Virus record (IMG/VR): IMGVR_UViG_3300033273_000613
Coordinates: 1-64,000 of that record
Source: a virus
Direction: 5' to 3' (one strand)
DNA length: 64,000 nucleotides
This document shows positions 1 through 64,000 of the stretch, piece by piece (positions within the stretch are counted from its first letter, which is position 1; every line of letters begins with the position of its first letter). Under the pieces are notes generated by a model. That model was not told where the DNA came from and made no database searches. It saw only the letters and a list, made by a program, of their open reading frames with translations. Position numbers and translations under genes: made by a program.

Positions 1-77
1 TTACTTGGTGTTGTTGATGGTGTATTTGTATATGTTGTTGTGGTAGTTGGAGTAATAGATGGTGTTACGGAAGGTGT
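1..77 (-). repeat. Exact direct repeat, copy at window edge
   Basis: These 77 bases are identical to 817-893, at an offset of 816 bases, which preserves the reading frame. Both copies encode Thr/Pro linker. The repeat may extend left of the window. Confidence 0.9.
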
Positions 78-3000
78 CTGCGAACTTGTAATCGAAGGTG
101 TTACTGTTGCAGTTTGTGTAGGACACGGAGTACTAGGTTCTTCTGTTTCACATTCAGACAACGTAATATAAAGATCATCATATGGAATTTCAACCCAATA
201 GGATTGATATGTAGTATCACCAGTGATTTTGAAACATGTGGTAAAATAGAAAAGTGCTCCCCAACTAATTCCGTCATCAGGAATGTTAAAATAAAATACG
301 TTACCTTCAAATGATGAACCTGGACAATCAATAATAGCACCAACAGTCTTATATACTATTGGTTTTGTTTGAGTCGGGGTAGCACTATTAGTAGGTGTAG
401 GAGTAATACTTTCTGTAGGTGCCGGTGTATTTGTTGGTGTAGGAGTTGGACACTGAGATGCTATTATATTTTGATTAGCACAATCAATACAATCAGTATA
501 TAAGTTTGGAACTAAATATGATAAATTACTTACCGGTACAGTAGCTTCATCAACGAGTTCATAACATTGTCCTTCGTATACTACAAAATAAGTGTTACCT
601 GTGATATCAAGTCCCGCATCTGAAAGTACAATTGTAGTTCCATCACCAGGACAACACGACTCAGCAATATATCTTGATACATTTTTAGTTGGTGTGACAG
701 TAACTGAACTTGTTGGTGTTAAAGTATTAGTCTGAGTCTGACTAGGTGTTATAGATAACGTTAATGTCGTAGAAGGTGTAACTGACTGTGTATTACTTGG
801 AGTATTAGTTGGGGTATTACTTGGTGTTGTTGATGGTGTATTTGTATATGTTGTTGTGGTAGTTGGAGTAATAGATGGTGTTACGGAAGGTGTAAATGTA
901 GGGGTAATAGATGGTGTTACTGAAGGTGTAGCTGACTGTGTATTACTTGGAGTAATAGATGGTGTAACAGTATTCGAAGGTGTTATCGAAGATGTAGGTG
1001 TAGGTGTTTCAGTAGCAGTACTAGTTGGTTCGGGGGTTGCTTGTGAAGATTTAGACGGAGTTGGTGTCGGGGTATTTGTTCTAGTATTACTTGGTGTTGG
1101 TGTATTTGTCTGAGTATTTGTAGGAGTTATTGATGGTGTATTAGTCGGCGTATTCGAATTGGTAATAGTATTGGTAGGAGTTATTGATGGTGTGACTGAA
1201 GGTGTAAATGTAGGGGTGATAGATGGTGTGACAGTTTGTGTATTAGTCGGTGTTTGTGTATTAGTAGGTGTAATACTACTTGTTGGTGTAACACTATTTG
1301 TTGGAGTATTACTTACTGTTGGTGTATTAGTAGGTGTTTCAGTATTGGTCGGTGTTTGTGATGATGTTACAGTGTTTGTAGGTGTACTAGTAACTGTTTC
1401 AGTTGGGGTTGGTGTACAGTAGTGACCAGTCGCGTTATAACAGAATACACAATTTTCGTAAACAGTGGTTATAATTGGGAGATCTCCCTGTTGTACATAT
1501 GGACCTTCGGTAGCTCTCCAACATCTTCCATTATATTCGAAAGATTTATTACCATTCACATCTACAAGATCAATAGTATCAACAAAGAAATGGAACGAAG
1601 CTGTCTCACCATCACAGCAACTTTCACACTTATAGAGTTCTAAATATTTAGTCGAAGTAAGTGTAGTTGTTGGTGTTGGAGTAGTTGTATTTGTATTAGA
1701 AGGTGTATTTGTTGGAGTTTCTGTAGGTGTAGTAGTTTGTGTTGGTGTTGGAGTTTTTGTTATACTTGAAGTTGGTGAAGGTGTGAAACTAGCAGTAACT
1801 GTTGGACACGGTGTCGTCGCATTTACTGAACCACATGATTCTGAATCTAAATATAGATTTTCAAATCCAACTTGAATTGCATATTCGTTGAAAGGAGCAT
1901 TACCGTTAAAAATGGTCCAACAATTGAATACATAATATATTGACTGATAGTTTATACCATCATCTGGTATATTGTATGGTATAAAATTATCTCCATATCC
2001 AGAACAATCAAGTCTAGCATATACTGTTTTGTAAGTAATAGCAGCGGTATTAGTTGGTGTATTACTTACAGTAGGCGTCTGTGTCGATGTTTTTGTTATC
2101 GTAGGTGTTGGGGTTTGGGTAGGTGTTTCAGTTATGGTCTGTGTTGGAGTTTGAGTAGTTGTGGGTGTAAATGAAGCTGTCGGTGTAGTTGGTACATATC
2201 CGTAGCAACCAACAGTATTACATTCGTCAACAACTTCAATTGATTCATATGTTCTTAAACTTCCACTAGCAACTGTTTCTGAATCTACATATGTGAAGCA
2301 GTTATTGTCGTCATTATTGAAAGTTGGGTAATCTATAAATCCTCCATGAACAACTTTTATAACTTGACCAACAGGTCTAAATTCTATTATATTGGTTCCA
2401 AAATTTGTAAATTGAATAAAAGTACCTGGTAATTGACATGGTTCACAGTACTGACTATGACATTCTTCACTTTCAGATGCTTTACATTGTTCACTACCTT
2501 CAGGTCCATAATAGTTAAAAATAAAGTCACTCTGTTCGGGAACAAATGCAAGATTCAATGACGTTATTACAAAACACTTGTATAATTTACCATCTTTTGT
2601 TACACCGTTTTCAAGAGAAATCGTATCACCTACTTGAAGGGTATCTGTTATTTCATCAGGTACAAATAGAGTTCTATTTGCAGTTACCACAGTACCGTTA
2701 GTTCCGGGACAACACGCTGTAAGTCCAACGTCTATACCATCAATTCTAAATGGTGCCTTGGGTAATAAAGATCCAGGTCTATTAGTTGGAGTATTAGTTA
2801 TTGTTACCGTCGGAGTGATAGTAGTTGTTAGAGAAATAGTCAAAGAAGGTGTTACAGTGACTGTTTTTGTTACAGTTGGAGTGTTAGTAACTGTATTTGT
2901 ATTTGTTGGTGTGTAGGTATAAGTCGTTGTTGGTGTAAGAGTAAATGTTGACGTAACTGTTGGTGTTGGTGTGGGTGTATAAGTTGGACATGGTACTGTC

Positions 3001-6000
3001 TCATCATCACTCAAGCATATAGTACATGTATTTTCACCTTCTACGTGTACAAATGCTATCGGATAAAAATCTAAGTCACTTAATACTACCCTTAAAATTT
3101 CAGTTATTACATAACAACTATTTTGTATTCTAATTACATCGTCAACTTGAGCATTGTTAGAAGTATTTACTAGTTGTTGACTTACAGTATTTCCTCCTAA
3201 TTTTGTTGTACAACAACTCTTAACGACTACTGTTCTAAGTCCGTTTGTAGGTGTAGGTGTTTGGGTTGGTGTTATCGATTTGGTTGGTGTTATTGATGGT
3301 GTCTGAGTTGTAGTTGGTGAATTTGTAACTGACGTAGTAACAGTAGGTGTTGGCGTTGGACCTGGATTAGAAGCTATACATGTAGAACAACTACCTGAGT
3401 AACTTTCATTTACTACAAATACATCATTCGATAATATAGATGGTAGTTGTGTGATTATTGTGAAACACTGTCCCGAATAATCACCGTAATTTACAACACC
3501 GACATCACCTATACTATTTGAACTCAGAGTCGTAGCGGTGAGAACTACACCATTACCATAACAATCTTCAATTATACACCCTATGTAATTGTAAACTGGT
3601 GAGGCAGTATTTGTAGAAGTAACTGTCGGTGTCGTTGTATTTGTTGGAGTATTAGTAGGTGTTTGTGTCGATGTACTTGTCGGAGTTTGAGTAAGAACAC
3701 TAGTATTAGTGGTTGTATTAGAAGGTGTATTTGATGGTGTCTGGGTATTTGTTGTAGTTGGTGTTGAAGTTGGACAAGGAGTAGTTGACGAGTCTAAGAA
3801 ACAAGTGTCACAATCCGCAAAAATTTCACCGTATATAAACTCATAACTTTCATTGTCATTTACAAAATATTTTGTTATATAATAACACTCATTTCCATAT
3901 TCAAATGTTTGACCTTCTACAACTGTATTCGGCACATTAAAGAAATATGTCTGACTACCACCACAACACTTAAAGGCTATTATTGATGTTGCATTTACAC
4001 CTAGAACAAGGTTTTTAGTCGTAGTGACAGTTTGTGTAGGTGTAATCGTAGGTGTTGTAGTAGGTGTTGTTGTACTTGTTGGGGTTTGTGTATTTGTAGG
4101 TGTACTAGATAATATTGGTGATTTAGTTACGGTCTTAGTTGGTGTTATAGTGGTAGTTGGTGTTACTGTTAGTGTATTTGTTACTGATGGAGTAACTGTT
4201 GGTGTTTGTGTTTGTGATGGGGTTTGTGTTGGTGTAGGTGTCTTAGTTAATCCTGGAGTGGCGGTCAATGATTTTGTTGGGGTAATACTTTGAGTATTAG
4301 TCGGTGTAACGGTATTCGTCGGTGTTACTGATGGTGTAACTGTTGCACTAATACTTTGTGTTGGAGTAACAGAAGGTGTTACCGTAGCAGTACTAGTAGG
4401 ACAATTACAATCTGAACAACTAGTAGCACCTTCTACGATATTAACCCCGATTGGATTACTAACATAATCAACTTTTTCTTCTACTGTATAACAGAATGTA
4501 CCATCACTCACAATAGAACCTACAGTGACAGTTTTTGGTGTGATCCTAGCAAATTCTGTATATTCATTACAACAATTATCAATTCTCCAATATTCGTAAG
4601 GTATTGTCGGAGTGACCGATACTGTTGGACTATTTGTTGGGGTAATACTAAGTGTTGGTGTTAGTGTTGGAGTAACTGATGGTGTTACTACTGGCGTTGC
4701 CGATGGACAAGTATTCTCACTAATACACTCTGTTGCTCCTGTATAATTAGTCAGAGAATAATATTGATAAGAAGTGTCATAAGTACCAGTATCTATAGTG
4801 ACTTGATAACACACACCTGAAATCAAAATTATAGATTCAGAACCAACACTGGTACCTTCATTCATGTTAACATATTGTGGTTCACCTATTGGTGTACCAC
4901 TCTGATCTTCACATAAAGGTAATGCTAAATAAGTTCTTAGATTAGGTGTAGTTGTTGGTGTAGGAGTACTGGAGTTTGTAACTGAAGGTGTATTAGTTAA
5001 TGTCGGTGTAGTTGTTGGAGTTGTGGTTACGGACTGAGTAGGGCTTGGTGAAACCTCAAGAAGTGCATTCCTCGAATTAATATAACTTGGGTCATCTAGA
5101 TCAGGCACAAATGCTTGTCCACAAGTACCACCACCATTTTGTTCATTACAAATATAACAATTAGGACTATCATTATCTTGTAACCCATAGTTGAAATTAG
5201 TTAGTTTGTATAGTCCTGGAAAGTAAAATCCTAATGGGAATGGAACTTCTACTACATACCAACATGGTGAATCTGAATCTGAAGGATCTGTCGATACACC
5301 TATTGGGAAATTACCAACACCAATACCTGAAACACCTCCGTATGATTCTATTATCTCAGTCTCAACTAAGAACAATTTTGCCAATCCATCACAACAATTA
5401 ACAGCCGCAACTACTCTGAAAAGTTGTGTCGGTGTCGGTGTCGGTGTTCTAGTTTCAGTTGGTGTGAAAGTTGGAGTCTGGGTCTGTGTAGGTGTCTGTG
5501 TAGGTGTCTTAGTCTGAGTAGGTGTCTTAGTCTGAGTAGGTGTTTTAGTATTAGTAGGTGTTGGTGTTTGTGTTCTAGTTTGTGATGGTGTTTGTGAATT
5601 AGTTGGTGTTTGTGTTCTAGTTTGAGTAGGACATGGTGTTCCAACAAAATCACTACATTCGGGTAAATTATCATGGAATGGTCCAGTATAAGTAGGGTAG
5701 AAAAGATCTGTTTCAACAACATTAGTCACTTCGTAACAGTTTCCATCTAACGATACGAAACTACCAACAATCTCACTATTATAAGGGACTCTTAATAAGA
5801 TAATTGAATTTTCAAGTCCAGGACAAGTATCTGTACATTCAATAGTAATCCATTGTAATGTAGGTGTTGGTGATAGTGTTGGTGTAGGAGTTTTTGTTGG
5901 AGTTTGTGTTTGAGTTGGAGTTTGAGTTGGAGTTTGTGAGTTTGAGGGTGTCTGGGTACCAGGATCACAAACTAAATCATTACAAGAATTGGCGTATTCA

Positions 6001-9000
6001 TAATCTTCTATAGATACAACAGAGTAGTTACTATTATATTCAATAAATGTACCACATGAATCCCAGCTAGATAATATTTCAGAGAAACTAATTACTGTAC
6101 CTATAGGTTCTACAACCTGTTCACCATTAACATAAATTGTAAATATTTGACCTGAAGTACACCCTTGAACTGTAACACTATCGCAGTTTTGATTCAGGTT
6201 CAATGCTAGTCTACATGCGTTACAATCAATACTAAATGAAGCGGTTTCAACTGTAGCACCAGGTGGAATTACAACTGAATATGATAATACTTGCCAACAT
6301 GTTGACGGATATGAAGGAACACTAAATGTTTCAAGATCTTGATTTGGAACGTAATTATCGAGTACAAAACTTTCAATAATCTGTTCACCTAATACTGTAT
6401 TACAACAAGCAATTGCCTCTACCAATATAATACTTTGTGTTGGAGTTGTTGTCGGTGTCGGTGTTTTTGTTGGGGTCCTAGATTGAGTAGTGGTCGTGGT
6501 TGGTGTAGGAGTAAAACTATTTGTTGGTGTGTTAGAATTTGTAGGTGTTTGAGTTGGAGTTTGTGAGTTTGTAGGTGTAAATGATGCTGTTTGTGTGGGA
6601 CAAGGCGTAACATCTTCAGAGCAATCACAACTATTATGGAAATTATCGGGTGATAGATAAGGAGCCGCAATTAGGATTGGTGCATACTCTATTATCTTAT
6701 AACAAGTACCACTTATATTAACGTGAGTACCTAAGTTCACTATTAATTCGTCACCACATCCAATATTAAAGAACAATGAAGTCGTAGTACCATCACAACA
6801 GTCTTCTAAACCTAATAACCAACTATTACAAGGATAATTTACAGGTGCAGTACATGTAGTACAATCTTCAAAATCATAACTTAGATATATACCATCTTCA
6901 CCATTTCCACCTATCGAAGATGCAAAGAAACAACAGTCATCAATGACAAAACATTTATTATCATCAACCCAACTTAAGTTTTGACTATGAATTCTTATTT
7001 GTTTTTCAATTGTTTCTGAACAACAATCTTTAACAATTATATTAACTTCACTTAATGAACTTGTCGGTGTTGGTGTCTGTGTAGGTGTTTCTGTTTGTGT
7101 AGGTGTCTGTGTCTGTGTAGGCGTTTTAGTTTGAGTAGGAGTCTTAGTTGGAGTTTCAGTTTTAGTTGGTGAGTTTGTGACTGTCGAAGTTTGTGTAGGT
7201 GTTTGTGTCTGTGTAGGAGTCTGAGTATTACTAGAAGTTGGTGTTTGTGTTGGTGTTTGAGTTCTAGTTTGTGTTGGACTTGCTCCAGGAGTTAAAGAAC
7301 TACTGGGTGTCGGCGTGAAAGTAGGTGTAGTAGTATTTGTAGGTGTTTGAGTCTGTGTTGGTGTTTGTGTTTGTGTTGGTGTTTGTGAATAAGTTGTGGT
7401 TGGTGTCTGTGTTGGAGTTTGAGTCCCAGTCTGTGTTTGTGTCTGTGTAGGCGTTTGGGTTTGAGTCGGTGTTGGTGTTTGAGTTGGTGTCTGTGTAGGT
7501 GTAAAGGATGCTGTTTGTGTTGGCGCATTACACAAACTTGATTGACATGATTCTACATTAGTAACATATAATGAGTAGAATGTACTATCTATTGGTGTCT
7601 CATCTAATGGAATTATAATGTCAGCTTGAGTTGAATCAGGAACTGGATAGAAACAGAATGAATCCAGACTATTGAGGGTTTCTTGACCAAACCAATCATC
7701 TCCTTCATTTAATGATATATTATAAAGATCAATGAAATAATATTGTTGTTCTATACCATTACTAAACTGTAATAGATTTGCAGATACACCATTTTGTGAA
7801 CTTACAATTACATAAACTAATCCTGTCTGACAGCTTACTAATTTTCTAGACTTACAGTTTTTGTTATTTTCTTGTTTACACTCATCACAATCATCATAAT
7901 GAGTAACGTTATTCCAAATCACATCTATACTATTATCTTGAACTTGTAACGGAGTATCTAGATAATAACACTTGAAGTTGTAAAGGAATGACTGACCTTG
8001 TTGCGGGATATTATCAAACGTATAACCAATATTTAAATCAGTAAATGTACCGTCAGGATCACAACATTGTTTTAATCTCCAGACTTGTGTAAACTTAGTT
8101 GGAGTATTACTAACAGTCTGTGTAGGAGTCTGCGTTAGTGTTGGTGTAGGCGTTTGTGTTTGTGTTGGACACGGTACTAGTTCATTACAACTAGGACAAT
8201 CTTCAGAAAACTGAGATATACTACTTATTATTTCATCGTATACTGGTCCTCCAACAGAATCAACAAAAGAGACATTTTCAATAGAATAACAATATTGTCC
8301 ATCACCAAAATCGTATAGATAGGTTGAATAATCATTGTACGGCCAATTCTCTTCTAATCCGTCAATACCTAATGGACCACACGGAATTACAACATTAATA
8401 TTACCAAAGATACCACCTGATTCATCACAACAACTACCAAGTGCCAGTTCCCAAATAGAACATTTATAACCCCCGATCAGTCTAGACGCCTTACAATTTG
8501 CAAAATCCCAATTTTCTCTAAATTCGTATTCATCAAGTGAAGTTGGTACTTGTGCTCTAAATTTGAAAGCGCATCCATTAATAATATAAACTCTCCCATT
8601 TTCAGATACATCTTGTAATTGATCGGCTGGAATTTTTATTTTTTCAGGAATAGTACCAGTGCAACAGTCAGTCAACTCTATAGTGACTGGTAATTCTTCA
8701 GGTTCAACATCATCACCACAATCACATACTTCGTTATCACATAAAAATGGAATAACATCATCGAAGGTACCAAATGAAGGTGTCTGACTAGATAAGTTAG
8801 TGTCTAAAAAGTAACAGGTTTCACCAACAACAACACCATCACCTTCTTGAATTTCTATTAATGTGTTTATTTCTACATTAATTGCGGTTCCACCACAACA
8901 AGGTACTGCCGCAACTATTTCATATTCTGGTTCTGGTGGAGGACATGGATCAATTAATTCTGTACATTCATCACAACCATTTTCGAAATATACATCAACA

Positions 9001-12000
9001 TAATCATATATACTATTTTCGTTGAGTGCCGTCTGGCTTGGGTTAAATCTCCAACAAGTATCGTCATACTCTACAGCTACAAAATCAGTTAATAACGACC
9101 AATCTTCAGGATAGTTTAATTTTACTGTTTGTTCAAGATCACAACATTTTCTAAAAGTTCCAAGTCTGTAAATAGTTGGTGGTGGAGGGGTATATCCACA
9201 TTCTTCATGTTGACCACACTCTGATATACCAAAATTAAATGCGGGATTAAATGCTAGTACTACTACTACCTCTGGTTGAACACCACTAGGTACTATTGAA
9301 GCTTGAATACAAGTATCTTCATCCTTTATATTTACGGTATCAATATTTCCAAGGGTAGGTGGTTGTTGTACTATACCGAATTTGGAGACTACCGTTCCAA
9401 GAGGTTCTTGGATAAATCCACCACCAGATTGTAGTAGAATGTAGTAATCACCACTATTACATCCTCTAAATGTCGCAACTTCACATAAACTATCGATCGT
9501 ATGTGCCTCATCGATACATTGTGAACAATTGGTATAATCATTAAGGGCAACCTTGAATTGAACATTTGGTACAGGTTGTTCATCGGATATCTCGATTACA
9601 CTTACACATCTTATATCACCAACAATTACCCCGTTTTCTACACCATCGCAAATCGTATAACTATTAGCATTATCTGGTGGAGCTTGACCTGTTGATGGAT
9701 TTACATAAAAACTAAGGGCTACCCAATATGGGGTTGCAAATGTACCATTAAATTCTGGACAACAAGGTTGAATTTTGTAATACTTGATTTCACATAATTG
9801 TGAACATTCATCTTCGTTACAAAACTCACATGATGTAAATGAATTAGGATGGAAAATTAATTTATTATTTTCAATGATCCCAACATTTAATTGTTGTAGG
9901 TTTGTAACATTACCCCAATATGATGTTGTAACATCTTTAATACAAACTCCATAAACATCACCACAAGAACTATTATATTCAGGTGTTGGAATGTTTAAAA
10001 TTGATTGTAATGTCGACCCAATCGAATGAATTTGTGCAACGTTACCAAAAGGTGGATAATTTTGGAAATACTCTTCATTAGCATTTGTTATATCTAATAC
10101 AAATATTTCACCAGTACAACATACCTCTATTAATCTATATTGTAATACTGGTGCCAATTGACACTGAGGTGTCCCGTCATCATTGTATTGAATATTATAT
10201 TCTTCTCCTTGAATAATAGTACTCCAGTTTGGTCCGTATTGATTCGTGATACTAAAAGCAAACTCACATATTGAATCGAATCCTGCAGGTACCTGTTCAG
10301 GTCTATAGTGAATAGGCCAGTAACCGATCGGCCCATTAGAACTTGTTTGATCTACATATAAGTGTTTTGGATCATAAGCAAATGTGTTCGGTATCGGGGG
10401 TGCACCTTGTTCTTCTAAATCGTCTAACCAAGTTAAAATATTATCAAAATCAAAGATGATTGAAGATTCAGTATCTACTGATAAATTATTAGAATTTCCA
10501 TAAAATAAATTAGTATAACTTGGATCGTACTCACCAACAAAACCACCATAAGTCATCAGAGCGTGTTGTATTCCAACATTTTCACCAGATTGTATCCATG
10601 GTGGTAGTTCAATCCCATAAGTACTACTTATTAATTCCTCAACCTGACTTTGATTTTGAAGTGTTGAATTGATGAAATCTGCACCATATTGAAGAATATA
10701 AGGATTCTTCATTAGGAATACCGTATTGACAGGATAATTGATTATAAAGTCATATGATACGTTAACGTACCACCACTCTGGAAAACATTCAGATGATCCA
10801 CCATCATCAATGTCTCTACCTGCAGTTCCTGGACATAAAACCTCTTCATATATTTCAGGACAACAAAATTTGAATCTGACAAGTACCCTTCTTAATTCCC
10901 ATGGTTGTAGACAATTACATAAAGGTAAAGGATTAGTTGTACTCTCCAATAATCCAGTACCAAGACAATTATCAGGGAAAGAGAACGGTTGACTTATACC
11001 ACCGTAATCAATACCAAATTCTTCTAGATACTGCCAATTCCAAAATCCTGGAGCATCTGGAGTATACTGTAAATAAACAAACTTTGTGGGATTCAAGTCA
11101 TCACCACAATTTATTGGAGTATAAGACCCTTGAACTATTTTATAACAATTGATGTCTTGTACAGTATCAGTTTCCGTACTTATGGAGTACTCTATATTAT
11201 CTTGGAAAGGGAAAGGTATATCTACAATGTCGATATCAATATCGGTATATGTATACTGGAAGTCACCATAAGCAACGACTGTCGCACCACTTAAGAAGTC
11301 TATTTCATTTTCGAATAATAAATAAGAATATTGACCGGGTTGTTGATTGAAAAATGTATTAAAATTATTGTATAACTGAAGTGGACTTAAATCTTGGTTT
11401 TGTGCAAGTAACCCATATGCTTGTTCAGGTGTTACATAGACAAAAACATTTTCTATTATATTGTTATCTTCACTACAACAAGACTGTAAATTTACTTGAT
11501 AAGTTAAAAGTGGGTATTGATAACATTCGGGATTACTGTTCGGTGTTATACATACTCTAGCTAAGAAATCTTCGTAATTATTTTCACCAAAGTCCGTGGT
11601 ATTACCCACAATAATACCTGAAACATATAATTGTGTTGGTGTTGGATCACTAGGTGATGAACCCATCCAAAAGGCTTCCTGTTCCCAAATATCAATCTGT
11701 GCTTCAGTGACTGAATTGATTAATCTGATAGTCTGGAACCCATTTTGTATTATAGTTGATAAGAAATCATAGTTGTCATTTCCATTCAAATCATATCTGT
11801 TAATCCTAATCCCCATAGGAGATTCTAATTCACCTGTAAATGAAAGAACTGCATTATCACTCAAAAATACACCAACTTTACCTGGTTGGGTATCTGTAAA
11901 ATCTCCACCCCATACTACTTCGTAATCAAAACATTGAACATCACTTTGAGGTGACGGGCAAATGTTTTGTTGAGTTTCTTGTACAACATTTCCTGTTTGA

Positions 12001-15000
12001 TATAATAACTTATAAAGTACATCATATATATTGGCTATTCTGACAAACGGAAGACTTTCTAATTCCCATGGGTAAAAATACTGGGTTGTTGCATATGGTC
12101 GACCAGTTATACAACAAGAAATCCCTGCGAAATTATCATCATTTTGAGTACCAAAATCTAAAATTTCAGTGTTAAATACACCAAAATAATTAGAATATAC
12201 ATTTGGAGTTGCAGGTGTTGCCGAATTAATATTAGGACAATCTTGAATTGTTAATACTTCTTGATTAAAAATATTTATTAATTGGAATCCCTCTAGTGTT
12301 TCGCCTCTAGCAGTTTCATCATCAATACCATCTTTAGTGTACTGATACACTGGTGTAATTCTATTAAAACCTAAACCTACTTGAATTACAGGTATTTTAG
12401 ATCCGTTATACGTTGGATCACCATATGCACATGATTTTCTATATGTCCTTTTATCACTGTAAGATGTTGGGGTATCACTAGGATCTACACCACAACCATA
12501 ATTACCACTCGGTGGTTCACCCATAACAACTTTAGGTAAATCAGCCCTGTGGATTGGAATAGATCTTACACATGTGTAACCAGAATAATTTTCAGTCCAG
12601 GCACCACCATCTTCAACAGCAATGGGGCCAGTTCTATATTTAAAACTCTTATAGTTACCAACAACATCTCGTGTTGCACCTGGTTCTAGGTAAATAAAAT
12701 CAGTAAACCCATTTGGACCATCATCATCTGTCCAATAAACTTGTAAACCAGCAACGTGCTCCCAATACAAGAAGGTTTCATTAAAGAAGTTTCCATTTGG
12801 TGAAGGCTCATTCGAACCCGGAGTAGGATATCCACTCCAAGTCGCATCACCGGGTACTGTAAAATCTAAAACAAGCGGTTGACCTAAAGTGTTATTATAA
12901 TACTCACTCCATCCATTACCTGTTTGGGTATTATCGAAATCCCAGTTAAGTGGGGTTGGTCCATAAACATTAATTAATATTTGATCATTACAACTACAAT
13001 CATTCGAAAAATCAAAAAATGGTTCAGCACAATCTTGATACGTTTTCGCCCTGTGCGGGAATACCGAACCTAAACCAAACTTAGATCCGTTAGATCTAGT
13101 ATTAACCTCTCCTTTAAGACCCTGGTACTCCCAGATACCTGGATTATAGGCCTTTGAGTGAGGTGTAAGAACTGATCCAAAATTTTCGTCTAGTAAAACA
13201 CCAAAAGGAACTCCATCTGGTGTACCATCAGCAGGTCCAAAATTGTATTCATAAAGTGGACCTCTAGCACCTGTTCCCTCATAATTTGTATAGTACTCCC
13301 ATAAATTATCACAATACCCATAGTCATTACCATTTGGTCTCGGTAATTTGTCAAATCCATCAACGTTGTTGTATGCACATGCAGGTATAGATAATTTATA
13401 AGTTGTTGGTTTTCTATCACCAGACCCTAACCAACCATTTACAAGTGCATAATTGTTTTGAATTGTCCAACCAAAGTTATTACCATTGAAGTCAAAATCA
13501 TTAAATTGCTGTATTACCTCACCATTTTCGTTCAGGTTTGGTCTTCTATCTGAACCTCTACCTCTTTCATTCCAAATATCCGACCATATATGATAAAAGT
13601 TTCCTGAGTTACATCCTTGGAAATACTCGTAGATACACTCACCTCCAAACCAAGGAGCTTCTTGTCCAGTGTCACCTAAAGGTAACTTACTTAACGTATC
13701 GTCACAATTTTCACCTGTAGTTAATATATTAAAATGAAGTGGTGAATCTATGAAAAATGTAGAAATATTTGTAACTTCAACCAATCTCCAAAGACCACTG
13801 AAGTCAGATCCGTAGGAGACACCATCCTGTGTTATTTGCGCTTCACTTGAAAAATATCCACCCTCATTCTGTATTTGTTCGATTTGTTCCGCAGTTGCAA
13901 ACCTATAAGTTTGTAACTTACCTTCACAGTTATATGAATCTCTATCAAAACCAAAATAATTACCTTCTGGTCCATACATGGAATCGGGATCACATTGACA
14001 ACAATGTTCTACAACTATGACTGTTCTTTCTTCTCCACCAGCCGTCGTTAAACTTAAACATGCGTTTGATATTCCATCACCACACGGTTCAATATAACAA
14101 TTCCCGTAGTAGTTATTGACTGGGAGTACACAAGTATTACTTCCACATAATTGTTCAAATATAATATCGTAAACTTGTTCAAATTTAAACTCTGGACCAT
14201 CATTTATTATGATATTTTGAATTTGATTTTCTTCAAATTCATCAACAAAATAAGTGAAACAACCTTCAAATTCTTCGGGAGTCAATGAATCTGAATCATC
14301 TGTCAGATCTATACTAGTAGAGAAAAATTGACAAGTACGTCCAAATAGATCCCATCCACCACCATTACTAATATCACTAGAAGGCATTTCATATTGAAAA
14401 TCAGTAAATGCTAGGTTACTTGCCCAATATGGACCATTAGGTTTATAATCAATATCTTTGATTACTATGTATTGATCATTTGTCGAAGTAGAATATCCAT
14501 TTACTTTGAACCTGAAAAGTCTGCCAGTCACACAAGATCTCCACACATTAAATCCTCTACATCTCGGACTTGTGAAATTTTCGTCATAATCAACAAAAGG
14601 ATTTTGATCATATGGATTTTCAATAATTGGATATTCAACATTCGTAGTCTGATAAGGATCAATTGTTGTTGCCTCTAAAACAGTTTCGTATAAACCGTAA
14701 AATCTGGATCCATTAAGGGTCCCAAATGGTGCACCAAATGTACCTACCCAAAATGACGATGTTCCATATGGTCCGTAGTATAATGGACATTCAATAGCAT
14801 TCCAGGCTGATTGGTTATTTAAACCTTCATCAACATAAGTCGCATTTATATAATTCGCACTTACTACGTCTAATATCTCTACAGGTATACCGTCAACTCG
14901 GGTATACTTACATGTTAGATCACCACTACCATCATTTAACCCATTAATTTGTAAAACTTCTTCTAAAGATAAAGTTTCACCCCAACTCAAAACTTTAACA

Positions 15001-17165
15001 AGTAACTCAGTATCTTTCGGTACTATTTGATCATCTTCTATTTCACCAGACCCACTGTATGTATTAACATCACATAAAAGTCTTACTTTAACATATGGCT
15101 CATTCGGTTCAACATCTGGACAACTATAGACAGGTGGTTGTGAGAAATATTGAATCGGTGTACATCCTCCTCCAGCACAGTAATTATATACACTATTTCC
15201 ATCAGCATCTTCTTCCCAATCACCAGTAAAATTCCATTCACCAACTTCGTACACATTATAATACTCATAAGCGACACCGTTGTAGAATGCTTGAACTAAA
15301 TTTGGTTCAATAGGAAAATCAAATTCTTGTTCATTCCATATTACTGTCATCTCATCTGAAGGTAGATACAAAGTTTGAGGAACTATGTACGGTATATATC
15401 GTAATTCATATTCTACTCCATTGATTTCAAAGTCATTATATCCAGGATTTAATCCAGACTCAGTGTAAGGTAATCCCTCTTGATCTTTTACCGCTAAGTC
15501 AGTACCCCCAGCGGGGATTGCTGCTGTTACAAAACCACCACCATTAATTAGACCATCAAAACTGGTATCATAATATGTTTTTAACCAGTGATCAAGTGTC
15601 CAATTAGAAGCTGCATTCTCGTTATAATAGGACTGTAATGGATATACATCTGAAAAGGCTTGATATAAAACTTGTGATCCCTCACCTACAGCGTCCCTAA
15701 CCTCAAAAAACCAGTGTAATTTATAACATCTATTAAAATATGTTAATGTATCTGGTTGATTCATAAACCCAACTTGGTAGGTATAATCATACTTATAATT
15801 AATCAACCTATTCCAAGATAAAGCACTAAATGCACCTGCTAAGTGATCAGGATTTACAAATGGTGGTTCATTACCTTCACTAACTGGTCCATCCCAGTCA
15901 AGCCAATCAAGGTAGTTATTACTATAAGGAAACCATCCAAGATTTGGAGAATTAGGTAGAGGATTCGATGAATTATAAAAACCTGTTATATCACCGATTG
16001 GATCACCCAAAAAGTTCCATATGACTTTGGGTTTTGTATTATCATTTTGGACATGACAGAAAAAAGGTAATTGTCCAGAAAGATTAGGATCATACTCACC
16101 AAACGGATTAGTATAAAAACTATTACATGGACCTAAAATATTATTCTCTATACCACCAGGTTGAGAGTTACTACAATCAGTGAGAATCGCATAACCTCTA
16201 TAGAATTTGTCGTGCCATTGCCAATCAGTTAAATCGTAATCATTCAACATTTTTTGATTACGAGCAATTCCTAAAGGAGGATATTGGGTTTTACAATTAT
16301 TGTTTTTAGGATTTGTGAAATCTTCTTCATAAGTCCTACAACCAGATCCTTGTATTAAAGAGGGTTTGTCGTCTGATATAACACCTGGTAGATCAAGATA
16401 ATCTGTTTTTTCACTAGATGGTGAATAACCAAGTGATGTAAATGCAAACTTATCATAATCTGTTGGTAGTGAGATACCTAATGGATTATCTTTATTTTCT
16501 GTATACTCTGGTATCTCACCGTTGATATCAGTGATAGTATAACAAGTACTAATTTCAACCTCTTCACCAGTTATCGAATCCCTCGTTGTTTCTCTGACGA
16601 TCCATTTATTACCCCAGTAAAATCTAGGATGAATCGTATATTCCCCGTTTTCTTTTTCTACATAATCAAAGTTGAAATCAAATTCATTGAATTGATCAAA
16701 ACCATAGAAATTAAAACTTGTCTGATTATCCTCAACATAAGTCCACTTTTGTTTACCCTCAGCATTCCACATTGGAGGTAAACTCGGGTGAGGTGCACCA
16801 AAAATAAACTCTTCCTCTGAACCTATAGGGTAAAACTTATAGGTTGGGTCATCACCTTCACCCCAAAAACAGTTTCTTAACTTTACACCGTAGTCATATT
16901 TTTCCGATGTAATATTTTTCTCCGAAGTTTCAGGTATATCTTCAACCCCATTAAGTACAATACAAGTCTGACAATCCGCATATACCGGAATATTAGTGAC
17001 ACTCAATTGGGCTGTGTCTGATTCCTCATCAACAACCCAACATTTTTCATTATAAAAAAAGTATTTACCAACTTCAATGTCAAAAGCAAACTCAAAGTTA
17101 GCAGTACCTCCCGTGACTACACAATTTGAATTTACAATTGAACATTTCCGTCTATAAAGTGCCAT
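1..17165 (-). CDS. Giant Cys-module / Thr-Pro-linker protein, C-terminus outside window
   Basis: One frame is open from the ATG at 17163-17165 to the left edge, 5,721 codons; an in-frame stop at 17178-17180 fixes this start. Residues 1 to about 2,990 are aromatic-, Asn- and Cys-rich with CC and CxxC pairs and almost no Thr/Pro linkers. From about 2,990 onward, Cys modules (a CC pair, a central C[YWF], a late CxxC, a final Cys before PTPT) alternate with Thr/Pro/Gln/Asn strings, the longest about 245 codons. I see no signal peptide, catalytic motif or membrane segment. It follows two glycan-modifying genes and is probably a virion fibre or surface adhesin. The module matches no family I recognise, so function is inferred from composition and from its place in a phage tail region. 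It could also be a non-structural secreted protein. Confidence 0.9.
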   Translation of the reverse strand, partial: MALYRRKCSIVNSNCVVTGGTANFEFAFDIEVGKYFFYNEKCWVVDEESDTAQLSVTNIPVYADCQTCIVLNGVEDIPETSEKNITSEKYDYGVKLRNCFWGEGDDPTYKFYPIGSEEEFIFGAPHPSLPPMWNAEGKQKWTYVEDNQTSFNFYGFDQFNEFDFNFDYVEKENGEYTIHPRFYWGNKWIVRETTRDSITGEEVEISTCYTITDINGEIPEYTENKDNPLGISLPTDYDKFAFTSLGYSPSSEKTDYLDLPGVISDDKPSLIQGSGCRTYEEDFTNPKNNNCKTQYPPLGIARNQKMLNDYDLTDWQWHDKFYRGYAILTDCSNSQPGGIENNILGPCNSFYTNPFGEYDPNLSGQLPFFCHVQNDNTKPKVIWNFLGDPIGDITGFYNSSNPLPNSPNLGWFPYSNNYLDWLDWDGPVSEGNEPPFVNPDHLAGAFSALSWNRLINYKYDYTYQVGFMNQPDTLTYFNRCYKLHWFFEVRDAVGEGSQVLYQAFSDVYPLQSYYNENAASNWTLDHWLKTYYDTSFDGLINGGGFVTAAIPAGGTDLAVKDQEGLPYTESGLNPGYNDFEINGVEYELRYIPYIVPQTLYLPSDEMTVIWNEQEFDFPIEPNLVQAFYNGVAYEYYNVYEVGEWNFTGDWEEDADGNSVYNYCAGGGCTPIQYFSQPPVYSCPDVEPNEPYVKVRLLCDVNTYSGSGEIEDDQIVPKDTELLVKVLSWGETLSLEEVLQINGLNDGSGDLTCKYTRVDGIPVEILDVVSANYINATYVDEGLNNQSAWNAIECPLYYGPYGTSSFWVGTFGAPFGTLNGSRFYGLYETVLEATTIDPYQTTNVEYPIIENPYDQNPFVDYDENFTSPRCRGFNVWRSCVTGRLFRFKVNGYSTSTNDQYIVIKDIDYKPNGPYWASNLAFTDFQYEMPSSDISNGGGWDLFGRTCQFFSTSIDLTDDSDSLTPEEFEGCFTYFVDEFEENQIQNIIINDGPEFKFEQVYDIIFEQLCGSNTCVLPVNNYYGNCYIEPCGDGISNACLSLTTAGGEERTVIVVEHCCQCDPDSMYGPEGNYFGFDRDSYNCEGKLQTYRFATAEQIEQIQNEGGYFSSEAQITQDGVSYGSDFSGLWRLVEVTNISTFFIDSPLHFNILTTGENCDDTLSKLPLGDTGQEAPWFGGECIYEYFQGCNSGNFYHIWSDIWNERGRGSDRRPNLNENGEVIQQFNDFDFNGNNFGWTIQNNYALVNGWLGSGDRKPTTYKLSIPACAYNNVDGFDKLPRPNGNDYGYCDNLWEYYTNYEGTGARGPLYEYNFGPADGTPDGVPFGVLLDENFGSVLTPHSKAYNPGIWEYQGLKGEVNTRSNGSKFGLGSVFPHRAKTYQDCAEPFFDFSNDCSCNDQILINVYGPTPLNWDFDNTQTGNGWSEYYNNTLGQPLVLDFTVPGDATWSGYPTPGSNEPSPNGNFFNETFLYWEHVAGLQVYWTDDDGPNGFTDFIYLEPGATRDVVGNYKSFKYRTGPIAVEDGGAWTENYSGYTCVRSIPIHRADLPKVVMGEPPSGNYGCGVDPSDTPTSYSDKRTYRKSCAYGDPTYNGSKIPVIQVGLGFNRITPVYQYTKDGIDDETARGETLEGFQLINIFNQEVLTIQDCPNINSATPATPNVYSNYFGVFNTEILDFGTQNDDNFAGISCCITGRPYATTQYFYPWELESLPFVRIANIYDVLYKLLYQTGNVVQETQQNICPSPQSDVQCFDYEVVWGGDFTDTQPGKVGVFLSDNAVLSFTGELESPMGIRINRYDLNGNDNYDFLSTIIQNGFQTIRLINSVTEAQIDIWEQEAFWMGSSPSDPTPTQLYVSGIIVGNTTDFGENNYEDFLARVCITPNSNPECYQYPLLTYQVNLQSCCSEDNNIIENVFVYVTPEQAYGLLAQNQDLSPLQLYNNFNTFFNQQPGQYSYLLFENEIDFLSGATVVAYGDFQYTYTDIDIDIVDIPFPFQDNIEYSISTETDTVQDINCYKIVQGSYTPINCGDDLNPTKFVYLQYTPDAPGFWNWQYLEEFGIDYGGISQPFSFPDNCLGTGLLESTTNPLPLCNCLQPWELRRVLVRFKFCCPEIYEEVLCPGTAGRDIDDGGSSECFPEWWYVNVSYDFIINYPVNTVFLMKNPYILQYGADFINSTLQNQSQVEELISSTYGIELPPWIQSGENVGIQHALMTYGGFVGEYDPSYTNLFYGNSNNLSVDTESSIIFDFDNILTWLDDLEEQGAPPIPNTFAYDPKHLYVDQTSSNGPIGYWPIHYRPEQVPAGFDSICEFAFSITNQYGPNWSTIIQGEEYNIQYNDDGTPQCQLAPVLQYRLIEVCCTGEIFVLDITNANEEYFQNYPPFGNVAQIHSIGSTLQSILNIPTPEYNSSCGDVYGVCIKDVTTSYWGNVTNLQQLNVGIIENNKLIFHPNSFTSCEFCNEDECSQLCEIKYYKIQPCCPEFNGTFATPYWVALSFYVNPSTGQAPPDNANSYTICDGVENGVIVGDIRCVSVIEISDEQPVPNVQFKVALNDYTNCSQCIDEAHTIDSLCEVATFRGCNSGDYYILLQSGGGFIQEPLGTVVSKFGIVQQPPTLGNIDTVNIKDEDTCIQASIVPSGVQPEVVVVLAFNPAFNFGISECGQHEECGYTPPPPTIYRLGTFRKCCDLEQTVKLNYPEDWSLLTDFVAVEYDDTCWRFNPSQTALNENSIYDYVDVYFENGCDECTELIDPCPPPEPEYEIVAAVPCCGGTAINVEINTLIEIQEGDGVVVGETCYFLDTNLSSQTPSFGTFDDVIPFLCDNEVCDCGDDVEPEELPVTIELTDCCTGTIPEKIKIPADQLQDVSENGRVYIINGCAFKFRAQVPTSLDEYEFRENWDFANCKASRLIGGYKCSIWELALGSCCDESGGIFGNINVVIPCGPLGIDGLEENWPYNDYSTYLYDFGDGQYCYSIENVSFVDSVGGPVYDEIISSISQFSEDCPSCNELVPCPTQTQTPTPTLTQTPTQTVSNTPTKFTQVWRLKQCCDPDGTFTDLNIGYTFDNIPQQGQSFLYNFKCYYLDTPLQVQDNSIDVIWNNVTHYDDCDECKQENNKNCKSRKLVSCQTGLVYVIVSSQNGVSANLLQFSNGIEQQYYFIDLYNISLNEGDDWFGQETLNSLDSFCFYPVPDSTQADIIIPLDETPIDSTFYSLYVTNVESCQSSLCNAPTQTASFTPTQTPTQTPTPTQTQTPTQTQTQTGTQTPTQTPTTTYSQTPTQTQTPTQTQTPTNTTTPTFTPTPSSSLTPGASPTQTRTQTPTQTPTSSNTQTPTQTQTPTQTSTVTNSPTKTETPTKTPTQTKTPTQTQTPTQTETPTQTPTPTSSLSEVNIIVKDCCSETIEKQIRIHSQNLSWVDDNKCFVIDDCCFFASSIGGNGEDGIYLSYDFEDCTTCTAPVNYPCNSWLLGLEDCCDGTTTSLFFNIGCGDELIVNLGTHVNISGTCYKIIEYAPILIAAPYLSPDNFHNSCDCSEDVTPCPTQTASFTPTNSQTPTQTPTNSNTPTNSFTPTPTTTTTQSRTPTKTPTPTTTPTQSIILVEAIACCNTVLGEQIIESFVLDNYVPNQDLETFSVPSYPSTCWQVLSYSVVIPPGATVETASFSIDCNACRLALNLNQNCDSVTVQGCTSGQIFTIYVNGEQVVEPIGTVISFSEILSSWDSCGTFIEYNSNYSVVSIEDYEYANSCNDLVCDPGTQTPSNSQTPTQTPTQTQTPTKTPTPTLSPTPTLQWITIECTDTCPGLENSIILLRVPYNSEIVGSFVSLDGNCYEVTNVVETDLFYPTYTGPFHDNLPECSDFVGTPCPTQTRTQTPTNSQTPSQTRTQTPTPTNTKTPTQTKTPTQTKTPTQTPTQTQTPTFTPTETRTPTPTPTQLFRVVAAVNCCDGLAKLFLVETEIIESYGGVSGIGVGNFPIGVSTDPSDSDSPCWYVVEVPFPLGFYFPGLYKLTNFNYGLQDNDSPNCYICNEQNGGGTCGQAFVPDLDDPSYINSRNALLEVSPSPTQSVTTTPTTTPTLTNTPSVTNSSTPTPTTTPNLRTYLALPLCEDQSGTPIGEPQYVNMNEGTSVGSESIILISGVCYQVTIDTGTYDTSYQYYSLTNYTGATECISENTCPSATPVVTPSVTPTLTPTLSITPTNSPTVSVTPTIPYEYWRIDNCCNEYTEFARITPKTVTVGSIVSDGTFCYTVEEKVDYVSNPIGVNIVEGATSCSDCNCPTSTATVTPSVTPTQSISATVTPSVTPTNTVTPTNTQSITPTKSLTATPGLTKTPTPTQTPSQTQTPTVTPSVTNTLTVTPTTTITPTKTVTKSPILSSTPTNTQTPTSTTTPTTTPTITPTQTVTTTKNLVLGVNATSIIAFKCCGGSQTYFFNVPNTVVEGQTFEYGNECYYITKYFVNDNESYEFIYGEIFADCDTCFLDSSTTPCPTSTPTTTNTQTPSNTPSNTTTNTSVLTQTPTSTSTQTPTNTPTNTTTPTVTSTNTASPVYNYIGCIIEDCYGNGVVLTATTLSSNSIGDVGVVNYGDYSGQCFTIITQLPSILSNDVFVVNESYSGSCSTCIASNPGPTPTPTVTTSVTNSPTTTQTPSITPTKSITPTQTPTPTNGLRTVVVKSCCTTKLGGNTVSQQLVNTSNNAQVDDVIRIQNSCYVITEILRVVLSDLDFYPIAFVHVEGENTCTICLSDDETVPCPTYTPTPTPTVTSTFTLTPTTTYTYTPTNTNTVTNTPTVTKTVTVTPSLTISLTTTITPTVTITNTPTNRPGSLLPKAPFRIDGIDVGLTACCPGTNGTVVTANRTLFVPDEITDTLQVGDTISLENGVTKDGKLYKCFVITSLNLAFVPEQSDFIFNYYGPEGSEQCKASESEECHSQYCEPCQLPGTFIQFTNFGTNIIEFRPVGQVIKVVHGGFIDYPTFNNDDNNCFTYVDSETVASGSLRTYESIEVVDECNTVGCYGYVPTTPTASFTPTTTQTPTQTITETPTQTPTPTITKTSTQTPTVSNTPTNTAAITYKTVYARLDCSGYGDNFIPYNIPDDGINYQSIYYVFNCWTIFNGNAPFNEYAIQVGFENLYLDSESCGSVNATTPCPTVTASFTPSPTSSITKTPTPTQTTTPTETPTNTPSNTNTTTPTPTTTLTSTKYLELYKCESCCDGETASFHFFVDTIDLVDVNGNKSFEYNGRCWRATEGPYVQQGDLPIITTVYENCVFCYNATGHYCTPTPTETVTSTPTNTVTSSQTPTNTETPTNTPTVSNTPTNSVTPTSSITPTNTQTPTNTQTVTPSITPTFTPSVTPSITPTNTITNSNTPTNTPSITPTNTQTNTPTPSNTRTNTPTPTPSKSSQATPEPTSTATETPTPTSSITPSNTVTPSITPSNTQSATPSVTPSITPTFTPSVTPSITPTTTTTYTNTPSTTPSNTPTNTPSNTQSVTPSTTLTLSITPSQTQTNTLTPTSSVTVTPTKNVSRYIAESCCPGDGTTIVLSDAGLDITGNTYFVVYEGQCYELVDEATVPVSNLSYLVPNLYTDCIDCANQNIIASQCPTPTPTNTPAPTESITPTPTNSATPTQTKPIVYKTVGAIIDCPGSSFEGNVFYFNIPDDGISWGALFYFTTCFKITGDTTYQSYWVEIPYDDLYITLSECETEEPSTPCPTQTATVTPSITSSQTPSVTPSITPTTTTTYTNTPSTTPS
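683..1417 (-). repeat. Long uninterrupted Thr/Pro linker block in the giant protein
   Basis: About 245 consecutive codons encode only Thr, Pro, Ser, Asn, Gln, Val, Ile and a few other residues, in a TPT-x-TPT rhythm with no Cys. The composition resembles mucin stalks and is expected to be extended and unfolded. It is the longest such block in this gene. Confidence 0.9.
817..893 (-). repeat. Exact direct repeat, second copy
   Basis: Identical to bases 1-77. The interval between the copies holds a complete linker block plus Cys modules, so recombination between them would add or remove an in-frame unit of 272 codons. Confidence 0.9.
7060..7525 (-). repeat. Thr/Pro/Gln linker block in the giant protein
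   Basis: About 150 codons of TQTPTQT-type sequence, richer in Gln than the linkers near the left edge. It separates two Cys-module groups and lies close to the junction between the linker-poor N-terminal half and the linker-rich C-terminal half. Confidence 0.85.
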
Positions 17166-17182
17166 AACTAAAGTCGATTACA

Positions 17183-17190
17183 TATAAATA
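17183..17190. promoter_or_regulatory. TATAAATA element upstream of the giant gene
   Basis: The plus strand reads TATAAATA, so the coding strand reads TATTTATA, 17 bases before the start codon. TATAAATA is the T4 late-promoter core, but here it points away from the gene. The same element occurs in every larger gap of the window. Function unknown. Confidence 0.35.
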
Positions 17191-17217
17191 ACCAACAATC
17201 CAATTTTTATAAAAAAT

Positions 17218-19629
17218 TTATGATTCTTTTCTGAGACTTGCTTCGTAGTGATCAAATCTATCATGTTCTGTTGGTGATAAAAGAAGAATCCCTGGTTTAA
17301 TTACATTCTTTTTTGTCTCTTGAAACATGAATGACATCCAAGTTTGTTCGTGAGGAGAAGCCCATTTTGTATCTAAAAACATTTTTTTATTTCCTGTTTT
17401 AGAAACTAACTGTGGCCAATTAGAATAATAAACTTCACCATCAGAATATGGTAATCCATTATGTATTTTTATATTATTAAATACAGTCCTAGGAGCATTA
17501 GGATCTAATCCTATCCTAGGAAGTTTACTATAGTCTGGCCAATACTCTTCTCTGACGGATTGTGGTACATTATACCAAGACCACTGGGTCGAGTTGTCAC
17601 CATAGAACTCACTAAATGATAGTTTCAAAAAGTCAAAATCTTCTTTATTAATTATTTCTAAAATTGTATCATATAACTTAGCGTGATGTCTTGGGAAACC
17701 ATTCCTACATGTACTATCTTTTCCAGAATAAAAGAACATGTCATCTTCGAAGAATAAATAATAATCATATTCATTTTCATCTGCATGTTCAGCGACAAAT
17801 TGCCTTCCACCACAGACACCTAAATTTTCATCCATCTTTAAATGAATTGCATTATATTTGTCACACAAAATTTTATATTCATTATATGTACTTAAATCTG
17901 TTGAGTTATCGATCAAGTATATATCAGGTTTTTGCAAAAAATTCTGATCATAATACAACATAGACTTAAACAACGTTTCAACTTGTTTAGGACTATTAAA
18001 AGTAAGTATATATAAAGCAACTTTGTTTACATCTAAATCTGTATTTCCACCAATAATTCTCTTTTTTTCAGATTTTACCTCGTGTTCATTGTTTTTTAGA
18101 TCTTCGAAAAATTTTGATAATAAACCATTATAGTTTATTGAATAGTACTCATATAAACTAGGATTAGTATATAAAAGAATTGAAAAGAGTGACTCTTCTG
18201 TACCCATATATCCATTACCCAATGTGGTCGCCATTAATCCATAATATTCGTTATTAAATTTTTCAATAGCATCTTTTGATCCACCAAAGAATCCTCCTCT
18301 ACACACTTTATCAACTTTAGCATTTGTTAATTCGCACATATACTTATAGTCAAATCCATGTATTTCATTATCAGCCTCATATGGGAAAGCAACAAAAGTA
18401 ATTTTATTATTATCCTTCAAATTTCTCAAAACTCTGTCGTGAGTAAAATATCCAGGATGTACAGTATTTGAAATACCACCATCTAACCAGTATAATCTTT
18501 TGGAATTGAATTTGTCAAAAATCCTAGCATCATTAAGTAAAAATGGTTTTGACATAACTAACGGATTATACATTTCTAATCTACTCTGAGTTGAATCAAC
18601 TAACCATCCAGCTTGATTTTTCCATTCAGGATTATTCCTTATCGATTGAATTTCATCATACATATGATTTTTGAACCAATCTTGAGTCCTTTTTATAAAT
18701 TGAGTATTTTCAGTAGTCCTATTTGGATTATCAAATATTAGTTCACTCAAGTCATCATCACCGAATATAATCATGTTGTTCGGTATTGAAAGTATTTGTT
18801 TAAATTTTTCTATATAATGTTTATACGATCTGGACCACCCTTCACTAAGTTCATCTCTCTTAATATTCCATATACCCGTGACAATAGTAATATCACTATC
18901 ATCACCTTCTTGATTGACCACTTTTTCACTTTCTTGTGTTATTTCAATTTCTAAAGAGTCTTGTAATCTATTAGTCAAAATTTTATTTGACTTACCTTTA
19001 ACAATAAATTTACCTAGTTGACCACAAACTTCCTCTACATCGTAATGAATTCCTCTTTCTCTAAAAAAGTCTCTAATAGCCGCATCTACACCAGGTAGAT
19101 CATGTCTCAAATAATCGTGAAAAAATATCATCCCTCCCTCAACCATTCTATCATACACTTTTACTAAACTATCATATATTGAATCATAAAAATCACCATC
19201 TAAAAATGCAAAAGATATTTTTTCTGGGAGATCTTGTTGTTTAATATCTTTAAACCAACCTTTGACTATTCTATCAGGTGGATTGAGATTATTCTGTCTA
19301 AAGTTGGATACTAATACGTCTTTGGTAGTCTTTAAAGTAAATGGTCTCCATCCAGTATTTTCTTCCCATTCACTTAATTCTGGTAAACCTTCAAAAGAAT
19401 CATAGACATATAACTTTTTATCACTTTGGTTAGTGTCTAACGTTTTTCTGAGATACTTGCTTGATTCTCCAACATAACATCCCAATTCAACAACGTCACC
19501 ATCTAAATTACTTTCTAAAACTGTATTTAAGTTGATCACTAGGTGCATTATTTGCTCGTGGTTTATAATACTACCATCAACTTTTTTATTATGAAACGTT
19601 AAAATTTCAGAAATTTTCCCACTCATCAT
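17218..19629 (-). CDS. Three-domain glycan-modifying protein: TylF-like methyltransferase, HtrL/YibB-like and GT2-like glycosyltransferase
   Basis: Residues about 1-215 resemble TylF/MycF sugar O-methyltransferases: a SAM-binding ELGCYVGESS at about 46, DSFEGLP, FLDGD, and an HDY where the family usually has DDY. Residues about 243-530 resemble the HtrL/YibB (WlaTC) family, with WLDGG, a GGFFGG element near 444 and a conserved EE. Residues about 534-803 resemble a GT-A/GT2 transferase, starting ALYILTFN, with an acidic FFEDD near 626. The frame begins with two consecutive ATGs in an A-rich leader lacking a Shine-Dalgarno sequence. It starts 8 bases after the GT60-like gene and precedes the giant Thr/Pro protein. 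Sugar extension plus O-methyl capping on one polypeptide is the likely role; donor and acceptor are unknown. Domain calls are by motif reading. Confidence 0.85.
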   Translation of the reverse strand: MMSGKISEILTFHNKKVDGSIINHEQIMHLVINLNTVLESNLDGDVVELGCYVGESSKYLRKTLDTNQSDKKLYVYDSFEGLPELSEWEENTGWRPFTLKTTKDVLVSNFRQNNLNPPDRIVKGWFKDIKQQDLPEKISFAFLDGDFYDSIYDSLVKVYDRMVEGGMIFFHDYLRHDLPGVDAAIRDFFRERGIHYDVEEVCGQLGKFIVKGKSNKILTNRLQDSLEIEITQESEKVVNQEGDDSDITIVTGIWNIKRDELSEGWSRSYKHYIEKFKQILSIPNNMIIFGDDDLSELIFDNPNRTTENTQFIKRTQDWFKNHMYDEIQSIRNNPEWKNQAGWLVDSTQSRLEMYNPLVMSKPFLLNDARIFDKFNSKRLYWLDGGISNTVHPGYFTHDRVLRNLKDNNKITFVAFPYEADNEIHGFDYKYMCELTNAKVDKVCRGGFFGGSKDAIEKFNNEYYGLMATTLGNGYMGTEESLFSILLYTNPSLYEYYSINYNGLLSKFFEDLKNNEHEVKSEKKRIIGGNTDLDVNKVALYILTFNSPKQVETLFKSMLYYDQNFLQKPDIYLIDNSTDLSTYNEYKILCDKYNAIHLKMDENLGVCGGRQFVAEHADENEYDYYLFFEDDMFFYSGKDSTCRNGFPRHHAKLYDTILEIINKEDFDFLKLSFSEFYGDNSTQWSWYNVPQSVREEYWPDYSKLPRIGLDPNAPRTVFNNIKIHNGLPYSDGEVYYSNWPQLVSKTGNKKMFLDTKWASPHEQTWMSFMFQETKKNVIKPGILLLSPTEHDRFDHYEASLRKES

Positions 19630-19637
19630 TTTTTAAA

Positions 19638-20906
19638 TTATAAATTTCCAGTTAATCTTTCACACCACCCTTTTTCTGTGGAGTATGGCCAAACAACCCA
19701 ATATGCCGGTTTTTCAGTAATATTAAATTCTCTCCAAATTTTACAGTATCCATCGGGATCCCTCATCATCCTATCAATTTCTGACTTATCCGCATCTTTT
19801 CTGTAAATGGTTTTGTCATCACTATCATGGAATGCAACAACCCAGAATTCATAATCCTTTTCCGGAACAGAATCATAACCTACATCAATACAATGTTTAT
19901 ATATTGTTGCAAAACTCTCTAACCATGATTCTTCATCACCGTAATGATCAATTCCTGGGTTTGGTGGATAGTGCTTGTCTAGAGTATATTGTTGAATACC
20001 TCTTTTTCCAAAGTGTAATCCTGAATATTCCTCATATTCTTGAAGTGTTCTGACAGAACCAAATCCATATTCACCATCATGACCTTCTTGTTCCTCACCA
20101 TCCATCGCAAAAAGTTTCCTGTTAGTTGCGTGAGATTTTTGGTTTCTACTTACCCATTGCTTATCATCGTCCCACTGTTTTGTACGACCTTTTCTAGTAT
20201 ATTCGTGCCATATGAGAACTTTATGTGGGTGGAATAAATCATACCCCCAAGTGTAAGCCCTAGCAGCTATTGAAATTTCTTCTCCATGGAAATAATATTC
20301 TGGATTGTGTTGGACCTCTGTTGAAAACTTACCAAGAGTAAACGCGTAATGTGCAGAATAGAATCTAGACGGTACTGGAGTATCTAATTCTTGCCAGTTC
20401 GGTATTGTTTCTGGTAAGAAGAATACTGCACCTTCCGGTATAAATCGGTCAAACGCCATTCTCCAGGGTTCTTGTACTCTAGCTTGAGGATCATTGTCTG
20501 GATCAAAAGATGATACGTAAGCAGTTAATAAAGGTTTTGGAATTCCCTGTTTTTGTAACTGTTTTACCATATCAATCATTTCAACATCCCAATTAGGTGC
20601 AAAACGCATGTGTGAGTCAATTTGTAATGTATATGTTTCACCACTATACACTTGTTGTACTTGGTGTCTTGCCCAACAGACTCCTTTACTTTCTTGGTAA
20701 GGTACATCGATAATTCTAAATCTTTTATCTTTAGAATACTTATCTAAATTATCAAAACCATCTTCTGGATGGTATTGTCTACAAACACCGATGACCAAGT
20801 TTTTAGGTCTTTTAGCGTTTTTAATCATATCTTCAATTGTCTTAACTAATTCAGGATCCCTGTAAGACGCTATTTGTACGAATATTGTTTCTTTTTTTCT
20901 AGGCAT
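19638..20906 (-). CDS. GT60-like polypeptide GlcNAc-transferase homologue
   Basis: This 422-residue protein matches the family containing Dictyostelium Skp1 Gnt1 and trypanosome mucin-type polypeptide alpha-GlcNAc-transferases (Pfam GlcNAc, CAZy GT60). Visible hallmarks are FVQIASYRDPEL at residues 9-20, KGVCWAR near 73, the donor/metal-binding LQIDSHMRF near 93-101 followed by NWD, a later IWHEYTR, and YGFGSVRTLQEYE toward the C-terminus. Known members transfer GlcNAc from UDP-GlcNAc to Thr or hydroxyproline in proteins. There is no signal peptide or membrane anchor, so it should act in the cytoplasm. It lies between the 2,340-residue and the over-5,721-residue Thr/Pro-linker proteins and 8 bases before the three-domain gene. 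Self-modification of those linkers is inference; host glycan modification is the alternative. Confidence 0.88.
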   Translation of the reverse strand: MPRKKETIFVQIASYRDPELVKTIEDMIKNAKRPKNLVIGVCRQYHPEDGFDNLDKYSKDKRFRIIDVPYQESKGVCWARHQVQQVYSGETYTLQIDSHMRFAPNWDVEMIDMVKQLQKQGIPKPLLTAYVSSFDPDNDPQARVQEPWRMAFDRFIPEGAVFFLPETIPNWQELDTPVPSRFYSAHYAFTLGKFSTEVQHNPEYYFHGEEISIAARAYTWGYDLFHPHKVLIWHEYTRKGRTKQWDDDKQWVSRNQKSHATNRKLFAMDGEEQEGHDGEYGFGSVRTLQEYEEYSGLHFGKRGIQQYTLDKHYPPNPGIDHYGDEESWLESFATIYKHCIDVGYDSVPEKDYEFWVVAFHDSDDKTIYRKDADKSEIDRMMRDPDGYCKIWREFNITEKPAYWVVWPYSTEKGWCERLTGNL

Positions 20907-20939
20907 TTTATTATATTTTACTTAGAAAAATTCGTAAAA

Positions 20940-20947
20940 TATAAATA
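20940..20947. promoter_or_regulatory. TATAAATA element upstream of the GT60-like gene
   Basis: Plus-strand TATAAATA (coding-strand TATTTATA) inside the 100-base gap 20907-21006, the longest gap in the window, 33 bases before the start codon. The same gap has a 6-bp AT stem with a GCCT loop (20985-21000) just after the upstream gene. Confidence 0.35.
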
Positions 20948-21006
20948 ATTGTAAAGTGATTATTGAATCTAAAAACTAGAAAGTATAATAGCCTTATTAT
21001 CCACCA

Positions 21007-24000
21007 TCATTTTTCAGGACTACTAAAACTATTAAAGAATTGTATACCATCACCTATATGAGCCAAACCATGATAATAAGATTCAAAATTAACAGTTGTG
21101 AATGGTTGAGTAATATTAATAGTTACATCACCATAGACAAACAAATACTCATTACCATCTATACCGTCTTTTAATCCTCTTTCAAATTGACCCGAATATG
21201 TGAATCCTGGTGTAAATCTATTATAGAATGCAATTGCGAAGTCTGCCTTTACATCTTTAATTGTAAATACTCCTAAACCAACCCCATATTCAGAATTGTA
21301 ACCACCACCATTAAATGAATATCTATATCCCTCATCACCAAATAAGATTCCAACTGTAGTACTAGTTGTTAATGGAATCACATTTGTTAATTGAGTCGGT
21401 GTCATACTAGGTGTCAAAGTAGGTGTTGGTGTCTGATTTGGTGTAGATGAAGGTGTTATCATATTTTCTTGATAATAAGTCGGTAAATAGTCATTACATG
21501 AGTCACAGTCTTCGAACTTGATTACATTGTCAAGATATTCATATCCCGGAATCTCACCAGGAATTTCTTCAATAACCCACCAACAATATAAATTATATAT
21601 GATTCTATCATTAACACTTAGATCACCACTAATATTTACTATCTCATAATTATTATTTTCACAGCTAAACAAGACATATGACTTATAACAAGAAACTTGT
21701 TCGGTACAAGTATAACAATTATTAAAATTAGTTTGATCAACATATTCATAACCAAAGAACGGACCAACAGCCAAACTTTCAAATAACTCATAACAACCAG
21801 CCTCACCAGTAGCTATTGTACCAACTGGTAAATATTCACTAGCATTTACATAAGTATATTCTGATGTACAACATGATTTAGCCAATCTTAATCTAAACGA
21901 AGGAGTTGAAGTTGGTGTTTTAGTAACAGTCACTGATGGTGTAGGTGTAACCGTTGGTCTTATAACCCTATTTGAACTATAACAAACATCGCAATCAGTA
22001 TACCAACTATTTACACTAGGAGCCTGATTATTTCTAGGAGATTCCAATTGCATAACTCGTTTGTAACAAGTTGAAGAATCCGGATCTTTAACAACACCAT
22101 TAACCGGGAAGTCAGCAACTATATTAAAATACTTGTACTTTGTGTCATCATCACAAGAAACACATAAATAATAGAGATATGAATAACGTGCCGCGGTTGT
22201 ACTAGCAGGTGTTCTTGTAAGTGTTTTAGTAGGTGTCAGAGTTGGTGTAGTAGTAGGTGTAGGTGTGAAACAGACATTATCATTCAAACAATCACTAATC
22301 GTATTTCCTGTAAAGTATTGTGGTGTAAATAGTTCCGTACCATTACCTCCATTTATTCCCACTAAAGTAACACATTCACCACTAAATACACCCACAATTC
22401 CAAAGTTAACTGGTATCTGAGCAACTGCACTGTAAATATTTCCACTACATATACCACTCAATTGTACTTTAACTAGGTTTGGTGTTGAAGTTGGTGTTGG
22501 TGTAATATCTTGTCTAGTTATCGATGGTGTTGGACTATTAGTAACTGTCGGAGTTGGGAACGGAGTCTTTGTAATTGTTTTAGTTGGCGTAGCAGTTGGT
22601 GTGACACTAGCTGTTGGTGTTGGTGTAACTCCATCACAAGTTAGATTATTCAATTGATAACATTGTGAACAGTTATCATAAGAATCAATTACATATGGAT
22701 ATATTGAATTTGAGTTACCACTAAATTGGAAGAATGGATCAGGAAGTTGTGTATAACAATCTGAATCATGATAGAATACTTTATACTCATCAGCAAAATA
22801 GTATGATTCAGGTACATTGAAGTAGTATAAGTCATTATAAGTGAGACCTGTCTGATCTGGTAGACAACAATTTTTAATAAACGCAGTCAAAATAAATCTA
22901 GTACTAGGACTTACAGTAGGTGTAAGACTAGATGTAATAGATGGCGTAGGAGTTGTCGTATTAGTTGGTGTTTGTGAAATTAATGGTGTTGGACATGGAT
23001 AATTTTCAGAACATTGAGTCAATCCTGTGAAATTAGTATTACTAGCATATAATTGATTAAAAGGTTCAATAGATGGTACTATTTGTAAAATAGTGAAACA
23101 CCGTTGAACTGTGTAAGTTAAATACGGGTAATCTAATATTACAATATCACCAACTTGTGAATTCTGACTAACATTACCTATTACATAATTGACTGGTGGA
23201 CAGTTTCCACTCAATGCTGCAATAACCCATTCCATTGACTTACTAGGTGTTGGTGTATTTGTTAATGATGTAGTAGGTGTCACTGATGGTATAAACGGAA
23301 CATTGGTAGGTGTCGGAGTAATCGACGCAGTTGGCGAATTCGAAGGTGTGTTAGTTGGTGTCAATCCCGGGGTAGCAGTTGTAGATGGTGTAATAACTGG
23401 GGTTGACGAATTTGTATTACTTGGAGTTACTGTTGTTGTACTTGTAACTGTATTTGTATTAGTTGGTGTTACAGTTCTAGTTGGTGTTACCGAAGGTGTC
23501 ACACTACTTGTAGGTGTATTAGTCGGTGTTGTTGTTGGTGTACTACTATTTGTAGGTGTAGGACTAATACAAGTATTTCCAGTAAATGTACATGGATAAA
23601 TTCCTGTGGCATATGAACTATTATAACCATCAGTAATATAAGTAAACAAAGTGAAACATTGTGCACTGAACCCAACAGTATCACCAGTTGTTAAACCTAA
23701 ATGACTACTAATGTTAACACCCGCATATGTTAATGAACATTCATCATAAGCAACCCATTGTACAAAATCCGGTGTCGGACTTAGTGTTGGTGTAGGTGTT
23801 AGGGAGGCATTAGGTGTAACTGTAACCGTAGGTGTCACAGTATTTGTCGGTGTATTTGTTGGTGTGTTTGTTGATGTTGGTGTATTGGTAGGTGTGGGTG
23901 TACTTGTCTGGAATGTAGTTTTAGTTATTGATGGTGTTGGTGTATTTGTAGGCGTATTAGAAGGTGTTGCGGTATTTGTTGATGTTGGTGTAGGCGTTTG

Positions 24001-27000
24001 TGTAGATCCCTCTGAAGGTGATGGTGAAGGTGTTGGAGTTGAAGTTGAAGTTGGATCTGGAGTTTGATCGATAGACTTTGAAATCGTTGGGGTAACAGTC
24101 TGAGAATTTGTTGGTGTATTAGTAGGTGTCTGAGTTGTTGTCGATGTGTTTGTCGGTGTTGGTGTAGTTGTTTGTGAACTTGTTGGTGTATTTGTAGGTG
24201 TTACCGATGTTGTTGGACTGTTTGTTGGCGTATTTGTTGGACATACTCCATGTGCATTCTGACACTGAACTACAGTGTCATAATATAGACCATAATATGT
24301 GGGTAAGGATGGTGCATCATAACTATATACTTCAGTAATAGTATAACAATCATATTCAACGCTGACGGTTTTTCCTGATGACCCATTAAGTATATTATAA
24401 TAAATTACATCATTACTATCACAAACATTTACTAATTTACCTAGGACAATCGAAGTTGTTGTCGTAGGTGTTGGTGTCGCAGTTTCAGTATTAGTTGGTG
24501 TTGGTGTTGGAGTTAGACAAACCACAGCACTTGTACAAGTCTCACAATCGTCATACACCCCAAAGATAGTCGTATCATAATTACTATTATATGGGATTAC
24601 CTCAACTACCTCATAGCAATTATTTTCCTCTATGTTCCAGTAAACACGCCCAGGTTTAAGATATAAACCAAAGTTTGTGTATCCGTTGAAGAATGTATAA
24701 TCACCGTAACAACAAGATCTCATGACGTAACTCTGTAAACCTCTAGTTAACGAAGGTGTAGGAGTCTGACTCGATGTTGGAGTATTAGTTTTAGTAATCG
24801 TTGGTGTCTGTGATACCGTAGCTGTCGGTGTGACTGTTGATGTGACAGATGGTGTAGGTGTTGGTGTAAGACATGGATGTGCTGAGAGACATTCAGAGTC
24901 GCTACTAAATTGGAAATTAACTGGTCCCAAAACCTCTCCAAGAGGGACAAATTCATCTGAGAATATGTAGGTAATCTCCCAACAACTATTACTATAAAAA
25001 CCGAAATTCCCTATAATAGGGTCAGTAGCAGAATAGAAGACTTCACCAAACAATTGATAACTAGGAGAACCAGAAAAACATATTGGAAACGCATAAACCA
25101 ATTTTAATGTACTCGTCCTAGTTATTGATGGTGTTACACTATTAGTTGGGGTATTTGTAGCCGTATTAGTTGGTGTTTGAGTTTGTGTTCTTGTAGGTGT
25201 TGGTGTATTACAAACATTAGTATCGGTACACTCTGAACAAGTATCAAAATTAGTCGAAAGAGCAATCTCTGAAGTACCAGTATATCCAGTAACTTGTGTA
25301 GTCAATGTAAAACACTGTGAACTGACCTCTACGATATCACCCACTTGACTTCCAAATGGTGCAGATACAAATTTTACATCACCATTACAACATCCACTTG
25401 CACTCCACACATAATAAGTTTGAGTTCTAGTTACTGTAGGTGTCTGAGAAGTTGTTGGCGTATTAGAAGGAGTTACAGTCGCTTTAGGTGTCTTTGTAAC
25501 CGTTTGTGTTGGTGTCAATGTTGTTGTAGGTGTTGGTGTCAAAGTGGGACAAGGTTCCCTATCAGTACATGCAGTACATGCGGTATAAGATACGTACTCA
25601 CCACTTTCGTAATCAATTAAATCATAACTGTTACCCGTAATTTCGATGATTGTATAACACTCTCCCTGATACCTAATAACTGTACCAATTGTGAAATCAT
25701 TTGGTGCCCTTAATAATAATTCATCCGCGTCTCCTTGGAAATCTGTACAACAGCTTATTACCCTTACACCTCTGGTGTCTGCACTAGCTGATGGTGTTGG
25801 TGCAGGAAGTTTACCAGAGTCAACACTAGAAGTTGGTGTAGGTGTAGGTGTTTGAGACCTAGTTGGTGTATTTGTCGGCGTGTTTGATGATGTCACTGTA
25901 GGAGTTAGTGTGCTTGTTGGTGTCTGTGTCGGCGTTACACATACATTTTCTGCGATACATACATCACAGTTTTCGAAATGTTCAGTATCAACGTAATTAC
26001 CATCATTACAAGGACCGTCATATAAGAATGATAGGTTATGAAAACATTCACCTGAAAATATTACAGTATCATTATAATTGAAAATAGAAGGTACTGATAA
26101 AATTTTTGGATTACCACTACAGCACGATCTAGCAGCTACACATTTATAAAATATTGTCGATGTGGGTGTCGCGGCGGGAGTTTTAGTTACAGTCTTAGTA
26201 GGTGTAGCTGTTTGTGACGGAGTAATACTTGGAGTCTGGGGTGGGGTCTTAGTGTTAGTAGGAGTATTAGTTTGTGTACTTGTTGTTGTAACAGTCGCAG
26301 TTGGTGTTGGGGTATTAGATGAAGATATAGTAGGTGTTAAATTAGGAGTGACACTATTTGTAGGTGTAGGTTGGGGTGTTTTAGTAATTGTCGGTGTCTG
26401 AGTGACTACAGGCGTTTTAGTTTGTGTCGGTGTGTTAGTAGGTGTTAAAGTGTTTGTAACACTTACCGTTGGTGTTTGTGTAATTGTACCAGTAATAGAA
26501 GGTGTATTAGTTACTGTAGGTGTTTGTGAAGGATCAGGTGGTCCACAAGGTGAAAATTGTGTACAGTATTCACAGTCTTCAAATATCGATGTTATTTGTG
26601 GATACTGATTGTTTACTTCCTCATCAAAAATAACTTGTATACTATAACAATCACCATCGAAGAATATTGATTTATCAATTTCTGGATTTAAAAAGGTTGG
26701 TACATTAACCGCAATCCATTCTGTTACATCATAACAACAATTTTTTACAGCAACTACTGTTTTGTAAACAATTTCTTGTGTTGGTGTTAAAGTTTGGGTT
26801 GGGGTCGGAGTAGGTGTACATGGATTTTCAGCTTGACAAAGATTACAGTTTAAGTAAAAATTATCGATCTCTGGGTAAACAGTACCCTCAAAAACCGTAT
26901 CAGGTAGTGGAACATTCATGAATGTGTAATAACATTCATTTTCATATTCGAAATAAAATGTATTGTTTAGTTGATTCTCACTTACATCTAATTTAAAGTA

Positions 27001-28029
27001 GATATCAGACTTTTCACCTGTACAACATTTGACGGCTGAAAAATAGAAATAATCCCTACAAGGGTACCTTTTCCTACAAGATTTACAGCTAGCATATACA
27101 CCATTATTAGTTATTGTTGGATATGTACTTATTTCATATTGTGCAAATAGTTCTATTATATTGTAACATGTATTATTATAGGAAACACTCAATGGATTGA
27201 AATCAGTACTAGTAACCTGAACATTAAAATAATGTACTTGATTAGTTGTGCCGCAACATTCCGTAGCCTTGTAAACAAATGTACAGGGATTACGTTTTAG
27301 GCAAGATCGACAACTGACGGCAAAATCAGTTTGATCTATATAAATGTAACCTGGAGTCTCGAGTGGTGATATTTTTTCGATAACTTCCCAACAACTACCA
27401 CCGTTACTAAAAATTTGATTACTTTCTGCTGGCGATGCGATATTGAAATATAGAGTGGTTTTATGATCACAACATAATCTAGCAAGGACAGTATAATAAT
27501 CATCAGGACAAGGACTAAATGCTAAACATGATTCGATGTTTTCATAAGCAGAATTTATAAATGGATGACGATAATCCATATCCAATGGACCCGCCGATTT
27601 CAACCAGCACTTGTCATCATAAGAAACGTAATTACCATAAAGATTTGAAGGTATGTTTAAAAATAAAGTTTCACTCTCACCTTCCAATTGACAAATTGAA
27701 TTGAATAAAAATAAATCATACTCCTGATTCAGTGGTGTTGGTGAAGGTGTTACATCTGGTCCTCTATTGGCGTTTCTTATTATCTCATCTTGGTCATATA
27801 CTACAATATTTTTAGAGATAACATTACCACAATCTGACTCATTACTTTTAATAAATAAAGTATATGGTGTACCCTGTGTAGAACCATCTAAATTAATACT
27901 TACACCATAAATAAGCTCATCTCGTGTAAAATTTTCACCAATTGGCACTGTTTCGGTAGACCCCGTAAATATATCAAACGGACCTACAGCGTTTGAAGAT
28001 AAAGTTAACCTTACTATTATTTGTGCCAT
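21007..28029 (-). CDS. 2,340-residue protein with about 18 Cys modules on Thr/Pro linkers
   Basis: Residues 1 to about 85 form a beta-rich N-terminal domain paralogous to that of the 1,922-residue protein (both start with an IIxRLTxxSNAxGPF pattern). Then come about 18 Cys modules; the first four abut directly and later ones are separated by TPT-type linkers of 15 to about 155 residues. A typical module has a beta-like strand, CC, an F/V-rich segment, GxCY-x-I, then an acidic stretch with CxxC and a final Cys before the linker. Several copies have lost one of the CC cysteines (CF, CD, CS). The last about 120 residues are linker-free and Gly/Tyr/Phe-rich. It is the direct upstream neighbour of the GT60-like gene. 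Likely a rod-like virion surface fibre; no enzyme motif is seen. Confidence 0.9.
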   Translation of the reverse strand: MAQIIVRLTLSSNAVGPFDIFTGSTETVPIGENFTRDELIYGVSINLDGSTQGTPYTLFIKSNESDCGNVISKNIVVYDQDEIIRNANRGPDVTPSPTPLNQEYDLFLFNSICQLEGESETLFLNIPSNLYGNYVSYDDKCWLKSAGPLDMDYRHPFINSAYENIESCLAFSPCPDDYYTVLARLCCDHKTTLYFNIASPAESNQIFSNGGSCWEVIEKISPLETPGYIYIDQTDFAVSCRSCLKRNPCTFVYKATECCGTTNQVHYFNVQVTSTDFNPLSVSYNNTCYNIIELFAQYEISTYPTITNNGVYASCKSCRKRYPCRDYFYFSAVKCCTGEKSDIYFKLDVSENQLNNTFYFEYENECYYTFMNVPLPDTVFEGTVYPEIDNFYLNCNLCQAENPCTPTPTPTQTLTPTQEIVYKTVVAVKNCCYDVTEWIAVNVPTFLNPEIDKSIFFDGDCYSIQVIFDEEVNNQYPQITSIFEDCEYCTQFSPCGPPDPSQTPTVTNTPSITGTITQTPTVSVTNTLTPTNTPTQTKTPVVTQTPTITKTPQPTPTNSVTPNLTPTISSSNTPTPTATVTTTSTQTNTPTNTKTPPQTPSITPSQTATPTKTVTKTPAATPTSTIFYKCVAARSCCSGNPKILSVPSIFNYNDTVIFSGECFHNLSFLYDGPCNDGNYVDTEHFENCDVCIAENVCVTPTQTPTSTLTPTVTSSNTPTNTPTRSQTPTPTPTSSVDSGKLPAPTPSASADTRGVRVISCCTDFQGDADELLLRAPNDFTIGTVIRYQGECYTIIEITGNSYDLIDYESGEYVSYTACTACTDREPCPTLTPTPTTTLTPTQTVTKTPKATVTPSNTPTTSQTPTVTRTQTYYVWSASGCCNGDVKFVSAPFGSQVGDIVEVSSQCFTLTTQVTGYTGTSEIALSTNFDTCSECTDTNVCNTPTPTRTQTQTPTNTATNTPTNSVTPSITRTSTLKLVYAFPICFSGSPSYQLFGEVFYSATDPIIGNFGFYSNSCWEITYIFSDEFVPLGEVLGPVNFQFSSDSECLSAHPCLTPTPTPSVTSTVTPTATVSQTPTITKTNTPTSSQTPTPSLTRGLQSYVMRSCCYGDYTFFNGYTNFGLYLKPGRVYWNIEENNCYEVVEVIPYNSNYDTTIFGVYDDCETCTSAVVCLTPTPTPTNTETATPTPTTTTSIVLGKLVNVCDSNDVIYYNILNGSSGKTVSVEYDCYTITEVYSYDAPSLPTYYGLYYDTVVQCQNAHGVCPTNTPTNSPTTSVTPTNTPTSSQTTTPTPTNTSTTTQTPTNTPTNSQTVTPTISKSIDQTPDPTSTSTPTPSPSPSEGSTQTPTPTSTNTATPSNTPTNTPTPSITKTTFQTSTPTPTNTPTSTNTPTNTPTNTVTPTVTVTPNASLTPTPTLSPTPDFVQWVAYDECSLTYAGVNISSHLGLTTGDTVGFSAQCFTLFTYITDGYNSSYATGIYPCTFTGNTCISPTPTNSSTPTTTPTNTPTSSVTPSVTPTRTVTPTNTNTVTSTTTVTPSNTNSSTPVITPSTTATPGLTPTNTPSNSPTASITPTPTNVPFIPSVTPTTSLTNTPTPSKSMEWVIAALSGNCPPVNYVIGNVSQNSQVGDIVILDYPYLTYTVQRCFTILQIVPSIEPFNQLYASNTNFTGLTQCSENYPCPTPLISQTPTNTTTPTPSITSSLTPTVSPSTRFILTAFIKNCCLPDQTGLTYNDLYYFNVPESYYFADEYKVFYHDSDCYTQLPDPFFQFSGNSNSIYPYVIDSYDNCSQCYQLNNLTCDGVTPTPTASVTPTATPTKTITKTPFPTPTVTNSPTPSITRQDITPTPTSTPNLVKVQLSGICSGNIYSAVAQIPVNFGIVGVFSGECVTLVGINGGNGTELFTPQYFTGNTISDCLNDNVCFTPTPTTTPTLTPTKTLTRTPASTTAARYSYLYYLCVSCDDDTKYKYFNIVADFPVNGVVKDPDSSTCYKRVMQLESPRNNQAPSVNSWYTDCDVCYSSNRVIRPTVTPTPSVTVTKTPTSTPSFRLRLAKSCCTSEYTYVNASEYLPVGTIATGEAGCYELFESLAVGPFFGYEYVDQTNFNNCYTCTEQVSCYKSYVLFSCENNNYEIVNISGDLSVNDRIIYNLYCWWVIEEIPGEIPGYEYLDNVIKFEDCDSCNDYLPTYYQENMITPSSTPNQTPTPTLTPSMTPTQLTNVIPLTTSTTVGILFGDEGYRYSFNGGGYNSEYGVGLGVFTIKDVKADFAIAFYNRFTPGFTYSGQFERGLKDGIDGNEYLFVYGDVTINITQPFTTVNFESYYHGLAHIGDGIQFFNSFSSPEK
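23780..24245 (-). repeat. Thr/Pro linker block in the 2,340-residue protein
   Basis: About 155 codons of Thr/Pro/Ser/Asn sequence without cysteine. It contains a 101-base segment nearly identical to one in the 3,440-residue gene 21.6 kb away. Confidence 0.88.
23881..23981 (-). repeat. Near-identical 101-base segment shared with the 3,440-residue gene, copy A
   Basis: Matches 45480-45580 with a single difference (23951 G, 45550 A), which makes a Pro/Leu change. It encodes the linker stretch around [12 protein letters not shown]. Synonymous sites are conserved as well, which indicates recent copying or gene conversion. Confidence 0.9.
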
Positions 28030-28033
28030 CGAA

Positions 28034-28041
28034 TATAAATA
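28034..28041. promoter_or_regulatory. TATAAATA element upstream of the 2,340-residue gene
   Basis: Coding-strand TATTTATA ends 4 bases before the ATG, too close to be an ordinary promoter for this gene. No Shine-Dalgarno sequence is present. It may act in translation initiation or in the opposite orientation. Confidence 0.35.
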
Positions 28042-28069
28042 TTATCTAAAATGGATTATTTACTTAATA

Positions 28070-31000
28070 TTACAAATCAAAGTAATTTTTTAAATTGTTA
28101 ACGTAATATTGAATTATTTGACCTTCATAGCTTGTAAATTTATTAGCAAAGTTTAATTCACAATCAGTAACTCTCACATTTTGAGTACCTAAAGTATCAC
28201 TTAATTTGTGATAATAATCTTTAGGTTTAGTCTCAAACAGACCATTTGTTGTTGTTATTGTGACACTTAGATTTGATATTATATAATACCAACTACTTGG
28301 CGTATATGGTGACAATCTTTCAATTTCAAATTGAATACCAAATCCTTCTTGGTTATTATAATCGAATAATGCCAATCCACCGTTAGAATTTGTGAGGTTT
28401 GTATTAACACTAATAGCCTGATTATTTACTAGACTATTTATACCGTTGGTGTATGCTAACCAACTATCACCATTTTGATTAACCGCAGAAACTCTTAGAA
28501 TTGATAGGTCATCAGCAATAGTGTCATTATAACTCCCCTTAAGACTAAAAGAAAGGTTAATATTAGTTATCGATGAATTAGTAAATTGATTATCTAATGC
28601 AAATTTTTGATAAATTATATTAGGTCTTTTATCATCCCCTGCAACACTCATGAAATTTTGATCGTATTGTGGGTCAAAAATGAAATCGTTAGATGTAGTG
28701 GTAGTGTTAATTAAATTAAGATTATATTTTAATCTATTTGGTTCCAAATAATTCTGATCGATAGGTCCTAATGTATTTCTAACAGAACCACATGTGTACG
28801 TTCTAAATCTACGATAAGACATATAAGCTGCAGCACCTTCAGTCTCATCATAATACGACTGATAGTCACCACATCTTAAACATTCACTAAAACGTGGATT
28901 TGGTAAGTTATTATCTAATGAATTTAGTTCAAGTTCAGGATATAATGTTTTCCATCTTGATCCAGAACATAGGAAAGTATGGTGTAATCCAAAAGTATGA
29001 CCTAATTCGTGTACACAGACTTCATCTAATTCACTATATATTAATTGATTTACCGAACCAACATTTAATTCTAAGGTAAATCCTGGTAATTCCGCGATCC
29101 CTAAAATAGGTGAACTAGTTCCCTGTGAATTTGAGATTATTATACCTTTATGGAAACCCGTTTCCATAATACCACCGTAATTGTCGATAAAGTAACTATG
29201 GTATTCTATTCTATCTAAACCATCTAAATCTGGGTTGTCCGCAATAAATATTTCATACTCGACATCAAATAAGATTTCGTCAGTATTTTCGATGGCTTCA
29301 ACGATTCTTTCACCACATTCCGTAGCTACTTGAAGTATCAAGTTCTCCGAAGCAAAACTTAGAATTTCTTGCGCTACGTCAATTCTAATCTTTATTGTAC
29401 CATCGAATATCTGATTTTCTTCTGGATCATCAACCCCACTTGGAATTGGTACTACTGGCGGATCAATATCATCATCCTGGTTATCATAGAAACAACCTAA
29501 TGAATAACATTCGTATCCAAATTCATATAATTTGACAAAGTCATAGACAATTTTATCACCGTTAGAATAAAATTTATCTAGTAAATTTTCACCCTCATAT
29601 GGGAATGTTTCTTTTATAGGTTGACCTCTCCACCAATCATGGTACACAAAAATTCCATTTTCATAAACATCATTGTAACCAACTACTTTATATTTTGTCT
29701 CCCAGTTTTTAACCTTTTCATTATTATATGAAAGAGCTCTGATCTGTGTAAATTCACCATAATCTGCAGGTTCTCCTTTTAATTTTTGATACGTAGTACC
29801 TGAGACTATATCACCAATAGTAAAAATACCTAATGGACCAGTCTGAACTTGTTGTGTTCGATGATTATAGAAATCAGTCAACGGGTGGAAAACATAAATA
29901 TTACCCGTAGTTAAACCACTTAGATACAAATATCCAAATCTTGAAACATCACATAGATTTTTATGTATCTCACACAAGAAATTTTCATCACTTAAATCAT
30001 CTAGCGATCCAATTCTATGAACATAATCCGGATATGATGCTAATTCATCTAAATGTTCCCAGTCTTGACCTTCACCTACACCGATTGCAATTATTTCCTG
30101 GTGATAAACATATGTGTCAAATAAACCATAAGTAGTATTAACAATATTTGTTGGATCTAAAGCATTTCCTAAATATCCTGCATATGGTGATTTCATACCT
30201 TCTACTATAAATCTTGTTTGGAACCAAATCCTTGATGGGTCGTTTTCAGTATTGTTTGTACCTAAAGGAGATTGATTATCATTCATTCCCCAATTTAGAT
30301 GTTCAGGATTTGTTATTAGTATTACAAGCTTTTTCGCATTAGAAGCATTATTTTTCCAACCATAGCCTTGATTAAATCCCATAATAAAAGGTGTAGTGTT
30401 ACCATAATCTTCCGTTGTTTGTCCACCTCCTTCGTCTAATGAAAAGTTAGATTGGTCACCACCCTTAGTATAATTTTGCAAACTAAAGAATCCTGCTAGT
30501 TGTTCATTAATCCTCATTAAACCAGCAGGTAAATTATTTCCATATCTATTTTTAGTTATTGGGTCAGTATTTTTTGTTAAATTTGTTCCTTCGTCCTCAA
30601 TACCTATACCCCACTCTTCATATTGTACCTGTAAATCATCCATCTGTTGGAAAAAACTAAAATAAGATGTGACTGGACCAAAGAAATTCATCCACGATTG
30701 GAATTGGTGGTATAAATTTTCGTAAAATGTAACACCCGCAGTTCCATCATAGAAAGGTTTGAAAGGTAATAATCCTCCTTTGAAGTCCCTTGTAATATCA
30801 GTATAAGGTGGATGATTTCCAGTGTCATAATATGTACTCACATCACCGAAAAACTGAATCGTTTTTTGCCAATCTTCAATACTTGTTAAATTTTTGAAGT
30901 ATTGTTTATTTATTGTGAATGGTTGGCTAAATTCGTTTGTAGTATCATAAGTGAAGAAAACTGACGTTCTATCCGGATCTGTAGCACCTGTAAATGGCGA

Positions 31001-33838
31001 CTCTTTAGGCCCACAACAAACTGAGGATTGAAATCTGACATATGGTAATAATTGATCATAAATTGTAGGACATAAACAAGGATCAGACCCACCACCATCA
31101 TCACCATCACCATCTCCTGGTGGTGTCGTTTGTGGCGGACATTGTCCTCCACAATCAAATGTCGGTGTTGTAGATGGTGTCCTTGTTAAAGTTGGAGTTG
31201 GACATGTTGAAGATTCAGGATAATTCTGTTGACAATCAGGACATCCATTTTCATACTGAGGATCCATCATCGTATTTAATAAAGGTGATCCGAATACATT
31301 TAATTCGACTATTTCCCAACATGCACCGTATTGTGTACCAACATATAAGTAATAATCTTCAAAAACAAATCCTTGACCCACCTGTGAACCAATCGGTACC
31401 CAAAATCTTTTTGTATAGTTTTCATTACAACAACTTTTAGCTAGTACTTTTACTCTGTATGCGGTTCTTGTCGGTGTTTTGGTTATGGTTGGTGTTGGAG
31501 AGTATGTCGGTGTTATACTAGGAGTAATAGTCGGAGTTGCCGTTGGTGTTGTAGAACAAACACTTAATGGATTATCACAATTTGGGTCAATGTCACACTC
31601 ACAATGTGAACACGGGATATCATATTGACTATCAGAATAAACCGTCAAAGTCGCATTTGTTAAATTATCAATTGAGAATACTCCTGGCGGGTTTGCCATA
31701 TAGATTTCTTGTACAATAAAACAACTGGTATTATTAATGTTAATCACATCATTTATAGATACGTTTAACGATATATCAACATAACCAAAGTATGGACCTG
31801 CAAATGAACAACATTCAACATACTGTAATATTTTTCTTATGGGTGTTGGTGTTGGTGTGGGAGTTTTAGTTGGTGATGGCGGTATATATACACATTCAGT
31901 ATCTGTACATTCAACAATCTCCGCATTTGTAACAGAACCTATTAGTAGTGTTTCCTGTTGACCTGTGTTCTGGACACATGTGAAACACAAATCATTAGTC
32001 GGTAAATTAAAAAATACTTCTTCAACTGAAGGGTTAGTGAATATATAAGTACTACCCACTAAAGTGTTAAATAGAGTACTTACACCAGGTATATTAAAAT
32101 ATTGTCCACTTGTACATCCAACAAAAGATGAACTTGAACAAACTGGATTCGCCTGATTTATACAGTTTTCACAATTAGTATCAGAATTTTCATTCATAAA
32201 AATTACTGAACTCGGAAAATAAATAATAGGACCAAACGCGAAAGGATAATTAATTTCTGTGATTTTATAACAAATATTGTTAATTACTACCACCCAACCA
32301 AGTTGCGGTGAAACACCTGGATCAAATAACATTCTTTTGATAATTGCATCATTAAAATCACAACAATTAGTAAGAACACATTTAATCGGATTTACTGGTG
32401 AGTTTGTTGGTGTGAAAGTTGGTGTAACACTTTTTGTTGGTGTTATTGATGGTTCAGGTGTGGGTGTAGGTGTAACAGGTGTTGTTGTAGGAGTAGGAGT
32501 TACACTAGCGGTAGGACATATTACATGACCACCAGACATCGTATCTAAACAATCATCACAATCATCAAATGTTAGATCATAATTCAATGGAGGATACCCA
32601 TAATCCTGTTCAATAATAAATGTAACAATCCAACAATTTCCCCAAAGGAAAACTGCACTACCTAATGAAAGACCAGGAGGTCCGCTTCTTTGCAATACTT
32701 GATCATCAGCAGTTGATGGGCAACACAAATTTTTTATAACATATGTAAATGTAGGTGGAGGAGTACATAGACTACATTTCAAATATGGATTCAATATATC
32801 AGTAACATTAATAGCATTAGCAGGTGTCTGTATATTAGTCTCCGCACTTATATAGTAACAATGCCCATTAGTATATGTAAATATATTATTTCCTGGACCT
32901 AAAGGTGCTGTAGGATGTAGAGCAGATGATTCACAAGTTACAAATATTTCTTCAGGTGTAACACCTTCAAAACATGACTTTGCCTTATAAAGTTCAGTAC
33001 AAGGAATATATTTTCTACAATCCTTACAACCCTTGAAAAGAGTTGAATTTACAAATGGTACATTAGCGAAAGTTCCAGGTATTACTGATACAATTACCCA
33101 ACAACTTAAATCGTGGTTATCATCACCAAATGATATTGCATAACCTAAAACTGGTGGAATCCATTGTGGTGATGGAATACCAATATTCGTATTACTAATC
33201 CAGTAACTGAAGTTATAATTTACCGTTATGGTTGGGGCTGTAGGATCACAACAATTTCTTAAGTATACTCCGTAATAAAATGGTGGGGGGGCCTGTCTAT
33301 TTTTTTCCGCTTCTGATATTATACTTCCTTGACATTCAACACAAGTCTCAAAAAATCCGTCACTAATATATTCAACTTTTGGATCAACTTTTAATGGTCC
33401 GTTTTCTCTTAAATAACATTCATTATTATAAAGTATAACATTAGTAGACTCTAAACTTCTTTTTACATTAAAAAACTTTCTTTCAACCGTAGTACCTTCA
33501 CTAAGACATTTTTTGTAAAGATACAGGTCATAATTTAGGTAAGGTGTTGCCGATGGTGTTGTCGGTATTCGTAGGTTTTCTCTAGATTCAGTCTCATCAT
33601 CGTATATAACCACTTTTTTAGATATTGTTGGACTATCACAGGACTCCTTATCCTCTTTCACATATATTGTATACTCAATACCCTCTTCACTACCTACTAG
33701 ATCAACTTCTTTACCCGCCTGTAAATCAAATCGTGTGGTTGCAGAAATTATTGGGTCATTACTCATTGAGTCCACATATACATTAAATGGACCTAAGGCA
33801 TTCGAACCAATTGTTAATCTAAGTATTATTTTTCCCAT
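28070..33838 (-). CDS. 1,922-residue adhesin with Cys modules, VWA-like domain and metzincin-type metalloprotease domain
   Basis: Order: an N-terminal domain paralogous to that of the 2,340-residue protein; about eight Cys modules with short Thr/Pro linkers to residue about 890; a Gly/Asp-rich spacer; a VWA-like region at about 930-1300 with a KKLVILIT strand near 1166 and a typical IIAIGVG...LDELAS ending; an LYLSG-type beta domain; then a metzincin with HELGHTFGLHH (H1610, E1611, H1614, H1620) and a probable Met-turn AAYMSY near 1672. The C-terminal beta domain resembles that of the 1,503-residue protein. The zinc ligands and catalytic Glu are intact, so activity is plausible, on host surface proteins or for self-processing. 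The gene starts 3 bases after the 105-residue gene. Confidence 0.9.
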   Translation of the reverse strand: MGKIILRLTIGSNALGPFNVYVDSMSNDPIISATTRFDLQAGKEVDLVGSEEGIEYTIYVKEDKESCDSPTISKKVVIYDDETESRENLRIPTTPSATPYLNYDLYLYKKCLSEGTTVERKFFNVKRSLESTNVILYNNECYLRENGPLKVDPKVEYISDGFFETCVECQGSIISEAEKNRQAPPPFYYGVYLRNCCDPTAPTITVNYNFSYWISNTNIGIPSPQWIPPVLGYAISFGDDNHDLSCWVIVSVIPGTFANVPFVNSTLFKGCKDCRKYIPCTELYKAKSCFEGVTPEEIFVTCESSALHPTAPLGPGNNIFTYTNGHCYYISAETNIQTPANAINVTDILNPYLKCSLCTPPPTFTYVIKNLCCPSTADDQVLQRSGPPGLSLGSAVFLWGNCWIVTFIIEQDYGYPPLNYDLTFDDCDDCLDTMSGGHVICPTASVTPTPTTTPVTPTPTPEPSITPTKSVTPTFTPTNSPVNPIKCVLTNCCDFNDAIIKRMLFDPGVSPQLGWVVVINNICYKITEINYPFAFGPIIYFPSSVIFMNENSDTNCENCINQANPVCSSSSFVGCTSGQYFNIPGVSTLFNTLVGSTYIFTNPSVEEVFFNLPTNDLCFTCVQNTGQQETLLIGSVTNAEIVECTDTECVYIPPSPTKTPTPTPTPIRKILQYVECCSFAGPYFGYVDISLNVSINDVININNTSCFIVQEIYMANPPGVFSIDNLTNATLTVYSDSQYDIPCSHCECDIDPNCDNPLSVCSTTPTATPTITPSITPTYSPTPTITKTPTRTAYRVKVLAKSCCNENYTKRFWVPIGSQVGQGFVFEDYYLYVGTQYGACWEIVELNVFGSPLLNTMMDPQYENGCPDCQQNYPESSTCPTPTLTRTPSTTPTFDCGGQCPPQTTPPGDGDGDDGGGSDPCLCPTIYDQLLPYVRFQSSVCCGPKESPFTGATDPDRTSVFFTYDTTNEFSQPFTINKQYFKNLTSIEDWQKTIQFFGDVSTYYDTGNHPPYTDITRDFKGGLLPFKPFYDGTAGVTFYENLYHQFQSWMNFFGPVTSYFSFFQQMDDLQVQYEEWGIGIEDEGTNLTKNTDPITKNRYGNNLPAGLMRINEQLAGFFSLQNYTKGGDQSNFSLDEGGGQTTEDYGNTTPFIMGFNQGYGWKNNASNAKKLVILITNPEHLNWGMNDNQSPLGTNNTENDPSRIWFQTRFIVEGMKSPYAGYLGNALDPTNIVNTTYGLFDTYVYHQEIIAIGVGEGQDWEHLDELASYPDYVHRIGSLDDLSDENFLCEIHKNLCDVSRFGYLYLSGLTTGNIYVFHPLTDFYNHRTQQVQTGPLGIFTIGDIVSGTTYQKLKGEPADYGEFTQIRALSYNNEKVKNWETKYKVVGYNDVYENGIFVYHDWWRGQPIKETFPYEGENLLDKFYSNGDKIVYDFVKLYEFGYECYSLGCFYDNQDDDIDPPVVPIPSGVDDPEENQIFDGTIKIRIDVAQEILSFASENLILQVATECGERIVEAIENTDEILFDVEYEIFIADNPDLDGLDRIEYHSYFIDNYGGIMETGFHKGIIISNSQGTSSPILGIAELPGFTLELNVGSVNQLIYSELDEVCVHELGHTFGLHHTFLCSGSRWKTLYPELELNSLDNNLPNPRFSECLRCGDYQSYYDETEGAAAYMSYRRFRTYTCGSVRNTLGPIDQNYLEPNRLKYNLNLINTTTTSNDFIFDPQYDQNFMSVAGDDKRPNIIYQKFALDNQFTNSSITNINLSFSLKGSYNDTIADDLSILRVSAVNQNGDSWLAYTNGINSLVNNQAISVNTNLTNSNGGLALFDYNNQEGFGIQFEIERLSPYTPSSWYYIISNLSVTITTTNGLFETKPKDYYHKLSDTLGTQNVRVTDCELNFANKFTSYEGQIIQYYVNNLKNYFDL
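29935..31050 (-). other. VWA-like domain within the 1,922-residue protein
   Basis: Residues about 930-1300 alternate predicted strands and helices and end in a strand plus helix pattern (IAIGVG, then LDELAS, then a DDL segment) typical of von Willebrand A domains. The MIDAS-like DxSxS motif is not clear. Such domains usually bind proteins or surfaces. Confidence 0.5.
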
Positions 33839-33841
33839 CTT

Positions 33842-34159
33842 TTAGTGGTCGTGTCCACACACTCTAAATTCACCCATACTAAATTCTCTAACCGTCTCTG
33901 GGTATACGATATTTATGTTTTCATTTAATTTACCTGAAAACCTGGCTTGTTGGTTTGTCTTACCAAATATATCATCATCTATTATATTAAAAGAAATTTC
34001 GGGTAATTTATAAGATCTTACTAGTTTATTTTTATTAGTTATCTCTTTATATGTAAAATTAATAGGTAATACATTTTCACCGTTGAACTCTACTCGGTCA
34101 AATTCTTCTGAATCAATTATAAATTTAATTTTTTTGTTATTTTTTGTAATTTTTAACAT
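33842..34159 (-). CDS. Small protein of unknown function, 105 residues
   Basis: A Lys- and Asn-rich, probably beta-rich small protein, starting with MLKITKNNKK and ending in CGHDH. It has no Cys modules or Thr/Pro linker, no signal peptide and no membrane segment. It sits 3 bases after the 119-residue gene and 3 bases before the 1,922-residue gene, so it is very likely co-transcribed and perhaps a small structural partner or chaperone of the adhesins. I do not recognise the family. Confidence 0.75.
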   Translation of the reverse strand: MLKITKNNKKIKFIIDSEEFDRVEFNGENVLPINFTYKEITNKNKLVRSYKLPEISFNIIDDDIFGKTNQQARFSGKLNENINIVYPETVREFSMGEFRVCGHDH

Positions 34160-34162
34160 AAT

Positions 34163-34522
34163 TTAAGCATTATCTATATATTGAGTTATGACATTATATT
34201 CAGTCACTGGTGTGACTTGCTTTAGTTCCGTAAATTTACCTTCTAAACTACTAAAAGACTTACCATCAAATTCACCTGTTGAGTTTCCTTCATTATCGAC
34301 GATAAAAGATGCACCTTTTTTCATGTAATCATAAAAATCACTTATTACATTAACATATAAAAATGAATATCCATTTTTTGTTTTATTTTTGAATGTACAC
34401 TTTGTGTATTTTCCGTCAACAAAAATATTTCCGGCACCATCAGATTCTGATCCTACAAAAGAAACTTTTATATCATCTTCTTGTCTCCCTAGATTATTAA
34501 ACCCTGTTGTAACGTTAACCAT
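34163..34522 (-). CDS. Small protein of unknown function, 119 residues
   Basis: An Asn/Gly/Phe-rich small protein with a single Cys (near residue 42, in TKCTFKN) and no membrane segment. It lies 10 bases after the 1,503-residue metzincin gene and 3 bases before the 105-residue gene. The short spacing and shared strand support a real gene. No family is recognised; a virion accessory protein or assembly factor for its large neighbours is a guess. Confidence 0.75.
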   Translation of the reverse strand: MVNVTTGFNNLGRQEDDIKVSFVGSESDGAGNIFVDGKYTKCTFKNKTKNGYSFLYVNVISDFYDYMKKGASFIVDNEGNSTGEFDGKSFSSLEGKFTELKQVTPVTEYNVITQYIDNA

Positions 34523-34532
34523 TTTTATAAAC

Positions 34533-37500
34533 TTAGTCTTTATAATAATTATATAAATAATAATTTAAGGTCCTCTTAATTATATTCAATTCATAAGAAT
34601 TATATAATTCTGTTCTGTTCGCAGTTGTCGCATAACTTTGTACGATTTCACCATTTGAAGTTGTATTAAACAGATCTGTTGGTAATTTTTCTAATACTGT
34701 ACCGTCAGAAAGGTGGAACTTAATCTTTATATCTGTTCTAGTTAAGGTTAATCCAACCCAAAAACCAGAGCTTAAAATTCTTTCTCTACTTATTTTTAAC
34801 CCAAAACCGTATTGGTCGTTGTAATCGAAAACATTAAATAGATTATCACCAGAAATAGTTATTGTTTTATAACCAGTAGTAGTTCCCGTAGCACCACTTA
34901 GAATATTATAAGTATTTGTGTTACCAGAATTTATTAAATCTATTGTAGTAAATAATGATGTTTGATCCCATGCATCTTTATAATCGATTTCTATATAATC
35001 TAACTGTGGATCACCTATTTCTACATTATCTAAAAAACCAATATAACTAATGTTTATCTTATCACCAACATTAGGTATATCTTGACCCTTTAAAGTGGTA
35101 AATGTAGCATCAGAATCAATTAGATTTTCATCTAAAACTGCTTGAGCATTAGGTGGACAATCATAAAATATCGTATTAAATGAACCTTTAGACATAATTG
35201 AAAGTTTTTTTGAGTCGAGTCCCGACAATTCACCGTAATATGCCATATATTTTATTTGATTTCCTGTAGTATCTCCGCTAGATGTCAACTCAGGAGGTAA
35301 ATAAACCTCACCACCTGCAGTATCTAACCCATCAATTAACAAATCATTAAATACACTTGACCATCCTTGTTCAGTTGTAGGTTTCAAACCTAAATTACAT
35401 CCCAAAAGATGTCCAAACAATTTTCTATCCCAACTACCACTATTTGTTAGATCGCTCACTACCATTGTAGAATACACACTTTCTTCGAAAACTTGTCCTG
35501 TAGCAGTATTTTCCACATCTAAATCACCAGGTACTGAAATTTCAGGACAAATACTGAAAATTATATGAGGAGAACCACCAGAATAATTTTTAGGTGAACC
35601 TCCAAGTATATTTTCATAGTATTCTCTAAAACTAGTATTATTTCCCACATCATATGGTGGTATCACATCGAAATCAAAAATTTCCCAACTTATATCAAAA
35701 TTAAACCCGTAGTTACCAATGACCGCATTTTCTTCAATGTGTGAACTAAAATAATTCAAAGCCGAAATTATACTGGTATTAATAGATGTACTATCAACAC
35801 CAGTTCCATCACCATAAAAACTATTCAAGTAGATAAACAATTTTATTCTAACGGTACCCGTAAAATTAATAGTCGGTTGGGTATCTGAAGGATCTACAAT
35901 ATCAAACTCATAATCGATCAAACCTCCATTATCATCTATGAACGGTATTTGGTGCGATCTAAAAAGATTATACCCCAAACTCCAATCGTCAAAATCAACT
36001 ACCTGATAGAATGTTTCACCATTTGTTAGTGTATTATTATCATATTCAAATCCAGTATTATATGTTAATCCAGATATTTTATCCCCAATACTAGGATTGA
36101 TACCTATAGGTTCTATAGATGTGAAAAAATAAGTAAAGTTTGTACCCAAACCACTCAGAAATAATGTTTTACTTGAGAAAAAGCTAAATTCCACATCTTT
36201 ATAATTCTTATGTACCGCACTCAGAGTATAATTAGGTTCTGTACTTCCACTATAAAAATCATATATCAGTTCTAGTCCTTGTGGTGAAATTTCTTTTCCA
36301 TTTTCAGAAGTATCACCAGTCAAATTTAATATCTTTCCAGTATCTAAAACAATTGATAGGTCATAATTTATATTGTTTTTATTAAAAAATAAAGTTTTGG
36401 GTTTTCCAATAAATTCAGGGCTAAATTCTCCACCTGTAATTTGATTTGGCGGTATAGTAAATTCTACCACTACAGTATCTCTCTCTTGATTTAATACACC
36501 AATTTTGTAATAGTTTTCCGAAGCATCAGTTGAAATAAAAAATGTTGAATTAGTTGAACCTGATTTTGCATCAAGATACCCAAAAGCATCATACGCATAA
36601 GAATTCCCTGTTATATAATCATCGTCAAGTGTTATACTTTTTTTGATCGTTTCCTGGGAAGTTTCTAGAGTTACTTTAACTGTCGTCGATTCGCCCACAG
36701 TTAGATATACATCTCCATCATCGGCCAAATCGATATCCTGCATTATTGTATAATTCTCACTATTATAAAATGTATAAAGGGTTGAGACGTCTGGGGTTTC
36801 AACAAAAGAAAAATTAATATGATTTGTAATAGTATATCTCTCAACTAAATGAGTAGTTGAATAGGTTTCTCCGCTTATCACAACATCATTAGCAACTCTT
36901 AAAACATAAAAATAATTTTCGTCAACTTTAAAATCTTTTACATTTATAATTGAAAATTTACCTAATAGTGTTTCTGATAACAAAGTTCTGGTTTTATTGA
37001 ACGTACTTAAATTAATCGCATTGATATATGTTGGAGGTTCTGTTTGATTTTCTTCTAGATCTATTTCAATTATATAAAGTATATTATCACTAGATTCATT
37101 TAAACCAAAAAAATGATTTTGTGAATATAATGCAGGTTTACAACCTTTTACCTCATAAGATGTAAATCTATCATTAAATGGGAAAATAACTCCCGGATGT
37201 GAGGTTTTTTTAACACCATCCCATTCAAATATCGAGTTGAATTCTTTTGCCTTTCTTGTGTACGTTGATCCTGTCGTTCTGATTTCTAGGTTCATATCGT
37301 CCATTTCTAGAATAACATTACCTGCGAAAGCAGATACATTCTGTGGAAGATAATATATTCTAATCATAAAATTAGACAAATTGTCATAGTCTAAAATACC
37401 TTTAGAAATTAAATTACTAATATTCAATTGGATACTTTGTTGTGTAGTATTACCCGATATTAAATTTTCTGGTTGAGATTCTGGTTCAGTTTTAAAATAT

Positions 37501-39044
37501 ACAACTTCATAGTCACTACTAACCGGATTGGGGTCATTTTCCTTTCTCGCATAAATAACATATCCCATTGTATCTGTCCATGTTACATCATTCGGATCGA
37601 TATAAAAATCCCAATAAGATATCATCATATATTTTTCGATTCCAGTTGTAGCGGTGAAATTAAGTGTCATTCCAGTGATCTCTCCTTCTGAGAATTCACC
37701 ATTTGTCATGTAGGAAAATAAGTTTAAATTCAAACCGGTGTACACACTAAATCCTTCGGCATTAGTTTGTCCCCTATTAATGAATTGACATCCAATAGGA
37801 TCAGTAGTTAAAGGATAATCTCTGTAAGTTGTGTTTGCAGAATATATTGTATTAGTCCTATCCATCAATGCAGGTGCATTGAATGGTGCATTATACAGAG
37901 GTGACGGGTCCATTTGGTAAGACATAATCGCAGAATAACCTGGTGCTTCTCCAGAGTATGCAATAAAGAACTGTCCTTCATTGTAACTTGGCTGTGTATT
38001 TGCAATTGACAAAAATCTAGTAAGACCATCGATAGCATCAACAGGTAGATCGGGAAAAAGATCTATCCAACCACCTACTAAATTATTAAAACTATGATCC
38101 AATCCCAAGCAATGACCTAATTCGTGAAGTTGTACTTGTGCCCACCAATAATCATTTTCTAATTTTGGTATATTAGTCCACAAATTTAAATTGATTATTG
38201 AATATGGTGTATGCATATACCCAAAACCAGTATAAAAACCATCCTCATAATCAGTATAAATGACCTGATAGTGACATCCCGTCTCTTTATATAAACCACC
38301 TAGATTAAAATAATGGTTATAAGAGATAATTGCAGGTAAAAAATTCATGATTCCGGGATTATCATTATATTCTTGAACAACATCGTTATGAACTGTATAC
38401 TTAGTACCAGGTCTATAAAAAGCATCTTCTTCATTTGTTATAATATTGAGGTCATATTCATATGAATAATCATCAAAACTATTATTAAAATACGTTTTCA
38501 TAAGTTCAAGAATATCTGTAAACCTAGATAAACACTCATTGTAATTGTCAAATCTTAGAAATATATCATAATCTACGTCAACTCTTTGTCTGAGAACTCT
38601 ATTTGGAAATGTGGTACCTGTCAATTCATTTTCATTGATATACTTCATATCGTAAACTATTAGCTCACCATCACCAAAAACATCAAATGGTGGTTTATAT
38701 TTGTTTTTCATTCTAGCAAGCATAAAATCCGAAGTCCAAGTAGACCATTCTGAATTATCATATTCATCTTTTGTAATAACTAAAAATTGTGATTCAGTAA
38801 CTTTAATATTATTACCATCCTCTTTCTTAGCAGGAATAGCTGAAAATCTTTGTTTTGTAGCTCTATACCCTTTAAAGTCTGATAAGAAAAGTTCGACTTC
38901 AACATATTCTCCTGGGTGAAATAAGTATCTACCGTCCTTAGAAGTTAAATCACTATAAGGAGTATTAAACTCGGATCCAACAACCCTATAAACCAATCCA
39001 CTGGAAATCCCTGAAAGATATAAATTGTTTGTATTAGTTCCCAT
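34533..39044 (-). CDS. 1,503-residue protein with an intact and a degenerate metzincin domain
   Basis: The first half starts with an LYLSG beta domain, then a metzincin with HELGHCLGLDH (H307, E308, H311, H317) and a Met-turn AIMSY at M374, then a beta-sandwich region to about 640. The middle (about 650-950) is beta-rich, possibly propeller-like. The second half repeats the plan: LFLSG near 960, an alpha/beta region, GHLLGCNLGLK near 1205-1216 where the zinc-binding helix should be, and a retained Met-turn-like SIMS at M1284, then a C-terminal beta domain similar to that of the 1,922-residue protein. The second copy lacks the HExxH ligands and is probably inactive. There are no Cys modules or Thr/Pro linkers. 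It lies 30 bases after the 3,440-residue gene. Role in virion or host-surface processing is inferred. Confidence 0.88.
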   Translation of the reverse strand: MGTNTNNLYLSGISSGLVYRVVGSEFNTPYSDLTSKDGRYLFHPGEYVEVELFLSDFKGYRATKQRFSAIPAKKEDGNNIKVTESQFLVITKDEYDNSEWSTWTSDFMLARMKNKYKPPFDVFGDGELIVYDMKYINENELTGTTFPNRVLRQRVDVDYDIFLRFDNYNECLSRFTDILELMKTYFNNSFDDYSYEYDLNIITNEEDAFYRPGTKYTVHNDVVQEYNDNPGIMNFLPAIISYNHYFNLGGLYKETGCHYQVIYTDYEDGFYTGFGYMHTPYSIINLNLWTNIPKLENDYWWAQVQLHELGHCLGLDHSFNNLVGGWIDLFPDLPVDAIDGLTRFLSIANTQPSYNEGQFFIAYSGEAPGYSAIMSYQMDPSPLYNAPFNAPALMDRTNTIYSANTTYRDYPLTTDPIGCQFINRGQTNAEGFSVYTGLNLNLFSYMTNGEFSEGEITGMTLNFTATTGIEKYMMISYWDFYIDPNDVTWTDTMGYVIYARKENDPNPVSSDYEVVYFKTEPESQPENLISGNTTQQSIQLNISNLISKGILDYDNLSNFMIRIYYLPQNVSAFAGNVILEMDDMNLEIRTTGSTYTRKAKEFNSIFEWDGVKKTSHPGVIFPFNDRFTSYEVKGCKPALYSQNHFFGLNESSDNILYIIEIDLEENQTEPPTYINAINLSTFNKTRTLLSETLLGKFSIINVKDFKVDENYFYVLRVANDVVISGETYSTTHLVERYTITNHINFSFVETPDVSTLYTFYNSENYTIMQDIDLADDGDVYLTVGESTTVKVTLETSQETIKKSITLDDDYITGNSYAYDAFGYLDAKSGSTNSTFFISTDASENYYKIGVLNQERDTVVVEFTIPPNQITGGEFSPEFIGKPKTLFFNKNNINYDLSIVLDTGKILNLTGDTSENGKEISPQGLELIYDFYSGSTEPNYTLSAVHKNYKDVEFSFFSSKTLFLSGLGTNFTYFFTSIEPIGINPSIGDKISGLTYNTGFEYDNNTLTNGETFYQVVDFDDWSLGYNLFRSHQIPFIDDNGGLIDYEFDIVDPSDTQPTINFTGTVRIKLFIYLNSFYGDGTGVDSTSINTSIISALNYFSSHIEENAVIGNYGFNFDISWEIFDFDVIPPYDVGNNTSFREYYENILGGSPKNYSGGSPHIIFSICPEISVPGDLDVENTATGQVFEESVYSTMVVSDLTNSGSWDRKLFGHLLGCNLGLKPTTEQGWSSVFNDLLIDGLDTAGGEVYLPPELTSSGDTTGNQIKYMAYYGELSGLDSKKLSIMSKGSFNTIFYDCPPNAQAVLDENLIDSDATFTTLKGQDIPNVGDKINISYIGFLDNVEIGDPQLDYIEIDYKDAWDQTSLFTTIDLINSGNTNTYNILSGATGTTTGYKTITISGDNLFNVFDYNDQYGFGLKISRERILSSGFWVGLTLTRTDIKIKFHLSDGTVLEKLPTDLFNTTSNGEIVQSYATTANRTELYNSYELNIIKRTLNYYLYNYYKD

Positions 39045-39048
39045 ATCA

Positions 39049-39056
39049 AATAAATA
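39049..39056. promoter_or_regulatory. AATAAATA variant of the intergenic element
   Basis: One mismatch from TATAAATA on the plus strand. The coding strand reads TATTTATT, ending 4 bases before the ATG of the 1,503-residue gene, in the 30-base gap. Confidence 0.3.
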
Positions 39057-39074
39057 TGTAAACTATCTATATTA

Positions 39075-42000
39075 TTAGTCCTCGGTGTAACCTATAAAGT
39101 TATTTGCAACTTTTACATCTGATTCGACATTTGGTGAATATATAGTTTTGATTTTGAGGTACCATCCGTCTACCTCCCATATACTATTAGTATACACCGC
39201 CAGATTTTCAGAACCTAATATATTTGGTATTACCAATTTACTATTTTGTGTTCCACTAAATGGCCAGAATTCACTACTGTCATCATAGTAGTATTGAGAA
39301 ACTGAAACACCCACAATACTGGCTATATATGTAGCATATACATAACCTTGTGAAGGTGTTGGTGAATTTGTAGGAAATGGAGTACTATAAAGTACATCTG
39401 TGGTCGAAGGTGTCAATGAGTTTGTTACTGTTACTGATGGTGTTACAGATGGTGTGTAAGTATTTGTTGGTGTTATAGTATTTGTCGGTGTTACTGTATT
39501 AGTCGGAGTCTTCGTTGGTGTTGGTGTTATACATTCATTATTGAAATTATTACACTCATCACAATCCTCAAATTCATTTATTGGTGACTTAAATTCGTAA
39601 CCAACGTATATTATGTCAGCAATTGCTATCACCTTATAACAAGTATTATCTACAAGTACTACATTGTTATCAATTGCGTATGTCTTAGACAAGTTGACTG
39701 TGATTACATCACCATCACAACATCCACTCAATTGTACACCAACATAATTTATCGGACTTTCAGTAATCGATGGTGTCACTGTGGTAGTATTGGAAGGTGT
39801 ATTTGTAGGTGTCTGGGTCTGTGTCGGGGTCTGGGTTGGTGTTTCAGTTTGAGTTTGTGTTTGAGTTGGAGTTTGAGTTGGAGTTTCGGATGGTGTAACC
39901 GTATTTGTCGGAGTATTTGTTGGTGTTGGAGTGTTGGTAGCACCTAACGATTTAGTTGGCGAAGCGGTCGGAGTAATTGTCGGCGTATTGGATGGTGTTT
40001 GAGTATTTGTTGGGGTATTACTTGGTGTTATTGTATTTGTCGGTGTCTGAGTAGTAGTTGGTGTATTAGTCATAGTCTGAGTCGGTGTCAAACTAGCAGT
40101 ATTAGATGGGGTATTTGTTGGTGTTGCAGAATTAGATGGTGTAATAGATGGTGATAAAGTAATTGTTGTAGTTACGGTTGGTGAAACTGTAATTGATGGT
40201 GTTGGACTTTGAGTGTTAGTCGGTGTATTTGTTGGTGTTTCAGATGGAGTTACTGAAGATGTTGGTGTAAGAGTATTTGTCGTAGAAGGAGTATTTGTTG
40301 GTGTCTCAGATGGTGTCACACTATTAGTTGGCGTATTTGTTGGTGTAGGTGTATTTGTTGGTGTTTCTGTATTACTCGGCGTTTGTGTCGGTGTAGGTGT
40401 GTTCGAAGCCGTCTGTGAAGGTGTTATTGTTGGTGTCTGTGTAGACGTAATAGATGGTGTCACAGTATTTGTTGGTGTGTTAGTTGGAGTCTGTGTCTGA
40501 GTCGATGTCTGAGTAGGTGTTTGAGTACTAGTCGCAGTTTGTGAAGGTGTAACTGTATTTGTTGGAGTATTAGTTGGAGTCTGTGACGTTGTTACTGTTG
40601 GTGTTGGTGTAGGACAGATAACCTCAGAAGTACATCCACTACATGATGTATAAACATCTGACTCAACTAATTCACCATTATCCCTATCAGATAATTGTAT
40701 AACTTCGTAACATTCATCGTTATATTCTATAATGTCATTAATAGAAATCAATCCGTTGACAAGAACTTCCTTTACATCATTTCTACAACAAGAACTTATC
40801 ATTACTGATTTTATAAGATCCTCTAACTTACCACTAGGAGTAATTGTAGGAGTATTAGTTGGTGTTGGAGTATTGGTTATAGTTGCTGTTAATGTTGGTA
40901 AGATACCTTCTCTTAATGTTGAAGAACATTCAATATCATAATCGATACTCATATTCAATGACATGGTAGCATCTTCTAGCGGATCTACGTCATCAATAAC
41001 TTCTGACTTGACAGTAACAAGATTCGTCAGTAAATCCACATCATACTCACTGAAATATTCAATTGATGATAGTATCGATGAAACTGCCGATGCCCATTGG
41101 TTATCGGATGGATAATCGTAGATATTAGTAGAGTTGTAGAAATTAACTGTTTCGTCAATTGTTATACCATCACCCAATATGGTAACTCTAGCCGTAAATG
41201 TTGCATTAATGAGTACACAACCAGCGTTACCATAGGTTACCTCAGTAAATCCTTCATCAAACATATTTTTGATAGATCTCTTACCTGATGTGGTTATATT
41301 AAAGTCACTACTAGAAATTTCTATTATCTGACTAGATTCTACATTAATTGATCCTTTTAATTCAACACTTTGTTCTAATAAACAACCACTACTATCTATA
41401 ACTGTTACAGTGTAAATACCAGAAGTTAAGTTCTCATATATACTCTGATCAGAAGCATTACCACCATTGAAACCATAAAAATATGGTGGTGTTCCATCGG
41501 TTACTAGTACTTCAATTCTTCCATCATTACCATTTACTGGTTGTTGAACTATTAATGTAAAGTTTATACCACTACTTGTACCAATAGTGAAATAATCCTC
41601 TAAACTACATCCATTATCGTTTGTTAAAGTCGCCACATATGTAGAAGGCGCTAGATTAACTACATTAAATGATGCTGTGGTTGTACCTATATTTTGGAAT
41701 ACAATTTGTTGATTTACCGTATTTTTAACTATGATATCATACGTTGAGGTAATTCCTAATAACTCATCTAGTAACTGATCATTATTACTGAATATTAATA
41801 TATATGCAGACCCATTATTTTGACCACATGTAGTATCTGCAATAGTTTTTTGAATAGTAAATGGTATCTCAGCGTCACCTATTGTTAATTCAGATTCGAA
41901 TGGACAAATATATTCTTTTTCAGTAGTATTATTTATTGTACCCGCAGTAATACTCCAAGGTCCTGAAGCCAAACCAGTTTGATATGTATCAAATTGGTTA

Positions 42001-45000
42001 GTTACAACATCAAACTCTACCTCACCGTAATTAGAAGTGGGTGAAGAACACACACCATGATATCTAAATAATGTTTGACCCACTACAAATTGACCATCAA
42101 CTTGAATACTTATCGTACCATCATTTCCACAACCAGCATCAGTCTTAGTAATTTCAACACTATTTAAACCTCCAAGATCGTTAATTGTAAAATTAGTAAC
42201 CGTATTATTGTTTGATTGACAACCATCAACATCTCTAACTAGAATAGTGTGAGCACCTGCACATAACCCTGTAAGTGTCACTTCATTACCATCAACTTCC
42301 ACAAATTCTCCCTGGTCCAACTTTACCTCGAATGGTGCCGTACCACCAGAAATTGTGAAATCAATTTCACCATTACAATCAAGACATTGTACTGCTCGAA
42401 GTATAATGTCATTTACAGTCAGTAAATTGACTGATGACATAAAAAAGTTTTCGGTAACCGCACAATCATTCGAATCTATTATTGTAAATGAAGTCTGACC
42501 AACACTGTAACCTGTGAAAGCATATTCATTATTTTCGGTCTCGGCACTAAATCCATTAGGGAAGTATAATTTGTACGGAGATTCACCCGCAGTGATATTA
42601 ATATTTACAGAACCACCAGTCAAATTACATTGTGGAACACCTTCAACAGTATAGTCATACTCAACTAAAGTCGAACTTTCTAAAATTACTGTCTGCGATA
42701 CTGAAGTAGTATTATCACTACCCACGATACCAACATAGTAAGCTCCTGGAGATAAGTTGTTATATGAAAATTCGGGGGTAAATAAGTTAAATTGACCGAC
42801 TAAAATTTGATCTCTATAAAGATATGAACTTACAGGGTAATTATCAACAGTTGTAGTACCACTTATCAATCCGTTATCATTACCACATGTGGTATTTCTA
42901 ACTTCATTAATTGATATGGATGTACATCCTTGAACTGCCAAGCTTATAGACCTTACTTCACCTATAGAATCTGTAAAAGTAAAACCATATACACCATTAG
43001 GTAATCCATCAAATACAATGTTATTATATATTTGTTCTGGATAGTCACCTAATGCCGACTCAGGTGCTGGTCCATTATATTGTATAGTATATGGTTGAAC
43101 CCCTCCATTAATTACTATTGCAATTATACCACCATTTTCATTTTCACATGTACCTGTTACAGATCCAGTAATTTCGTAATTTACCCTAGTCTGATTTGTA
43201 CATTCAACATAACCACTAACATCAACACCATAAAATTCCTGACTAGTATCAACACACACATTTATACCACTAGTAAAACCTGTAACTATCGCACCTGAAG
43301 TACAATCAGTATATGAAAAACTACCTATTGTAGCTCCATTATAACAACCAATTCTTGAACATTTCGGACAGTCATCTGAATTACAGATATCGGAAGTCAA
43401 ACTAGAAATAGTGAATTGTGGTATATCAAAAACAGGCTCACTTAAGAAGTAACATTCACCACCTTGTATAAATCCATAGTTATTGGTGTAGCCAGCGTTT
43501 AAATCAAAATTATCTAATGCACTATTAATTTGACCCAAAGAAAATCCTGTAACTGATGGGCTCACATACACATCAAAGTTTTTAAGTCCTGAACCTATCT
43601 GGTACTTAACATCTAAGTCTAAATATGTAGAATTAAGATGTAATTCATCATATTTATTTTCACTAATTAAAGCTTGTAGATTTAAATTTTGAGGACCTAC
43701 ATTATAGATACTTTCTCCATATTTATTTTCATAATATCCAGGACTTAAGGTACTTCCCTCAATTGACGCCACCACATGTTGTACGAACGGAACACTATCC
43801 CTATTGTTTTCAATTACCGGGTATACTAATACATTTATAGATCCACCACTTGTTTGTACCTGGTTCCATACTTTCAAATAAGTCTCATAGTCATGAACAA
43901 ATCTTTCTGTTGGTTCGAAGTATAAACCTTCAGAATCACTAAAATCTGTGAGTTCATTTTGCCAACCATTACCATCTAATCTGAATGGATTGTTATATAA
44001 ATCTGATTTTTTTGACCCACTAGAATCCGTAGATGTAGATCCGTGATAAAGCCCTACATTACCACTAGATTGATTTGTTACTATAATTGATGTATAATTA
44101 GTATCCTCACCGGCAAAATTACCATATACATTAGTAAATGTATCTTCTTGTCCACTTTCTGGTGTAAATGGTATACCATTACTTCTCGAATCACTAACAC
44201 CATATGAACCTTCTAAACGATATCCAAAACTAACACGTTTATAGATGTCACTTTCAGTTGATCCACTTTCACTTAAGTTAAATGATGGATTTTTAGGTAC
44301 ACACTTACCATCGTCATTTGATTTACACCATCTAGAATCATATTTACTGTGTTCTACAGATTCACCATTAGCACCAAAAGCAGTAATAGTATTACCATTT
44401 ACTGTACCAGCCGAAAGAGAACCTAAGTATGGATATGATGCATACCATAACCAGGTCTGTCCATTATCAAGTACACCACCAGTTACAATTTCATAAAGAT
44501 TTCCAGACTCATATTCATTATTATTAACTTTACCTTGATACCACGATCTTATATTTTCGGAAGCATTTTTTAACTGGGTTGCAGTAAGATTTGTAGAATC
44601 ATAAAATACATATATTTTCTGACTGTTCGCTGGGACACTAACAATTAATCTATTAGAACTATTACAACAATTTTTGGCAACCCATGAATTTTGTAAATTA
44701 GTTGGAGTTATAGTTGGCGTTACTGATGGTGTTAAATTTGGACTTAAGGTAGGTGTCTGTGTGGGATCTGCAGTCCTGGTAGGTGTCGAAGTAATACAAG
44801 GGAAGCTTGTAGTACATTCTGTACAAGAGTCATAATCCAGATCATAATATAACAGTCCAGATTTAACACCTTTTGGAAGTGAAACTACTGAATAGCACTT
44901 ATCATTTAATCTAAGAGATTGACCAACTGTTGCATCTCCATTAACTAAAATTTCTAACACAGGATCTGATGGATCACAACAATTAGAAATAATAGCTATT

Positions 45001-48000
45001 TTCGTTGCTGGTGAAGGTGTCGGAGTTAAGGTATTTGTAGGTGTGGGTGAAAGAGTAGAATTAATAGATACTGTTGGTGTATTTGTTTGTGATGGTGTGG
45101 GTGTTGGAGTTGAACATGGGTTACTAATACTACATTCTTCAAATGAACTATACGTTGTGTCTATTACTGCCATACCTATCGCAGGTCCACTAGTATATGA
45201 TAACGCATAGTAACATTTACCAGTAAATCCAAAATAATCACCTGGATTTACATTGTTACTTAAAAATAATGTTATTGTATCATTATTACAAACACCTGAA
45301 ACACTTACTAGATTATAAAATATTTTTTTAGTTTCACTTAATGTTGGTGTTGCAGTTGGTGTTAAACTTGATGTTGGGGTTACACTAGAGGTTGGTGAAT
45401 TTGTCGGTGTTAATGACGCAGTATTTGTTAATGAAGCAGTTATACTACTTGTAACTGTAGGGGTATTAGTAGGCGTCTGTGTATTGGTAGGTGTGGGTGT
45501 ACTTGTCTGGAATGTAGTTTTAGTTATTGATGGTGTTGGTGTATTTGTAAGCGTATTAGAAGGTGTTGCGGTATTTGTTGGTGTATTTGTTGGCGTATTC
45601 GTATTTGTTGGTGTTATTGATGGTGTTACAGTAGGTGTAGGTGTAGGACATGGTTGAGATTCTCTGATACATACCGAACAATTAGTAAATGTATCAGAAA
45701 GATTGTATGTTAGTTTTTCAGTAGGATTTAATGTAGGATCATACTGAACAATAAAACATTTACCATTTTGGTCAGGATATGTAGATCCAGTATATATGAA
45801 TACTTGACCAAGGGGAATTTGATCGTTTATATAAAAACCATCAGGGAATGGCTGGGTAATTCCGTCACAGCAATCTACAGGGTTAACTTTATAGTATTCA
45901 TATATAATTGGAGAAATAGAAACAGTTTGTGTAACTGTAGGAGTATTAGTCGGAGTACTTGTTGGACAATTAGAGATATTTTCAGGACAATTGTCACATA
46001 TTCTAGTTGTAACATTATTAACTAAATGATCATAAAAACTACCAGTAATCGTATAATTATCTCTCCATTCCCAACAATAACCGTCAAAAGTAAAACCATC
46101 ACCATACTCAAGGTCACCAATTAACGTACTTAAAACTTTAAACGTACCCGTTTCATCATTACAACAATTATAAAAAGTACCATAAACGTAAGCAGGTGTC
46201 TTAGTTAGGGTGGTTGTTGGTGTTGCTGTGGGTGTAAGTATTAAATTATTAAGTGCAGTTGCACAATTTGAGTACCATAATAATCCACTAGTGATTGTAG
46301 GAGCAATATTATATTCTGTCGTATCTACTAATCCAAATACACTTCCTTTATAAATGAAAGCATCATTACTACCAGCGGACTCATAATAACTCTTCGATAT
46401 AAAATGAGTGGTAACTTTTTCACTTTCACCACTACCAACACAAATATTAAACGTATAACTTGTAAATGGTGGAGCCTTTTTATTTACTGTGGGTGGTGGA
46501 GTCTTAGTGGGTGTAATCGATGGCGTATTTGTTTGGGTAACAGTAGCAGTAGGTGTTATAGATGGGGTTATTGATGGTGTCGGAGTATTAGATGGTGTTA
46601 CTGAAGGTGTGGGTGATGGACAAAGATTTGTACAATGTTGGTTAGAACATACATTTTTGACTATGTCATCCGCATCCAGAGTGATAATTGGTGTGATCGT
46701 AAGATCTTCTTTGTAGAATTCATAGCAAGTCCCAAAATAAATGAAACCGTCTTTTAAGAAATAATCTAAACTTATACCTAAAGCAACTATTGTGGTATAC
46801 TCTTCGTAATTTGCCAGTGATGGGTCAATTATGACCCCGAAATTTTTAAGTCCTGCTCCGTTTTGTTCACTTTCAGATAGATAATATTGATACGCAACAG
46901 TAGACGTCAGTGCCGAATATACATTTGTATATGTTAATGCACTAAGATTTAAATTTTGAGATCCTACCGATTGTATACTTTCACCAAATTCATCTAGAAA
47001 TCCTTGTTGGGTTATTGTTTCACCTAAGTACGATGCAATATTATGCATCTGAAATGCATTATTCCTAGTGTCACCGTTAGGGACAGTATAGACATATGTA
47101 TTGGTTTCACCACTTAGGTCCTGGATTTCTGACCATACTTTTAGATAGGATTCATAATCATGAATAAAACGATTACTAGGTTCTTTTACATTCTCACTAT
47201 CCCATCCTGACCCATCCAAAGTAAACGGATCAGTGTATAGATCTTCTTGAGTTTTGTTCCCATGATAAAATCCAATATTCCCACTACTTTCTTCAATTAC
47301 AGTTATAACTAAGTAGTCATCAATTCCACCATCAAAAGAACCTGAACCAGATCTAGAAGTTTGATTTAATTCACTGTGATTAAAAGGTACACCATTAGAA
47401 ACCGAAGTATTTATACCAGTATCTAAGTCTTGACCTCGGTTAATCCTTCTAAAAATAGAATTACTATCATTAACTTCTGTCTTAAATGGTGCACATCGAT
47501 ACCCTGATATTGAAGGGTCACATGATCCACTAACAAAAAGACTGTTTTGTATAATATCGGTAAATTCTGTTATATCCTCAGATAAAACAGATAACGTACC
47601 ACCAGTTAATGAACCTAAATACGGATACGTTGACCACCACAACCAGTTTTCACCATTTCTTTGTGATCCTTGGTTACCAATAACCATCTCATAAAGATTA
47701 CCCGGTTGCCATTGTCTTTTGACTATGTATTCACTATACCATCTTCTAATTGTTTTTGAAGCATTCTTGATATGATCAAGATTTGAAATGGTACCATCAT
47801 AAAATACAAATATTTTCTTGGGATTTACGGGGGCCTCAACATAAATGTCTTGAGAAGGGTTACAACAATTCCTAGCAATGTACTTTGTAATATGTTGAGT
47901 CGAAGTTACTGTCGGTGTCGCTTGAATTGTAGTAGTTAACGATGGTGTTTGTGTTTGTGTATGTGATGGGGTTATGGTAGGTGTGGGGGTTGGTGTACTT

Positions 48001-49397
48001 GACTCCAAAATTGAGCACTCTTGGCAAGAATTATACTTATCTTCTTCTACATCATCTTCTGTAAGGTTAGTAAAACTATTAAATGAAAAACAGTCATTAC
48101 CAACTGAGAAATGAGTATAAGGATATAACTGATTGGAATTACTAAGATTAATTTTAAGTACCGTTGTTGATCCTGTGTATGAAGAACTACATGAATTTAC
48201 CCTAAAGTTCAAAGTATTACCACTAGTGATAAATTCGTCACTAAATGATTCACATTCTTCACAAGTTTCATGTACTGTTTGTATGAAATAACTTTCAGAA
48301 GTTTCAGTCGTTTGATCAATTATAGTTGCACATACGGTTTCTCCTGACGCATTTATGTATGTTACAACTTTCCCAATAGTAAAGTTAGCCTCATCTTCGG
48401 TACCGTAAACTTTTAATATCTCATCATTTAAAGTTGGGTCACAGTTATTCGACGTAAAATAATAGGTATTTCTAGATACACCAGTAAAGTTAAAATTTTG
48501 AGTCGGGCTAGGTGTAGGTGTACTAAATGGTGTACCAGATGGCGTTTGAGTTTTTGTTACTGTAACAGTATTAGTCGGTGTATTTGTTACTGTGTTTGTT
48601 GGTGTAGGTGTTGGGGTTGGGGTTCCGCATTCACAATAGAACGGATCATTACACCCAAAAGAGAGTGGTCCAGTTGTTGTACCATCAAAAGTAGTGGAAC
48701 TCACATATGAGGTTTCACCAGTAAATGTGTAACACCCATCAGGTAAGTTAGAATCATTTTCAACAAAATATGTACCTGTTGGTGACGCGGCAAAACTTCC
48801 CTGACTTATTCGATAAACGGAATTTGGTGGACAACATTGTCTCAAATAATACCATGATGGTGTACTTGTGATTGTTGGTGTTATAGAAGTAGTTGGAGTT
48901 ATTGTTGGTGTTGGCGTAGAAGTAGGTGTTGGTGTTGGTGGAGTATAATAAACTTTTAGTGATGGCTGCTCAGTACCACCCGAAACTCTATATTCACCAC
49001 CCAAAATTGAGATTACTCTAGTATTCCATCTAAGTGTACTAATATTCGCAGTGGTGATACTTAAACCGTGTAATTCTGTAGGACCACCAAAAGTTGTTGC
49101 AGTTAAAGATCCAACAGGTGCAGACACATTATAATAAGTTCCCGCAGTTGCACCTAAACTTATATTAAATCTAACATCTGTTGCTGATGTCGTAGTACCG
49201 TACATAACTTTGATTTCAACACCGTTGATTGTAGAACCTGCAGGTATAGATGACCAATCATGCCCATCCATTGCAACTCTAGACCCAACAGTTGTTGCCT
49301 TAGCAAGACCAGAGGCACCATCTAAAAGATTTGCTGCGTCAGTAAAACCACCCGTACTAACATTATTAGTACCTCTTATAAAACCTGTATCTGCCAT
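39075..49397 (-). CDS. 3,440-residue multidomain adhesin: Cys modules, Thr/Pro linkers, two VWA-like domains, SprB-like repeats
   Basis: Order: a beta-rich N-terminal domain (1 to about 155) of the kind seen in fibre attachment regions; Cys modules with linkers; a VWA-like domain (about 500-880); more modules; a second VWA-like domain (about 1565-2015); seven SprB-like repeats (about 2077-2680) with the GxxPY, LxxGxYxVxVxD and GC features; another Cys module; a Thr/Pro block of about 280 residues; a last Cys module and a beta-rich C-terminus. SprB repeats are known from gliding adhesins of Bacteroidota, so this region was probably acquired from, or mimics, a host surface protein. It is the first giant adhesin after the baseplate genes. 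No catalytic motif seen. It is likely a receptor-binding or surface-decorating fibre. Confidence 0.9.
39765..40612 (-). repeat. Thr/Pro linker block of about 280 codons
   Basis: The longest linker in the window: Thr, Pro, Ser, Asn, Gln, Val with occasional Glu (TPSET) and Leu, no Cys. It separates the penultimate Cys module from the last one of the 3,440-residue protein. If extended it would be tens of nanometres long. Confidence 0.9.
41350..43165 (-). repeat. Seven SprB-like repeats
   Basis: About 600 residues made of units of roughly 75-95 residues, each starting with a Cys/Asn/Gly-rich turn (CENENGG, CGNDNG, CNLTGG, CDCNGE, CGNDG, CGQNNG, GNDGR), a central GGxxPY-type segment in the better copies, and a closing GxYxVxVxD plus GC in several. 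This is the pattern of the SprB repeat of Bacteroidota adhesins. Copies 2, 5 and 6 are the most divergent. Confidence 0.75.
43330..44695 (-). repeat. VWA-like domain, copy 2, in the 3,440-residue protein
   Basis: About 450 residues paralogous to 46625-47895: shared IFVFYD or IYVFYD start, an NAS..IR.WY helix, GNLYE, a W-rich strand (LWW or [12 protein letters not shown]), SSGN.G.YHG, RF.HDYE.YLKVW, QNLNL and GLKNF. Both copies begin in a CC-containing module and end with CxxC. Confidence 0.7.
45480..45580 (-). repeat. Near-identical 101-base segment shared with the 2,340-residue gene, copy B
   Basis: Partner of 23881-23981, with one substitution. It is embedded in a linker between Cys modules. 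Confidence 0.9.
46625..47895 (-). repeat. VWA-like domain, copy 1, in the 3,440-residue protein
   Basis: About 420 residues starting with a CC-containing strand and IFVFYDGT, which resembles the first strand and MIDAS region of VWA domains, and sharing ordered motifs with copy 2 ([37 protein letters not shown]). The duplication is certain from the motif order; the VWA assignment is tentative. Confidence 0.65.
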
Positions 49398-49401
49398 TAG
49401 T

Positions 49402-49409
49402 TATAAATA
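49402..49409. promoter_or_regulatory. TATAAATA element upstream of the 3,440-residue gene
   Basis: Coding-strand TATTTATA ends 4 bases before the ATG. A second A/T motif in the normal late-promoter direction (coding-strand AATAAATAA, within 49418-49427) lies slightly further upstream in the same 67-base gap. Confidence 0.35.
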
Positions 49410-49464
49410 CTGATAAAATTATTTATTAAGTGTAGGTTTATATCTTATAATTCATCATAATTTT

Positions 49465-52400
49465 TTATTTTATAGTTATAAAAAATGGATTCTTAGCTAT
49501 ATTCAATTTTTTTGAATCTTCTTTTGTTTTACCAGGAAAATATCCTGTCTGACCATTATAACCAAAAGATCTCACACCTTCTAAATTATTTTTTAATGCA
49601 AATTCAAGGGCACTTTCTTTTGTTTCGAATAACGGCTCACCATCAATAAATCTTAAAATACCAGTACTATTATCGATACAGTTTATTGAAAGTTCAACTC
49701 TAAGATTTATACTGAAAGTTGGTTGAAATATTATCGTCTCACATCCAGAGTTTTGTATTTTTACTATATTTTCTTGAACCGTATACACTAGTCCGTAGGC
49801 CAAAACACTATCTAAATTATTAATTACGGAGTCATACCAATCGGTACTTGAAGGTACTTGAGTATTTCCTAATCCAGTAAAGAATAGTTCGTCCGCTGTT
49901 GTTATATCACCGAATGCCATATTAACATACCAATTAGTTACAATTGAATTCAGTGAACATAGGTTGATATCATAACCATTATTATCAATGACATTCTGTA
50001 AAACAGTATTTAATACTTCTATTTGATTATCTAAAGTAATATCAAGTTCAGCTTCCCTAGTTAAACAATCATATAAAAATAACGGACCAGTTAATGTACA
50101 AGGATTCTGTATGATAGGTATAATTTCACATCCACGTTGTTTTCTCCATACTACTTTTTGACGATCTAATACATTGTTTTCAAATTTTTGACCTCCTGTC
50201 CATAGTGTTGTTGCAGGGATAACTTGTTCAACAATTTTCATCCAATAGTCACCAATTCCATTTGTGAAATCGATCATTTTCTGATAATTGTATTTATTAG
50301 AAGGTATGTTAACAGTTTCTTCAGAATTTATATAGTCCCAATATAATTTTTGAAGTGATGGATAATTGTATGTAGAAGTCTGTCTGGTTCTTACATTTAT
50401 CATGTTTCGATAAAATGTTTGTGCAAACTCAAAGAAAGTTTTTTCTTTCGGTTTAGGACTAATTATTGTCCTATCGATCCCTTCAGTATTTTGGAAATCA
50501 CCAGTTAACCCTGAAGATGGAATTGGGTAGTTATATTTCACCGACATATCCCAAATGTCGTATATCGCACCTTGCCCAATATTTAAAAAAGCTTCAATAT
50601 TTTTAGAATTTAGTACTAATCTTTCGTCGTTAACTTGATAGTAACTACTAAAGGTTCCTGATCTTTCATTTCTTAATCCTAGTTCACTGTCAGCCCAAGA
50701 CTTTCTATTATCAATAACCCTTGTCAATGAAAACCCTAAATTCATATATGGAAATTCAGTAAAGTTTTTCAAATATTTACCACCATATGTAAATTGTTCA
50801 AATTCTGTTTGAACTGTAGGATTCATACCCGTAAAAACTGAACCACTATTATTTATTATTTCTATACTACGGTGGTCAGGAGTTTGTTCGTACCAACCAG
50901 CACCTTGTTGATAGAAAAATTGATCAGATTGATTCGTAAAACTAGGGTAACCAAAATCATCAACTGGATAGTCCTTCCTTGTCGTATTAACATCAATTAA
51001 TAATGACTGTGTTGTAAAACCAGTATAAGGTACACCATCAATTGTGTACTGATTAGACGGATCTAATACAATTTCTTCTTGAATTTTTGTTCCTCCCGAA
51101 AATGAATTAAATTCATCACTGAATAACTCCATATTTATAGGACCATCCGCCAAATAAATAGTTTCATTTATTTCTATTAATGCTTTAGGAGCACCAATAA
51201 GTCTAAAAATGTATTCAATCGATTTTTTAGTACCCTTAGATTTGAATAGATTAGCAGAATTTAAAATTAAGTTTCTGTAAAATTGGAAATTAACTTCTGC
51301 AGGTGTACTGTCTTTTGACTTTCCTCCATATACCGACCCTTCTTTCGTGTTAAAAATGGACTCTAAAAAATTATCGTTACTGATAGGTGAAATATTGTCA
51401 TTCCACCCTAAAGTTAGGGATAAATTTTTAAGTAATTGTGAAGGTATGTCATCTTCAACTATATAATTTACTGAATTTATATGTCCAAGAGCATCTATAA
51501 ATTTTTTAATATCGTCAAAGCTTCTTCCGTATAATTGAAGAACCTTTTCCATTTTCTGATCGTCAGTATCAAAGTCTTTAAATGCCCCGGTAGTTAGAAA
51601 TCTGGATATTAAATCTGTTTTAAAATCGTCTAGGTCACCACCAATTTCACTAAGTTTTTTTAGATATGTATCATATTTTTCACTTATAATATCGAGATTC
51701 CATTTACCTAATAATGGCCATGTAACCGATTTATTTGTCTTAAAAAACTTACCACTTATATCTTGTTCAACAACTTGAAATTTACATGTATATTGTGGAA
51801 CTGATTCTCTATTTAAAATGAACTTTTCTACCTCATCAAAATTATTAGAAAACTCTTTTTCAGTCTCTAAATTATTTGGTTTGATATGTAGTGTCTCAAT
51901 ACTTGTAGAATTATTATTAAACGGGTTTCCACTCACAACAAATCTCAGATATCCATCGTTAAAGTTTTCAGACGGATCAAAATCTAAAACTACATATTCA
52001 TCATTAAAATTCTCAGATAAATAAAGTGCATACTTAAGATAGTTAGTTGATAGATCTCTTAATTTTGATACTTCGACTGGGGTAAGCGATACGTTACGAA
52101 ATGAATTCCGTGTGAAATCGATATCAAATGGATTTTCGATTTTATTTACATTTACCTTAAACTCGGTTGAGTTGTCGTCAATATCAAAAACAATGTCGTA
52201 AGCAGTAAACCCAGTATTATAATTAATATCAACATATTCTATTTCAAGAGATGCTGGAAAATGATTTATTATTTTGGTTACTGATGCTGATAATCTTTTT
52301 TGTAAAGAACCATAGAGTGCAAAATTAGTAACTTGTGTTAAATCATAGTTAGGATATACTGAAAAATTTTTTTGGACTATTAATTTAGCCTCTTCAATAT

Positions 52401-52611
52401 TTTTAATCTGTAAAGTTGAAAGTGTTATTGGTTCAGAAAATGTACCTATCTCAAACGTTCTATTCTTTTTTTCACCAATAGACTCTGTAAATTCAAAATT
52501 ACCCTGTGTCAATCCACCACCATCAGTAATTTGAGTACCTACTAAATTTCTAGAAAAGGTGTCATCCCCATTTGGCGGGGCTGGTGGATATCTATATTTA
52601 TTGTCAGCCAT
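49465..52611 (-). CDS. Baseplate wedge protein with gp7/gpI-like region
   Basis: This 1,048-residue protein contains, at about residues 300-480, a helical region with the features of phage tail protein I (P2 gpI): a long helical lead-in, LSLTLGWN, then YRNLILNSANLFKSKGTKKSIEYIFRLIG (read in two parts), where the KGT turn is characteristic. In contractile tails gpI corresponds to T4 gp7, which has similar length (1,032 residues) and forms the wedge core with gp6. The rest is Asn/Tyr/Phe-rich beta structure with a Cys-containing C-terminal part. Its start overlaps the stop of the 302-residue gene (TAATG), implying translational coupling. The order relative to gp6 is not that of T4, because five genes intervene. 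The gp7 equivalence is inference. Confidence 0.7.
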   Translation of the reverse strand: MADNKYRYPPAPPNGDDTFSRNLVGTQITDGGGLTQGNFEFTESIGEKKNRTFEIGTFSEPITLSTLQIKNIEEAKLIVQKNFSVYPNYDLTQVTNFALYGSLQKRLSASVTKIINHFPASLEIEYVDINYNTGFTAYDIVFDIDDNSTEFKVNVNKIENPFDIDFTRNSFRNVSLTPVEVSKLRDLSTNYLKYALYLSENFNDEYVVLDFDPSENFNDGYLRFVVSGNPFNNNSTSIETLHIKPNNLETEKEFSNNFDEVEKFILNRESVPQYTCKFQVVEQDISGKFFKTNKSVTWPLLGKWNLDIISEKYDTYLKKLSEIGGDLDDFKTDLISRFLTTGAFKDFDTDDQKMEKVLQLYGRSFDDIKKFIDALGHINSVNYIVEDDIPSQLLKNLSLTLGWNDNISPISNDNFLESIFNTKEGSVYGGKSKDSTPAEVNFQFYRNLILNSANLFKSKGTKKSIEYIFRLIGAPKALIEINETIYLADGPINMELFSDEFNSFSGGTKIQEEIVLDPSNQYTIDGVPYTGFTTQSLLIDVNTTRKDYPVDDFGYPSFTNQSDQFFYQQGAGWYEQTPDHRSIEIINNSGSVFTGMNPTVQTEFEQFTYGGKYLKNFTEFPYMNLGFSLTRVIDNRKSWADSELGLRNERSGTFSSYYQVNDERLVLNSKNIEAFLNIGQGAIYDIWDMSVKYNYPIPSSGLTGDFQNTEGIDRTIISPKPKEKTFFEFAQTFYRNMINVRTRQTSTYNYPSLQKLYWDYINSEETVNIPSNKYNYQKMIDFTNGIGDYWMKIVEQVIPATTLWTGGQKFENNVLDRQKVVWRKQRGCEIIPIIQNPCTLTGPLFLYDCLTREAELDITLDNQIEVLNTVLQNVIDNNGYDINLCSLNSIVTNWYVNMAFGDITTADELFFTGLGNTQVPSSTDWYDSVINNLDSVLAYGLVYTVQENIVKIQNSGCETIIFQPTFSINLRVELSINCIDNSTGILRFIDGEPLFETKESALEFALKNNLEGVRSFGYNGQTGYFPGKTKEDSKKLNIAKNPFFITIK

Positions 52612-53519
52612 TACTCAATAATTGATGTGAAGTTTTTACTGAAATCAATATTATTATTTCTATTTTGTCTTACTTCGTAAAGCAGGTTATTGAATTCGTC
52701 TCTGATCTCGAATAAGTTGTATTGTTTATATATATTAAGATCCTTATCATATAATGTGTATATTCCATCTTCAATACTCTTAGTTTGATTACCATAAAGA
52801 GCAATTGCTAGTGTATCTATGTCATGTTCAGCTAACTCTACATCAATTGATATTGGGTTGAAGAAGGTATTTGTGACTATAATATTTTGGTCTGGGTTCC
52901 CTATAAATGGCGTCGCACTTGGCTTATTAGAAGGTGCACTAGACGGTGATACTGTACAAAATATTAAATCACTACCACTATCTACATAACGATACCTTAC
53001 CGTTTTTTGTGTAGTATTAGTTTGATTAGTAACTACTGGTTCACAAAAGAAAGACGAAGTGATAATTCTGAACATATTTGTGATTTTAGTACCGTCATTA
53101 TTTAAATATTCAACTCTATAACCTACCAACCCATCTGAAGTAAATCTACTTCTAAACTCAGATGGTACTTCGTTTATATCTATAATAATACCTTTAACAT
53201 TTGGTAATGCAGAAAGTACCCCACAATCACGAATTGATGTTCTAATTTCTATTGGTTTTATATAGAGTGTATATATACCTATTTTATCAAACTCGCTCGA
53301 TGGTAAAGATAGGTTATATAATCCACCAATAATCTCAACATTAGGATTACCACCAGTGCTTTCATTGTGATAAATTGGTGACAAAACATCTACAGCATTT
53401 AATTTTTTTAACTGTGTATCTTGACTAACATCTCTACTTGGAGAGTAATTAAGTATTATTTCCACATCTTCTGGTGAAACATCAGATGGTCTTTGTATTC
53501 CGTAACTTCCAAGTGCCAT
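52611..53519 (-). CDS. Tail-region protein of unknown function, 302 residues
   Basis: A beta-rich protein with three Cys residues and a short Ser/Pro/Thr segment (SSAPSNKPSATPF, about residues 194-206) that echoes the linkers of the giant adhesins. No membrane or catalytic motif is visible. It starts one base after the 317-residue gene and overlaps the gp7/gpI-like gene by one base. Position in the baseplate block suggests a baseplate or fibre-connector protein. I do not recognise the family. Confidence 0.8.
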   Translation of the reverse strand: MALGSYGIQRPSDVSPEDVEIILNYSPSRDVSQDTQLKKLNAVDVLSPIYHNESTGGNPNVEIIGGLYNLSLPSSEFDKIGIYTLYIKPIEIRTSIRDCGVLSALPNVKGIIIDINEVPSEFRSRFTSDGLVGYRVEYLNNDGTKITNMFRIITSSFFCEPVVTNQTNTTQKTVRYRYVDSGSDLIFCTVSPSSAPSNKPSATPFIGNPDQNIIVTNTFFNPISIDVELAEHDIDTLAIALYGNQTKSIEDGIYTLYDKDLNIYKQYNLFEIRDEFNNLLYEVRQNRNNNIDFSKNFTSIIE

Positions 53520-53520
53520 T

Positions 53521-54474
53521 TTATTCTGTATTTATTTTAAAGTATTTATATCCGTAATTTTGGAGATCACCTAAATTATCAACTTCACCTAGTCTTTGTA
53601 AGTTTTCTAATCCTGAGAGTTTCCCTCTATCGATAAATATTTCAGATTGAATTTCTGGAGAATCAACAATTCCTAAAAGTACTTCTTCTTTTACCGCACC
53701 TGAATAAACTACCTGATCATACAAACCTTTAGTTGTAACTACATACACAGTCTGACCGTTTGGATAATCATAATAATCAATATTATTAATTGTATATGCA
53801 GTATATTGATTATTCATTTCGGTTATATTCCCATAAATCTCACCATCTCTATATATTGGACTTAATGGAATAAATTTTACACTACCATATCTCTTTAACT
53901 CAGATAATCTAGAATTTGTAAATCCCGTAACTAAATTTTCAATATCATCATACATCTGATCCATTTCAGCAGATAAAGATAAATTAGATATATAAGGTAC
54001 TGATATTGTTTGTTTTATTTCATTTACACCCCACTTACTTTTTTGTGTATATTTTATAGTATAGCTTGAAGGTGTTTGTGGGTATAGATGTGTAACAAAA
54101 TTTTGATCGGACGGATTAAATTCTTCTATAAAATTGTCTCCCCAGTCGATCGTATACTCCGAATCTTTATTAAATTTTTTATTGTTGATTGTGTTATCAA
54201 CAAATAATATCTCATAGTTATTAAATGGATTACCCGATATAGTAAAACTTAGTAACTTATTTAATGTTTCTACCTCACCATCAAATGCAGTGTAAAAACC
54301 TATGTCATCGATTTTTTGATCCAGATTAATTTGAAGTTCGATATTTCCTAATAACCCATTACTTAAAACATATTCCATTGGTGAGTAATATCCAAAATCA
54401 TTACTTTGATAAACTTGATCAATGATTTCTTTTGATATACTTTCTGGTGATATTTTAAAGTAAAAATGGTTCAT
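53521..54474 (-). CDS. Tail-region protein with a PKD-like domain, 317 residues
   Basis: Residues about 103-160 read like a PKD/Ig-type beta sandwich: YTIDWGDN, a Ser/Asn-rich loop, a THLYP turn, then SYTIKYT and a final strand. PKD domains are common in surface proteins and virion Ig-like decorations. The remainder is a mixed alpha/beta region without recognisable motif. The gene overlaps the 278-residue gene by 4 bases (ATGA) and is followed after one base by the 302-residue gene. Probably a baseplate or tail accessory protein. Confidence 0.78.
   Translation of the reverse strand: MNHFYFKISPESISKEIIDQVYQSNDFGYYSPMEYVLSNGLLGNIELQINLDQKIDDIGFYTAFDGEVETLNKLLSFTISGNPFNNYEILFVDNTINNKKFNKDSEYTIDWGDNFIEEFNPSDQNFVTHLYPQTPSSYTIKYTQKSKWGVNEIKQTISVPYISNLSLSAEMDQMYDDIENLVTGFTNSRLSELKRYGSVKFIPLSPIYRDGEIYGNITEMNNQYTAYTINNIDYYDYPNGQTVYVVTTKGLYDQVVYSGAVKEEVLLGIVDSPEIQSEIFIDRGKLSGLENLQRLGEVDNLGDLQNYGYKYFKINTE
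53543..53550 (-). promoter_or_regulatory. Possible late-type promoter core, normal orientation
   Basis: The coding strand reads TATAAATA 23 bases before the ATG of the 302-residue gene, matching the T4 late-promoter core in the correct direction. It lies in the 3' end of the preceding coding region, so chance is a real alternative in this AT-rich DNA. Confidence 0.25.
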
Positions 54475-55307
54475 GGATTTATATAAATATACCAGTTTAT
54501 TGGGTTTAAATTATTCCCTATTTTATTTTCAAATTCATTAAATATTGAATATGTGTAATTTTCATAATTTAGAAATACTTTATAATAAAAGACGTCTTCT
54601 TTTCTAAAATTAAACTTGGAAGCCATCTGAGATTGAGGAATATTTGTAAATCTCTGGAATTGACCAATCTTTGCGTTGAAAAATTTACACGACATATAAA
54701 ATGTATCAATCTTATTCGTATCAAAATCCCTTGTAAAGTAAAAGAAGTATCCTTCTTTATCTCCAACAAAATCTAATTTAAATTTTGGTATTCTGACACC
54801 AACATTATTTGGTACTAATTCTGTACCTATATTTCTTTCTACCTTATCACCTTGTTGTGTAGGTATTATTACCGTAAAATATATTTTTTGTTCAAAGCTT
54901 TCTTTACTATCATAAAAATCTAACTTGAAAAAACTTCTTTTAAATGAATTTGCATTATAGTATATCTCTTTATCAGTAAACGATTCACCAGTAAATGATG
55001 GGTTAGTTGTAAAATTATATGATTCAACCCAAAGGTTTGAATCAGAATAACTTGTTTGTGAAACATCAGTAGAATAATCGAAAAAATAAAAATTATAGTT
55101 TATGTCAGTTTCTGTGACACCTTCAGAGACTGGTCCATGTGAAAATCTTTGTGTCTCAAATTTTTTTATAGGATTAATTAATTGTTTTGTAACTTCATCT
55201 TCGTATTGTGAAATTAAATCCTCTTGACCTGTAAGGTCATAATCGATTTTCAAAGGAATATTTATTCTTTGATCTAATTCTGATATTTTGATCCTATACT
55301 TATTCAC
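54471..55307 (-). CDS. Tail-region protein of unknown function, 278 residues
   Basis: A Phe/Tyr/Asn/Lys-rich, beta-dominated protein with a single Cys (in the MSCKFF segment) and no membrane or catalytic motif. Its start overlaps the 569-residue gene by 8 bases and its stop overlaps the next gene by 4 bases, so the three are almost certainly one translational unit. In T4 a gene of about 330 residues (gp8) lies in this part of the baseplate cluster, but I see no motif that would justify that name. Confidence 0.8.
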   Translation of the reverse strand: MNKYRIKISELDQRINIPLKIDYDLTGQEDLISQYEDEVTKQLINPIKKFETQRFSHGPVSEGVTETDINYNFYFFDYSTDVSQTSYSDSNLWVESYNFTTNPSFTGESFTDKEIYYNANSFKRSFFKLDFYDSKESFEQKIYFTVIIPTQQGDKVERNIGTELVPNNVGVRIPKFKLDFVGDKEGYFFYFTRDFDTNKIDTFYMSCKFFNAKIGQFQRFTNIPQSQMASKFNFRKEDVFYYKVFLNYENYTYSIFNEFENKIGNNLNPINWYIYINP

Positions 55308-57009
55308 AGTTGTCAGTAGTTGGCGCTATTATCACATCATTGAAAATGTTCCAGTTTCTCTTCATCGGTGTCTGAAGGAATATAATTTCTTTAAATGGAT
55401 AATGAGATCCGTTTATAAATGGGTTATCGATTCCGTTTCCATCAGTGTCTACAAATCCATAGGGATATAAATCTCTCCATCTCCATTGTTGATTATATTC
55501 CGAATAAAAGGAATAGTATGGTATTAGATCAACTTTATCTCTATCACCTGTCTCAACGTAATCAGAAAAAACTCTTAAATTTATTTCATGATGTGGTTCG
55601 TAAGCATAACCAGACAATAGTGCAGTAAGATTATTATTATCACTATCGTTGAAATGATCTGGATTTAAATTTATCTTATGATTACACTTTGACAGAACTT
55701 TCTCTTCCTGGTTAAATGCATTCCATTCGCAGATATCACCTTTTAAATCACTTTCTTTATCTAATTCACCATTATAGTAAAAATTCCTTGAATTATATTG
55801 GTATAATATAGATGGTATATTATCTCTGTTATCTGCATTACCTGCGGACCACCAACCAGAAATACCATCATCTAGAAAATTATGTTCCCACCCAACTTGA
55901 ATATTTGTGTTACTACCAAAAAGTGGTTTGTTGAACCATCCAACATAACCATTCTTAATTATTGTTAGAAATATTTTAGTTAATGGTAATCCGTTATTAT
56001 CAACTAATCCTGAAATATCAATATCATTCTTAAGAGTAAAACTTACCGTTTGTGAGTCATTAAGAACTGAAAGTCTCTGAACTTGATTAGGTGTTAATGC
56101 CGAATACTCAACTTTACTTTGCACGTAAAACGGATTATTCTCGTATCCCATTTTAGCAATTTGACATTCTGAAGATTCAGTAATCAACTTATGTTTTCTA
56201 CAATAATAAACACTTTTAGTTTCTTCACTATTATCAATATCAATGATTCTTTTAAAGTTACCTATTGTATTTTCTGAAACATTTTGATAACCAAAATCAA
56301 AAATACTAAATACTCTATTTTCATTTCCGAATGATTCATCACCTAACCTATAAACCTCAAAAAACTTTATACCAGAAATTGGGTCTTTTAGTTCGATATA
56401 TTCACCTTTACTTAGTCCATGATCGAATCCACAGTAAAAGTAAAATAAATTTTTACCATTGTATTTTCTTTTTTTCAAAATAAATGGTACGCCATCAGAT
56501 ACTACAAAATTATTATTTAAATTAGTTTCTTCATCTTCGAATTGTAAATTTTGATCATAGTCATTGGTAGAAGGATATGTCACGTAAATTTTCCAATTGT
56601 AGGATGAAGCACTACTAGAAACAAATGGTATATGTCCTTGCGGTATAGATGTCCTGAAAAATGTGAATTCATCCGCAGGCGGAAACCCTTTGAATGATTC
56701 TCCTAATTCAATACTGTTTTCAGCATTTACGTAAAATAATGAATTTAAAAATGGACTATATGTTGAAGTTCCCGAAATAGAATTATTAAACAAATTAGTT
56801 ATTTTACCACTTAAACTTATTTTATTACTTGTTTGTCTTTCTCTGTCAAATTGTTCAGCAATGTTCAAAATAGTTGTCCTATCTTTTTCCACATAATTTT
56901 TCTCACCACCTTTTAATTCGATATTAATTTGAGAATTAACATCTGTGGACCCAGCAAAACGCTCACTACCTTTTACTATTCGGATAATATCATTTTTTTT
57001 ATTACTCAT
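55300..57009 (-). CDS. Tail-region protein of unknown function, 569 residues
   Basis: A beta-rich virion-like protein, rich in Asn, Phe, Tyr and Ser, with a helical lead-in near residues 40-60 and a Cys-containing segment (YYCRKH...SECQ) near 270-285. There is no membrane or enzymatic motif. Its ATG overlaps the stop of the 1,770-residue gene (ATGA), with AAGGA about 8 bases upstream, one of the few Shine-Dalgarno-like sequences in the window. Location between gp6 and the gp7/gpI-like gene points to a baseplate wedge or peripheral component. Confidence 0.82.
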   Translation of the reverse strand: MSNKKNDIIRIVKGSERFAGSTDVNSQINIELKGGEKNYVEKDRTTILNIAEQFDRERQTSNKISLSGKITNLFNNSISGTSTYSPFLNSLFYVNAENSIELGESFKGFPPADEFTFFRTSIPQGHIPFVSSSASSYNWKIYVTYPSTNDYDQNLQFEDEETNLNNNFVVSDGVPFILKKRKYNGKNLFYFYCGFDHGLSKGEYIELKDPISGIKFFEVYRLGDESFGNENRVFSIFDFGYQNVSENTIGNFKRIIDIDNSEETKSVYYCRKHKLITESSECQIAKMGYENNPFYVQSKVEYSALTPNQVQRLSVLNDSQTVSFTLKNDIDISGLVDNNGLPLTKIFLTIIKNGYVGWFNKPLFGSNTNIQVGWEHNFLDDGISGWWSAGNADNRDNIPSILYQYNSRNFYYNGELDKESDLKGDICEWNAFNQEEKVLSKCNHKINLNPDHFNDSDNNNLTALLSGYAYEPHHEINLRVFSDYVETGDRDKVDLIPYYSFYSEYNQQWRWRDLYPYGFVDTDGNGIDNPFINGSHYPFKEIIFLQTPMKRNWNIFNDVIIAPTTDNCE

Positions 57010-60000
57010 ACTATTCCTTCAAATAAATATTGACTGATAAATCTATTCAATGCACTTTTACCTACTTCTAAACCAAAATAAAATTGATACGGATTACCAA
57101 CTTTGTAATTATTACCAGGTGGTAACTCGTCTAATTCAGGATCGTTTGGTGACGCATTAAAAATGTAACCATAGGATGGACCCGATTGTGGGACAACATA
57201 TCCTGAACTACTAAGTGGTGAACTTTGATAATTTGCTGTGAATATTTCATCGGTATACCAGGAATTTAATTCGGTACCAAATAAACCACCCTCCTTAATT
57301 TCCCATCTATAATATGGAACTAATTGTGATCCCGGATAACCGAAATAATTAGTAGGGCTTGTACTTGGATCCGTACCAAAAGTTGTTATTCCAGGATTTA
57401 ATACTTTTCTATTAATTAGTTCTGATTGAAACCATATACCTAATCTGTCTTCTTGAACCGTTACACTATCTACGTAGTTACCACCAATATATGGAATTAC
57501 ACCAAATTCAGAATTTATACTAAATAATTGTGCCAGATCACCATCAACTCTATCTTCATTGAATAATCCACTTTCATCCCTAGAGAATAATCCTTTAACC
57601 GACGCATCTCCACTACTACGCATAAGTTCAATAAAATTAGCACTTACTAACCTACTTAATAGAAATAGATTTATGATATCTGAAACCTCTTGGTATGACG
57701 TACTTTCAATCTTATCTAACAGATAAGACTCAAATTCAGGTGAAAATATAACATCTTTCAAGAATGATTCTCTAGGTCCTAGGTCCATGATCGTTGTTGG
57801 GAACCAGATATTTCTCTTATTTGCACCTGCCCAACTTTGACTCGGGGTTTGACCTATAAAGTTCCCATCATAATATGGTGTCGACCTGTAGAAAAATGAA
57901 TTTGTATCAGTATTAAAGTAAAGTGGCCCATCATTCGCACCATACCTACCACAATAATCATAGTCTGAAACTTCATTAACATTATACACATCTCTTTTTT
58001 GGAATGATGGTAAATACAATGAACCATTTAACCAGTTGTTTTGGAATACGTGACTTAATACTCCCCTACATATAGCAAAATTAAGTATTATTCTAGCCCT
58101 ATATTCGAATAACATATAAAGATCAATAGGTATTGATGCTATAAATGCAGGTAATACAAAGACGTAACATCCATTTTCAACCCTAAGACCGAAATCAGCT
58201 AACCCAAAATCAGCCCCAGCAAGATTAATGACAGGTGCAATACAGGGATCTTCAATTGTAAAGTCTTCTCCGTTTCCTTGATAACATGATAAAGCGACCA
58301 TACCACTACATGTGAAACTTTCTGTTAAAGCGTTTAGTACTGGAGGTAGTTCGTCAGCCATATCACCCAAATTACCTGTTGATTCATTTTGTACGGTACC
58401 TTGAGCACCTCCGGTCTCAGCAGTAATTTGACCAATGTCACTTATTAGATAAACTCTAAATCCAGGATTCATATATAATGGTAGTCTTTGATCATATCTA
58501 GTAGTACCATCATTAGGGATTGTTATTGAATCTGACACTGGTAACCTATCAGATCTAAAAAATCTCAAATTATACATAGCAGTGTGAGGTGTATAATCGT
58601 TATAAAAGTATGTCCCGGCTATTGTACCACAATCACTTCTTTTTTGCATGTGACCAAAGGGTTGTGAAGCATTATTTATTGTTGATTTAGAGAATTGAAG
58701 GGATGCACCCTCAACCCTCTTATACCAGTTATGACTACCTGGAAAACCGTATCCTTGGAGTCCTATTAACCGGTTATTTAAACCGTTCGGATCACTAACG
58801 GGTAGAGGAGAGTTATAAGTTACACCTAAAAGTGCGGTATAACCATCAATGGTAATACCTTCATTATCGTATGTACTAAAATTTTGATTAATTTTATCTG
58901 CCATCTGATAACCCAAAGAAGAATAGTTAGTAAACCCAGTTGTAACAAGAGGATCTAAGCTTCCAGTATCAGGATTAGTTGTCAAAAGACTCATTTCATC
59001 GTCTATTATAAATGGTTTAAAAAATAGACTGTGTCCTGCAGCTCCTGAATTTGCTGCAATTTCAATATCTGCACCTCCACCAGCAGCAACGTTATTTGTA
59101 TCAAACCTCTGAGGACCTACGTTATAATTAAAAGTATAATGAGCAACAGGTGAAAAATAATCAACTACGTCATTTACCTGTGGGTTGTCTATAACATGTT
59201 TTTGAATTGGCATGTTCATGTAAAAATCCCCTTCAATTATGAAAGGAGTTTGTTGATTAGAAGTATTAAAACCGTAATTAATCGAACCTACACTACTTTG
59301 ATAGAAAAAGAGTCTACTTAAGTTATATTTTATTTTTTGTCTAGGTGAGTGAACGTCGACACCCCTTGTCAAAAAATATACTTTTTGATCTAGGAAATTT
59401 GGATATTTAATACCTATAGTTGAGTTAACCTCATAATAGGAAAGTAAACTATTCATTACTGTATTTGCATTTTCTCCACATACCGGAGGTTGATATTCTG
59501 GTGGCATCGCATTACCTCCAGTACACATAACCTTTTGTTCATAATTAAATATATAGTTATACAGTAGACTTGTAGTCTGGTTAATATATGAAGCATTGAG
59601 CATAGTTTGAACCTCTTGGAGAGTATATCCTGTCAATACCTGAAAATACTCTATTCCTGCGGTGAATTTATAATCAGTAGTTGAAGCCGTATTAAAAAAT
59701 TGAACATTAGCAGTCTGTTCTATACCATCCTCATCGATAAAATTAAATGTTCTAGTAAATAAAGATGTTTCATTATAAACGGTAGTCGCAGTTCTACCAA
59801 ATCTTAAAAATTGATTTCCTTCAGGGTAATAATTTAAATTTCTATCTACATATGTTTCATCTTTAGGGTCTTGAAATGATAACAGTTGTCCGGCGTTAAA
59901 GTTGGTATCGGGATCAACTACCAATATTAATACTTGATCTGTCCATTTATCATTAGGACTAGTAGAAACAGATCCTCCACCCCCACCAAGTGCAACACCA

Positions 60001-62318
60001 CCACCACTACTACCAGAATCAAATTGATCGTTAATCATTTCACCTTGGACAATATTTTGCATTCCACTGTTGTTTTTGAAATATCTTGCCCTCTGATTCA
60101 TTAAGTTCAAATGCTGAGGATATGTAGGATTTTTCGCACATCTCCAGCTTATAATTCTATATGCACAATATTCAATTCCGTCACCTTCTAAATTTGGTGC
60201 CCATCCGAATTGTTCTGAAGGAAAAACTGGTGATCCATACCATCTAGCATATGCAGCCTCTCTACCTAAATTTGGTGCCGGTGGAACATCATTTATAATC
60301 GTATTACCAGCAAAGGCCATCATCCTTTCGTCATTTTGTTCGTCAGTTAAAGGATCATAAAGTAAAAGTGGTAGGGTACTTTCATCAATATATTCACCTG
60401 GTTCTAAACTGCCACATGTAAATCCGCTATATGCACTTATTTCATTGAAATCTGATAATGTACTCACATTTCTTACATTAGCCAATGCAGTGTTCAAGTT
60501 TGGATAAGCATTAGGATCTTGTGGTAAAGGAGTAATATTACAGTTACATGCCTCACAATCGGGATAAATAATCATGGGTAACTTTAGTCCCATAAATGGG
60601 TTATCATCCTCATCTCTTAGATCAACCTCTGGATCTTCACAATCTAAATCTGGTGCTAAATTTCTAAATGGGTAATTTAGAATACCCATTTTTTTCTGTT
60701 TTATTTTACAAATAAATCTTCTTACCTTATTCATAAATCCAGTGATAAGATTAGATATCTTTATAAAAATTGGGTATAGCCACGCCAAAACATGATTAAC
60801 ACATATGATTACTATAACCATAGGTGTTACCAATCTAATCATTATATTGAAAACAAAGAAAAGAAAATCAAAATTTCTTACACCATCATTAACAGGTAAT
60901 TTATTTATACTCCCTTGGCACGTTCTGTCGTCAATCTCTTTTATACCTAGGTGTCTCGCCCTATTGATACCCCACTTAAATCTGTCGATATGCGATGATA
61001 CAGTGTAAACTTTATTATATGAAAATTTATAAAATGAGTCCTCACAAAGTATCGCAGCATCTTTATCATAGTAATCGTTCCAATCTAATGAAAAAGCATA
61101 TGATTTATTTGTGAATTCATCTTGAGGTCTTGAGAAAGTATTGGTCCAGTGTTCACGAACATTTGGTATGAGATAATTAGCTCTTAATATTGGCTTTTGT
61201 AATCCCCCATCTGATTGCCATTTTATCTTAAATCTATATTTTGCCTTACTAGGTATACCTACTGATGAATCGTTTGAAATTATTGTTTCACCAAATTCGT
61301 TCGTAGTTAAATAATCTAAATTCATAGGTAAATCTATAAGCCACGTACCAGCGTCATCTATTAAGTTACCATTATTTTCTAAATTATATTGTTCTAATAC
61401 TGGATCACCGTTTTCATCTAAATCAATTGTTTGTCTAATACACAAAATTTGACCTGGACTTGTAATCAAATCACATAAATTTCCAGTATTAGGTTTTGGT
61501 TTACAGTTTTTCTTTAAAAAATCACTGTCATCAGTAGAAAACATAGATCCCATAAAAATAGCAGTCGGAACTATCTCATACCCCAACTCTCTTAAATCAA
61601 AATCAACCCTAGTTATACCAACATCACAAGTTTCATCATCACCCCAAAATGATGATACATCAATATCAACAACATCATGCACTATCTGTGGTAATGAATC
61701 TAGATTTTCTGAAGCTTTAAAAAACTGTCCGTCAAATTGAGTTTGTACCGCTTTACCCATTCTAATCAAATCTGGTGGTCTGAGAGAAAATTGACCTATA
61801 TTAGATAAGTCCAAATCTAAGACTACCTTTTGTTGACCCAATGGGACTCCAACAATCATAAAATCACCAGAATTGTTTGTTTTTACGGTGTACTTATAAT
61901 ATTTTTCATATATATGTAACACCTCTTTTCTTGTAAGAACATCATTCCTAGATGGGAATGTTCCTGTTGGCGTGTGTGAAAAATTTTCTTTTTCGTAGGG
62001 TAAAAGATTATATCTATACCCATCTTCATTTTTGTCATTAGGAGTACGATAAGGGTATAGAGTAGATATTACTGGGTCATTCTCATCAATACTGTCAATT
62101 GGAACAAAAACCGATACATTCGCGTTTGGTACACCGAATCCTCCATTAGCAACTACCCTACCTGTCACTACTCCATAATCTGCACAAAATCTATTATAGA
62201 CATCTTCTTGCCTTAACTTCAAAGATAATATCTCTAAGAAATCAAAATCTTGATCAATTTTTACCTTGAGGTTTCTATCGACACCAATCTTCGTTTTTAC
62301 TCTAATATTTTTTGGCAT
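57006..62318 (-). CDS. 1,770-residue baseplate-proximal protein with carboxypeptidase-regulatory-like domain and hydrophobic segments
   Basis: This is the first gene after gp6. Residues about 45-180 resemble a carboxypeptidase-regulatory or Cna-B-like beta sandwich: VTGRVVA, VPNANVSVFVP, then YTVKTNNSGDFMIVGVPLG. Residues about 480-535 form a strongly hydrophobic stretch with two possible membrane helices followed by a Lys/Arg/Cys cluster. A second hydrophobic stretch lies at about 1375-1420. A Ser/Gly linker occurs near 765-785. No Cys modules or Thr/Pro linkers are present. It overlaps the next gene by 4 bases. Size and place suggest a tail spike, a host-range protein or a membrane-contacting baseplate part. 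It is not recognisably T4 gp7. Confidence 0.85.
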   Translation of the reverse strand: MPKNIRVKTKIGVDRNLKVKIDQDFDFLEILSLKLRQEDVYNRFCADYGVVTGRVVANGGFGVPNANVSVFVPIDSIDENDPVISTLYPYRTPNDKNEDGYRYNLLPYEKENFSHTPTGTFPSRNDVLTRKEVLHIYEKYYKYTVKTNNSGDFMIVGVPLGQQKVVLDLDLSNIGQFSLRPPDLIRMGKAVQTQFDGQFFKASENLDSLPQIVHDVVDIDVSSFWGDDETCDVGITRVDFDLRELGYEIVPTAIFMGSMFSTDDSDFLKKNCKPKPNTGNLCDLITSPGQILCIRQTIDLDENGDPVLEQYNLENNGNLIDDAGTWLIDLPMNLDYLTTNEFGETIISNDSSVGIPSKAKYRFKIKWQSDGGLQKPILRANYLIPNVREHWTNTFSRPQDEFTNKSYAFSLDWNDYYDKDAAILCEDSFYKFSYNKVYTVSSHIDRFKWGINRARHLGIKEIDDRTCQGSINKLPVNDGVRNFDFLFFVFNIMIRLVTPMVIVIICVNHVLAWLYPIFIKISNLITGFMNKVRRFICKIKQKKMGILNYPFRNLAPDLDCEDPEVDLRDEDDNPFMGLKLPMIIYPDCEACNCNITPLPQDPNAYPNLNTALANVRNVSTLSDFNEISAYSGFTCGSLEPGEYIDESTLPLLLYDPLTDEQNDERMMAFAGNTIINDVPPAPNLGREAAYARWYGSPVFPSEQFGWAPNLEGDGIEYCAYRIISWRCAKNPTYPQHLNLMNQRARYFKNNSGMQNIVQGEMINDQFDSGSSGGGVALGGGGGSVSTSPNDKWTDQVLILVVDPDTNFNAGQLLSFQDPKDETYVDRNLNYYPEGNQFLRFGRTATTVYNETSLFTRTFNFIDEDGIEQTANVQFFNTASTTDYKFTAGIEYFQVLTGYTLQEVQTMLNASYINQTTSLLYNYIFNYEQKVMCTGGNAMPPEYQPPVCGENANTVMNSLLSYYEVNSTIGIKYPNFLDQKVYFLTRGVDVHSPRQKIKYNLSRLFFYQSSVGSINYGFNTSNQQTPFIIEGDFYMNMPIQKHVIDNPQVNDVVDYFSPVAHYTFNYNVGPQRFDTNNVAAGGGADIEIAANSGAAGHSLFFKPFIIDDEMSLLTTNPDTGSLDPLVTTGFTNYSSLGYQMADKINQNFSTYDNEGITIDGYTALLGVTYNSPLPVSDPNGLNNRLIGLQGYGFPGSHNWYKRVEGASLQFSKSTINNASQPFGHMQKRSDCGTIAGTYFYNDYTPHTAMYNLRFFRSDRLPVSDSITIPNDGTTRYDQRLPLYMNPGFRVYLISDIGQITAETGGAQGTVQNESTGNLGDMADELPPVLNALTESFTCSGMVALSCYQGNGEDFTIEDPCIAPVINLAGADFGLADFGLRVENGCYVFVLPAFIASIPIDLYMLFEYRARIILNFAICRGVLSHVFQNNWLNGSLYLPSFQKRDVYNVNEVSDYDYCGRYGANDGPLYFNTDTNSFFYRSTPYYDGNFIGQTPSQSWAGANKRNIWFPTTIMDLGPRESFLKDVIFSPEFESYLLDKIESTSYQEVSDIINLFLLSRLVSANFIELMRSSGDASVKGLFSRDESGLFNEDRVDGDLAQLFSINSEFGVIPYIGGNYVDSVTVQEDRLGIWFQSELINRKVLNPGITTFGTDPSTSPTNYFGYPGSQLVPYYRWEIKEGGLFGTELNSWYTDEIFTANYQSSPLSSSGYVVPQSGPSYGYIFNASPNDPELDELPPGNNYKVGNPYQFYFGLEVGKSALNRFISQYLFEGIV

Positions 62319-62331
62319 AAAAGATTTTTAT

Positions 62332-62339
62332 AATAAATA
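62332..62339. promoter_or_regulatory. AATAAATA variant of the intergenic element
   Basis: One mismatch from TATAAATA on the plus strand; coding-strand TATTTATT 13 bases before the ATG of the 1,770-residue gene, in the 62-base gap after gp6. Confidence 0.3.
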
Positions 62340-62380
62340 GTTAAAGCAAAAATTTAGTAAAATAACTAAAAAAGTGTATA

Positions 62381-64000
62381 TTATGTAAATTGAACCGTAG
62401 TTAAGTTTTTAACCCTAACTTTAATATCTTTATCGGGGAATCTAATTTGATATATTTGATTTGGTTCTGCGAAGATTATATCATCAATTAATCTTATTTC
62501 CCTTGTTTGTGAATCTATATACTGTTGAGACGTTTCCGATGATGAATATCTTCCTCCGACTTTATTAAAAAATTTCAAATCCGCAATATTTGTAATACCT
62601 GGTATATCTTGAATTATCCTACGTAAATCAGATACATTTATATTTTTTCCTAATTCATTATTCGTAGGTCTAAGATAATTAGATACTGTTGTAACGATAT
62701 TTGTGATAACATCACCTTGATTTTGTGCAGAATCTAGAATTACTGAAGTCTCTAATTCTAGGTCTATAACTTTTGCACTAGAAATAGATATATAATCATT
62801 GATCATTCTATAATTGGATAAATATTTCGCGATATTTTCCTTTAATGTGTTAGAAACTAACTCAGTTAAAGATCCGTTAGTATCATATGACAATACTTGA
62901 ATATTAATTTTATTATCCACTTCAGTTATAGACGCCTTAGCTGGTGATCCAAATCTACTTGGCATAGTCTTGATTAGTGAATTATAATCATTAATTGTAA
63001 CCGCTCTTTTTTGTGCTGAAAAATTATAAGAAACCATATTTCTCACTTCTTCAGTAGTAGGGAGATCTGCACCACCTATAGCCGCTGTAACATTATTACA
63101 CCTCAAACTTTTAATCACATTTTGATTAACATTATCTGATGGACCATTTAGATTGAAATTGATAGTACCAACTTGATTTATAGTATTAACACCTACATTT
63201 GATGTTTGACCACCACCTATTCTATATCTTACAAAAAGTGTCGTATTCGCCTTCACTGTAAGACCTAGTCCAATATTATTTTGGTAATCCTGTAACCTCA
63301 GAGGTATTCCAGTTCTTGCAAACTGGGCCAACTGATCGTCTGGTGTTGTTGTACCACCACCAAACTGTATTTTACAATAACCTAATGGTGTGTATTCACT
63401 TATAAATCTATTTTCTGTTTGAATATATCGGCCAACTTTTATACCTGGATTATCACTTGTTTTAGTAGTATCTTCAATAAATACAGTATCTTCAACAAGT
63501 GCATCAACTTCATACCATTTTGTTGGTGATGTTATAAATTCCTCATATGACGGAGGTGAGGTATAAGAGGTACCGTCTTTCTGTATAATACCTGAAATTG
63601 ATAGTACATTTTTTTCAGGTAAGAAAAATTCAAAAAATGGCTTTACGTCAGTTGGAGATATAACTCTTTTAAATGTTTTAGTAACTCCGTTAACAACAAC
63701 TTCTCTTTTGGTAATAGTATAATTTATAAGTTTGTTGTTGTTGTCAAAATTTGGGATTTTGGTTCGATTTGGGAATCCTTTACTATTATATTGTGATGCA
63801 AAATTAATTTCATCTACATTTTCGAATATTTGTCCACCACCAATAAATTGTGATCCTGGACGTATTAATCCTAAATATCTTTCATCCTCTGAGTCACCAA
63901 AGGCTGGAACAGTTATAGAAACATCTATTATTGCAACTGAAGGTCTATTACCTGGAATTTTTAATCCGTATGTTCTAGCAATATTATAAATCGATGATTT
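62381..64000 (-). CDS. gp6: Baseplate wedge subunit gp6 (baseplate J-like), N-terminus outside window
   Basis: The frame is open from the right edge to the stop at 62381, 539 residues; the T4 protein has 660. No ATG occurs in this frame near the edge, and the TTG at 63329-63331 is internal: upstream codons continue a coherent protein. Recognisable gp6 features include the N-terminal ASQYNSKGFPNRTKIP segment, SPTDVKPFFEFFLP, the IQFGGG strand, the FSAQKRAVTINDYNSLIKTMP segment (baseplate J-type), and a C-terminal SDLRRIIQDIPGI. In contractile tails gp6 forms the iris-like wedge ring with gp7. It starts the tail-to-adhesin transcription unit seen here. Confident as gp6/baseplate J; the true start lies beyond 64000. 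Confidence 0.92.
   Translation of the reverse strand, partial: KSSIYNIARTYGLKIPGNRPSVAIIDVSITVPAFGDSEDERYLGLIRPGSQFIGGGQIFENVDEINFASQYNSKGFPNRTKIPNFDNNNKLINYTITKREVVVNGVTKTFKRVISPTDVKPFFEFFLPEKNVLSISGIIQKDGTSYTSPPSYEEFITSPTKWYEVDALVEDTVFIEDTTKTSDNPGIKVGRYIQTENRFISEYTPLGYCKIQFGGGTTTPDDQLAQFARTGIPLRLQDYQNNIGLGLTVKANTTLFVRYRIGGGQTSNVGVNTINQVGTINFNLNGPSDNVNQNVIKSLRCNNVTAAIGGADLPTTEEVRNMVSYNFSAQKRAVTINDYNSLIKTMPSRFGSPAKASITEVDNKINIQVLSYDTNGSLTELVSNTLKENIAKYLSNYRMINDYISISSAKVIDLELETSVILDSAQNQGDVITNIVTTVSNYLRPTNNELGKNINVSDLRRIIQDIPGITNIADLKFFNKVGGRYSSSETSQQYIDSQTREIRLIDDIIFAEPNQIYQIRFPDKDIKVRVKNLTTVQFT

Follow-up and report, generated by a model that had tools for sequence, protein, structure and literature searches.

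A giant viral open reading frame of cysteine domains and Thr/Pro-rich linkers beside a PF11397 glycosyltransferase gene: a candidate mucin-like fibre protein

The giant frame and its genomic setting

The window, i.e. the whole 64,000-nucleotide stretch of DNA that was analyzed, comprises bases 1 to 64000 of a 71,688-bp virus record and contains 14 open reading frames (ORFs) of at least 150 aa, all of which are located on the minus strand (Table 1). The leftmost of these had been described preliminarily as a stop-free frame that runs from position 17165 to position 3, exceeds 5,700 residues, and leaves the left edge. This ORF is confirmed as real: it contains no stop codon, compared with 341, 737, 334, 302, and 478 stops in the remaining five frames of that DNA, where the longest open runs span 72 to 123 codons. 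The base composition predicts approximately 402 stops in the giant frame (log10 P of finding none, -180.9), and the maximum open run obtained in first-order Markov simulations (n = 100) was 161 codons versus the 5,721 seen. The third codon position is AT-rich along the entire giant ORF, with a G+C content of 15 to 21% in each 1,000-codon block. Because matches to a cysteine domain span residues 11 to 5672, a single reading frame is evidently kept over the length of the giant.

Table 1. Features of the window, with positions in window coordinates
Feature	Position	Strand	Remarks
Giant ORF	3..17165	-	5,721 codons; ATG at 17163-17165; open at contig edge
Giant, C-terminal part as present (residues 2996-5721)	3..8180	-	16 linkers alternating with cysteine units
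Giant, N-terminal region (residues 70-2461)	9783..16958	-	Without assignable relatives; preceded by a cysteine unit at residues 11-69
Edge repeat, copy 1	1..77		Identical to 817-893, which lies 816 bp (272 codons) away in frame
Edge repeat, copy 2	817..893		Second copy of the 77-bp repeat
TylF-type methyltransferase + HtrL_YibB domains, 803 aa	17218..19629	-	Directly upstream of giant
PF11397 GlcNAc-transferase, 422 aa	19638..20906	-	phrog_24687; proposed polypeptide O-glycosyltransferase
2,340-aa giant	21007..28029	-	18 cysteine units, 14 Thr/Pro linkers
1,922-aa giant	28070..33838	-	7 cysteine units, 4 linkers, HExxHxxGxxH motif
1,503-aa protein	34533..39044	-	HExxHxxGxxH motif, no linkers
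3,440-aa giant	39075..49397	-	11 cysteine units, 12 linkers
gp6-like baseplate wedge protein, 612 aa in all	62381..64000	-	Starts beyond window; phrog_219, Baseplate_J; marks structural block

The size of the product, also remarked upon as exceptional for a phage, is indeed rare but not unprecedented, as phage proteins of up to 7,694 aa have been published (PMC7162821). Those huge-phage proteins are likewise encoded by very long ORFs, and some are tentatively structural according to the same text, the likeness being one of length. The informative feature of the giant is rather its architecture of cysteine domains on Thr/Pro linkers, encoded beside a PF11397 glycosyltransferase, and it is one of four related giants in the window.

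The earlier observations that the C terminus of the giant is missing and that repeats are involved at this ORF were both borne out. The window and the contig share their left edge, and the contig stops inside the giant gene, ending in an exact 77-bp repeat (Table 1). Repeats of this kind bring short-read assemblers to a halt, and 77 is a common SPAdes word length. As the contig ends in this repeat, the truncation is ascribed to a probable assembly break and not to biology, the ORF continuing past the contig. Two further exact repeats of at least 31 bp are present in the window, of 71 bp (45549 and 23950) and 36 bp (39886 and 5935), and, since these are the only others, collapse or expansion within the ORF away from the edge has little support. 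The 71-bp repeat is common to linkers of the 3,440-aa and 2,340-aa genes, which suggests recent recombination between paralogous linkers.

On the minus strand, the baseplate wedge gene is followed by six ORFs that match no family and then by the giants, which are thus located in a structural block near baseplate genes. To the right of the wedge gene, gp25-, ribonucleotide reductase-, DnaB-type helicase-, and UvsX-like ORFs were recognized by eye. The wedge protein shares 27 to 29% identity with its counterparts in Flavobacterium immuto phages, Microcystis phage Mel-JY01, and an uncultured huge phage; for phage immuto (Immutovirus), the identity is 26.8% over 99% of the protein. In immuto, genes annotated as tail fibre and tail spike come after the wedge gene, in the same order as the giants here. 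In contrast to the window, none of the ORFs in the immuto stretch examined reaches 20 aa of linker, and its genes downstream of the wedge gene have no match to the genes of the window.

Protein architecture and adjoining enzymes

The giant is modular, consisting of approximately 2,450 N-terminal residues followed by small cysteine domains which alternate with Thr/Pro/Ser linkers. Its 16 linkers, all from residue 2996 onward, total 1,264 aa and contain 504 Thr, 127 Ser, and 222 Pro residues, thus representing long tracts of mucin-like composition. The cysteine unit, a domain of approximately 65 aa with conserved cysteines that occurs both between linkers and without them, was captured in a profile grown from 32 seeds. 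Among the 65 profile rows, 10 with an iE of 0.01 or worse were left out of the count, and the 55 units at iE <0.01 are distributed over the giant (19 units) and the 2,340-aa (18 units), 3,440-aa (11 units), and 1,922-aa (7 units) proteins; 80 shuffled and 4 reversed proteins yielded no matches. The profile also matches 19 of 48 related records, while its alignment offered no stretch conserved enough for a scan of the collection. An AlphaFold2 model built with 43 window units (pLDDT 94.4, pTM 0.80) predicts five strands and a C-terminal helix. Fold searches returned no PDB relative at E ≤ 0.001 (best VIA Z 6.2, PriA) and none from BFVD (best E 2.6e-3), and the unit is, therefore, not assigned to any fold family.

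The first ~2,450 residues, the unit at residues 11 to 69 aside, have no relative in Pfam or PHROGs, and this region shows no similarity to itself or to other window proteins. Residues 1 to 1500 found no homologue in INPHARED, nor in IMG/VR by peptide patterns; the 2,340-aa giant likewise has no homologue in INPHARED. For the giant as a whole, no Pfam match was obtained at E 0.01, and the sole PHROG match was phrog_15511, a family whose function is not known. As none of the fibre or spike families of Pfam and PHROG gave a match, the giant is not filed in any of them. The SprB repeats (PF13573) of SprB-type gliding adhesins were found neither in the giant (E 0.01) nor in the 3,440-aa protein (searched at E 1), but are present in one ORF of a sister contig, G001 (E 3.1e-17).

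Upstream of the giant lies first the TylF/HtrL_YibB gene and, beyond it, the gene of the 422-aa enzyme, which matches the PF11397 profile with 237.3 bits (cutoff 21; E 4.3e-70). We take PF11397 to correspond to family GT60. All 34 phage enzymes in the alignment, and also those of phages XacN1 and RAS14, share D97-S98-H99 without variation, in agreement with the DxH metal-binding motif of polypeptide GalNAc/GlcNAc-transferases. A search of PDB sequences with the enzyme returned no match, and its AlphaFold2 model, built from 34 aligned sequences, is weak (pLDDT 64.9, with residues 124 to 199 and 206 to 242 below 50). The chains nearest to this weak model are GalNAc-T2 and its kin (6nqt_F, Z 13.1, rmsd 4.2, 233 aligned residues; by Foldseek, 1xhb, E 4.6e-5), with TarP/RmlT-type and other GT-A enzymes near Z 12, i.e. 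within approximately 1 Z unit.

GT60 includes Gnt1 of Dictyostelium and Toxoplasma and enzymes of Trypanosoma cruzi (PMC6939170, PMC9472816, PMC8724618), of which TcOGNT1 forms the GlcNAc-alpha-O-Thr linkage on mucin-like proteins (PMC9472816) and Gnt1 acts on hydroxyproline in Skp1 (PMC6939170). These characterized alpha-GlcNAc-transferases thus share both the PF11397 family of the window enzyme and a polypeptide acceptor, which is mucin-like for TcOGNT1, but they are eukaryotic, whereas the enzyme considered here is encoded by a phage; no assayed phage member of GT60/PF11397 was found in the open-access literature.

The YibB part was detected in 25 of 28 records, the other three being fragments of 17.6 to 35.6 kb fetched by their wedge gene. 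The companion enzymes differ, being of the TylF type here, a carbamoyltransferase in XacN1 and in locus L007, and GT25 in locus L013. Judged by frame length, the TylF domain is joined to the YibB part just in the window, being either absent or separate in 19 of 20 records with a frame of 543 to 643 aa.

Co-occurrence of the transferase with Thr/Pro-rich proteins

Relatives of the transferase are encoded by 445 viral stretches of IMG/VR, the best 80 of which by score, and hence not a random sample, were analyzed. An ORF was classed as Thr/Pro-rich if it contained 40 aa or more of linker; such ORFs account for 137 of the 1,208 ORFs in the best 80 transferase loci versus 2 of 599 in 80 wedge-gene loci. 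Where at least 400 bp of upstream sequence was present (76 loci), a Thr/Pro-rich ORF lies directly upstream of the transferase on the same strand in 43 and one ORF further upstream in 16 more, while 11 loci have none. De-duplication left 49 loci, of which the 42 with at least 1 kb upstream were used for the pairing test: a Thr/Pro-rich ORF occurs within two ORFs upstream of the transferase in 32/42 (directly upstream in 24) and is lacking in 10/42, compared with a mean fraction of 0.194 and a maximum of 0.381 for random same-strand anchors in the same loci (2,000 draws).

The slot of the giant, directly after the YibB gene, is occupied by a Thr/Pro-rich ORF in all five of the closest relatives (L003 to L007), and residues 3376 to 3524 of the giant match the slot proteins of L004, L005, and L006 (E 1e-15 to 8e-18). 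Gene order is kept in sister contig G001, whose transferase is 90%, YibB part 69%, and other neighbours 55 to 86% identical to their window counterparts, while its giants are 25 to 49% identical to those of the window in matched pieces. The slot protein of G001 comprises 2,574 aa, including 2,050 aa of linker.

Among the cultured phages of INPHARED, the transferase is encoded in three records only, XacN1 (46.7% identity), CM1 and RAS14 (45.2%), and the YibB part was found in the same three. In XacN1, the two proteins are ORF334 and ORF330 (38.4% identity), accompanied by a carbamoyltransferase, ORF333, and approximately 12 kb from the transferase lies a Thr/Pro-rich protein, ORF350 (L083, 1929-3890), which is 654 aa long, contains 252 aa of linker, and consists of 17.9% Thr and 11.5% Pro. 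Unlike the window giants, ORF350 is located among structural genes and does not adjoin the enzyme, and XacN1, with a genome of 384,670 bp, has a Gammaproteobacterial host. Although annotated as a hypothetical protein, it adjoins ORF351, annotated as a structural protein, near a head completion gene. At least two glycoproteins have been reported in the XacN1 virion, the glycan-bearing proteins being unnamed in the text available, and its authors suggest the two glycosyltransferases of the phage, one of which is ORF334, as the responsible enzymes (PMC5852040). ORF350 is a candidate for one of these glycoproteins. In the stretches of RAS14 examined, no ORF of at least 250 aa with 42 aa or more of linker was found.

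A GTDB scan for the transferase returned 24 bacterial loci, with Thr/Pro-rich frames close to the enzyme in L187 and L192 (Bacteroidota) and in L200, L207, and L209 (Proteobacteria); that of L188 is less sure, as a longer ORF overlaps it on the opposite strand. With all six frames read, the preset 40-aa threshold was reached by 13/24 transferase loci versus 5/17 control stretches, the latter drawn from just four source genomes, and an 80-aa threshold, picked afterwards, by 7/24 versus 0/17; one of these seven, L198, appears by eye unlike a Thr/Pro repeat. In a Saprospiraceae MAG (L187) and Jiulongibacter sediminis (L192), the transferase relative is encoded beside a divergent, Thr/Pro-rich, and apparently exported protein, possibly a bacterial version of the enzyme-substrate pair. 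Transferases 73% and 71% identical to that of the window occur in Saprospiraceae/Bacteroidia MAGs, and these, together with the SprB repeats of G001 and the Immutovirus relative, lead us to suspect a Bacteroidota host. No host is claimed, however, given that XacN1 and RAS14, the carriers in culture, infect Gammaproteobacteria and that none of the eight bacterial genomes tested contains a match to the wedge protein.

A proposed O-glycosylated fibre and its alternatives

The cysteine domain/Thr/Pro linker architecture, adjoining as it does a PF11397 gene, points to mucin-like O-glycosylation, and we consider it reasonably probable that the giant is a mucin-like protein of modular build in the virion of a phage with a contractile tail, acting as a baseplate adhesion fibre that is O-glycosylated by a dedicated PF11397 enzyme. 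Small cysteine-rich beta beads, putatively stabilized by disulphides, would sit along the Thr/Pro/Ser linkers, and, by analogy with the characterized GT60 enzymes, the PF11397 enzyme may start O-glycan chains on linker Thr/Ser residues (GlcNAc-alpha-O-Thr). The methyltransferase/YibB protein, or the carbamoyltransferase or GT25 enzyme of relatives, may then extend or cap the glycan. The glycosylated linkers would space the cysteine beads on a long fibre at the baseplate, the product being an extended, sugar-coated fibre bearing many binding beads. A broader proposal, which we advance only tentatively, is that mucin-type O-glycosylation is widespread in phages, the gene of a GT60-kind transferase adjoining those of its Thr/Pro-rich substrates in many uncultured phages, as well as in some Bacteroidota and Proteobacteria, and the products being giant glycan-brush fibres at the baseplate. 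Such a system would parallel the mucins of eukaryotes in phages and bacteria, its enzyme and substrate being genetically paired.

It is unlikely, in our estimation, that the giants are instead adhesion fibres with unmodified Thr/Pro spacers, the PF11397, YibB, and methyltransferase enzymes modifying something else, which might be the surface glycans of the host, as a defence against superinfection, the DNA of the phage, or a different protein of the virion. In favour of this alternative, companion enzymes such as TylF, carbamoyltransferase, and GT25 are also part of surface-polysaccharide pathways, and TarP/RmlT-type transferases are close in the fold comparison. Phage tailoring glycosyltransferases frequently target DNA or the host surface (PMC12619734). 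The transferase, however, accompanies Thr/Pro-rich phage ORFs more than controls do and also adjoins Thr/Pro-rich frames in two bacterial phyla, and the characterized members of its family modify polypeptides. A further variant retains glycosylation of the linkers but moves it to hydroxyproline, as by Gnt1 on Skp1, with linker prolines hydroxylated by phage or host before GlcNAc is added. Gnt1 is of the same family (PMC6939170), the linkers of the giant contain 222 Pro residues, and PF13640 oxygenases are present in records G003 and G023; but this family, the only one searched, was unmatched in the other 15 of 17 records, most of them fragments, including G000, G001, XacN1, and RAS14. As just 2 of 17 records, and neither XacN1 nor RAS14, encode PF13640, we regard a hydroxyproline acceptor as very unlikely.

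A similarly low probability attaches to the giants being secreted from, or displayed on, the infected host and not part of the virion, as bacterial counterparts beside the enzyme (e.g. L187), which by eye resemble exported surface proteins, and the lack of an assignable relative for the N-terminal region of the giant might suggest. Against this stand the position of the giants behind the baseplate wedge gene, on one strand within the structural block, and the fibre and spike genes that occupy the same place in Immutovirus. Least credible is that the giant's length is an assembly artefact, the true genes being shorter and their Thr/Pro repeats mis-joined or expanded. While the contig does terminate in an exact repeat and two giants are linked by another, the edge copy is the only exact repeat of 31 bp or more with both copies inside the giant ORF, the cysteine units all differ (12 to 29% identity to the first unit), and closed ORFs of 3,751, 2,890, 2,574, and 1,960 aa keep the same order in the separate contig G001.

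Virion glycosylation is itself already known in phages, as are giant phage proteins. Structural proteins of mycobacteriophage virions carry glycans (Freeman 2023, as cited in PMC12619734), located at the C termini of capsid and tail tube subunits, whereas the sites proposed here are extended Thr/Pro tracts within giant fibres. The XacN1 suggestion aside, no pairing of a GT60-type enzyme with Thr/Pro-rich phage proteins, giants included, was found in the open-access literature. If the proposed O-glycosylation is correct, a large group of phages from aquatic settings would have virions densely coated in sugar by phage-encoded enzymes, with a bearing on host attachment, protease resistance, and escape from recognition. 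It would provide a likely function for a glycosyltransferase present in the 445 viral stretches and would assign a role to the Thr/Pro tracts commonly dismissed as low-complexity sequence. PF11397 and the Thr/Pro repeats would constitute a clear enzyme-substrate pair open to in vitro testing.

Several further modules were observed in these proteins. Metzincin-like HExxHxxGxxH motifs are encoded at 28970-29113 and 38085-38180 on the minus strand, in the 1,922-aa and 1,503-aa proteins, whose matches to Reprolysin_5 and Peptidase_M10 are both sub-threshold; these proteins are possible virion metalloproteases. Slot proteins of relatives start with a Hint/intein-like module (L098, 2915-3514; L004 and L007, after the YibB gene), which the window giant does not possess. 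By eye this module has an HN-type end and no N-terminal cysteine, and Hom_end_hint matches are sub-threshold in L098 and L007, with none in L004. The 3,440-aa giant contains two inserted domains that are alike and, by eye, resemble vWA (residues ~506 to 900 and ~1572 to 1970), each of which is preceded by a partial cysteine unit.

Follow-up and report, generated by a model that had tools for sequence, protein, structure and literature searches.

What is known of protein O-glycosylation in bacteria comes mostly from periplasmic en-bloc systems, together with a few dedicated cytosolic ones. The general system of Bacteroidota places O-glycans on Ser/Thr within a D-S/T-x motif. In clostridia, the Pro/Thr linkers of cellulosome scaffoldins bear O-glycans with reported O-methylated GlcNAc and furanosidic galactose; these scaffoldins are a precedent for the type of acceptor only, and their enzymes were not compared with GT60. 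Animal mucin-type ppGalNAc-transferases form family GT27, and protist family GT60 includes mucin-type enzymes of Trypanosoma cruzi and Dictyostelium as well as the Dictyostelium enzyme Skp1 Gnt1. The latter is cytosolic, and the step that follows it is carried out by the GT2 domain of a bifunctional protein (PMC8724618). According to PMC12619734, mycobacteriophage glycosyltransferases have been linked to glycans on the phages' own capsid and tail proteins (Freeman et al. 2023, cited therein), where they sit at the C-termini of capsid and tail-tube subunits.

The locus described here resembles the protist systems in its PF11397 (GT60) enzyme, in the proposed placement of a first sugar on a Thr-rich disordered protein and in layout, since its YibB-GT2 pair recalls the GT2 step of the bifunctional Skp1 protein. 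Unlike the protist enzymes, it is phage-encoded, shows no secretory-pathway anchor and has its own C-terminal beta-sandwich, its activity is inferred, and the proposed extenders on the phage side are YibB/GT2, GT25 and others. In contrast to the mycobacteriophage case, the initiator is a GT60 homologue and the proposed acceptors are the Thr/Pro linkers of giant fibres. Relative to the Bacteroidota system, the D-S/T-x motif is almost absent and the proposed action is cytosolic and sequential.

The window analysed corresponds to bases 1-64000 of a 71,688-base IMG/VR virus record, and its large genes all lie on the minus strand. We confirmed the coordinates previously given for the enzyme genes and their neighbours, which are all on this strand. 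The GT60-like gene (19638-20906) is separated by 100 bp from a giant gene at 21007-28029 and by 8 bp from a gene encoding a three-domain fusion (17218-19629), which lies 52 bp from a second giant gene at 3-17165. A Baseplate J-like/baseplate wedge protein is encoded at 62381-64000 on the minus strand (PF04865 E 5.8e-7; phrog_219 E 6.8e-16), and this gene and a gp25-like gene belong to the same strand block as the GT60 cluster and the giant proteins, which supports the assignment of a tail/fibre module. The remainder of the record encodes baseplate, helicase, recombinase and ribonucleotide-reductase genes, a content indicating a tailed-phage genome with the giant proteins inside its tail/fibre block. 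Linkage of glycosyltransferase genes to structural genes is one criterion for phage-encoded virion glycosylation, and it is fulfilled here by baseplate and giant fibre-like proteins on one strand block.

The initial annotation had proposed that the product of 19638-20906 is a GT60 homologue and had named fold prediction and a profile search as checks, with a lack of GT60 similarity in the latter as grounds for refutation. The 422-aa protein matched PF11397 (GlcNAc, GT60) with E 4.3e-70 and 237 bits, where the cut-off is 21, as well as the 'glycosyltransferase' family phrog_24687 (E 5e-167), and the PF11397 profile was matched too by homologues from phage XacN1, from a second GT60 clade and from Paraburkholderia. 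Phage GT60 homologues are thus already known as sequences through a PHROGs family; no NCBIfam model matched the ORF. An AlphaFold2 model built from an alignment of 79 homologues (mean pLDDT 94.2, pTM 0.88) presents a GT-A domain at about residues 1-300 followed by a C-terminal beta-sandwich. When this model was compared with the PDB using Foldseek, the top 45 matches were animal GT27 enzymes, including GalNAc-T4, T2, T1 and T10 (best E 2e-10), and the GT27 catalytic-domain fold was matched with a TM-score of up to 0.51 by query length. The GT27-like fold and the profile match together uphold the GT60 proposal. Searches of PDB sequences with the protein and its profile returned nothing, and only the fold comparison ties it to GT27. 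Against viral models, the best fold matches were Caudovirales 'Glycosyltransferase, GlcNAc' proteins of uncultured phages, with a Pandoravirus protein ranking lower.

A DSH motif (residues 97-99; 20610-20618, minus strand), which we take to be the counterpart of the GT27 DxH motif, is a candidate nucleotide-sugar/metal-binding site on the basis of its conservation: in alignments of 81 and 79 phage and bacterial homologues, D97 and H99 show no or almost no variation. The protein meets the criterion of a GT-A fold with a conserved DxH-type motif. The C-terminal beta-sandwich (residues 325-422; 19641-19934, minus strand; AlphaFold2 pLDDT 90) is a possible acceptor-binding domain, a function that is inferred only from the model. 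A fold search with these 98 residues gave no PDB match at E<=0.001, so that no ricin-type lectin domain was recognized, and we rejected membership of GT27, for which such a C-terminal domain is a criterion. By profile and predicted fold the protein meets the requirements for GT60, its enzyme activity being inferred only; that it uses UDP-GlcNAc to add GlcNAc to Thr or hydroxyproline residues of a polypeptide is likewise an inference from family and gene context.

The adjacent fusion of 803 aa (17218-19629, minus strand) had been annotated as a methyltransferase joined to two glycosyltransferases, and Pfam agrees with this description. Its TylF-like O-methyltransferase domain (residues 20-201; 19027-19572; PF05711 E 1.5e-28) is followed by an HtrL_YibB domain (residues 245-495; 18145-18897; PF09612 E 1.9e-13, NCBIfam YibB E 5e-17) and a weakly supported GT2/TAGT-like domain (about residues 541-686; 17572-18009; PF00535 E 0.003), all on the minus strand. 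The match of this last domain to the TET-associated glycosyltransferases (PF20691, E 0.001) is below the family cut-off, and its homologue in locus L003 matches PF00535 with E 2.4e-6. YibB and GT2 homologues were found in all 28 of the 28 GT60 loci of the window's clade, among them those of XacN1 and RAS14, two jumbo phages in culture, and in none of 103 random phage loci; the only two matches on the control side came from loci picked for Thr/Pro that themselves carry GT60. The TylF domain is rare (2 of 70 representatives), and other GT60 loci encode a different O-methyltransferase, GT25, GT10, GT8, a PLOD-type glycosyltransferase, UDP-galactopyranose mutase or a carbamoyltransferase. We infer that extenders and caps are exchangeable around a constant initiator. 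The earlier proposal that the phage brings its own initiator, extender and O-methyl cap is therefore strengthened for initiator and extender by the conserved YibB and GT2 partners; the cap is less well supported, and glycosylation itself has not been demonstrated. The phage-encoded UDP-galactopyranose mutase lies near GT60 in one locus (L357:12000-13103) and in five further GT60 loci, suggesting furanosidic galactose in some of the glycans.

Thr/Pro-linker proteins do flank the enzymes as the initial annotation stated, but the window encodes four rather than two of them, all on the minus strand. The protein at 21007-28029 (2340 aa) combines Cys-rich beads with 12 linkers (792 linker residues, 37% Thr and 19% Pro), and that at 3-17165 has at least 5721 aa, being incomplete where it runs off the record edge, with 17 linkers (1184 residues, 40% Thr). 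A third, of 3440 aa (39075-49397), has 9 linkers totalling 691 residues; these three are proposed acceptors. The fourth, of 1922 aa (28070-33838), contains three Thr/Pro linkers, all of them short, and weakly matches metzincin-like proteases. Thr residues next to Pro had been put at thousands, which is too high: we counted 848 across the five giant proteins, of which about 700 fall within linkers. The scarcity of Asp holds (20 in about 2800 linker residues), as does the misfit to the D-S/T-x motif, which occurs once in the same residues. Metzincin-like HExxHxxGxxH sites with weak Reprolysin/Matrixin matches are present in the giant proteins at 28070-33838 and 34533-39044, which are perhaps virion-borne proteases.

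We then asked how often GT60 genes and Thr/Pro proteins occur together. Viral loci were chosen by GT60 sequence alone, retaining the best 80 of 445 viral-contig matches, and an ORF counted as Thr/Pro if its T/P-dense stretches added up to at least 30 residues. As a control we took 103 viral loci selected with a random 15-mer, without matching either habitat or genome size. A Thr/Pro ORF was present in 73 of these best 80 GT60 loci and in 9 of the 103 random loci (Fisher p 4e-32, uncorrected for relatedness, the loci being mutually related), often 50-150 bp upstream of GT60 on the same strand. In random phage contigs, 9 of 861 ORFs (1%) were of this type. After dereplication at 90%, 53 of 70 loci had a Thr/Pro ORF within 10 kb, and in 36 of 70 it was the direct neighbour, against about 2% expected; with clustering at 80%, direct neighbours remained in 15 of 42. 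The association was also recovered in the reverse direction. Among 45 viral records selected by a (TP)4 DNA pattern and, for nearly all, a Thr/Pro ORF, 11 contained PF11397, compared with none of 49 random records; when only records of at least 55 kb were considered, these figures became 11 of 20 and 0 of 11.

Gene order differs between clades. In the window's clade the Thr/Pro gene lies upstream of GT60, whereas in a second clade, which was retrieved separately and shares about 40% identity with the window enzyme, a Thr/Pro gene of about 535 aa is mostly downstream. In a 292-kb relative (L353), all 35 (TP)3 matches fall at 60.8-64.3 kb, flanking GT60 at about 62.8-63.9 kb, with every array within 3.5 kb of the gene. 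Twelve loci with full flanks lacked a Thr/Pro ORF inside 10 kb; for at least six of these, other parts of the record encode proteins with Thr/Pro or Ser/Thr/Pro linkers or arrays. Five fragments of GT60 phages, 48-136 kb in length, show no Thr/Pro protein, and the rule is therefore strong but not absolute. The predicted co-occurrence in related phages, which had been set in advance as a check, was thus borne out in both directions, with exceptions. Some proteins near GT60 (L068:1989-4169, L021:8765-9940 and L340:9203-9937) contain SprB-repeat, legume-lectin-like or laminin-G-like domains, which fits with adhesins and with Bacteroidota hosts.

A scan of bacterial genomes identified GT60 in many phyla. 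For most of the 80 bacterial GT60 loci, the surrounding 10 kb on either side show no Thr/Pro protein, and high-GC bacterial ORFs whose Thr/Pro runs overlap GT60 (L424, L442) were left out of the counts. In Burkholderiales, the neighbours of GT60 are an RHS protein, in one case a PAAR-like protein, and a VgrG spike whose C-terminus bears a repeat tail. One such locus (L431:15084-17573) encodes a tailed VgrG beside GT60 with the RHS gene between them, and 13 further loci are of this kind (L422, L426, L427, L429, L430, L433, L435, L436, L440, L444, L452, L542 and L543), the repeat unit varying among species. The repeats include (TP)n, (TEPPP)n, (SEEPPP)n, (TPDE)n, (STPEP)n and (TTETPPP)n, among others; they always combine Ser/Thr with Pro, and some tails have Ser instead of Thr. 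A Ser/Thr-Pro repeat tail was found in 14 of 14 GT60-linked type VI secretion (T6SS) VgrGs and in 0 of 36 other VgrGs, a tailless set that includes a 64%-identical paralogue from one of the GT60 genomes. Among 59 Paraburkholderia species, a tailed VgrG orthologue occurs in exactly the four that have GT60.

Five other GT60-adjacent Thr/Pro proteins (L400, L406, L446, L470 and L475) have twin-arginine-like N-termini, as judged by eye, which fits with cytosolic modification preceding export; the L400 protein also has a Por secretion tail at its C-terminus. A possible twin-arginine (Tat) motif in L441 was discarded because it sits upstream of the gene. A soluble cytosolic enzyme could reach its substrate in each of these settings, be it the assembly of phages, that of the T6SS or export by Tat; the picture is consistent, although inferred. 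In L446 (7468-9882), GT60 is fused to radical SAM and PqqD-like domains and is followed by the Thr/Pro protein with the twin-arginine-like start; L475 agrees with it in length and layout, and both are possibly peptide-modification systems. In Sphingomonas MAGs (L441:6385-9993 and L442), the direct neighbour of GT60 is a large protein that has Pro/Thr linkers and an Rv2525c-like glycoside-hydrolase domain.

It is possible that the GT60 cluster instead modifies host LPS or capsule, masking receptors, or the phage DNA, and that it lies beside the fibre genes only through a shared variable host-interaction region. Glycosyltransferases often adjoin tail genes, the GT2 domain weakly resembles a DNA-directed glycosyltransferase, and some GT60 loci lack a Thr/Pro protein. 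DNA glucosylation and serotype change are also given as the usual roles of phage glycosyltransferases in a paper on moraphages (PMC12619734). However, the closest solved folds are polypeptide transferases, and the Thr/Pro gene is linked to GT60 across several separate clades with differing gene order. In addition, GT60 tracks the Ser/Thr-Pro tails of VgrGs and not their untailed paralogues, a setting in which neither DNA nor a receptor has an evident part. We consider this alternative unlikely, without discounting it.

Pro/Thr-rich linkers are common as unmodified spacers. The linkers might therefore be plain flexible spacers, with GT60 acting on a few Thr residues elsewhere in the fibres or capsid, and 34 of the 45 Thr/Pro phage records, most of them fragments, indeed lack GT60. 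This gives no account of why it is the tail and not the core of VgrG that distinguishes GT60-linked VgrGs, and we regard it as very unlikely. A Skp1-type route, in which GT60 acts on linker hydroxyproline after a prolyl hydroxylase, can scarcely be credited: a GT60-related enzyme does modify Skp1 hydroxyproline (PMC8724618), Pro is abundant in the linkers and a 2OG-Fe(II) oxygenase (PF13640) occurs in 4 of 22 GT60 phage records, but this family is absent from the window's 71.7-kb record and from the other 18 of 22, with the reservation that these are fragments and that hosts could supply one.

We therefore favour, at a probability of about 0.74 and without glycopeptide data, a soluble, cytosolic and sequential mucin-type O-glycosylation module with which the phage modifies the Thr/Pro linkers of its own fibre or adhesin proteins. 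Its GT60-type enzyme would place the first sugar on Thr, and perhaps Ser, of these disordered, Thr/Pro-rich linkers as they are produced in the same infected cell; judging from the family, this sugar is probably GlcNAc, with UDP-GlcNAc as donor. The YibB and GT2 domains of the fusion would lengthen the glycan and its TylF domain would O-methylate it. Linkers coated in this way may form stiff, extended and protease-resistant spacers that separate globular binding domains. Family, fold, conserved motif, gene order, the two-way association and the conserved partner genes are observed, and we infer from them the sugar's identity, the modified residue, the order of steps, the methyl cap and the mechanical role. 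The linkers are inferred to be the acceptor from association only, though one that is strong and replicated across several gene contexts. The initial interpretation as a whole is largely supported at the level of sequence, with no chemistry behind it so far.

Cultured phage XacN1 offers a point of contact with virion biochemistry. Its ORF334 is a GT60 homologue, and ORF350, 12 kb away, encodes a 655-aa Thr/Pro protein. At least two glycoproteins are reported in XacN1 virions, and the authors suggest the phage's two glycosyltransferases, ORF328 and ORF334, as their source (PMC5852040); the text does not state which virion proteins are glycosylated. A link between GT60 and Thr/Pro repeats, VgrG tails or Tat proteins was not described in the literature that we searched, which left out most subscription papers.

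More broadly, GT60 may define a cytosolic mucin-type O-glycosylation found across prokaryotes and phages, often with YibB and GT2 partners, whose acceptors are disordered repeats rich in Ser/Thr and Pro, namely the linkers of giant phage fibres, T6SS VgrG tails and Thr/Pro segments of surface proteins exported by the twin-arginine route, a generalization that we favour only modestly. If true, phages and bacteria would share a GT60 module marking Ser/Thr-Pro repeats. It would then become testable how phages make fibres that are very long and yet stable, why odd repeat tails occur on some contractile spikes, whether viruses of bacteria carry mucin-like brushes and what relation the initiation of mucin-type glycans in eukaryotes has to the prokaryotic enzymes. 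The family would also provide soluble enzymes that may start O-glycans on simple repeat peptides.

What the first reader, a model, noticed from the sequence alone, without database searches (positions are those of the whole stretch)
17218..19629. Methyltransferase, HtrL/YibB-like and GT2-like domains fused in one phage protein
Three glycan-related domains are normally separate genes in LPS or glycan loci. The fusion next to a putative protein-GlcNAc initiator suggests an assembly line that extends and O-methylates a short glycan.
Basis: partly seen in the sequence, partly recalled or inferred. Interest (0 to 1): 0.7.

Follow-up and report, generated by a model that had tools for sequence, protein, structure and literature searches.

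The report
Phage enzymes sugar-coating its own fibres
A large aquatic virus of bacteria carries a protein that fuses a sugar-methylating enzyme to two sugar-transferring enzymes, beside a relative of the enzymes that start mucin-type protein glycosylation, all sandwiched between genes for giant threonine/proline-rich, mucin-like proteins that are probably what it decorates.

Summary
Window 17218-19629 (-) is one intact 803-aa ORF with three confidently folded domains: a TylF-type sugar O-methyltransferase (aa 1-213), an HtrL_YibB domain (245-520) and a GT-A/GT2-like glycosyltransferase (530-791). YibB-GT2 is fused in all 80 phage relatives kept; the N-terminal methyltransferase is a swappable add-on (TylF, FkbM, CmcI-like or absent). 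Eight bases upstream lies a PF11397/GT60-family enzyme with the DxH motif; its predicted fold matches polypeptide GalNAc-transferases best. In 43 of 43 phage loci with enough flank this enzyme lies upstream of YibB-GT2 on the same strand; in 39 a Thr/Pro-rich ORF lies nearby, usually adjacent. Five bacterial genomes carry the pair beside a Thr/Pro-rich protein with a Tat-like leader. Phages XacN1, RAS14 and CM1 have both enzymes and Thr/Pro arrays, and XacN1 virions are reported to contain glycoproteins. Best reading: a phage mucin-type O-glycosylation cassette that starts, extends and methyl-caps short glycans on the phage's own giant fibre-like proteins. Activities, sugars, linkages and acceptor are inferred.

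The parts
17218..19629 (-). 803-aa fusion protein: TylF-type methyltransferase, HtrL_YibB, GT2-like glycosyltransferase
18991..19629 (-). Domain 1 (aa 1-213), TylF/MycF/NovP/SpnH-type sugar O-methyltransferase
   Evidence: Pfam 1.5e-28; Z 24-25 to SpnH, NovP, MycF
18070..18897 (-). Domain 2 (aa 245-520), HtrL_YibB, probable glycosyltransferase
   Evidence: Pfam 1.9e-13; long Foldseek matches to double GT-A proteins
17257..18042 (-). Domain 3 (aa 530-791), GT-A/GT2-like glycosyltransferase with invariant EDDM motif (aa 628-631)
19638..20906 (-). PF11397/GT60-type enzyme, probable polypeptide O-GlcNAc initiator; DSH motif at aa 97-99, C-terminal His at 234
   Evidence: Pfam 4e-70; polypeptide GalNAc-transferase fold; motif conservation
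21007..28029 (-). 2340-aa protein with 15 Thr/Pro/Ser linkers and cysteine-rich modules; candidate acceptor
3..17165 (-). At least 5721-aa protein with 23 Thr/Pro/Ser linkers, cut by the end of the record; candidate acceptor
39075..49397 (-). 3440-aa protein with 15 Thr/Pro/Ser linkers; candidate acceptor
62381..63331 (-). Baseplate wedge / Baseplate_J-like protein, places the region in the tail module

Best explanation
The fusion is the extension-and-capping enzyme of a phage-encoded mucin-type O-glycosylation cassette. (1) The PF11397/GT60 enzyme (19638-20906) puts a first HexNAc, probably alpha-GlcNAc from UDP-GlcNAc, onto Thr/Ser in the Thr/Pro linkers of the flanking giant fibre-like proteins, in the host cytoplasm and without a lipid carrier. 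(2) The two tandem transferase domains of the fusion (YibB and GT2) add one sugar each, or alternate. (3) The N-terminal TylF-type domain O-methylates a hydroxyl of an added sugar as a cap. The product would be giant virion fibres with stiff, glycosylated, methylated linkers between cysteine-rich beads. Shown: domains, folds, motif conservation, gene linkage in phages and bacteria, presence of Thr/Pro acceptor candidates. Inferred: donor sugars, linkages, order of steps, acceptor identity, and benefit (stiffness, protease resistance or shielding).
For: Three folded domains, the methyltransferase closest to sugar O-methyltransferases. YibB-GT2 resembles double GT-A proteins. Neighbour: PF11397, D97/H99 invariant in 50 relatives and H234 in 49, top 29 structural matches all polypeptide GalNAc-transferases, Z 19-21; DxH and polypeptide O-glycosylation reported for GT27/GT60 (PMC7185993). 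Initiator upstream on the same strand in 43/43 loci; Thr/Pro ORF in 39/43, 36 of them within 150 bp; after merging at 95% identity 34/34 and 31/34. Stand-alone YibB control: 0/12 and 0/12. Five bacterial genomes with the pair and a Thr/Pro protein with a Tat-like leader. XacN1, RAS14, CM1 have both enzymes and Thr/Pro arrays; five of six comparison phages have none. XacN1 virion glycoproteins (PMC5852040).
Against: No activity, sugar or modified residue has been measured for this phage. Thr/Pro-rich phage proteins are common without this cassette: 6 of 98 such loci have the initiator nearby. In XacN1-type loci only 4 of 17 have a Thr/Pro ORF within 10 kb. The GT2 domain is below Pfam cut-offs, the YibB fold was not tested alone, and inter-domain confidence is low (pTM 0.44). 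The methyltransferase replaces one acidic residue of the DDY motif seen in SpnH and NovP by His (HDY).
Confidence: 0.62

Rival explanations
1. The cassette glycosylates virion proteins, but the acceptor is another structural protein (capsid, tail tube, sheath, baseplate); the Thr/Pro genes lie next to it only because both belong to the tail-fibre region.
For: [quoted passage not shown] 2023 as cited in PMC10877033); the XacN1 glycoproteins are not identified in the text read; Thr/Pro arrays in XacN1 and RAS14 lie mostly far from the pair.
Against: Bacterial copies, outside any tail module, also sit beside Thr/Pro proteins. The closest characterised relatives act on Thr-rich mucin peptides (PMC3769586).
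Confidence: 0.18
2. The enzymes modify host LPS or another surface polysaccharide, for example to exclude competing phages.
For: YibB is named in LPS/LOS loci of bacteria; stand-alone YibB lies in polysaccharide-type clusters of a cyanophage; GT25, GT10, sulfotransferase and carbamoyltransferase genes occur between the pair in relatives.
Against: The first gene belongs to a polypeptide-acting family by profile, motif and fold. The pair is embedded in giant structural genes, and the stand-alone YibB loci lack both the initiator and Thr/Pro proteins. No lipid-carrier, flippase or polymerase match among the window proteins scanned.
Confidence: 0.1
3. The glycosyltransferase domains glycosylate modified bases in phage DNA.
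For: Weak TAGT similarity (4e-4 to 1e-3, below cut-off) and a weak beta-glucosyl-HMC-glucosyltransferase match.
Against: No Tet/JBP match in 11 relatives (weak, because no control genome rang). Tight link to a polypeptide-type initiator and Thr/Pro proteins, also in bacterial genomes.
Confidence: 0.03

Closest known systems
GT60 polypeptide alpha-GlcNAc-transferases (T. cruzi TcOGNT-2, Dictyostelium Gnt2) acting on mucins
   Same: Family and DxH motif of the neighbour enzyme; Thr-rich, Pro-containing acceptors (PMC3769586, PMC7185993)
   Different: Golgi enzymes of eukaryotes; here phage-encoded and cytoplasmic by inference, next to a fused extender/methylator; activity not measured
Polypeptide GalNAc-transferases (GT27)
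   Same: Predicted fold of the neighbour (Z 19-21) and DxH metal motif
   Different: Low identity (10-14% in the structural alignments)
SpnH, NovP, MycF sugar O-methyltransferases (TylF family)
   Same: Sequence (to 6e-16) and fold (Z 24-25) of domain 1
   Different: Free-standing antibiotic-pathway enzymes; here fused, with HDY instead of DDY in the metal-site motif
Double GT-A enzymes (K4 chondroitin polymerase, heparosan synthase 2, LARGE1, COLGALT1, LH3)
   Same: Two glycosyltransferase-type domains in tandem
   Different: No close sequence relation; the long alignments have high rmsd (about 19-27 A), so domain arrangement is not matched
XacN1 ORF334/ORF330 with virion glycoproteins
   Same: Both homologues present, Thr/Pro repeats present, glycoproteins reported
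   Different: No fused methyltransferase; a carbamoyltransferase and other genes lie between
[quoted passage not shown] 2023, as cited in PMC10877033)
   Same: Phage-encoded glycosyltransferases acting on the phage's own virion
   Different: Acceptors there are capsid and tail tube; whether the enzyme families are related was not tested here

Membership tests
TylF O-methyltransferase (PF05711) | Profile match above the curated cut-off | tested here: met
   100.2 bits against a cut-off of 23
TylF O-methyltransferase (PF05711) | Fold of MycF/NovP/SpnH | tested here: met
   Z 24-25 over 202-209 residues
TylF O-methyltransferase (PF05711) | Acidic metal-site motifs DGD and DDY as in SpnH/NovP | tested here: inconclusive
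   DGD conserved in 17/17; DDY is HDY/HDF in 17/17
TylF O-methyltransferase (PF05711) | SAM-dependent methylation of a sugar hydroxyl | not testable with these tools
   needs assay
HtrL_YibB (PF09612) | Profile match above the curated cut-off | tested here: met
   51.1 bits against 24.1; 49 of 49 relatives match
YibB equivalog (TIGR02192) | Score above the equivalog cut-off | tested here: not met
   62.4 bits against 264.9: same superfamily, not YibB itself
Glycosyltransferase family 2 (PF00535) | Profile match above the curated cut-off | tested here: not met
   18.0-20.3 bits against 23.3
GT-A fold glycosyltransferase (C-terminal domain) | GT-A fold and acidic DxD-like motif | tested here: met
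   Z 15 to B4GALNT1 over 531-791; EDDM invariant in 49 rows
TET-associated glycosyltransferase (PF20691) | Profile match above the curated cut-off | tested here: not met
   19.5-20.7 bits against 27.5
GT60 / PF11397 (neighbour 19638-20906) | Profile match above the curated cut-off | tested here: met
   237.3 bits against 21
GT60 / PF11397 (neighbour 19638-20906) | DxH motif in place of DxD | tested here: met
   DSH 97-99; D and H invariant in 50/50; motif defined in PMC7185993
GT60 / PF11397 (neighbour 19638-20906) | UDP-GlcNAc:polypeptide alpha-GlcNAc-transferase activity | not testable with these tools
   needs assay

The most novel reading that the evidence does not exclude
Phages and some bacteria share a prokaryotic mucin-type O-glycosylation system: a GT60 initiator plus a YibB-GT2 double transferase, with interchangeable methyltransferase caps, dedicated to Thr/Pro-repeat proteins: giant virion fibres in phages and Tat-like exported surface proteins in Bacteroidota and Halieaceae.
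Probability: 0.55. Interest if true: 0.82.

Novelty: new variant of a known kind. Interest (0 to 1): 0.68.

Why it matters
If right, mucin-type protein O-glycosylation started by a GT60 enzyme is not only a protist trait but a mobile cassette of large aquatic phages and a few bacteria. It would give the YibB family, listed in Pfam as of unknown function, a testable role, offer an explanation for the glycoproteins reported in XacN1 virions, and suggest how phages build and protect fibre proteins of several thousand residues. The swappable methyltransferases would make the glycan a fast-changing surface trait.

Tried and rejected
Fusion as assembly artefact: rejected, same architecture in 21 other contigs. 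Single origin of the methyltransferase fusion: not supported; well-supported branches force at least 5 changes of the TylF label, 14 changes in all on the tree. DNA modification: no Tet/JBP match in 11 records (weak, no control genome rang). PDB sequence searches with profiles of the initiator, YibB and GT2: no credible match. Thr/Pro proteins as predictors of the cassette: no, 6 of 98. A helicase-anchored locus set as a control gave no usable contrast, because the Thr/Pro region lies beyond its flank. PF11397 genes without YibB-GT2 in three gammaproteobacteria showed no Thr/Pro neighbour, but their flanks were 1-2 kb. Literature: no paper found in the held library on Thr/Pro-repeat phage proteins with these enzymes; most subscription journals are missing, so this is weak.

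Full report
What is there. The ORF at 17218-19629 (-) is intact, 803 aa. Pfam finds TylF (aa 20-201, 1.5e-28) and HtrL_YibB (245-495, 1.9e-13); the C-terminal third gives only sub-threshold GT2 and TAGT matches. AlphaFold2 on a 49-row alignment gives three confident domains with low-confidence linkers at 214-244 and 523-529; mean pLDDT 83.8, pTM 0.44, so the domain arrangement is open. Domain 1 is closest to the sugar O-methyltransferases SpnH, NovP and MycF (Z 24-25; catechol-type enzymes about 15). Domain 3 aligns to human B4GALNT1 at Z 15. Foldseek matches spanning about 600 columns are to proteins with two GT-A-type domains: LH3, COLGALT1, LARGE1, K4 chondroitin polymerase, heparosan synthase 2. 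That suggests YibB-GT2 is a double transferase, but these long alignments have high rmsd and the YibB fold was not tested alone.

Conservation. A scan of IMG/VR found 563 relatives, the best 80 kept. In all 80 YibB and GT2 are one protein; TylF is fused in 21 of them plus the window, another N-terminal extension occurs in 9, none in the rest. The other extensions include FkbM-type methyltransferases (6 of 49 aligned rows) and one CmcI/FtsJ-like. A tree of the YibB-GT2 part needs 14 label changes, with at least 5 for TylF forced by well-supported branches. So YibB-GT2 is the core, and methyltransferases are swapped on and off. Bacterial copies (Jiulongibacter, Saprospiraceae) nest among phage copies near the window, which suggests exchange between phages and Bacteroidota (inference).

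The neighbour. 19638-20906 matches PF11397 at 4e-70. Its model (pLDDT 88.9, pTM 0.85) has polypeptide GalNAc-transferases as its 29 best structural matches, Z 19-21, with the next folds at about 17. D97 and H99 are invariant in 50 phage and bacterial relatives and H234 in 49. Replacement of DxD by DxH is reported for GT27 and GT60, families said to share polypeptide Ser/Thr O-glycosylation, and GT60 is reported only from prokaryotes and protists (PMC7185993). The T. cruzi enzyme of this type transfers alpha-GlcNAc to the peptide KPPTTTTTTTTKPP, needs Mn2+ and uses no dolichol donor (PMC3769586). That TcOGNT-2 and Gnt2 belong to GT60 is from my own knowledge together.

The candidate acceptors. 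The pair is sandwiched between a 2340-aa and an at least 5721-aa protein, with a 3440-aa one further upstream; these have 15, 23 and 15 Thr/Pro/Ser linkers between cysteine-rich modules, with 257, 412 and 269 Thr in the linkers. Gaps from the coordinates are 8 bp (initiator to fusion), 52 bp and 100 bp to the flanking giants. In 43 phage loci with more than 8 kb upstream of the fusion, 43 have the initiator on the same strand, 39 have a Thr/Pro-rich ORF in the locus, and in 36 of these it lies within 150 bp of the initiator-to-fusion block. Merged at 95% identity: 34/34 initiator, 31/34 Thr/Pro, 28/34 adjacent; merged at 70%: 15/15, 14/15, 11/15. Control loci with a stand-alone YibB from cyanophage-like contigs: 0/12 initiator, 0/12 Thr/Pro. 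The window is the most compact case: in those 43 loci 1.4-9 kb of other genes lie between, among those scanned GT25, GT10, FkbM and CmcI-like methyltransferases, a sulfotransferase and, in XacN1, a carbamoyltransferase.

Replication in bacteria. A scan of genome contigs found eight loci. The five with enough flank all have the initiator and, beside the pair, a Thr/Pro-rich protein with a twin-arginine-like leader read by eye; the Saprospiraceae one ends in a T9SS sorting domain. In Jiulongibacter six of nine genome-wide matches to a Thr/Pro codon pattern fall in the gene between its two PF11397 genes; in the Bacteroidia MAG seven of twelve lie next to its PF11397 gene. The signal is weaker in the Saprospiraceae and Halieaceae genomes, and the controls for this pattern are not zero. 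Strong PF11397 matches are rare: only Jiulongibacter itself among 395 Bacteroidota, and three further genomes among 369 of the class of the Halieaceae MAG. A twin-arginine leader would fit modification in the cytoplasm before export (inference). Several of these are metagenome bins, so contig assignment may err; Jiulongibacter is an isolate with a 1.3 Mb contig.

Isolated phages. XacN1, RAS14 and CM1 are the only ones of 50,697 phage records with a match to the initiator, and all three hold YibB-GT2. All three carry Thr/Pro arrays (32, 22, 22 pattern matches), while RaK2, GAP32, 121Q, phiKZ and T4 have none and P-SSM2 one; base composition differs among these genomes, so the comparison is rough. 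RAS14 and CM1 are close relatives and count as one case. In RAS14 the arrays include a row of fibre-like proteins. The XacN1 paper reports at least two virion glycoproteins and suggests the phage-encoded glycosyltransferases ORF328 and ORF334, the latter the homologue of this initiator, as their makers (PMC5852040).

Mechanism. Most likely: initiation by the GT60-type enzyme on Thr/Ser in the linkers, extension by the two transferase domains, methyl capping by the TylF-type domain. Activities, sugars and order are inferred from families. LPS and DNA modification are less supported but not excluded.

Limits. Counts are of related loci, and the search kept the closest 80 relatives. XacN1-type loci mostly have no Thr/Pro ORF within 10 kb (4 of 17). 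Thr/Pro-rich phage proteins without this cassette are common. I found no paper with a measured activity of a YibB protein.

Noticed in passing
3-17165, 21007-28029, 39075-49397 (-): Giant proteins made of repeated roughly 80-aa cysteine-rich modules (often CC...C...CxxC) joined by Thr/Pro linkers; no Pfam match for the two scanned.
   Followed up: partly
28070-33838 and 34533-39044 (-): Weak, sub-threshold metallopeptidase matches (Reprolysin, Matrixin) in two large proteins of the same gene row.
   Followed up: no
L218 4450-11653: Jiulongibacter sediminis: two divergent PF11397 genes with a Thr/Pro-rich, Tat-like protein gene between them, followed by a carbamoyltransferase-like gene and an FkbM-YibB-GT2 fusion.
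   Followed up: partly
L346 1327-3717: A short PF11397 gene without YibB-GT2 beside what looks by eye like an adhesin gene start; flanks too short to judge.
   Followed up: no
L069 2001-6581: Between initiator and YibB-GT2: sulfotransferase, GT1-like, FkbM methyltransferase, GT10 fucosyltransferase-like and CmcI-like genes, so relatives may build larger glycans.
   Followed up: partly
L205 4370-13047 (RAS14 194369-203046): Six tandem fibre-like genes with related N-termini and Thr/Pro linkers but different C-termini.
   Followed up: no
L238 73-2509: A Thr/Pro-rich ORF directly followed by a PF11397 gene, with no YibB-GT2 in the locus: possibly the minimal form.
   Followed up: no

Follow-up and report, generated by a model that had tools for sequence, protein, structure and literature searches.

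The window analysed here, a 64,000-nt stretch of a 71,688-base record of an uncultured bacterial virus, contains a cassette of four genes in the order g1503-g119-g105-g1922, all located on the minus strand. The outer genes encode a protein of 1,503 aa (g1503, 34533..39044) and a tail-region protein of 1,922 aa (g1922, 28070..33838), and the small proteins g119 (34163..34522) and g105 (33842..34159) are encoded between these two putative protease genes. The cassette sits among giant repetitive tail proteins. Its placement in the virion region by the preliminary description is supported by gp25- and gp6-like baseplate genes upstream, whose neighbourhood is conserved in related viruses, and by the N-terminal domain of g1922, which recurs in the neighbouring fibre-like protein g2340.

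This shared domain of g1922 is best conserved over residues 1-80 and is followed by Cys-rich segments with T/P linkers (residues 80-950), a region that by eye is von Willebrand A-like (residues 951-1284, a reading without Pfam support), an 'LSGL' beta domain starting at residue 1285, and a candidate metzincin module (residues 1478-1922, 28073..29407, minus strand). The module carries the zinc motif HELGHTFGLHH at residues 1610-1620 (28979..29011, minus strand) and a Met-turn, MSY, at residues 1673-1675 (28814..28822, minus strand). Protein g1503 has the order 'LSGL'-metzincin-beta-sandwich twice, in tandem modules, together with a middle region at about residues 650-955. Module 1 (residues 148-646, 37107..38603, minus strand) is intact, with the zinc motif HELGHCLGLDH at residues 307-317 (38094..38126, minus strand), the Met-turn MSY at residues 374-376 (37917..37925, minus strand), and a C-terminal helix, 'FTSYE', after an inserted beta-sandwich. 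Module 2 (about residues 1061-1503, 34536..35864, minus strand) is degenerate in the window virus and intact in both of its relatives; its zinc site reads HLLGCNLGLKP (residues 1212-1222, 35379..35411, minus strand) and its Met-turn MSK instead of the MSY of the relatives (residues 1284-1286, 35187..35195, minus strand). The two complete motifs and their downstream Met-turns thus lie at the residues first reported for them, and both of the domains described as intact are so, but they are two of three, the degenerate copy in g1503 having been missed.

Fifteen window proteins, totalling 20,659 residues, were scanned for zinc-binding motifs. HExxH occurred just twice, once each in g1922 and g1503, and the chance expectation of HExxHxxGxxH in this set was 4.3e-5; the codon pattern for the zinc motif likewise had just two matches across the entire 71,688-base record. 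MSY follows the third His by 53 residues in the g1922 module and by 57 in g1503 module 1. The g1922 module and g1503 module 1 are homologous to one another (blastp E 1e-6; 15 s.d. above shuffled sequences).

Two related virus records, G038 and G039, have the same gene order as the window, and all three modules in both retain the zinc ligands. Both orthologues of each intact window module keep the three His and the Glu, and the lack of ligand conservation that would have spoken against the metzincin proposal was thus not seen. The g1503 module 1 motif is HELGH[C/N/S]LGLDH and the g1922 motif HE[L/M]GHTF..HH in all three viruses, and the module 2 motif is intact in two of the three. All nine modules could be aligned; common to them are a W, a stretch Y..E..G that precedes the Met-turn, the MS of the Met-turn (invariant in 9/9), and a C-terminal SYE. 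In a phylogenetic tree the three module types formed three well-supported clades, and the copies are therefore older than these viruses. Identity to the relatives was 31-32% for g1503 and 47-48% for the C-terminal module of g1922, compared with 86-87% for gp6 and 84-86% for g302; such fast divergence fits host-facing proteins.

This pattern was weighed against the possibility that the modules descend from metzincins but work as binding domains, serving as adhesins in which catalysis is dispensable or lost. Reading of the codons confirmed that module 2 of the window virus has lost the Glu and the second and third His, so that it fails HExxHxxGxxH while both related copies satisfy it; its reading frame is still open and it is otherwise conserved. 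The g1922 motif of G038 is HEMGHTFSSHH, with Ser replacing the usual Gly. These changes, in one of three window modules and in one relative, suggest that activity may be dispensable, and the resemblance of the beta-sandwich inserts to binding domains points the same way. Against a purely binding role, the Glu and three His are kept in 8 of the 9 modules of three divergent viruses, and the segment running from zinc site to Met-turn has 52-63% identity to the relatives in both intact modules of the window but 35-41% in the degenerate one; in the intact modules this segment had the highest or joint highest identity in each comparison. The binding-domain explanation is considered unlikely.

Structural models of both proteins were of low confidence (mean pLDDT 61 for g1503 module 1 and 55 for g1922), and the Met-turn region was poor in both. 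The g1503 module 1 model was nevertheless matched to acutolysin A by VIA with a Z of 17.9 over 187 of 197 residues (rmsd 3.0) and to a snake-venom metalloproteinase by Foldseek (E 6.4e-5). All 50 entries listed by VIA were adamalysin/ADAM-type metzincins, and the last aligned residue in each was 646, past the beta-sandwich. For g1503 module 1 the model therefore supports an adamalysin-like fold that matches over nearly the whole domain and in which the stretch from Met-turn to C-terminal helix seems to be interrupted by a beta-sandwich of about 200 residues. A beta-sandwich appears to take the same place in the g1922 module. In the g1922 model the zinc region had a pLDDT of about 27-39 and no metzincin match to that part was found; VIA matched its beta-sandwich only. 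The metzincin fold initially put forward for both proteins is consequently backed by model and fold comparison in g1503 module 1, and is predicted from homology in the g1922 module and in g1503 module 2. A search of BFVD with the g1503 model returned mostly beta-sandwich proteins, with no metzincin-named protein among the matches shown.

By fold, the closest known proteins are the adamalysins/reprolysins (M12B, comprising snake-venom metalloproteinases and ADAMs), which have the extended zinc motif and the Met-turn in common with the window modules, and Reprolysin_5 was among the best Pfam matches for 7 of the 9 modules. The window modules differ from this family in scoring below the Pfam cut-offs, in having the inserted beta-sandwich, and in being part of a phage tail protein. 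An Asp after the third His is a criterion for adamalysins; the corresponding residue is Thr or Ser, not Asp, in all intact modules. Read as HELGHxxGLxH[S/T]F, the motif resembles both matrixins (M10) and M43 proteases of the pappalysin/cytophagalysin type, while the MSY Met-turn resembles those of serralysins and astacins. With the window proteins, every Pfam metzincin family stayed below its curated cut-off. Scores were 23.6 bits for the g1922 module with Reprolysin_5 (gathering score 27), 12.8 bits for g1503 with Reprolysin_3 (gathering score 22.4), and, with Peptidase_M10 (gathering score 24), 19 bits for g1503 and 15.8 bits for the g1922 module. Peptidase_M43 was not listed for whole g1503 or g1922 at E<=1, and was matched weakly by two of the nine modules (best E 0.011).

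Relatives were sought in several collections. No match to the C-terminal part of g1922, g1503, g1770, g105, or the N-terminus of g2340 was obtained by tblastn against 50,697 phage records, and single-protein scans of viral contigs also gave no match. Both relatives came from a codon-pattern scan of viral contigs, and later profile and pattern scans returned no others; since few patterns were used, this absence elsewhere is weak evidence. Profiles of g1048 and g1770 found no meaningful solved relative. A strict-pattern scan of a genome collection, with a narrow pattern allowing only CAT for the first His, gave a single match, in a protein of a Bacteroidota MAG. That protein looked like an ordinary secreted protease of M43-like type, and the same genome contained no match to the g1922 module; the hit was rejected as an indication of cellular origin.

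The preliminary description regarded metzincins as rare in phage tail regions. HELGHxxGxxH proteins proved to be common in viral contigs, although 76 of the 82 viral ORFs examined are <=350 aa, and the giant tail-region forms were found in the window and its two relatives only, so that the statement needs qualification. A non-redundant set of 47 stand-alone metzincin-like proteins, derived from the 66 of 82 ORFs of 140-330 aa, was compared by profile and matched around the zinc helix only (21 and 47 columns; probability 96), which supports the site and not the whole fold. The open-licence PMC papers searched for phage-tail metzincins or metalloproteases yielded no tail-fibre metzincin among those listed. 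Listeria Mtz is described as a secreted metzincin of phage origin with HExxHxxGxxH and a Met-turn, which has a TIMP-like lipoprotein as its partner and a link to lysis (PMC8235301); like g1922 and g1503 it is phage-associated, but it is not a tail protein. Jumbo phages encode zincin-like peptidases, which, like the putative proteases of the window, are zinc peptidases of large tailed phages; some are proposed to act in virion maturation, and the types named are SprT-, ArdC- and other zincin-like ones, the word metzincin being absent from the text (PMC7824862).

This last proposal bears on the idea that the window modules cut the giant fibres of the virus itself, or other virion proteins, during assembly, with which the position of the cassette among such proteins is also compatible. 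Among five records spanning the site, the cassette is present in three (the window, G038, and G039); in the more distant relatives G022 and G023 the genes flanking it are adjacent. The four genes are thus found all together or not at all, while the rest of the tail gene array is conserved. The relatives lacking the cassette have homologous neighbouring tail proteins, which can therefore be made without the protease, and maturation enzymes are usually conserved whereas g1503 and g1922 diverge fast. A maturation role is rated rather improbable, slightly below a binding role. Still less probable is a target away from the cell surface, whether extracellular matrix, biofilm protein, or mucus surrounding the host. 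The inserted beta-sandwich, which in the VIA comparison of the g1922 model resembled MAM and carbohydrate-binding modules, would be in keeping with such a target, but the Z values were middling (about 7-8.6) and matches to this kind of fold are common.

The best reading is that g1503 and g1922 form a clade-specific, fast-diverging tail-fibre pair with metzincin proteases, and their modules probably act on host-surface protein, a role favoured over fibre processing and matrix cutting. The full proposal, given roughly even odds, is that a T4-like myovirus uses both as tail-fibre or adhesin-like proteins bearing metzincin zinc endopeptidase modules that cut protein on the host surface. We infer that g1922 would dock on the particle through the N-terminal domain shared with g2340, that its long Cys/Thr-Pro-rich stalk would hold the protease at the far end, and that cleavage of protein on the host surface would open access to the receptor, much as polysaccharide depolymerases remove capsules. 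Binding, not cutting, is the probable role of the inserted beta-sandwich and of the degenerate module. Sugar-polymer-clearing tail enzymes are well known; g1922 and g1503 are proposed to work like phage capsule depolymerases, as enzymes on a tail fibre that clear the cell surface, but differ from them in fold and in having protein as the proposed target.

A further scheme would keep the tail metzincins latent until adsorption, with the C-terminal Cys-Gly-His of g105 binding zinc in the cleft as a cysteine switch in trans and the ligand-less g1503 module serving as a substrate-binding arm. It is judged very improbable. Cys-Gly-His is invariant in all three g105 orthologues, but so are several three-residue runs, IKF and FGK among them, and its conservation alone is therefore weak evidence for a switch; g105 had no Pfam match, no credible solved-structure match, and no detectable relationship to g119.

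If true, a tail protease would be a protein-clearing counterpart of sugar depolymerases, suited to protein-coated hosts, and would offer a handle on host choice in a large uncultured group of T4-like viruses. Within this one virus group some members carry the cassette and others lack it, and a module that two viruses keep intact is dead in another, a natural comparison that allows a direct test of whether catalysis is needed.

The window covers bases 1-64,000 of a record of 71,688 bases, and all of its large genes are carried on the minus strand. UvsX-, RNase H-, helicase-, NrdA/B-, and gp25-like genes were read by eye at the right end of the window and beyond it, and the gp6-like gene that comes next gave Baseplate_J and baseplate-wedge matches, which identifies the region as tail genes of a T4-like myovirus. 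The two giant proteins g1922 (1,922 residues; 28070-33838, minus strand) and g1503 (1,503 residues; 34533-39044, minus strand) are encoded at least 23 kb downstream of the gp6-like gene, and two small genes, g119 and g105, separate g1503 from g1922. The named phages nearest by UvsX were Flavobacterium phages (42%), and those nearest by gp6 were from Flavobacterium, Microcystis, and one uncultured phage (27-29%); a host among the Bacteroidota can only be guessed at. The gp6-like gene (L003 2382-4220) had more than 600 relatives among the matches listed in viral contigs, as against six matching phage records, all below 30% identity, which points to a large uncultured T4-like group.

The zinc motifs attributed to the two proteins in the preliminary description were located at residues 1610-1620 of g1922 (HELGHTFGLHH) and 307-317 of g1503 (HELGHCLGLDH), and the Met-turns described with them (MSY) lie 53 and 57 residues, respectively, past the third His. 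The extended motif HExxHxxGxxH has a chance expectation of about 4e-5, and no further HExxH motif was found in the 15 window proteins scanned. The g1922 module and g1503 module 1 are homologous (blastp E value 1e-6; 15 s.d. above shuffles). A third, degenerate module, g1503 module 2, forms the C-terminal third of g1503 and aligns with the metzincin module; when its codons were read, HLLGCNLGLKP was found at residues 1212-1222 and MSK at 1284, so that the Glu and two of the three His are lost in an open reading frame. Its alignment scores exceeded those of shuffled sequences by 33 and 52 s.d. for the matching stretch in two kin, by 9.5 s.d. for g1922, and by 5.0 s.d. for g1503 module 1. No Pfam metzincin model reached its cut-off on the window proteins, and PHROGs and NCBIfam searches gave weak hits alone.

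Two kin, G038 (60,030 bases; gp6 identity 87%) and G039 (104,710 bases; 86%), were obtained by a codon-pattern scan of viral contigs followed by profile scans, and the gene order g3440-g1503-g119-g105-g1922-g2340 is common to both. For g1503, G039 has HELGHNLGLDH as the first motif and HEFGHVLGLRH as the second, and G038 has HELGHSLGLDH and HELGHGFGLRH; the g1922 motif is HEMGHTFGLHH in G039 and HEMGHTFSSHH in G038, where Ser replaces the usual Gly. The Glu and three His are thus conserved in eight of the nine modules of the three viruses, the sole exception being module 2 of the window's g1503. A tree of the nine modules, in which the placement of long branches is unsure, gave one clade per module type (support 99-100), so the copies are older than the three viruses, and the likeliest reading of the missing ligands is that they were lost in the lineage of the window's virus.

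A model of g1503 residues 1-646 was built from the nine-module alignment (mean pLDDT 61, pTM 0.57). Its best Foldseek match was bothropasin (E value 6.4e-5), and VIA aligned it with acutolysin A (Z 17.9, 187 of 197 residues, rmsd 3.0), all 50 of the matches listed being of adamalysin/ADAM type. The model thus supports the predicted metzincin fold for g1503 module 1; the g1922 model (mean pLDDT 55) left the zinc region unfolded, and both models were weak around the Met-turn. A beta-sandwich lies at about residues 420-615 of g1503 module 1. Residue 646, past this sandwich, closes the alignment in every VIA match listed, and the SYE that opens the last helix is invariant in all nine modules; going by the first and last residue ranges of the matches, the simplest reading is that the sandwich would interrupt the fold after the Met-turn and before the C-terminal helix. 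The corresponding g1922 sandwich matched part of an M6 peptidase (Z 8.6) and MAM domains (Z about 8), which are middling values for a common fold.

Thirty-seven of the 80 listed gp6-kin loci, chiefly those on longer contigs, were searched for g1922 and g1503, and neither was matched in them. Most of the 39 records formed by these loci with G038 and G039 were fragmentary; four matched the g2340 N-terminus, among which G038 and G039 carry the four-gene cassette (g1503-g119-g105-g1922). In the more distant kin G022 (gp6 74%) and G023 (gp6 71%), a g3440-like gene adjoins a g2340-like gene with no cassette between them, and the cassette is present in three of the five records spanning the site, the window included. 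Among 237 loci searched, g119 and g105 were present in those of G038 and G039 alone. Identity to the kin was 31-32% for g1503 and 47-48% for the g1922 C-terminal module, compared with 86-87% for gp6, 84-86% for g302, 64% for g1048, and 58% for g1770 on the baseplate side, a divergence such as would be expected for host-facing parts.

The N-terminal domain of g1922 is common to g2340 (33% over 297 residues), and the first 80 residues of g2340 have homologues in kin without the cassette, which suggests a domain that docks g1922 on the particle. The remainder of g1922 contains six Cys-Cys sites and T/P-rich linkers, with the metzincin module at the far end, and its middle may form a long stalk bearing that module. 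The modules would then project, exposed, from the tail and probably cut protein on the host surface. The homology, the conserved ligands, and the presence or absence of the cassette are seen in the sequences themselves, and a model supports the fold of one module, whereas docking, exposure, catalysis, and substrate are proposed. Against the proposal speak the dead module among the window's three, the Ser in the g1922 motif of G038, the Pfam scores below cut-off, the weak PHROGs and NCBIfam hits, and the weakness of the models around the Met-turn. Residues 951-1284 of g1922 (29987-30988) appeared von Willebrand A-like by eye and gave no Pfam hit.

The view that metzincins are rare in phage tail regions holds in a narrower form. 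A HELGHxxGxxH scan of viral contigs yielded at least 120 stretches, and those listed (loci L004-L123) included 82 ORFs with the motif, counted for HELGH alone and leaving out HEFGH, which the scan pattern also covers. Of these, 76 had 350 residues or fewer, three had 350-600, and three more than 600. Phage-associated metzincins are thus not rare, and short stand-alone proteins with the motif are common in viral contigs. The three largest ORFs and two from the codon-pattern scan gave matrixin, reprolysin, or M43 matches, with FG-GAP repeats next to the match in one of them and DUF4280 in another. Giant tail-region proteins with a metzincin module were seen solely in the window's virus, G038, and G039; they show a known protease superfamily newly arranged within a phage tail, and the observation is genuine and somewhat unexpected.

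A Cys at the zinc keeps several metzincins latent. In all three orthologues of g105 (33842-34159; 27-29% identity), which is encoded between the two metzincin genes, the C-terminal end reads Cys-Gly-His and then one or two residues, but since this run is no longer than the other invariant runs of the protein, its candidacy as a zinc-site inhibitor or latch is considered very improbable.

The flanking gene g3440 (39075-49397) contains an internal duplication (residues 497-922 against 1563-2010, about 36% identical) and a sub-threshold SprB-repeat match (E value 8e-5, 22.6 bits against a cut-off of 28). In the region 17218-20906, g803 combines a methyltransferase of the TylF type with an HtrL_YibB domain and a GT2-like region, and g422, a GlcNAc-type glycosyltransferase, is 90% identical in G039 despite diverging fibres nearby; two glycosyltransferase genes also continue after the g3440 to g2340 array in G039, as in the window. 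A frame of 5,721 residues (3-17165) is still open at the left edge of the window and gave no Pfam match at E<=0.01 in the pieces scanned. Large proteins are encoded after the glycosyltransferase genes in G039 (L225 11615-19336) and G022 (L236 12808-19998), and by eye their start looks Hint/intein-like.
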